Part shown: one piece after another, positions 1 through 20,361 of the stretch
Position numbering within the stretch: position 1 is the stretch's first letter
Layout of the letters: each line of letters starts with the position of its first letter
From: a virus
Reading direction: 5' to 3' (one strand)
IMG/VR virus record: IMGVR_UViG_3300042549_005421
Coordinates: 1-20,361 of that record
DNA: 20,361 nt
The notes under the pieces: generated by a model
What the model was told of the DNA's origin: nothing
The model's database searches: none
What the model saw: only the letters and a program-made list of their open reading frames with translations
Made by a program: the position numbers and the translations under genes

Positions 1-103
1 CAGTATCTAAATCACAAACCTGTTTAGTTCCATCTCCGTTATCTTCTTCGGAATATCTAACTGATTTTCCAAGATAGTTGTCTAATGCCGTTTTTAAATT
101 CAT
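1..103 (-). CDS. Hypothetical protein, N-terminal fragment (cut by window edge)
   Basis: The first 34 codons of an open frame run off the low-coordinate edge of the window. The start is an ATG at 103-101, and the visible peptide begins MNLKTALDNYLGKSVRY and continues with an acidic Glu/Asp-rich stretch. No signal peptide or membrane segment is visible and I do not recognise the family. It starts about 40 nt after the stop of the large hub gene and follows an AT-rich promoter-like box (111-125), the same box that precedes the tape measure gene. That makes it a real gene start rather than chance. It is likely another phage late or structural gene, but no function can be assigned from so little sequence. 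Confidence 0.6.
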   Translation of the reverse strand, partial: MNLKTALDNYLGKSVRYSEEDNGDGTKQVCDLDT

Positions 104-110
104 ATAATTA

Positions 111-125
111 TTTTATATATAAATA
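111..125 (-). promoter_or_regulatory. AT-rich late-promoter-like box before the last gene
   Basis: Read on the minus strand this is TATTTATATATAAAA, ending 7 nt before the ATG at 103. It is almost identical to the box before the tape measure gene (14707-14720) and resembles the T4 late promoter -10 element TATAAATA. The function is inferred from this recurrence and position only. It could also be simply an AT-rich, unstructured translation-initiation region. Confidence 0.4.
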
Positions 126-143
126 TATCGATATTTAGTTAAA

Positions 144-3100
144 TTAATTATATTCCATAGTAAATGGGAATGCCAAATATACATCACGTATTACATCGTT
201 AGGGTTGTTCGTAATATTAAATTTAACATATTTGTCCTTAGATTTTGCAATTAACATAATTTGATTATAAATTATGGTTGAAGTTGTAATTAGCGGTTCA
301 TTTAACTCAGTTTCCATTTTTATTTCATCTATAACATCAGTTTCTGTTATTCTGAATGTTTGTTTGTTAGGACTCACATAATCGTATTGGAATTCTGTAT
401 TTGTTTGTTGGTTTAAAACAGTCTCAACTATTGTGTTATTAGGACCGACACTACGTTTAACAATTTGGTAATTCCATGTTATAAGTCCTGGAATAATGTC
501 CCAACCGCCAGCAGAAGGATTAACATCTACCGTTAGAAGTGTTGCACCTCCAGCTAAATTATAAATTGTGTCCGAAGTTAAAGGTAATGGACCTGTTTGT
601 TGAGGTTGTGTATTAACATTAGGTGGTAATCCCGGTGGTGTTGATGGTGTTGATGGCATTAATTGTTCGGGATTATATGTAAACGCACTAAGACTTATCC
701 CATCACCATTTAATCCTTTAACAATTATTGGTTGTTGTTGAAGAATTGGAGTATTACTAAAAGGAACAACAACACTAATATTAAATTTATTAATAATTGT
801 TATATTATTTGTTGTCGTCACATTGTTAATTGTGACTGCGGTAACTTGGTCTAAATTATCACCAATAATAGTTAAAATAGTCCCACTAATACCAGTCAAT
901 GGTGAAAATGTATTTATCGTTGGAGGTGCACAAGTAACACTCACGCTAATTGTATTTAAATTATTAGGTGGATTAATTATACCATTATTTGTGTCCTCAA
1001 TTTTTTTAATTTGATCCTTATTATTCTTATTTAATTCTTTTGCGGTTGCAACAGGTAATCCAAATTCTCCTGCGGAGTTAAAGGCATTATCAAAGGTTTT
1101 TTGTAAGTCTTTATATTGACTCAAATTTTTATTAAAATATTCTTGTGATATTCCAGAAGGGACCGGCCATTCGCAAACATAATAATTGGTAATACCATAA
1201 TCTAAAGATTGGTTAGTAAATCTACTGATATTAGACCTTAATCTTGAAATCATAAACTGAATGAAGGACTTTATATTGGCAAAATGAGCAATTGGTTCTG
1301 ATGTCTCATCAGGTGTTAAATTAGGGATATTAACACAAGAATATTTGTTTTTAAGGAAAAACGAAACACTTTCACCATAACTATCACTCGTCAACGGAAC
1401 ATTTGCGTAATTATAATTATAACCATGAAACCTATTGGATTGGAATGTCTTAACATAACATATTAGATAAATTAAAACTTGCATATAAGGATCGTTTGTT
1501 TCTTCTTTAATCTTAGTTACAAAATCTTGAGGTGAAATAAATGTTGGAGTTGGTGTTTGAGCGTCTCCAAAATATATAAATTCGCTAGATAATTTAGTTG
1601 AACACGAGTTAATTGCCGCAGCACTATTATCAGCATATTGACTAACATATTTTGATTTATCAATATTTGTAATTCCAACTTCAGTAATATTATCTTTGGC
1701 GTTTAATACAATACTTTCAACTTTAGTTAATAGATTTTGATTTATACTTTGTAAGTATGAATCAATATGAGGTAAATCATAAATACTTTGTCTTGTTCCT
1801 GTAAATGTTGTTTCAAAAGAACCAGGAGTAATCACATGATTAACTTCAGTAATAAAATACGCACCATTAAATAATGGGATGTGTTGTAAATTAAAATACA
1901 TTGTAGGTTGTAATAACGCGTTACCGAGACATTGAACCGTACATTGATAACTTCTAGATTTATAATAATTATATAATCCGTTATTTTGAGTTGTAACATT
2001 TCTTCCGGAATATTGGTCATTCATATTTATTAGTGCTTGAATAGCCTCGGCGGTTGCCTTTCCAGTGTCCATTGAAACATTAATACCGTAAAAAACACTT
2101 TGATTTCTGGTTCCAACATCAACATTAAACCCTACACACCTATTAGATAACGCATAATCTTTTTTATTTGTACTATCTTCAATATTGGGATTGTCTCTAG
2201 TTGTCATTAAATCAAAAGAATCACTATTAAATCTAGGATTATTTTTATACGATTCAACATGTTCTGATGGTTTACCAACAAAAAAACAAACCATTTTTGG
2301 GCTTGAGTCTCTGTAATCAACATCAAGGTATGTTCCCCACATTTTGTCACCAAAATCTAAACTTCCTTCAATTCTCGGTGTGTTTATTCCTGACACATCT
2401 TGAATATTATAGAAATTAACATATGATGGTAATGGCATTACATTAAATTTATTTTTAATTAAAATACCGCTTAAAAATACGAAAACACTCATTGTCATAT
2501 TTAAAGATTCCTTATTAAGAGTATCTCTTAAATCAAAAATATCCAAAATTATTGTATCTCCAATGTTTCTAGATGCTCTATCTAAAAATAAAAAATCTTC
2601 AAATAATGTTTTACTTGTATAATCTGAACCAGCAATCCATTTATCATTTAACGCTTTAAACACTTCCCAAATTTCAACTTTACTTTGTTCTCCATCAACA
2701 GCACTCTTAATTACTCTTTCAGGTAATTCTTGTTGATTGGGGAGTTCTTTTCTTATTCGACTTAAAATTAAATTCAAAATATTGTCTTGAAAGTTAGAAT
2801 TTTTTGTCAAATAATCATTAAGACCTATTTTAAATTGAGCACTATTAATTGTTGGTTGTAACAATTTTTGAGTTGCATACATTTTAATTATCGGCGCTAA
2901 TAATCTTGTATTATTTGGGGTAAATTCAATGTTATTGTCAATGAAAAAATCTGTTATATATGAACCACTATCTGAATATTTTAAATTATTAATTGTTGAA
3001 AACCCTACTTCGGTTTCTAATGTCAACCAAGCATCGGGATAAGCTAATTTTGAATTTTGTAGTGTAATTGTATTTGATTTTGATGGTAAACTATTTCTAA

Positions 3101-6100
3101 CATAAGGACCAAATATAATTGGACTTACAATTGAATTCACACCACCTCCTTGTGCCAAATAAGAGTCCATAACTCTCCTATTATATTGGGAAGGGTTACC
3201 ATATCTTAATATAACATCATATTCCAAAAATGCCTTAATTGTACTAGAAAATGACCCCAGTTGTGTCCCTTCAATTGTGTTAAAATATTGTTCAGTAGTT
3301 AATGAAGTTGGTTTTGATTCGATTTCCATTAAATTTCTAAATAAGTATTGGAAATTTTTAAACAATCCATTTGGATCTGTAGGTGATTGCCCAATAGGAA
3401 TACTCACATCTGGCCCAAAATCAATATTTGCAATTGGTTTTGACCAATTCAAAAATTCTAATTCAAATTTATCTAAAATATCTTTATCAAATACTGAAAA
3501 AATTTCTTCAATTTTAGAATATTCATCGGTAATTAATAATTTAAATGGAGATTGTTTTGTGGTCCCAGTTTCAATCTTGTTTAAATATGAATCAGGTTGA
3601 GGTTTTATTATTTGGTCGTTGTTAAAATATCCATAATTTGGTGAAGACCATAGTAACCTAACAGATCCATTATAGATAGAATCATTATCAATAAATTGAC
3701 ATGTCGCCAAATTATTATTTATACATTCAATATTAAGTTGGTTAAATTGAGTTCCAAATGAAGGTATTACATAATATTTTAATGAATTTGTATTATTACT
3801 TGGGTTACATTTTGCACCTAAACCTACATTATTTCCCAACGCATCCGGAACAATTACAGACCAAGTTTGAATGGTTTGATATGGGAAAGTATTACCACTT
3901 GAAATTTGGATATTTGAGTTTGTGAAATTAAAAACTTGGAGGCCGTAATTAACACTTTCTTGAATCTCATTATCATCATATAACTGATATAAGTCAAAAC
4001 CATTATAAAACACATTAAAATCATTTATAACCTTAGGATAAAATCCAGTTTGTATTTGAACACTATTGTTATCGGTATTTTGTAATTTAATTTGTTTAAC
4101 ACCATCATAATTAAAGGTATATGTTTTAGTGTCTGAACTTAAAATAGGGTCAAAATTTAACCTATAATCAAAGTCTTTCCACGCCGAATCTAAAATATCA
4201 ACATTAGTTGTTTTATATGTTTTATATCTATACCATATGGAACCTATCTTCAATACCCACGCAAATGGTACCTTATGTATTGCACCAAATTTTTTGAAAC
4301 AAGAAGCAATGTAATCCAAATCAGTTGAAGCATCTAATGTTTTATATTTCTCTTTTAGAGATGCTAACGGTAATGAATTAATAAATAAATACGCAGCCTG
4401 AACATATGGATAACGATCATTTCTTCTCCAATTATTTACACCATTTTGTATTGCGTTAATAAAATAAGGTGTGTTTAACATTGATGTTGTAGTTTCAACG
4501 GAAAGATTATTATTTGGTGAAAAATAATTTACATACCCCTCAGTTGGTACAAAGAATATTGGGTCTTTTCTTAAATTATAAAATGCGGATAAACCAATTG
4601 TAGACACCTGATTTGTTGGATTTGAAACTCTAATGTAAGAGAAATTAGTGACTGGTCTATTTGTTGAATAATCATAGATACTATTAAAGTTTGAAATAAC
4701 ATCTCTATCTTCAAACACCGTTAAAACTCTATTTGTACTATACACCGCAGTTTTATTAGTATCTAAACTATTTGCCATATTTTTAGATACCCATTCCGAA
4801 TCAGTAAAAGGATAAGTGTCAATTATAATCGGATCATTAGTCACCAATTTAGTTAATTGTAATAAACCATCTGAAATTGCTTGTGTTTGGGGTTCTTTCC
4901 CTAAATCATTTAAACTTAAAATACTAAATGAATTCTCAGTTAAACTTTTTATATAAGGTGTTACATAAAAATCCCGAATAAAATCTTGGTATGCACGTCC
5001 AGTTCCTTGGTTTGAAATATTTTCTAAAAAAGTAGGATAATTTTCGGATGTGATATTGTAGTTCTTAAGTTTTAAAGTTAAGAATGGTGAACTAATCCCT
5101 AAACTTGTTGTAATATTATTGGACTCGGACTCTACAATTAAGTTAGATAATTGGTCAATTTGTTTATCATTTCCTCTAATAAAATTAGAATAATATGAAG
5201 TTAAAAATTGTCTTTCCCATATCTCATAAAAAAACTTAATTTCTTCTTTATTTACATATGCAATACCATTAGATGGGTATTCAATCGCATTGAAATTAAT
5301 TATATTTGTTGTGTTTTGACTATCAGTTGGTGGTTGGCTAACCGGTTGCAAAAATTTCTGACTAAGACCTTTCATATATTCCTCAACAAATTCAACTTCA
5401 GGCCACACATCAAACAACCAACCTTTAGTTAAATCAACATATTTAGGATCTCCAGGATATTTTAATTGAAATCTACCCTTTTTATCATCAGGTGTTTCAA
5501 CAAAAAATTGAGGCCATGGGTATATCGGTTGTTGCCCATTAACCAACCCTTGATTTTGATTTTTAGAATCTTGGGATATATTAAAATTTTTAACATTATC
5601 CACACCAAGAGCAGAAGATGGGTTATTTATAATAACATCTTTTCTCGTAGGATTGTACTTAACCTCCCAAGCCTTTGAATGAACTTCATCTAATAATCTT
5701 ATAAACGCCTCCGCCGATGCCATAATAACTGCAGAAATGTTTCTTACCGTAGGTTTAAATCCTATACCTGTTGATGAAGATTCAATTTTTTTCGCCAAAT
5801 CTTCAGTTATTTTAGTTTCAAATTCTAACAATTTTTTATTAGCTTCAGCTTCCATTTTGGACAATAGTTTCTGAAATGTGGTAAAAGTGAAAACAGGTGG
5901 ATTTAATATATTAGTATTGTTAGTTTCAACTCTAGTATCAGTACTATTCCTTTCTAAAACAAATCCGATTTGTTCCTTTATTAAATTTTTAATTGTCTCC
6001 TCATTTTCTTTAGTTGGTAATAAAACACCTGTTTGTGAGATTATTGATTTAGTTAAATCAACATCACTTATTGAAATTTGTTTTAAAAACGCATCATATG

Positions 6101-7451
6101 TTATACTGTTTTTAATAGGAGTCTTACTACCTTTACCTAAAGTCGGATTAGATTCTAATATTTTATTAAAATCTTTAACATACCCTTCAAGAAATGTTTT
6201 AGCTTCTTCTTTAACAGTTGGATTTTGAATAAATTCTTTTTTAAAAATATAAACCTCTTCACCCGTTACGTTCAAAATTATTGGTTTAGGGTTTAAATAA
6301 GTTTTAAACCAAGATTTATCTCCTGAATAAATTTGATTAAAATAATTAATCAAACCTTCTTTGTAATTCCTGATGTTAGTCAAAGGTTCAATTAATACCG
6401 GTGGATACGATTCTTGAATTGTTGGTTCAAAATTTTGTAACTTATTCATTAATTGGTTAACAGTCATTTCAGGAAAGTCGGGACTAATTAAACCTTTAGC
6501 TTTATATTCACTATAAACTTCAATTATTTTCTGATATCCTTTTTCACTAAAAAGTTCTGTAACAACATTATCTTTTGAATTTGTTGATTCTCTAGAGATT
6601 CCACTACTTTTAGATTGTGACTCAATATTTCCGTTTGAACTACCTTCTGGTGATGTTATTGATTTTGAAATATCAAAAGTTTTACCGTACATATGAGGAG
6701 TGGCAAACAAACTACCCATTGAAATTTCATTTAAAATATTAAATTTATATCCGATAAATTCTAATTCTATAGTGTAATTACCACTAAATGTATTAAATCT
6801 CGCATTAAATGTTTTAAGATTTAATTGGTATCTAACTGCTTGCCCATAATAACCTTTAAGTGTTAAATAAAATGGGCAATATGGTAAATTAAAAAATGCA
6901 GAATATGGTGAATTATCCCCAAGCTGAAACAACGCTCTCCCTTGTATGTCTTCTAAAACCATACTTACAGTAGGCACAAATGAACTATTAGTTTTGATAT
7001 TAATACTTGTAATCCCTAATAAACCATTGTCGATAGGAGAGTTATTCGGGTCAGTAAAAGACAATTTAGAATATGGTTGTTGACCATTTGGTGGGTTTAT
7101 TAGTTCTTCTTTTAATTGATTATCACCCAATCCATTTCTAGTATTTTTACCCGTTAATTCATCATAATAACCTGTAGTTAAATATGTATTTTCAGTTGGT
7201 CTTAAAAAATTCATTTTACTAACAGATATAGTTCTATTTCTGTCATTTGGAGCACCTCCAATAGATAGTTTTGTTCTTTCCACAATTTCAGCTTCAAGAT
7301 TAACAAACATTACCAAATTTTCATGGTCAACTAATCTCTCTCTAATATTACCAAAAGTATCTATGGTCTTGTTTGGATCAACAACAACAATATTTTGATA
7401 AGATTCAACATAAATATTTCCACTTTTATCCCCTTGTAATCTACCTGCCAT
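144..7451 (-). CDS. Giant baseplate hub-like structural protein with a C-terminal IPT/TIG domain
   Basis: About 2435 residues, counting from the ATG at 7451-7449. A longer TTG start at 7472 is possible but less likely, because the ATG already overlaps the stop of the preceding gene by 11 nt. Residues about 130-245 look like a beta-barrel hub/tube domain (motifs GITSINIKTNSSF, YSAFFNLPYCPFYLTLKGYYG). Residues about 1830-1900 resemble the second hub domain of gp27/late-control-D proteins (YFNLQHIPLFNGAYFITEVNH, then PGSFETTFTGTRQ). Residues about 2174-2264 match an IPT/TIG immunoglobulin-like fold (INTFSPLTGISGT, TIIGDNLDQV, ending SAFTYNP). A Pro-rich linker (about 2265-2292) and a beta-rich tail of about 140 residues follow. 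Residues about 1970-2085 vaguely recall a peptidoglycan-hydrolase domain, but I cannot confirm this. T4 gp27 is only about 390 aa, so this is a fused or greatly expanded protein. A hub role is an inference from these motifs and the neighbours. Confidence 0.62.
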   Translation of the reverse strand: MAGRLQGDKSGNIYVESYQNIVVVDPNKTIDTFGNIRERLVDHENLVMFVNLEAEIVERTKLSIGGAPNDRNRTISVSKMNFLRPTENTYLTTGYYDELTGKNTRNGLGDNQLKEELINPPNGQQPYSKLSFTDPNNSPIDNGLLGITSINIKTNSSFVPTVSMVLEDIQGRALFQLGDNSPYSAFFNLPYCPFYLTLKGYYGQAVRYQLNLKTFNARFNTFSGNYTIELEFIGYKFNILNEISMGSLFATPHMYGKTFDISKSITSPEGSSNGNIESQSKSSGISRESTNSKDNVVTELFSEKGYQKIIEVYSEYKAKGLISPDFPEMTVNQLMNKLQNFEPTIQESYPPVLIEPLTNIRNYKEGLINYFNQIYSGDKSWFKTYLNPKPIILNVTGEEVYIFKKEFIQNPTVKEEAKTFLEGYVKDFNKILESNPTLGKGSKTPIKNSITYDAFLKQISISDVDLTKSIISQTGVLLPTKENEETIKNLIKEQIGFVLERNSTDTRVETNNTNILNPPVFTFTTFQKLLSKMEAEANKKLLEFETKITEDLAKKIESSSTGIGFKPTVRNISAVIMASAEAFIRLLDEVHSKAWEVKYNPTRKDVIINNPSSALGVDNVKNFNISQDSKNQNQGLVNGQQPIYPWPQFFVETPDDKKGRFQLKYPGDPKYVDLTKGWLFDVWPEVEFVEEYMKGLSQKFLQPVSQPPTDSQNTTNIINFNAIEYPSNGIAYVNKEEIKFFYEIWERQFLTSYYSNFIRGNDKQIDQLSNLIVESESNNITTSLGISSPFLTLKLKNYNITSENYPTFLENISNQGTGRAYQDFIRDFYVTPYIKSLTENSFSILSLNDLGKEPQTQAISDGLLQLTKLVTNDPIIIDTYPFTDSEWVSKNMANSLDTNKTAVYSTNRVLTVFEDRDVISNFNSIYDYSTNRPVTNFSYIRVSNPTNQVSTIGLSAFYNLRKDPIFFVPTEGYVNYFSPNNNLSVETTTSMLNTPYFINAIQNGVNNWRRNDRYPYVQAAYLFINSLPLASLKEKYKTLDASTDLDYIASCFKKFGAIHKVPFAWVLKIGSIWYRYKTYKTTNVDILDSAWKDFDYRLNFDPILSSDTKTYTFNYDGVKQIKLQNTDNNSVQIQTGFYPKVINDFNVFYNGFDLYQLYDDNEIQESVNYGLQVFNFTNSNIQISSGNTFPYQTIQTWSVIVPDALGNNVGLGAKCNPSNNTNSLKYYVIPSFGTQFNQLNIECINNNLATCQFIDNDSIYNGSVRLLWSSPNYGYFNNDQIIKPQPDSYLNKIETGTTKQSPFKLLITDEYSKIEEIFSVFDKDILDKFELEFLNWSKPIANIDFGPDVSIPIGQSPTDPNGLFKNFQYLFRNLMEIESKPTSLTTEQYFNTIEGTQLGSFSSTIKAFLEYDVILRYGNPSQYNRRVMDSYLAQGGGVNSIVSPIIFGPYVRNSLPSKSNTITLQNSKLAYPDAWLTLETEVGFSTINNLKYSDSGSYITDFFIDNNIEFTPNNTRLLAPIIKMYATQKLLQPTINSAQFKIGLNDYLTKNSNFQDNILNLILSRIRKELPNQQELPERVIKSAVDGEQSKVEIWEVFKALNDKWIAGSDYTSKTLFEDFLFLDRASRNIGDTIILDIFDLRDTLNKESLNMTMSVFVFLSGILIKNKFNVMPLPSYVNFYNIQDVSGINTPRIEGSLDFGDKMWGTYLDVDYRDSSPKMVCFFVGKPSEHVESYKNNPRFNSDSFDLMTTRDNPNIEDSTNKKDYALSNRCVGFNVDVGTRNQSVFYGINVSMDTGKATAEAIQALINMNDQYSGRNVTTQNNGLYNYYKSRSYQCTVQCLGNALLQPTMYFNLQHIPLFNGAYFITEVNHVITPGSFETTFTGTRQSIYDLPHIDSYLQSINQNLLTKVESIVLNAKDNITEVGITNIDKSKYVSQYADNSAAAINSCSTKLSSEFIYFGDAQTPTPTFISPQDFVTKIKEETNDPYMQVLIYLICYVKTFQSNRFHGYNYNYANVPLTSDSYGESVSFFLKNKYSCVNIPNLTPDETSEPIAHFANIKSFIQFMISRLRSNISRFTNQSLDYGITNYYVCEWPVPSGISQEYFNKNLSQYKDLQKTFDNAFNSAGEFGLPVATAKELNKNNKDQIKKIEDTNNGIINPPNNLNTISVSVTCAPPTINTFSPLTGISGTILTIIGDNLDQVTAVTINNVTTTNNITIINKFNISVVVPFSNTPILQQQPIIVKGLNGDGISLSAFTYNPEQLMPSTPSTPPGLPPNVNTQPQQTGPLPLTSDTIYNLAGGATLLTVDVNPSAGGWDIIPGLITWNYQIVKRSVGPNNTIVETVLNQQTNTEFQYDYVSPNKQTFRITETDVIDEIKMETELNEPLITTSTIIYNQIMLIAKSKDKYVKFNITNNPNDVIRDVYLAFPFTMEYN

Positions 7452-7764
7452 AATAATAAAAATATTCGCCAATTGCCGATTTATAATCTTGTAGTGAAGG
7501 TAATAACGGAAAAGGAACGATTAACACCGCACCGTCATATATGTTATTTTCTAATCCGCCGAATTGGGGGTTTGCTTGTAAAATTAACCAACCAAAAAAA
7601 GGTGAATTATAAAATTCTTGTGAAACAACATCCAATCTACTTCTACCTACTTTGTAAATGTATGTTTTGTCCGTTGTTTTTTGAGCAATATTAACAAAAG
7701 GAACTATGGTTTGTTCCCCATTAATATTAAAATCACTATATCTATTATAATATTGATATGACAT
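7441..7764 (-). CDS. 53: LysM-domain baseplate protein, T4 gp53-like
   Basis: A 107-residue protein. Residues about 34-88 form a LysM-like module (TYIYKVGRSRLDVVSQEFY, then FFGWLILQANP and a closing G-x-V-L-I-V-P strand). This pattern is seen in T4 gp53 baseplate wedge proteins and in LysM tail proteins of contractile injection systems, where it clamps inner tube/hub and wedge parts together. The ATG at 7764-7762 overlaps the TAA of the upstream 1685-aa gene by one base (TAATG), which implies translational coupling. Its own TAG lies 11 nt inside the next gene. T4 gp53 is about 196 aa, so this is a compact form containing little beyond the LysM module. There is no signal peptide or membrane segment. 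The LysM fold is well supported; the exact equivalence to gp53 is less so. Confidence 0.75.
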   Translation of the reverse strand: MSYQYYNRYSDFNINGEQTIVPFVNIAQKTTDKTYIYKVGRSRLDVVSQEFYNSPFFGWLILQANPQFGGLENNIYDGAVLIVPFPLLPSLQDYKSAIGEYFYYYGR

Positions 7765-10700
7765 TAGCTAAGTTTTGCTTTTGATATAAATACCCCAATA
7801 GGGTTTTGGTCATTCCAAGTTTTATTATTTGTGTTTTGATTTTCAATCCAACCTAAACCTTGTATTAATTTTTGTTGAGCTGGTGTATTAGCGTCCTCTG
7901 TATCGTAAGTAAATGTTCTTTTCTTTTTTAAATTAAATGGAGTATATTTCAAAAAGTCTTTTAATTTTTCTTTTTCCATATATGAAATAAATTCTTTAGT
8001 TATATTATTTTCTTCTTCAAACGCCGGTTTTGCAATCGTTAACCAATATTTATCAAACTCCGTACTTATTTTATCATTTTCACCCTTAGTAATCAACGCG
8101 GTATTAGTTATAATATTACCAATTAACGCATTTTTAAATGACTCATACTTCTTAGAATCTAATACATCATCAGATACTATCATATAAACTCTTCTAAAAA
8201 CATAACCACTATTACTATCAAATAGTGAGTCTTTACTAAATGGATTGAATACTTTCTCAGTTTCAAGTTTATATTCTGGTTCAAAAACCAAAACACCTTC
8301 ATATTTTTCCTTATTTACAGAATATGTAAATCCGGTTGGTTGCCATATTATATCATTAAAATCTTTAATACCACTTTTAATCTTTAAAACATCGTTTTCA
8401 AATTCAATTAAAGTATTTGATGCTCCATTAGAGCTTGGATCAACTTCAGTTGTCCCTGATATTAAATATGAAGTTACTTTTCCATCCGCAGTTTGATACC
8501 CGTCAGTACCTGTATTTGTTACCGCACTATAACTAATGGTATTTAATCTTCCAATATAACCAATATAGTTTTGTTGAACTCCCACCATGCCATTTATTAT
8601 ACCTGTAATCGCATTTTGGAACGAACCTTTTTTATTATTAATATAATTTGAATAATTTTCCTCGACTTGATTCACAAGTCTATTTGTAAAATTTTGTTTC
8701 GAGATGAAATCAATAAACCCTTCATTTTCATTTTTAATATCTTTTACCAGTTGTTTAAATATTTGATCAATTCTTTTTTCCAAATTATTTGTTTTACCAA
8801 ATAAATAAACATCAGATGATTCGTCAAGATAAAATTTACCTTTTTGATACATTCTTTCCAACATCCATTGTTGACGAACGGCATTATTATATTGATTAAC
8901 AATTTCCTTATTTTTGTTAACAACATTGGTAAAATAATTTTGAGTTTCTTCAACAACTTTATCCATAAATGAACTATAATTAATTATTCCTGTTTGTCCA
9001 CTATTAGTAACAATATTAGTTACAACAGCTCCAATAGGTTTATCGTTAGTTTGACCATTATTTGGAGCGGCTTGGTTAATTGTTGGAGGAGCAACATTAC
9101 TTGCCGCCAGTTTTAAAAATTCAGCATCAATAACTTTGTAACTTAAATCAGTCGAATCCGCTCTATCATCATAAATTTCAGTATTTGCATAATAATTAAA
9201 TGTTAACGCATTTTGTAATTTATCAACAGACTCTTTTAATCCACTACCTCCGACAAAATTAAAACTTAATGTTACATCCGCAATCATAGGTTGAACACCA
9301 ATACCTTCCGGATTTATATCCAAATTTTCATATTTAATACTTAATCCTGTTGGAATAATTTTCGTGTTGTAAAAATCTCCAACCCTTAATATCAATACCG
9401 GAGGAGCTCCAAATGATGTATTAGTTGCATTATTATAATCAAGTGTTTCTCTACCATTATCTACTTTAACTGTTGGTATTGTATCACCAGGTCTCATACA
9501 TTGTTGTAAAAATGTTAGCCTTGAATTAAGCCCTTCTGGCGTCATTGAATGGAAACCGGGTTGAAAAAACTTTAATTTATCTCTTAAATTATCAAACACC
9601 ATTGGAGTCTCTTGTTTTATCACCTCAAAATAATCACACTCGGAAAGTAAAGATCTTAACACTCTTTTACTTATATTATCTCTTTGAGTTACTCTTGTTT
9701 CAAGTGTTGGTACCGTCTCGCTTTTAGTAACAACATTTCCAACAATTACGGTTCTTTCTTTTATCGGTAAAACAGGCGGTGGAGATTTTAAAGTTGAAGT
9801 TATTTTTGATATATATGCTCTTCTACAAGCCATCGCACTTGTGGTAAAAACTTCTTCATTCACTTTATTACCATCTCTTCCATCTTTATCGGTACAATTA
9901 ATCACCCCTTTATCGAAGAATTTTTTGGTATTTTCATCATAAGATTGAGGTTGAGCTCTTTCACCTAAAGCGGTTCCTGGAACAACATTTAGTCTTTTAG
10001 GTGTACCATTAACATATTTCTCCATTCTAGGATTACCTGTTATATAACCGATAGCACTATTAATTCTCCTTTGTGCAAGAGAATCGTTATAAATTAAATC
10101 AGCTTTCGCCGAAGTTGTTGCATCAACTACGATAGTAACAGTACCTTCACTATTACCTATAAATTGCCTTTCTAATTCATTAATTAAATCATCAATACCC
10201 TCTTTATTTTTAGTTATTACCGTATTAAAAAATAATGTTGTATTACCCCCACCTTTATTAATAGATTGTTCTTGATATAAATTTATCGTTGGTCCTGAAA
10301 CATATGACGTATATAAATTATTAAAATTTTGATTATTTGGTTCATTTGGTTTAGGAGTATCATTTTCAAAATAAAAGGCCCTATTAGTAAATTGTTTAAA
10401 ATTATTTTCAGGTGAACTTCCAGTACCTCCATCACCCCCACTGGCACCACCACTATTATCACTTGACACTTGAGGTATATCACTAATTGTTTTAACTGCA
10501 TATTCAATTTGTTCTTTTGTTAACTCTTTAGAACTAAGAGCTGTTTGAAGCTGAAACAAATCGTTTGGAGATATTGTATAATATTTTTTCGCCAATTCAT
10601 ATAAATCATATTTTCTACATCCAGCAAAAAATGATTCCAAGATACTATCAATTCTTGTTTTATTTGTTTCATCACCAAGAACTTTATTGACGATAACATT

Positions 10701-12821
10701 TAATACCGATGGATGGTCAACAACAATTTTCCAACTTATTGACCCCGTTCTATTGGTGTTTTGATATGTATATATTGGTTCCGGTCTCCCAATAAAGACA
10801 TTATCTTTCCACGCAGGTCTTGTATCTTCACTAAATGTTAAACCATATGGTGGGAACCACATAACTCTACCTCCATTTGGCCCTCTTTCACAAACCGGTA
10901 AATCTGAAACCGTAAATCCAGGACTGTTTGATGTTGCCCAAGCTAAGTTTTCAATTGAGAACATATACTTTTTTGCCTTAGCATTATCAAACGACCCAAT
11001 TATATTTGTTGAATCTTGTCCACCCTCTTGTTTGTTTGGAACTATGTTTAAATTATATGTTTTATCTAAAACTGAATATGAAAATCTTCTTCCTTCAGTA
11101 ACAATTCCATCTGTTTTTTGTAAATCATTATATTGTAGATATGGGATATCTTTAGCAAAAACTCTACAATATTCGGTTCCAACTTCTTGACCTATTGACC
11201 CAACATATGTTAACACTCTAGAACCTTTGGTTAGTTCTTTGTAACCATCATTAAAAACTTTAGAAACTTGATCAATAGCATTACCAACATGTTGTAATCT
11301 TTTACCTCCTTGTGGTTGACTATTAATTATTCTTTGGGTTTCATCAAGTATTGAACCTTCTTTAAAAACTCTCTCGGTGGATTCTGTTGAGTTATATGAT
11401 GATGGTTTAAAATCATCGTCTTGATTAGTAACAACCCCTCCTACACCAACTTTTTTACCCGCATTTCCTTTATATTTAGGTGAAACCCAAGTAAAACCAC
11501 CTTCAATTCCACCACCATTACTATATGTTGGCCCGTTTGCTCCCAACCTAATCTCTTTACTAGGTCCTTCATATAATTGAGCAAGTTCTTGAGGTCCGTA
11601 AACAGGTGATTGTTGTTCATTACCAAAAGAATCTACCGGTAATTCTCTACTTGGTGAGAATACTCTTGATGGATCAGATGTTGTTGACCCAACATAAAAA
11701 TTAGCATTATTTGTTTGGGTTCCAACAATTGCGCCGCCCAATCTATCTAATAATGTTCTATCGTAGTTTGGTTTATACTTATTAAAATTAATATTTTTCC
11801 ATAAGATAGACTTTTGTCCTCCTCCGGTATTATTATAAAAAATTTGAGATCCTGTCTTTCCCGCACCTAATAAGTTACTAACAAAATTACCCACAGCCGC
11901 GATTGGGTTGGCAAGTAATGATTGGGCGATAGTACTAGGTCTTGGAGGATTAATATTTGGGTCGAAATAGGAACCGGGTATTAACGAAAAAGGAAGTTCA
12001 CTTCCCGCCAATCTAAGTGAAAAGTCTGCTGCAGCAACTATAGGGTTAGACGGGACGGTAATTTGATAATTGGGTTCAATTAATGGAACTCTACCCGTCA
12101 AAATATTAACAACATTCGTACTACTATTAATATTTAAAAAATTAGCCCTTCCAATAGTCTCTCTAATAATTGCTCTACCAATTCTTTCTTGGAATTCTCT
12201 CCTAAGCGTTCGAGCACCTAGTCGGGCAATAAATGAGTCTTCACTCAAACGACCATTACTACCCTGTGGGTTTGATGACAATAATATCGATAATGGTGAA
12301 TAAGATGACGAATTAAAAGTTGTTGGGTATGGCTGATTGTTATATAAATTTGGAATTCCTCCGGTAAGTCCATTATTTATTGAATCCGGAGACACAATCG
12401 CATCTCCAGCGTCTAATAGTTGAAGACTGTTACTACCATAAGCATTTAATGGTTGCCATGGTGGTGCAATACCCGGAAAACCAATCTTCGCAGCTATTTG
12501 AGCATCTTCTAAAAGTTTTGCGTCTTGTTGTCCAGGACCATATTCCCCTTTATTAGGAGCAATAGTATTAACCGGTAAATCGGGTAATTGTTCGTACCCT
12601 CCATCATTACCCCATTTATTAAGTGGGTATAATTTATCAGCAAAAAATGGTGTATCTATAAAAGAGTCCGGACTATCAACAGGAACTAAATCAGATTGAA
12701 CAATCTCATATGTTGTTGGTGGCACCACTTTAGTTGGAGATTTGGAATATGGCGCCAAATTTCTCGTAATAAGTTTTTTTCTAAACCCTTCGGTACTAAT
12801 ATAATCTAATGGACTACCCAT
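7764..12821 (-). CDS. Large baseplate/tube-initiator-like protein with an embedded OmpA-like domain
   Basis: A 1685-residue protein. The N-terminal 500 or so residues are rich in Pro, Gly, Asn and Ser and look extended. Residues about 660-750 contain RVMWFPPYGLTF, IGRPEPIYTYQNTNRTG and SWKIVVDHPSVLN, reminiscent of tube/tube-initiator beta-barrels in contractile tails. Residues about 1090-1220 hold a second such block (GFHSMTPEGLNSRLTFLQQC, then PPVLILRVGDFYNTKI). Between them, at about 815-1005, is an OmpA C-terminal-like domain: YNDSLAQRRINSAIGYI matches the NxxLSxxRAxxVxxYL helix, GERAQP matches the GxGExxP loop, and ACRRAYI matches the terminal NRRVxI strand. The Asp of the usual GHTD motif is not kept (DATT here). 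Residues about 1280-1400 look helical. The start ATG at 12821 follows a TATAAATA box. I infer a structural baseplate role from the position after the tape measure and before gp53 and the hub; the exact T4 counterpart (gp48/gp54 type) is uncertain. Confidence 0.6.
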   Translation of the reverse strand: MGSPLDYISTEGFRKKLITRNLAPYSKSPTKVVPPTTYEIVQSDLVPVDSPDSFIDTPFFADKLYPLNKWGNDGGYEQLPDLPVNTIAPNKGEYGPGQQDAKLLEDAQIAAKIGFPGIAPPWQPLNAYGSNSLQLLDAGDAIVSPDSINNGLTGGIPNLYNNQPYPTTFNSSSYSPLSILLSSNPQGSNGRLSEDSFIARLGARTLRREFQERIGRAIIRETIGRANFLNINSSTNVVNILTGRVPLIEPNYQITVPSNPIVAAADFSLRLAGSELPFSLIPGSYFDPNINPPRPSTIAQSLLANPIAAVGNFVSNLLGAGKTGSQIFYNNTGGGQKSILWKNINFNKYKPNYDRTLLDRLGGAIVGTQTNNANFYVGSTTSDPSRVFSPSRELPVDSFGNEQQSPVYGPQELAQLYEGPSKEIRLGANGPTYSNGGGIEGGFTWVSPKYKGNAGKKVGVGGVVTNQDDDFKPSSYNSTESTERVFKEGSILDETQRIINSQPQGGKRLQHVGNAIDQVSKVFNDGYKELTKGSRVLTYVGSIGQEVGTEYCRVFAKDIPYLQYNDLQKTDGIVTEGRRFSYSVLDKTYNLNIVPNKQEGGQDSTNIIGSFDNAKAKKYMFSIENLAWATSNSPGFTVSDLPVCERGPNGGRVMWFPPYGLTFSEDTRPAWKDNVFIGRPEPIYTYQNTNRTGSISWKIVVDHPSVLNVIVNKVLGDETNKTRIDSILESFFAGCRKYDLYELAKKYYTISPNDLFQLQTALSSKELTKEQIEYAVKTISDIPQVSSDNSGGASGGDGGTGSSPENNFKQFTNRAFYFENDTPKPNEPNNQNFNNLYTSYVSGPTINLYQEQSINKGGGNTTLFFNTVITKNKEGIDDLINELERQFIGNSEGTVTIVVDATTSAKADLIYNDSLAQRRINSAIGYITGNPRMEKYVNGTPKRLNVVPGTALGERAQPQSYDENTKKFFDKGVINCTDKDGRDGNKVNEEVFTTSAMACRRAYISKITSTLKSPPPVLPIKERTVIVGNVVTKSETVPTLETRVTQRDNISKRVLRSLLSECDYFEVIKQETPMVFDNLRDKLKFFQPGFHSMTPEGLNSRLTFLQQCMRPGDTIPTVKVDNGRETLDYNNATNTSFGAPPVLILRVGDFYNTKIIPTGLSIKYENLDINPEGIGVQPMIADVTLSFNFVGGSGLKESVDKLQNALTFNYYANTEIYDDRADSTDLSYKVIDAEFLKLAASNVAPPTINQAAPNNGQTNDKPIGAVVTNIVTNSGQTGIINYSSFMDKVVEETQNYFTNVVNKNKEIVNQYNNAVRQQWMLERMYQKGKFYLDESSDVYLFGKTNNLEKRIDQIFKQLVKDIKNENEGFIDFISKQNFTNRLVNQVEENYSNYINNKKGSFQNAITGIINGMVGVQQNYIGYIGRLNTISYSAVTNTGTDGYQTADGKVTSYLISGTTEVDPSSNGASNTLIEFENDVLKIKSGIKDFNDIIWQPTGFTYSVNKEKYEGVLVFEPEYKLETEKVFNPFSKDSLFDSNSGYVFRRVYMIVSDDVLDSKKYESFKNALIGNIITNTALITKGENDKISTEFDKYWLTIAKPAFEEENNITKEFISYMEKEKLKDFLKYTPFNLKKKRTFTYDTEDANTPAQQKLIQGLGWIENQNTNNKTWNDQNPIGVFISKAKLS

Positions 12822-12832
12822 CTATTTTCTAT

Positions 12833-12845
12833 TTATTTATAAATA
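12833..12845 (-). promoter_or_regulatory. TATTTATAAATAA box, T4 late-promoter-like
   Basis: The minus strand reads TATTTATAAATAA, containing an exact TATAAATA (12834-12841), the T4 late promoter -10 octamer. It ends 11 nt before the ATG of the 1685-aa gene, in the only gap (51 bp) between that gene and the tape measure gene. If it is a promoter, the mRNA leader would be only a few nucleotides. The core is palindromic, so the same octamer can be read on the plus strand, but no plus-strand gene follows. It is a prediction from sequence only. Confidence 0.45.
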
Positions 12846-12872
12846 GGTTAATATCATTTTTTTAATAAAAGA

Positions 12873-14696
12873 TTATTTTGTTTTTTCAAGTTCTTTACTT
12901 TTTGATGACCAGTATTCATAAATCATTCTTTTAAAACTTGGAGATTCAAAATAAGTTGTTAATTGTTGTTGACTAACTCCTGGAGGAGCATCAACTTTAA
13001 TTGTTATAACTCCACCTAAATCAACTTTTGAATTAACAGTCTGAACACCACTAGTTTTTTCCGAAGGACTATTAAAACTTCTAGTCCCAAAAATACTTGT
13101 TTTACTTATTGATTCTTGTCCAACAACTTTAGGTAAATTTGCAGTCTTTTTATATAATTCCTCTCCGGTAATTTCTTTTCTAAAAAATTTTTCAACATCA
13201 CTAGATCCCTTAATTGATTTTGCCGTTTCATCTAAAATTTCTTTTATTATTTTTTTACTTTCTTCAGCAAGATTGCTAGCTCCTCCAACAAATTTTTCTT
13301 TAATTTTATCAAAATTACTTCCAAAATCTTTTATATCAATTTTATTTGAATTAATATCTTGAAATAAATTTTTCATTTTATCTATTGCTCCCGTGACATC
13401 TTTTCTAATTTCACCCGTTTTAGGCATCTTTTTCTGTCCAATATCAGAAAAAGTTTTAACAATATTTGTAACTCCTTCAAGATTTGAAATTAAAGGTTGG
13501 GAGGATACTGCTCCGAACTTACCAGCATTTAAAATTGCGTTCATATCTGATGCAATTGATTTTAAAAACCCTAATTGACTTCTTTGAATATCTTCAACGG
13601 TTTTTGGTGCGTCTTTTTGTTGTTTAATTAATTCATCAAATTCGTCTTGATTTAAATTTTGTAGGTCTTTTTTAGTTCCATCGTTTAATTCAACCTCATA
13701 TTTACCACCTTCACCCATCTTGGCAATATTAGCCAAATATTGTTTATCTTCTTCATTTTTAAACTTTAATCCAGCAAAACTTACTTGAGACAATCTTTTG
13801 TCTAAGTCTGCTGCGGCTAAAGCTGATTTTGATAATGAACCTGATGTCAATCCTGCGGCTTCTTCCATTTCTCTCAAAATTAAAACCCCTTGAGTATTTA
13901 TTTTAAATGAATTAGTTTCTTTACTAAAACTTACAAATTTTTGCCCTACTCTAGCCAAACTATTTTGTAATCCGGTTGGGTCGGTTAACGATTTGTTAAA
14001 TAACGCAAATGGATCAACTAAATCACCAGCGACAACCCCTAATCTTTGAAATGCCGCGGCAACATTAATTGCCTTTTCAGGGTTTAACATGTCATCTGTA
14101 AACCGAAAAGTTTCACTCATATCAATCCTTAACATTGACGCTTGTGCTGCCATTTTTGCAAGTCCTTGAACCCCACCGACAAACTGATAACGATTCATTT
14201 TATCCATATTGTCGGAAACGTTTTTCATAACCGTAACAGCATTTACCCCGACACTTTGAATATATTGTATTGAGTTTTCTAAATTAACACCAATTTGTGA
14301 TGTTTCATACCCAGCATTTTTAAAATTTTCGGTTAAATCCTGAGCACTAATACCTAAAACTTGACTTGCGGCAAATAGTTTACTAACAACATCTTCATTT
14401 TCAATAACATTTCGGTTAGAAGCTTTGGCTATTTGACTAATTGTTGTGTTAACATCATCAAATGAACCCCCTAATTTAGCAATTCCAACAGATGAATCGG
14501 CAAATGCTCTCTGCATTTCCAAAATTCTACTCCTACCTAAACCAAAATTTTTATTTAATAAATTTGCAGAACCGACCATCTTGTCCAATGAAATTGCAAG
14601 ACTCTCTACTGGTGATAATATCTCATTAACTATATTTTTAAACTCCTTAAGATCGTTTAATCCGTTACCAAGGTCTGGGGTCTTTTCCTCTTGCAT
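12873..14696 (-). CDS. Tail tape measure protein
   Basis: 607 residues, close to the 590 of T4 gp29. The protein is mostly helical, rich in Lys/Glu/Asn/Ala and without long membrane segments. Residues about 1-110 are heptad-like (LKEFKNIVNEILSPVESLA). The middle contains tape-measure-like helical repeats with regular Ala/Gly/Asn spacing (AAAFQRLGVVAGDLVDPFAL). The C terminus ends in a compact beta/alpha element, VDLGGVITIKVDAPPGVS, then a helix with FKRMIYEYW, similar to the conserved ends of many tape measure proteins. It lies just after the chaperone pair, the usual position for a tape measure. At about 1.5 angstroms per residue it predicts a tail near 90 nm, about T4 length. It would line the inside of the tube and be released on infection. 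The start ATG at 14696 follows an AT-rich box and has no Shine-Dalgarno sequence. Confidence 0.75.
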   Translation of the reverse strand: MQEEKTPDLGNGLNDLKEFKNIVNEILSPVESLAISLDKMVGSANLLNKNFGLGRSRILEMQRAFADSSVGIAKLGGSFDDVNTTISQIAKASNRNVIENEDVVSKLFAASQVLGISAQDLTENFKNAGYETSQIGVNLENSIQYIQSVGVNAVTVMKNVSDNMDKMNRYQFVGGVQGLAKMAAQASMLRIDMSETFRFTDDMLNPEKAINVAAAFQRLGVVAGDLVDPFALFNKSLTDPTGLQNSLARVGQKFVSFSKETNSFKINTQGVLILREMEEAAGLTSGSLSKSALAAADLDKRLSQVSFAGLKFKNEEDKQYLANIAKMGEGGKYEVELNDGTKKDLQNLNQDEFDELIKQQKDAPKTVEDIQRSQLGFLKSIASDMNAILNAGKFGAVSSQPLISNLEGVTNIVKTFSDIGQKKMPKTGEIRKDVTGAIDKMKNLFQDINSNKIDIKDFGSNFDKIKEKFVGGASNLAEESKKIIKEILDETAKSIKGSSDVEKFFRKEITGEELYKKTANLPKVVGQESISKTSIFGTRSFNSPSEKTSGVQTVNSKVDLGGVITIKVDAPPGVSQQQLTTYFESPSFKRMIYEYWSSKSKELEKTK

Positions 14697-14706
14697 ATAA
14701 TTTAAC

Positions 14707-14720
14707 TTTATATATAAATA
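14707..14720 (-). promoter_or_regulatory. AT-rich late-promoter-like box before the tape measure gene
   Basis: The minus strand reads TATTTATATATAAA, ending 10 nt before the ATG at 14696. It is the same 14-base string as the one before the gene at 1-103, and both are followed by an A/T spacer ending in ATTATATG. It lies immediately downstream of a hairpin (14722-14750), so the tape measure gene may begin a separate transcript. This is an inference from the repeated motif; no transcription evidence is available. Confidence 0.42.
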
Positions 14721-14721
14721 G

Positions 14722-14750
14722 AAGAAGGACTAAAATTTTTAGTCCTTCTT
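14722..14750 (-). terminator. Hairpin overlapping the end of the small chaperone gene
   Basis: An inverted repeat with a 10-bp arm (AAGAAGGACT / AGTCCTTCTT) around a 9-nt A/T loop; the loop bases can extend the pairing. Read on the minus strand, the TAA stop of the 59-codon gene (14739-14741) falls at the 5'-arm/loop junction. What follows on the minus strand is CTATTTATATA, not a clean T-run, so termination may be weak. The hairpin could instead protect the mRNA end or block re-initiation into the tape measure gene. On the plus strand the tail is TTCTTGTTATC, also not convincing. Confidence 0.4.
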
Positions 14751-14918
14751 GTTATCTTCAAGCCATTTATCTAATAAATACTTTCTTACAAATAATGGTA
14801 TTTTTTCAAAATCACCATAACTAATATTCATTAATTTGTTTAAATAATAAAATTCATCTATTTGGTTTTTCCTATAATCAGAAGAAAGGACGAAAAAACT
14901 CGACCCCAAACCCAACAT
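14739..14918 (-). CDS. Small overlapping tail-assembly chaperone-like protein (59 codons)
   Basis: A 59-codon frame overlapping the last 41 nt of the gp26-type gene in the +1 frame. It opens with an ATG at 14918-14916, directly after the in-frame triplets TAA TAG TGA, and ends at TAA 14741-14739. After a short N-terminal lead the peptide contains IDEFYYLNKLMNISYGDF, then EKIPLFVRKYLLDKW. This 'hydrophobic helix, then Y-x-D/E-h, then I/L-P-x-x-x-R-x-x-h-x-x-x-h' layout is typical of the C-terminal part of tail-assembly chaperones upstream of tape measures (the T of lambda G/GT, and the small partner of T4-like gp26). It lies between the gp26-type gene and the tape measure, exactly where such a partner belongs. 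It could be made from its own ATG, by coupling to the upstream stop (TGA 14880-14878), or by +1 frameshifting at a TTTTTTC run (14892-14898). Reality of the ORF is fairly secure; the function is inferred. Confidence 0.65.
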   Translation of the reverse strand: MLGLGSSFFVLSSDYRKNQIDEFYYLNKLMNISYGDFEKIPLFVRKYLLDKWLEDNKKD

Positions 14919-15621
14919 TCACTATTAGGGTTTCTCCGGACGGGGCCATTATTGATTTATTCATATCTAATCTAGGTTCATTTTCATTCATAAATTTTCT
15001 AATAAATTTAGAATCTGAAATAGGCATTGTTTCTATAAATTTAGAAATAACAGATTTATCTGTAGATCCATCAATTTCAACAATTTCTTTTTGTAATCTC
15101 CAAGTTATTTTTGGAACAACTCTACCTTGAGGGTATGTATCCGAAAGTCTATTAATTTCCATTATCTCACCATAATTAAGAGGTTTTATTTTAATTGTTA
15201 CTTGAGATTTTGGTAATTGGAACATAAATGTTCCATCTTCATTTGGATTTTGACCTTTTATAACATTTAGTTCATCTATTAAAACTGAAGTTTTAAATGG
15301 TTTTTTCGTGACAGGGTCGGTAAGATTTAATGTTATTTCGGGACCAAATCCGGTATTTCTTAAAAAAATTAATATTGCTTCAATATCTCCTTCAAGTAAA
15401 TCCTCAACCTTAACATCAGGTTCATATATTTTGGATCTTAGTAAATTAGTTGTGAAATCAACCCCTCCACCCATTATAATATTTTCGTCTGATGCGGTAA
15501 GATAACCGACTTTTAAAGATTTCTTTTTATTTTTATAAAAAAGTCCTTGTGATGGTAATTGAACCACATCATGTGGTAGTGTAAAATTTTCTTGACCGTA
15601 GTCTCTTGATTGTGTTTCCAT
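14878..15621 (-). CDS. 26: gp26-type baseplate hub / tail-assembly chaperone protein
   Basis: A 247-residue protein that opens with a signature of the T4 gp26-like 'T4 baseplate' family: LPHDVVQLPSQGLFYKNKK, then VGYLTASDENIIMGGGVDF. The middle (residues about 75-160) is built of beta strands and short helices (LEGDIEAILIFLRNTGFG, PLNYGEIMEINRLSD). In T4, gp26 acts with gp28, gp29 and gp51 in hub and tape-measure assembly and is regarded as a chaperone more than a final structural part. T4 gp26 is 208 aa, so this one is slightly larger. Context agrees, because tape measure and baseplate genes follow. Its ATG at 15621 sits only 4 nt past the T-run of a strong terminator, so its transcript must come mostly from readthrough. 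Its end overlaps the small chaperone-like gene in the +1 frame. There is no membrane or signal segment. Confidence 0.72.
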   Translation of the reverse strand: METQSRDYGQENFTLPHDVVQLPSQGLFYKNKKKSLKVGYLTASDENIIMGGGVDFTTNLLRSKIYEPDVKVEDLLEGDIEAILIFLRNTGFGPEITLNLTDPVTKKPFKTSVLIDELNVIKGQNPNEDGTFMFQLPKSQVTIKIKPLNYGEIMEINRLSDTYPQGRVVPKITWRLQKEIVEIDGSTDKSVISKFIETMPISDSKFIRKFMNENEPRLDMNKSIMAPSGETLIVNVGFGVEFFRPFF

Positions 15622-15625
15622 ATAT

Positions 15626-15663
15626 AAAAAAATTAACCGTAAAGTTTATTGCTTTACGGTTAA
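15626..15663 (-). terminator. Strong intrinsic terminator after the tail tube gene
   Basis: On the minus strand a perfect 12-bp stem (TTAACCGTAAAG / CTTTACGGTTAA) with a 7-nt loop CAATAAA is followed immediately by seven T residues (15632-15626). This is a textbook Rho-independent terminator, placed 41 nt after the tube stop codon. The T-run ends only 4 nt before the ATG of the gp26-type gene, and no promoter-like box lies between. Downstream genes therefore seem to depend on readthrough, which would lower their expression relative to sheath and tube. On the plus strand the stem has no T-run, so it acts in the minus direction. Confidence 0.88.
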
Positions 15664-15704
15664 ATATAAGTTAAATAAAAATAATTGTAAATGTTAAATG
15701 TAAA

Positions 15705-16193
15705 TCAATAAACCAATACACATCTATCCATCCTTAATGTTGCCGTAATATCTGCCAAAGCGTCTTGACTATAACTTAAAGCACCAAAATCAACGTCAGT
15801 TAAAAATGTTCCATAGAGAATCCATTTTTCAACCACAACTCCTGTTGGGTCTAACATTTCAAGGTCTATGTCTTTCTTATAACCCGCAGCATAACCCATA
15901 CGACCGGTAACAGATTCGGCATGTAGACGAACCCACTCCATAAGTGCTTGAGCAGCTGAAGGACCAATCGGGTCACGGAATTTAACCTGAATTGTGTCCC
16001 AATTAAATCTACCTGCAACGAATGTTGAGGTATTTAAAAACTGAATTTCAGTTGGTGCAATTTTAATACTTGGTCTTTTAGCGGTTTCAACAAACCATTC
16101 ATTTATCCCTAAGCTGGATGGAAACCTTAAAATGAACCGATTCTGTCTTTTTGGTTCATAAGGTATGGGCATTTTCATTAATAAATCAGCCAT
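15705..16193 (-). CDS. 19: Tail tube protein, T4 gp19 family
   Basis: 162 residues, almost the same as T4 gp19 (163). It is a single-domain beta-barrel protein that stacks as hexameric rings to form the inner tube through which DNA passes. Family features visible: an N-terminal MADLLMKMPIPYEPKRQNRF that leads into the first strand, a central FNWDTIQVKFRDPIGPSAAQ, then a helix with ALMEWVRLHAESVTGRMGYA, and a closing GALSYSQDALADITATLRMD with a final beta strand. It lies downstream of the sheath, with the HAD gene in between, and is followed by a strong terminator, as suits a very abundant product. Its base composition is less AT-biased than that of its neighbours, as expected for high expression. 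The ATG at 16193 is preceded by an A-rich leader without a Shine-Dalgarno sequence. Stop is TGA. Confidence 0.93.
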   Translation of the reverse strand: MADLLMKMPIPYEPKRQNRFILRFPSSLGINEWFVETAKRPSIKIAPTEIQFLNTSTFVAGRFNWDTIQVKFRDPIGPSAAQALMEWVRLHAESVTGRMGYAAGYKKDIDLEMLDPTGVVVEKWILYGTFLTDVDFGALSYSQDALADITATLRMDRCVLVY

Positions 16194-16224
16194 GTTATTT
16201 CAATTTTGTTTTTTTTTGTGTTTA

Positions 16225-16237
16225 TATTTTATAAATA
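16225..16237 (-). promoter_or_regulatory. TATTTATAAAATA box upstream of the tail tube gene
   Basis: The minus strand reads TATTTATAAAATA, 31 nt before the tube ATG, in the 96-bp gap after the HAD gene. It shares the TATTTATA core with the boxes at 12833-12845, 14707-14720 and 111-125. This spacing would give a short, A-rich 5' leader. It is a candidate promoter for the highly expressed tube gene; the alternative is the exact TATAAATA at 16291-16298. Confidence 0.4.
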
Positions 16238-16289
16238 TACTCTTGATTAAAAATTTTTATATTTACTTTTTTTTTTAAGAAATTATTCT

Positions 16290-17120
16290 CTATTTATATA
16301 ACTTTTTAATGCCTCCAGCCGTAGAATAAGTCTTAACTATATTATCTGGTTTATCTTTAAAATGTTTACTCATAGCTTCTACGTTTTTTATATCATCATC
16401 TGAAAATCCTATAACCGGTTCTTTTGGTATAAAATTATTTGAAATATCATTTTTAATAAATGCCCTTTTATTTATAATTCCAGACATTCCTTTTATATAT
16501 GATACAAAATCTTCCATAGCTTTAACTTTTAATTCTTCAGGATTTGATACTCCTTCTTCATTACCAAAACTAACAGGGTGATACTTATTTAACTCTAAAT
16601 ACGATTTAATTAATTCGTCGTCACTCATTTCATCTTCATTAACAAACGACCTATATTTTTTTAAATTTTTAATTAATGTGTCTTTATCTATACCATTAAA
16701 ACCACTTATAATGTAATTATATATCGATTGTTTTAATGTTTCAGGATTATGACCTCTAGCCGTTATAATTGCAAAAATTGACCCATTATTTATCGCTTCT
16801 CTGAAGTCGTTAAACGCTGGACCTTCTTTAGCCCTCATAGAGTCAATCAAAAAATCTTTATCACCTTCCGTCCTAAAATTCCTAAATGGTTCATCAGCAT
16901 ACCCAACAACCACTTTTCCTTTGTATTGTATGGGAGTTTTACCTAAATCATGTCTATACTCTGCAAAATCATCAGTACTCATACCAATTTCTTCACCATC
17001 TTCAGTTTTTAACATAATTTTAGTTGGCATATGAACAATATTATCATCCCAATCAAAGGCATAATATTTCATATCTGGTGTTCCCTCGGGATTAAATCCT
17101 TCTTTAATCTGTTTTTTCAT
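16290..17120 (-). CDS. HAD-superfamily phosphatase-like protein
   Basis: 276 residues from the ATG at 17120-17118. A TTG at 17129 would add three residues but starts only 5 nt after a hairpin. Using the longer numbering, HAD motif I is YYAFDWDDNIV with the nucleophile and acid Asp pair at residues 26 and 28. Motif II is IITARGHN with Thr at 123, motif III Lys is probably 201 or 203 (EELKVKAMEDF), and motif IV is IGFSDDDIKNVEAM with acids at 244-246. All catalytic positions are present, so it is probably an active Mg-dependent phosphohydrolase, on a nucleotide, sugar or end-group substrate that I cannot name. The long cap-like stretch (about 31-115) and helices at 145-185 are additions. It sits between sheath and tube, so it would be made late. 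It ends in TAG, whose bases overlap a TATAAATA box. It could alternatively modify or process a tail component, but I see no evidence for that. Confidence 0.78.
   Translation of the reverse strand: MKKQIKEGFNPEGTPDMKYYAFDWDDNIVHMPTKIMLKTEDGEEIGMSTDDFAEYRHDLGKTPIQYKGKVVVGYADEPFRNFRTEGDKDFLIDSMRAKEGPAFNDFREAINNGSIFAIITARGHNPETLKQSIYNYIISGFNGIDKDTLIKNLKKYRSFVNEDEMSDDELIKSYLELNKYHPVSFGNEEGVSNPEELKVKAMEDFVSYIKGMSGIINKRAFIKNDISNNFIPKEPVIGFSDDDIKNVEAMSKHFKDKPDNIVKTYSTAGGIKKLYK
16291..16298 (-). promoter_or_regulatory. Exact TATAAATA octamer at the end of the HAD gene
   Basis: The minus strand reads TATAAATA, identical to the T4 late promoter -10 element, extended upstream by TA. It covers the last codons and most of the TAG stop of the HAD gene, and is about 97 nt before the tube ATG. 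Transcription starting here would give an untranslated, A-rich leader of roughly 85-90 nt for the tube. The AT-rich composition makes chance octamers common, so confidence is moderate. Confidence 0.42.
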
Positions 17121-17134
17121 ATTTGGCAATTAAA

Positions 17135-17154
17135 GGGGATACTTTTGTACCCCC
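17135..17154 (-). terminator. Short hairpin between sheath and HAD genes
   Basis: On the minus strand GGGGGTAC, a loop AAAA, and GTATCCCC form an 8-bp stem with one G-U pair and four consecutive G-C pairs, unusual in so AT-rich a genome. It is followed by TTTAATT, only a weak T-tract. It lies 16 nt after the sheath TAA and 14 nt before the HAD ATG. It may partly terminate sheath transcripts or protect their 3' ends while letting some transcription through. The stem itself is clear; its strength as a terminator is uncertain. Confidence 0.6.
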
Positions 17155-17170
17155 ATTAAATTTATTATTT

Positions 17171-20100
17171 TTAGATATTTTCAAACGAAGCACCTGTTGG
17201 TGTGATGAAAAACTCAATATCGATGAACTCAAGAGATTTTGTAGGTTTTAAGTAAATTTTACCAACTAATCTGTTAGAGTCTAAATCTTCAGGTGTTGAA
17301 GATACTGTTACACGAAAATCATAAAGACCTCTATCTCTTCTGATTGAGTCTAAAATAGGATTAACACTATCTAGAAATTGTTGTCTCACTATTTGATCAT
17401 TTTGTTCAAATAACAATCTTACAGCTACCGCTGAAATCAACTTACGAGCTTGAAGTAATAATCTTCTAACATTCAATCTATTAAGTGCTGTGTCCGCAAC
17501 TTGTAAAGTTTTATTACCCCAAATTACAGTTCCAACATCAGAGAAAGTTGCGATAGGGTTGATTCTACCTTGATACAACGTATCTCTATCAGTTTGTGTA
17601 AGTTTTTGTCTAGCTTTGATTGAGTTTACAAGACCTCTTGTGTAACCCGCTGATGCGAACCAAGGGAATGAAATGTTGTCAGTCAATGCTAAGTTTCTAC
17701 AAACCTCACCTGTTGGTGGTAAGTAAATTTGTGTATTGTTAACGGTATCACGAACTAATATCCAAGGATAATAAGTTGAGGTATAGTTAGAGTCAATTCC
17801 TGTGTTGTCTAGATTATCAACCGCTTCTTGAGAATAAATAATGTCTTGAGGGTTAGTTGCATCAGGTGTAAACATTTTATAGTCAGGTGTTGTTGCAATA
17901 TAAACTGAGTCAGCTCTTGAAAATTGAATCATATCAATTGATTCCTCAACAAGATTTGAATTATTTACATAGTCAATACTTGATGTTGCAAACACATTAA
18001 TGTTTGTAGATTCAGGATTTGAAAATGTTAGGATACCAAGTAAATAAGCATAATAATCAGTGTTTGCAAAATCTTGGGTATTATTTTGAACTGTAATTCT
18101 TTTAAATAACCCTTCACCTGTCGCATTTGGATATCTTGAAGATGGAGAAGATCCCGCCAAATAACCCTGAGAACCTAATTGGAATCTGTCTTCATTTGTT
18201 CTCCATTCTCTGTATATATCCCATCCGTCAAAACCTCCTGCAAAACATAAAGTAAATTTTCTTGAGAAAATGAAGTAATAAGGATTTTCTTGTGTTTCAG
18301 GGTCTTCTCTAAATTCTGCAACACCACATTCAAACGCCGTTTGACCACTTGCTAATGAAGTAGTTGATATCGTAACTACAGTAGCTCCTGAATCCATATG
18401 GAATCCTTTACTTATAATATTCCAAGGTTGTCCTTCAACACTTGGATCACTAATCCAATTAGTTGGATTTTGTTTTCCCTTGTAAGTTAAAAAAGATTCA
18501 TCAATACCAAATTGTGTTGAGAAACCTAAATAACTTCTTCTAACTATATCGCCAGCAGATTGTACTGGAGCACCACCGGTACTAGAACCGAAAGGTGGGT
18601 TTGCAATTACTTCACCAGGGAAATAATATTTTGTTTTAAATTTAGGATAAGGTGATGGATAAAGATCATAATCTTGATATTCTCTTTGTGTATAACCATA
18701 GAATCCACAAGGTAGAGCATCTATTGGTGCCTCATCAGACATTTCAACCATAACATATTTAGAAATTAATGCGAACTCCCCATTTGATGACCCAATTTTT
18801 TTACCGATAAAATTATTTGAGTCCGGATCCATATTACAATTTGTAAATTTCTCAATTACAACGGGATTTGCATCAGTATCAAAGAAATCTCTAACAAAAA
18901 CATCAAAAGACATATTATTGAAGGATAAATTTGCAATTGACACTTTAACTTCAGTATTTGCAGAATCACCATCAGATATTGATATAAATTTGAATAATTT
19001 ATAAACTTTATTACCTCTTAACTCTGAAACCAAATATGGTGTTTCAGGAGACTGATATCTTTCCAAATTATATGCGATAGATGATGTGTTTTGACTTCTC
19101 GCGTCAGGTAGTGCTATTAAATCACAATTCAATCCTCTAATATATCCTTGATTATATGCGTAATTTAGTGATCCTAAATATGATTCTTCAACATAAATTG
19201 GGACTTCAAATCTTGATTTTCCAAAATTATCAACACCTAATACTTTTGTAATATATTTTGAAGAAGATGATAATAGAGATGTTTCAAATGAGAAGACATC
19301 ATTATCTTTAGTAACTCCCGATAATAAAAAAGTTGCAAAAGGTGATTTTGAAATTTCAGAATATTGTCCAGTACAAATTAATTGTAAATCATTTGGAACC
19401 CAAGCATTGTTATTATCGTAATCAATTCCCACTTGATAAATTGGTCCATGATTAATACTTGAGGAACTATTTGTAAATAAAGAGATTCCTCTCGAACGAA
19501 TAGTTGCGACAACCATATTATTAAACTCACTATAAGCACTACCTGTAAATGTATAAGAATTACCTATAACCGTACCTGTAAATGTGTTAGACGAACCTGA
19601 AGTTAAACTTGATACAACATAATAAAATGAATATCCCGAATAATTATCTGTCAAAGAATTGTTATTTTCAAATTCAAAATTTGCATAATACCAAACATCA
19701 TTACTATCTGCAGTTAAATCATTTCGAGTAAAATTGGGTTCACAACCATATTGACTTTCTATTACCGAGTATTGACTAGTAATATTAAAATATTCTGGTT
19801 CAGGGATTGACCCATAAATTACTGCAGTAGTTGCTGAAGTTGATGGTGAGTTCATCACCGCACCCAAATAAGAATTAAAATCATCTTGTAATGTCGATAT
19901 TGAACCATCTTGTTGTCTGTATTGCGTGGTAAATGATGAAGTAACTTCAGTCGGTAACGAACCTGAAATAAATTCAACAACACCTAATAATGAATTACCT
20001 GTAAATGTTGCTGAAAATGATGTTCCTGAGGATGGATCTCCAATTGTTGTTGGATCAACATTTGAAGTAACATTAAGAGACCAAGAAGGTCCTGCGTCAT

Positions 20101-20361
20101 ACCCCGATAGACCAAGTATTCTTGTTACAAATAATTGATTTGATTGTTGTAGATATGATTTGGCGATATAAGCCGCCTCATACTTAGGTATTTGAGTATT
20201 GTAAAATTTAGTAGGTTGGGTTCCTCCAAAATAGGCTTGGAACTCATCATAATTAGTTATGAATACCGGTTCAAATGCCGGTCCTTTAATTGTTTCTCCA
20301 ACAAGACCTAATGTAGTTACCCCTACACTTTGGGCTACGAAAGATAAGTCCGTTTCAGATG
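17171..20361 (-). CDS. 18: Tail sheath protein, T4 gp18 family (N terminus beyond window)
   Basis: The reading frame is open to the window edge (first full codon at 20359), giving 1062 visible residues. Near the visible N terminus is VGVTTLGLVGETIKGPAFEP, then ITNYDEFQAYFG, the usual sheath opening (T4: 'VG...G..ETIKGP'). The C terminus has the conserved sheath core: INPIATFSDVGTVIWGNKTL, LNRLNVRRLLLQARKLI, RGLYDFRV, and a closing strand LEFIDIEFFITP. Another family site is YLPPTGEVCRNLALTD. T4 gp18 is 659 aa; the extra 400 or more residues lie in the middle (roughly visible residues 160-700) and are Ser/Asn/Tyr-rich, probably surface-exposed insertions on the outside of the sheath. The sheath contracts to drive the tube through the host envelope. 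An internal TTG at 19867 could look like a start, but homology upstream shows it is not. The gene ends in TAA and is followed by a hairpin. Confidence 0.93.
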   Translation of the reverse strand, partial: SETDLSFVAQSVGVTTLGLVGETIKGPAFEPVFITNYDEFQAYFGGTQPTKFYNTQIPKYEAAYIAKSYLQQSNQLFVTRILGLSGYDAGPSWSLNVTSNVDPTTIGDPSSGTSFSATFTGNSLLGVVEFISGSLPTEVTSSFTTQYRQQDGSISTLQDDFNSYLGAVMNSPSTSATTAVIYGSIPEPEYFNITSQYSVIESQYGCEPNFTRNDLTADSNDVWYYANFEFENNNSLTDNYSGYSFYYVVSSLTSGSSNTFTGTVIGNSYTFTGSAYSEFNNMVVATIRSRGISLFTNSSSSINHGPIYQVGIDYDNNNAWVPNDLQLICTGQYSEISKSPFATFLLSGVTKDNDVFSFETSLLSSSSKYITKVLGVDNFGKSRFEVPIYVEESYLGSLNYAYNQGYIRGLNCDLIALPDARSQNTSSIAYNLERYQSPETPYLVSELRGNKVYKLFKFISISDGDSANTEVKVSIANLSFNNMSFDVFVRDFFDTDANPVVIEKFTNCNMDPDSNNFIGKKIGSSNGEFALISKYVMVEMSDEAPIDALPCGFYGYTQREYQDYDLYPSPYPKFKTKYYFPGEVIANPPFGSSTGGAPVQSAGDIVRRSYLGFSTQFGIDESFLTYKGKQNPTNWISDPSVEGQPWNIISKGFHMDSGATVVTISTTSLASGQTAFECGVAEFREDPETQENPYYFIFSRKFTLCFAGGFDGWDIYREWRTNEDRFQLGSQGYLAGSSPSSRYPNATGEGLFKRITVQNNTQDFANTDYYAYLLGILTFSNPESTNINVFATSSIDYVNNSNLVEESIDMIQFSRADSVYIATTPDYKMFTPDATNPQDIIYSQEAVDNLDNTGIDSNYTSTYYPWILVRDTVNNTQIYLPPTGEVCRNLALTDNISFPWFASAGYTRGLVNSIKARQKLTQTDRDTLYQGRINPIATFSDVGTVIWGNKTLQVADTALNRLNVRRLLLQARKLISAVAVRLLFEQNDQIVRQQFLDSVNPILDSIRRDRGLYDFRVTVSSTPEDLDSNRLVGKIYLKPTKSLEFIDIEFFITPTGASFENI

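Follow-up and report, generated by a model that had tools for sequence, protein, structure and literature searches.

An OmpA/Pal/MotB-like domain inserted in a probable tail-tube cap protein of uncultured T4-related phages

The window, that is, the whole stretch of DNA analysed here, comprises 20,361 bases and holds an IMG/VR virus fragment (IMGVR_UViG_3300042549_005421) in its entirety. The large genes are all encoded on the minus strand, in the order sheath, 279-aa protein, tube, hub-like protein, tape-measure-like protein, 1685-aa protein, gp53-like wedge protein and 2442-aa protein (Table 1). The 1685-aa protein, which is the subject of this study, has relatives of 1649-1706 aa in related contigs. 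Pfam matches to PhoU_div, GIY-YIG and Csm1_B within this protein fell under the cut-off and were discarded.

Table 1. Features of the window, with coordinates, strand and the basis of each assignment.
Feature	Position	Strand	Basis
1685-aa tail/baseplate protein holding the inserted domain	7764..12821	-	Open frame; relatives in related contigs; flanked by TMP-like and gp53-like genes
Lineage-specific insertion, residues ~706-1093, splitting a tube-cap-like domain	9543..10706	-	hhalign junction test against immuto domain
OmpA/Pal/MotB-like domain, residues 814-1011	9789..10382	-	hhalign, Pfam, AlphaFold2, Foldseek, VIA-align 2
Ser904, at the place of the DAP-binding Asp, invariant	10110..10112	-	93/93; alignment to OmpA Asp
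Asn912, DAP-contact position, invariant	10086..10088	-	93/93; motif spacing as for PorE Asn584 and TagL Asn494
Leu915, DAP-contact position, invariant	10077..10079	-	93/93; counterpart of TagL Leu497
Arg919, position of the DAP-carboxylate-binding Arg, invariant	10065..10067	-	93/93; counterparts PorE Arg591 and TagL Arg501
Cys976, first invariant Cys, within C-x-D-x-D stretch	9894..9896	-	93/93
Cys999, second invariant Cys, immediately ahead of last strand (ACRRAYI)	9825..9827	-	93/93
Tube-cap-like domain, first half, residues 648-705	10707..10880	-	hhalign to immuto C-terminal domain, 94.4%, E 8.9e-8
Tube-cap-like domain, second half, residues 1094-1188	9258..9542	-	Weak alone, E 0.005-0.008; joins first half without the insertion
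gp53-like baseplate wedge protein, LysM-like by eye	7441..7764	-	phrog_7145, E 0.0013; hhalign to immuto counterpart 95.9%, E 5.3e-9
607-aa tape-measure-like protein	12873..14696	-	Weak Pfam TMP_2, E 0.06; place of annotated immuto tape measure gene
Baseplate hub-like protein	14878..15621	-	phrog_150, E 3.5e-11
Tail tube protein	15705..16193	-	phrog_4542, E 2e-25
Tail sheath protein, open at contig end	17171..20359	-	phrog_23, E 5.8e-54

Two further genes can be described briefly. The 279-aa gene (16290-17129, minus strand), located between sheath and tube, begins by eye like a HAD phosphatase (YAFDWDDNIVHMPT); it has no match in Pfam or PHROG. The 2442-aa protein (144-7472, minus strand) has a far smaller positional counterpart in Flavobacterium phage immuto, a 938-aa protein annotated as a carboxypeptidase (L049:27315-30128). 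Kinship between these two proteins was considered and set aside, the best hhalign value (1.2%) being unusable. The C-terminal part of the 2442-aa protein appears IPT/TIG-like by eye; a Pfam search found nothing there and recognised no lytic domain in the protein.

The preliminary description of this DNA had proposed an OmpA-like pattern at about residues 815-1005 of the 1685-aa protein. The motifs that it quoted are present, namely YNDSLAQRRINSAIGYI at residues 911-927, GERAQP at 953-958 and ACRRAYI at 998-1004, and profile comparison, the Pfam matches of relatives and a confident structural model together bear out a domain at residues 814-1011. A family profile of 56 distinct sequences aligns by hhalign to a bacterial OmpA-family domain profile at 89.8% (E 1.8e-6). 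The latter has 31 rows, namely 30 domains from four genomes and E. coli K-12, plus the E. coli OmpA query. When the whole protein was tiled against it, only two of 15 tiles aligned, both containing the core (residues 801-1013, 89.9%; 901-1113, 67.6%); the remaining 13 scored 1.1% or less. Against the PDB, the domain alignment profile gives PA0833 (E 0.15) and OmpA (E 0.64) as its first two matches.

Single-sequence searches give a fainter picture. The first scan for relatives yielded 44 loci, and 23 domains were aligned. OmpA is the commonest Pfam match among these domains (11 of 23, counting matches to E 1; best E 0.0013), with none above the curated cut-off. PF00691 matches seven of 20 records, always solely within the ORF of ~1,680 aa and likewise never above the cut-off. 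The window's own sequence has no PF00691 match and, used alone, no useful match in the PDB. PHROG matches of the domain are scattered, none being common to more than six of the 23 relatives. Because the Pfam matches stay under the curated cut-off, the domain is classed as OmpA-like and not as a curated member of PF00691.

Structure prediction, which had been suggested as a check in the preliminary description, returned an OmpA-type fold. The AlphaFold2 model of the domain, made with 23 sequences, has a mean pLDDT of 84.7 and a pTM of 0.85, and its predicted α/β fold is that of the OmpA/Pal/MotB family. VIA-align 2 superposes it on Pal (4pwt) with a Z of 9.6 and an rmsd of 3.0 across 119 residues. 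Among the 50 VIA-align 2 entries listed, 39 are titled as OmpA, Pal, MotB, YfiB, TagL, PorE, OprF or PA0833 type; among the remaining 11 are ZorAB, a T6SS wall anchor, Legionella OMC entries and three 'bacterial signalling' entries, which we take to be YfiB. Foldseek finds nothing in the PDB at E ≤0.001, and its TM-scores are low; its best PDB match is the C-terminal domain of PorE (6top, E 1.6e-3). Among viral proteins, the domain best matches an uncharacterised one from an uncultured Caudovirales phage (E 4.8e-4). In a larger predicted structure, covering residues 500-1260, the mean pLDDT is 46.5 and only the OmpA part is reliable (mostly 75-90).

It is very improbable that this likeness is convergent or spurious, with an α/β domain only resembling OmpA. 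The weak single-sequence statistics, the window's own row and a Foldseek E that reaches only 1.6e-3 would fit such a reading, but the profile-profile match with its silent control tiles, the Pfam OmpA matches among relatives, and the VIA-align 2 result (Z of 9.6, and mostly OmpA-type titles among the 50 entries listed) all argue otherwise. The OmpA/Pal/MotB-type domain at residues 814-1011 is real and goes beyond chance similarity.

This domain sits in an insertion of ~390 residues that splits one tube-cap-like domain. The corresponding gene place in immuto is occupied by a 716-aa protein, the C-terminal domain of which aligns with residues 648-714 (94.4%, E 8.9e-8) and, directly further along, weakly with residues 1135-1188. 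If residues 706-1093 are omitted, one alignment of 135 columns to the immuto domain results (97.0%, E 9e-11, score 72.6). This junction was the best among 40 tried; all 18 control joins gave lower scores, between 54.4 and 58.5. The alignment to immuto is continuous once the insertion is omitted, and the flanking blocks are therefore one split domain. The preliminary description had placed the domain between two tube-initiator-like blocks. The insertion stands, whereas the two blocks become one by homology to immuto; hhalign found no match between the 1685-aa family and the T4 gp48 and gp54 profiles.

Tail proteins with an uninterrupted homologue of the split domain occur in immuto (716 aa), Microcystis phage Mel-JY01 (2255 aa) and the uncultured phage LR756508, in each case without an OmpA insertion. 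In the Mel-JY01 homologue (L048:26062-32826), the shared C-terminal domain is preceded by an extended series of YDTKYIPESSIFDWDGKRE-like repeats. In immuto-type sequences without the insertion, the corresponding loop has 35-46 residues (50/50). The insertion profile (A4) matches all 12 records carrying the family and none of seven relatives without it, and neither PF00691 nor the domain profile finds anything in immuto-type relatives that lack the insertion. Among the relatives examined, the insertion is restricted to the present lineage.

The 1685-aa protein is probably a cap at the tail-tube base. This likely place follows from gene order and weak homology. The order sheath, tube, hub, tape measure, 1685-aa protein and gp53-like protein is common to the window and immuto, and in both the gene of interest directly follows the tape-measure-like gene, the window's own tape measure match being weak. 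This may be compared with T4, in which genes 48 and 54 follow 29. The adjoining gp53-like gene is clearly shared with immuto (hhalign 95.9%), and phrog_230, 'baseplate tail tube cap', is matched by one of 38 immuto-domain relatives (E 0.0018). In T4, gp48 and gp54 are each present in about six copies.

The lineage consists of large, uncultured aquatic, T4-related phages with contractile tails, and it is widespread. The preliminary description had proposed searching related phages for the same insertion, which is present in hundreds of IMG/VR contigs. When the domain alignment served as query, 260 stretches matched, of which 187 were relatives (80 kept), and a scan with divergent members found at least 540 among at least 599 (80 kept). 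Two of the contigs with the insertion reach 317 kb (L353) and 309 kb (L360), and the insertion therefore occurs in jumbo phages. In bacterial and archaeal genomes, 116 stretches matched the search pattern and none was confirmed as a relative; tblastn against named phages, with the whole protein and with a relative's domain, gave no match. Among the best ten matches listed for the terminase of contig G001, the nearest are LR756508, immuto and other T4-type phages (24-29%). The cyanophage marker psbA (PF00124) is absent from all 14 records searched, and tRNA genes in parts of contig G001 gave no help towards a host. Aquatic jumbo phages of up to 307 kb, with predicted hosts mostly in the Bacteroidota, are described in PMC12619734.

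Conservation was assessed in a set of 93 sequences: of 201 loci, 195 had a domain match, 92 remained after fragments and identical copies were removed, and the window was added. Pairwise identity in this set has a minimum of 27% and a mean of 45%, and the domain is among the most variable parts of the 1685-aa protein. Seventeen columns are invariant, namely Tyr817, Asn820, Pro823, Tyr840, Tyr849, Asn872, Ser904, Asn912, Leu915, Arg919, Leu944, Gly953, Glu954, Cys976, Met997, Cys999 and Arg1000. Within the 54-column OmpA core (residues 877-930), the sole invariant columns are Ser904, Asn912, Leu915 and Arg919, in the family of 56 as well as in the set of 93. The equivalents of these four contact DAP in PorE and TagL, the reported residues being Asp576, Asn584 and Arg591 in PorE (PMC7192894), and Asp486, Asn494, Leu497 and Arg501 in TagL (PMC8253398). 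A naive draw of four from 54 columns would hit exactly the DAP-contact set with a probability of 3e-6, a figure that ignores ancestry and the OmpA-wide conservation of Asn, Leu and Arg and serves as a guide only.

The NxxLSxxR helix keeps its Asn, Leu and Arg in all 93 phage sequences and in all 31 rows of the bacterial set; the preliminary description was right that the Arg is kept. It had assigned the place of the DAP-binding Asp to a Thr, which requires correction. The counterpart is Ser904, the last residue of DATTS (900-904): it lies 15 residues from Arg919, a spacing shared by E. coli OmpA, and in the hhalign alignment the TD of OmpA is paired with the TS of the phage domain. Asp is absent from the phage domain, with Ser in 93 of 93 sequences, and present in 30 of the 31 bacterial rows, the exception being L328, a ZorB relative. 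The residue after Arg919 is Ile (88/93) or Val (5/93), where OmpA has Ala.

Ser at this position has a precedent in ZorB of Zorya type II (8vvi). According to PMC11890865, the isolated domain of this protein binds peptidoglycan, its Ser143 is the counterpart of Asp188 in ZorB of type I, and changing Ser143 disrupts binding. Because this Ser is needed for binding in ZorB, the exchange of Asp for Ser is compatible with wall binding and need not mean degeneration. The degenerate use of the fold that had been considered is weakened, given four pocket positions invariant in 93 sequences and a Ser-type ZorB that binds peptidoglycan. In contrast to the phage tail protein, ZorB is a membrane stator of a defence system, and a closer kinship was not detected (hhalign of A1 against L328 alone, 0.3%).

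In general, the phage domain shares with OmpA C-terminal, Pal and MotB domains (PF00691) the fold, the order of strands and helices, the Asn-Leu-Arg pocket at the same spacing, the Gly-Glu after the third strand and the Arg-Arg at the last strand. It differs from them by Ser for Asp, by Ile or Val for the Ala after Arg, by extra residues with two Cys ahead of the last strand, and by being embedded in a phage tail protein. Two relatives serve large machines. The C-terminal domain of PorE (6top) is an OmpA-type domain which holds a large envelope machine, type IX secretion, to the wall; unlike the phage domain, it keeps the Asp and belongs to a periplasmic lipoprotein. TagL, the peptidoglycan anchor of type VI secretion, serves a contractile-tail machine, but it is part of the attacking cell's membrane complex, outside the baseplate itself, and also keeps the Asp. 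Within baseplates, a wall-binding type of fold is seen in T4 gp53 and other wedge proteins, although there it is LysM rather than OmpA and forms a separate small protein or a fusion. No description of an OmpA-type domain in a phage baseplate was found in the open-access literature searched; the OmpA in PMC8705779 is the bacterial Loa22.

Strict conservation of the pocket, apart from one swapped residue, points to a tail that may hold on to the wall as the DNA is injected. The best single explanation, for which the chances seem evenly balanced, is that a virion-borne OmpA-type domain at the tail tip binds peptidoglycan. In such a mechanism, the 1685-aa protein, a probable tube-base cap with one loop interrupted by an OmpA/Pal/MotB-type module, would be a virion part at the tube base, in about six copies like T4 gp48 and gp54. 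Contraction would carry the domains into the periplasm with the tip of the tube, where they would bind the peptide stem of peptidoglycan in the manner of the Ser-type ZorB, and this may hold or orient the tip at the wall during DNA injection. The more specific picture of a wall clamp, in which about six Ser-type domains on the tube base dock the tip on stem peptides during penetration, is tentative and falls a little short of an even chance. Against a grip on the wall stand the missing canonical Asp and the Ile or Val in place of Ala; conservation of Asn, Leu and Arg could alternatively reflect folding.

The main rival, which is possible though less than probable, is structural co-option: within the baseplate, the OmpA fold would serve for packing or docking and never touch peptidoglycan, and its pocket would accommodate a carboxylate or the C-terminus of an adjacent phage protein. 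A precedent is the LysM fold of gp53 in T4 and others, which PMC10811340 and PMC10966104 describe as packing among the hub, the tube and sheath initiators and the wedge; a gp53-like gene adjoins the present one. The uniform Ser at the Asp position is in line with this, and the two invariant Cys together with Tyr817, Asn820 and Pro823 outside the core could suit a fixed protein interface. However, a pure scaffold would need no exclusive invariance of exactly the four ligand-contact columns in the core, and the domain lies in one of the least conserved regions of the protein, unlike a tightly packed baseplate part. This divergence, faster than that of the rest of the protein, combined with restriction to one lineage and a pocket that is conserved yet changed at one residue, might instead point to a secondary receptor-binding module for some host periplasmic or surface ligand other than the peptide stem, either another wall component or a host protein that pairs with Pal-like domains. 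This is improbable: receptor-binding parts usually vary at the binding site, whereas the pocket is invariant here, and nothing positive speaks for another ligand.

Contractile tails are usually explained to cross peptidoglycan by means of lytic enzymes on the spike or hub. If binding to the wall is the function, this crossing would gain a holding step from a domain that forms part of the tube base. A phage baseplate would then contain an OmpA module that binds peptidoglycan, a phage-side counterpart of the Zorya stator, which senses the wall via the same Ser-type pocket. The domain is a small, probably soluble fragment that can be tested directly, and the pocket type in common with ZorB II leads to a testable prediction as to which OmpA-like domains without Asp still bind the wall.

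The two Cys that had been noted in the preliminary description, Cys976 and Cys999, both precede the last strand and are invariant, and they might form a disulfide. A pair of Cys is likewise found in E. coli OmpA, where it follows the GES motif and precedes the last strand, at other distances from the Arg-Arg pair. The first phage Cys lies in a conserved C-x-D-x-D loop (window 9860-9900, minus strand), which by eye resembles a cation-binding loop; metal binding has been considered.

What the first reader, a model, noticed from the sequence alone, without database searches (positions are those of the whole stretch)
14739..14918. Hidden 59-codon gene overlapping the gp26-type gene: likely second half of a tail-assembly chaperone pair
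A +1-frame ORF with its own ATG directly after the triplets TAA TAG TGA overlaps the end of the gp26-type gene by 41 nt and then fills the 140-bp gap before the tape measure. Its 'helix, Y-x-D-h, IP-x-x-x-R, aromatic-rich helix' layout matches the small partner found next to tape measures in other tailed phages. At under 60 codons it would be dropped by common ORF length cutoffs, and the gap would be called empty.
Basis: partly seen in the sequence, partly recalled or inferred. Interest (0 to 1): 0.8.

Follow-up and report, generated by a model that had tools for sequence, protein, structure and literature searches.

The report
Frameshifted tail-chaperone extension in T4-type phage
The hidden stretch is real and conserved, but it is most likely not a separate gene: it encodes the second half of a tail-building helper protein that the ribosome reaches by slipping forward one base, probably nudged by an RNA hairpin just behind the slip site.

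Summary
The ORF is real: at least 459 related stretches, and its non-overlapping part is under strong purifying selection (pN/pS 0.16, against 0.89 and 1.64 in the other frames). Ten of 113 distinct relatives, several lineages, have no usable start codon in that frame before the core. Instead the last gp26 codons carry an almost invariant +1 slip site, UUU_CGY (or UUU_CUC), although CGY is nearly unused for Arg elsewhere in the gene. Slipping UUU to UUC fuses gp26 (TAC-N/"G") to a 50-aa three-helix "T" domain. The same +1 layout occurs in distant phages of Flavobacterium, Microcystis, Bacillus, Listeria, Streptococcus and Rhodothermus; other relatives use -1 or a separate gene. A conserved hairpin ends 7 nt before the P-site codon (z -2.8 against synonymous recodings, controls -0.7 to 0). 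T4 gp26/gp51 are homologous; that they are the T4 chaperones was already published (cited). What appears new is +1 frameshifting in this chaperone family, with a likely upstream-hairpin stimulator. No translation product was measured.

The parts
14878..15621 (-). gp26-type gene, 247 aa: short chaperone form (TAC-N / 'G')
   Evidence: PF12322 T4_baseplate E 2.2e-5, phrog_150 baseplate hub E 3.5e-11; AF2 pLDDT 84.8, pTM 0.79; best of 986 PDB chains is HK97 tail assembly chaperone 2ob9, Z 5.2
14890..14898 (-). +1 frameshift site UUU UUU CGU; P-site UUU 14893-14895 slips to UUC, C14892 is passed over
   Evidence: UUU243 invariant in 114 distinct genes, UUU242 in 113; CGT/CGC/CTC only at codon 244; 6 of 13 aa-invariant codons invariant here against 1 of 74 upstream, Fisher p 2e-5
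14742..14891 (-). T domain in the +1 frame, 50 aa, three helices; C-terminus of the long form (TAC-NC / 'GT')
   Evidence: pN/pS 0.16; AF2 three helices, pLDDT 81; homologous +1 domains in distant phages
14739..14741 (-). stop codon TAA of the +1 frame
   Evidence: sequence
14739..14918 (-). the mechanical 59-codon ORF named in the finding; its ATG 14916-14918 is probably not the entry point
14903..14946 (-). 5' RNA hairpin: stem GCCCC 14942-14946 / GGGGU 14903-14907, inner stem 14923-14928 / 14912-14917; ends 7 nt before the P-site UUU
   Evidence: z -2.78 against synonymous recodings, control windows -0.03 to -0.68; stem in the MFE of 62 of 64 distinct sequences; consensus fold; pair 226.1-240.2 GU/GC/AU, never A-C
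14721..14750 (-). perfect 14-bp inverted repeat straddling the T stop codon: terminator- or processing-like hairpin between chaperone and tape measure
   Evidence: seen in the relatives examined
12873..14696 (-). putative tape measure protein, 607 aa
   Evidence: position after gp26/T as in annotated relatives SP-15, LIS04, immuto; only weak Pfam TMP_2 E 0.06
15705..16193 (-). tail tube protein (gp19 type)
   Evidence: phrog_4542 tail tube E 2e-25
17171..20359 (-). tail sheath (open at the contig end)
   Evidence: PF17482 E 1.5e-7

Best explanation
The ORF is the T half of a two-product tail-assembly chaperone of the T4 gp26/gp51 type. Most ribosomes read gp26 to its own stop (...EFFRPFF*) and make the short form. 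With the P-site Phe-tRNA on UUU (codon 243) and a rare CGY codon waiting in the A site, a minority slip one base forward (UUU to UUC), read GUC CUU UCU..., pass the gp26 stop and add the 50-aa T domain, giving a 293-aa long form (...VEFF|VLSSDYRK...). By analogy with lambda G/GT, the short form would coat the tape measure and the T domain would recruit tail tube subunits. A hairpin that refolds behind the ribosome (RCCCC/GGGGY) probably helps push it forward. Shown by sequence: conservation, coding selection, codon-invariant site, absence of start codons in several relatives, one PF12322 gene per relative record, RNA structure beyond codon constraint. Inferred: that slippage happens, its rate, the hairpin's role and the protein's function.
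For: UUU_CGY/CUC site: UUU243 in all 114 distinct genes, codon 244 only CGT 59, CGC 46, CTC 8 of 113, while Arg elsewhere in gp26 is AGA 543, AGG 68, CGA 43, CGT 17, CGC 0. Codon invariance clusters there: 6/13 against 1/74 columns, p 2e-5. No ATG/GTG/TTG in the +1 frame before the core in 10 distinct genes, at least 5-6 state changes on the tree; one such gene is in a 309-kb relative with a single PF12322 gene. T region under purifying selection. Same +1 overlap with a UUU-type site in LR756508, Mel-JY01, immuto, GXN1 (UUU CGU CCC), LIS04, SP-15, RM378 and L163-L177, many of the last having no start codon in that frame. Gene order sheath-tube-gp26-T-tape measure. Top PDB match HK97 tail assembly chaperone. 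Upstream hairpin z -2.8; refolding upstream hairpins stimulate +1 in a 70S system (PMC6321510).
Against: No protein or reporter data. About 100 of 113 versions keep an ATG (a few a GTG/TTG), so internal initiation could add a free T product. The 2ob9 match is weak (Z 5.2, under the usual trust level). The T domain alone had no significant fold match. The hairpin is clear in the window family, LR756508 and Mel-JY01, weaker in SP-15 and the L163 group, and absent in immuto, GXN1, LIS04 and L180, so it is not a universal part.
Confidence: 0.9

Rival explanations
1. A separate overlapping gene, started at its own ATG inside gp26, makes a free 59-aa partner protein.
For: ATG present in about 100 of 113 distinct versions; two distant relatives (L173, L178) do have T as a stand-alone ORF with an ATG just after the gp26 stop.
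Against: Ten distinct versions lack any ATG/GTG/TTG before the core and several carry TAG six codons after the ATG; L163-L171 have no start codon at all there; no SD at normal spacing (GGAG is about 15 nt from the ATG); it does not explain the invariant UUU and the rare CGY codons.
Confidence: 0.06
2. A -2 ribosomal slip on the UUUUUU run, or RNA polymerase slippage on it, produces the fusion.
For: Six U in a row in 113 of 114 distinct genes; either event reaches the same frame.
Against: L243 has TTC TTT CGT and LR756508 has AAC TTT CTA, so the run is not needed; six U is short for polymerase slippage; neither explains the CGY preference.
Confidence: 0.03
3. The conserved frame is a by-product of RNA or gp26 constraint and is not translated.
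For: The overlap region is strongly constrained at the RNA level.
Against: pN/pS 0.16 in 45 codons beyond gp26, with near-saturated synonymous change there; T homologues in distant phages keep the protein motif in a different DNA context.
Confidence: 0.01

Closest known systems
T4 gp26 / gp51 (short and long tail-assembly chaperones; Vladimirov, Gautam & Davidson 2022, doi 10.1016/j.virol.2021.11.003, not held; described in PMC10885494)
   Same: gp26-type domain PF12322 shared by T4 gp26 and gp51; gp51 has an extra C-terminal stretch that lines up in register with T.
   Different: T4 has two genes, short and long, and no frameshift; here one gene and a +1 slip. Only one PF12322 gene per relative record.
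Lambda G/GT and other frameshifted tail chaperones
   Same: Short form, frameshift near its end, T extension, position between tube and tape measure (PMC5009743).
   Different: Mostly -1 at classic slippery heptamers; here +1 at UUU_CGY with an upstream hairpin. +1 was already thought likely for halovirus HSTV-2.
Pseudomonas phage Adele and relatives, TAC-N/TAC-NC (PMC12846349)
   Same: Overlooked T half annotated as a hypothetical gene; comparative evidence for frameshifting.
   Different: -1 at GTTTTT.
Influenza A PA-X +1 frameshift site (UUU CGU C)
   Same: The same six bases UUU_CGU followed by C, with the same proposed UUU to UUC slip before a rare Arg codon (phrase found in PA-X papers; details from memory).
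   Different: Unrelated gene and host; PMC5009743 notes no evident stimulatory signal in PA-X, whereas a 5' hairpin is conserved here.
E. coli prfB +1 frameshift and synthetic upstream-hairpin reporters (PMC6321510)
   Same: +1 slip helped by an mRNA duplex just upstream of the P site.
   Different: prfB uses a Shine-Dalgarno pairing and a stop codon; here an intramolecular hairpin and a rare sense codon.

Membership tests
T4 gp26-type protein (PF12322 / phrog_150) | Profile match over most of the length | tested here: met
   PF12322 24.7 bits against cut-off 24.5; phrog_150 E 3.5e-11 over residues 15-244
Tail-assembly chaperone (G/GT, TAC-N/TAC-NC) | Gene lies between tail tube and tape measure | tested here: met
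   Tube 15705-16193, gp26/T, putative tape measure 12873-14696; annotated so in relatives
Tail-assembly chaperone (G/GT, TAC-N/TAC-NC) | Two products sharing the N-terminus, the long one made by frameshifting or by a second gene | tested here: inconclusive
   Strong comparative evidence for a +1 fusion; no product measured
Tail-assembly chaperone (G/GT, TAC-N/TAC-NC) | Short form has the chaperone fold (HK97 gp13) | tested here: inconclusive
   Best of 986 chains is 2ob9_B, Z 5.2, rmsd 4.6 over 90 residues, next 3.6; Z under 8 is not decisive
Tail-assembly chaperone (G/GT, TAC-N/TAC-NC) | Absent from the virion; binds tape measure and tube | not testable with these tools
   Needs biochemistry
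T4 gp51 C-terminal region | Homology of the T domain to the gp51 C-terminus | tested here: inconclusive
   hhalign score 23.9 against 100 column-shuffled decoys with mean 3.2, sd 2.3, max 11.2; probability only 25% because the stretch is short; in register in the full-length alignment, itself low probability, 13%
+1 programmed frameshift | Conserved shift-prone codon pair with re-pairing in +1 | tested here: met
   UUU_CGY/CUC in 114 distinct genes
+1 programmed frameshift | New frame conserved as protein | tested here: met
   pN/pS 0.16
+1 programmed frameshift | Stimulatory signal | tested here: inconclusive
   Upstream hairpin conserved beyond codon constraint; effect on slippage not measured
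Independent overlapping gene | Start codon conserved in all members | tested here: not met
   Absent in 10 of 113 distinct members and in L163-L171

The most novel reading that the evidence does not exclude
Probability: 0.4. Interest if true: 0.75.

Novelty: new variant of a known kind. Interest (0 to 1): 0.6.

Why it matters
A 2016 review names T4 as the exception to frameshifted tail chaperones among long-tailed phages (PMC5009743), and later work explains T4 by two genes. Here close and distant relatives of the T4 gp26 family apparently do frameshift, in the +1 direction, so the exception becomes one end of a series: +1 slip, -1 slip, separate T gene, two full genes. The site is simple, strongly conserved and common in freshwater phages, and the hairpin offers a testable case of RNA folding behind the ribosome changing the reading frame. 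Practically, annotation misses or misnames the long form in hundreds of phage contigs and in cultured phages such as immuto, SP-15 and Mel-JY01.

Tried and rejected
Family searches with the 59-aa ORF alone gave nothing usable (Pfam 0 families; PHROGs E 0.18), nor did tblastn against cultured phages or Foldseek with the T model (no E below 0.001; a tail assembly chaperone is rank 4, E 3.3). A downstream RNA stimulator: no excess stability (z -0.55 for the window stretch) and synonymous sites downstream are near saturation. The genome collection scan found no relative, so the host stays unknown. Rfam: nothing meaningful at the site. The first idea that equating T4 gp51 with GT was new was dropped when the 2022 paper turned up.

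Full report
What is there. The ORF 14739-14918 (-) exists as described: 59 codons, +1 relative to the gp26-type gene 14878-15621 (-), 41 nt overlap, ATG preceded by TAA TAG TGA. The window is a 20,361-bp virus record with no assigned host. The minus strand reads sheath (17171-20359), an unassigned 279-aa gene, tube (15705-16193), gp26-type (14878-15621), the ORF, a 607-aa putative tape measure (12873-14696), a 1685-aa protein, a gp53-like wedge protein and a 2442-aa protein. The gap between gp26 and the tape measure gene is 181 bp, not 140.

Is it coding? 459 stretches in IMG/VR encode a relative of the ORF and 259 a close relative of gp26. In 58 distinct versions of the 45 codons beyond gp26, pN/pS is 0.16 (gp26 itself 0.23), while the same DNA read in the two other frames gives 0.89 and 1.64 with 5-6 stops.

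How is it entered? In 114 distinct gp26 genes the 3' end reads GGG GNN GAN TTT TTT CG(T/C) CCT TTC TTC T(G/A)A with few exceptions: CTC in place of CGY in 8 genes, TTC TTT in L243, and a lost stop (TTC GGA TTA TAG) in 3. Of 74 amino-acid-invariant codon columns upstream only 1 is codon-invariant; of 13 in the last 23 codons 6 are (p 2e-5). Arg is otherwise AGA or AGG in this gene, CGC never. In 10 distinct genes, from several points on the tree (6 state changes for 'no start', 5 for the TAG), the +1 frame has no ATG, GTG or TTG before the conserved core, and the next start is inside the core. The same TAG version was recovered in five contigs, one of them 309 kb long with a single PF12322 gene, so neither a sequencing error nor a second chaperone gene is a good explanation there (the record may still be incomplete). 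Entry by a +1 slip of Phe-tRNA from UUU to UUC next to a rare CGY codon explains all of this. UUU_CGU_C is also the influenza PA-X +1 site (phrase; mechanism from memory). L243 and LR756508 rule out a need for the UUUUUU run, hence a -2 slip or polymerase slippage. The CCT TTC TTC invariance alone would also follow from dual coding; the first UUU, GGG239 and the CGY preference would not follow from T translation alone.

Relatives. gp26 homologues at 25-40% identity carry a +1 ORF with the same T motif at the same place: LR756508 (UUU CUA), Microcystis phage Mel-JY01 (UUU UGG), Flavobacterium phage immuto (UUU CUU UGG), Streptococcus phage GXN1 (UUU CGU CCC), Listeria LIS04 (UUU UUU AGU), Bacillus SP-15 (UUU CAC), Rhodothermus RM378 (UUU UGG) and IMG/VR contigs L163-L177 and L179-L180 (UUU UGG; L173 excepted); in L163-L171 a stop codon stands just before the site and no start codon follows. 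Atu_ph07 has T in the -1 frame at U_UUU_UUC, and L173 and L178 have T as a stand-alone ORF. So the unit is stable while its decoding changes, as known for lambda-type chaperones.

RNA signal. Codons 224-241 fold better than synonymous recodings (z -2.78; seven control windows -0.03 to -0.68), and the RCCCC/GGGGY stem appears in the MFE of 62 of 64 distinct sequences. The outer pair is GU, GC or AU in 113 sequences and never A-C; one inner pair shows a compensatory change, inherited in a single group. The stem ends 7 nt before the P-site UUU. At the same place LR756508 and Mel-JY01 have stronger local folds than any other position tested in their genes, SP-15 and the L163 group are intermediate, and immuto, GXN1, LIS04 and L180 show none. 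Refolding hairpins next to the E site stimulate +1 frameshifting in a 70S system (PMC6321510). The role here is inference.

Function. The gp26-type protein matches PF12322 and phrog_150. Its AF2 model (pLDDT 84.8) matches T4-type hub assembly proteins in BFVD, and the best of 986 PDB chains is the HK97 tail assembly chaperone (Z 5.2, weak but first). T is a predicted three-helix domain (pLDDT 81). T4 gp51 shares PF12322 with gp26 and continues with a C-terminal stretch that scores far above decoys against T (23.9 against a maximum of 11.2), though hhalign's own probability is only 25% for so short a stretch. The identification of T4 gp26 and gp51 as the chaperone pair is prior art (Vladimirov et al. 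2022, cited in PMC10885494 and PMC12846349); the paper itself could not be read, so it may already mention some of these phages.

Verdict. A real, conserved, overlooked coding region; chaperone partner right, separate gene wrong. A new variant of a known kind: +1 frameshifting in a T4-type tail-assembly chaperone with a likely upstream-hairpin stimulator.

Noticed in passing
14721-14750 (-): Perfect 14-bp inverted repeat straddling the T stop codon, followed by CTATTTATATA; present in the relatives listed among 89 distinct downstream stretches, with varying loop. Looks like a terminator or processing hairpin that could set the chaperone to tape measure ratio.
   Followed up: partly
7785-7792, 12838-12845, 14713-14720, 16230-16237, 118-125 (-): TATTTATA on the minus strand: four of the five copies lie 17-44 nt upstream of tail gene starts; candidate late promoter motif reminiscent of T4 TATAAATA.
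   Followed up: partly
16290-17129 (-): 279-aa gene with a HAD-like FDWDDN start, between sheath and tube, without a Pfam hit.
   Followed up: no
7764-12821 (-) and 144-7472 (-): Two very large tail or baseplate proteins (1685 and 2442 aa) without an above-threshold Pfam match.
   Followed up: no
L188 (Agrobacterium phage Atu_ph07), about 3260-3520: Probable -1 frameshift (U_UUU_UUC) into a T-like domain, not annotated.
   Followed up: no
L183 3231-3467 (Mel-JY01), L189 and L184 downstream of gp26: T halves of cultured phages are annotated as separate hypothetical proteins, truncated or missed.
   Followed up: partly
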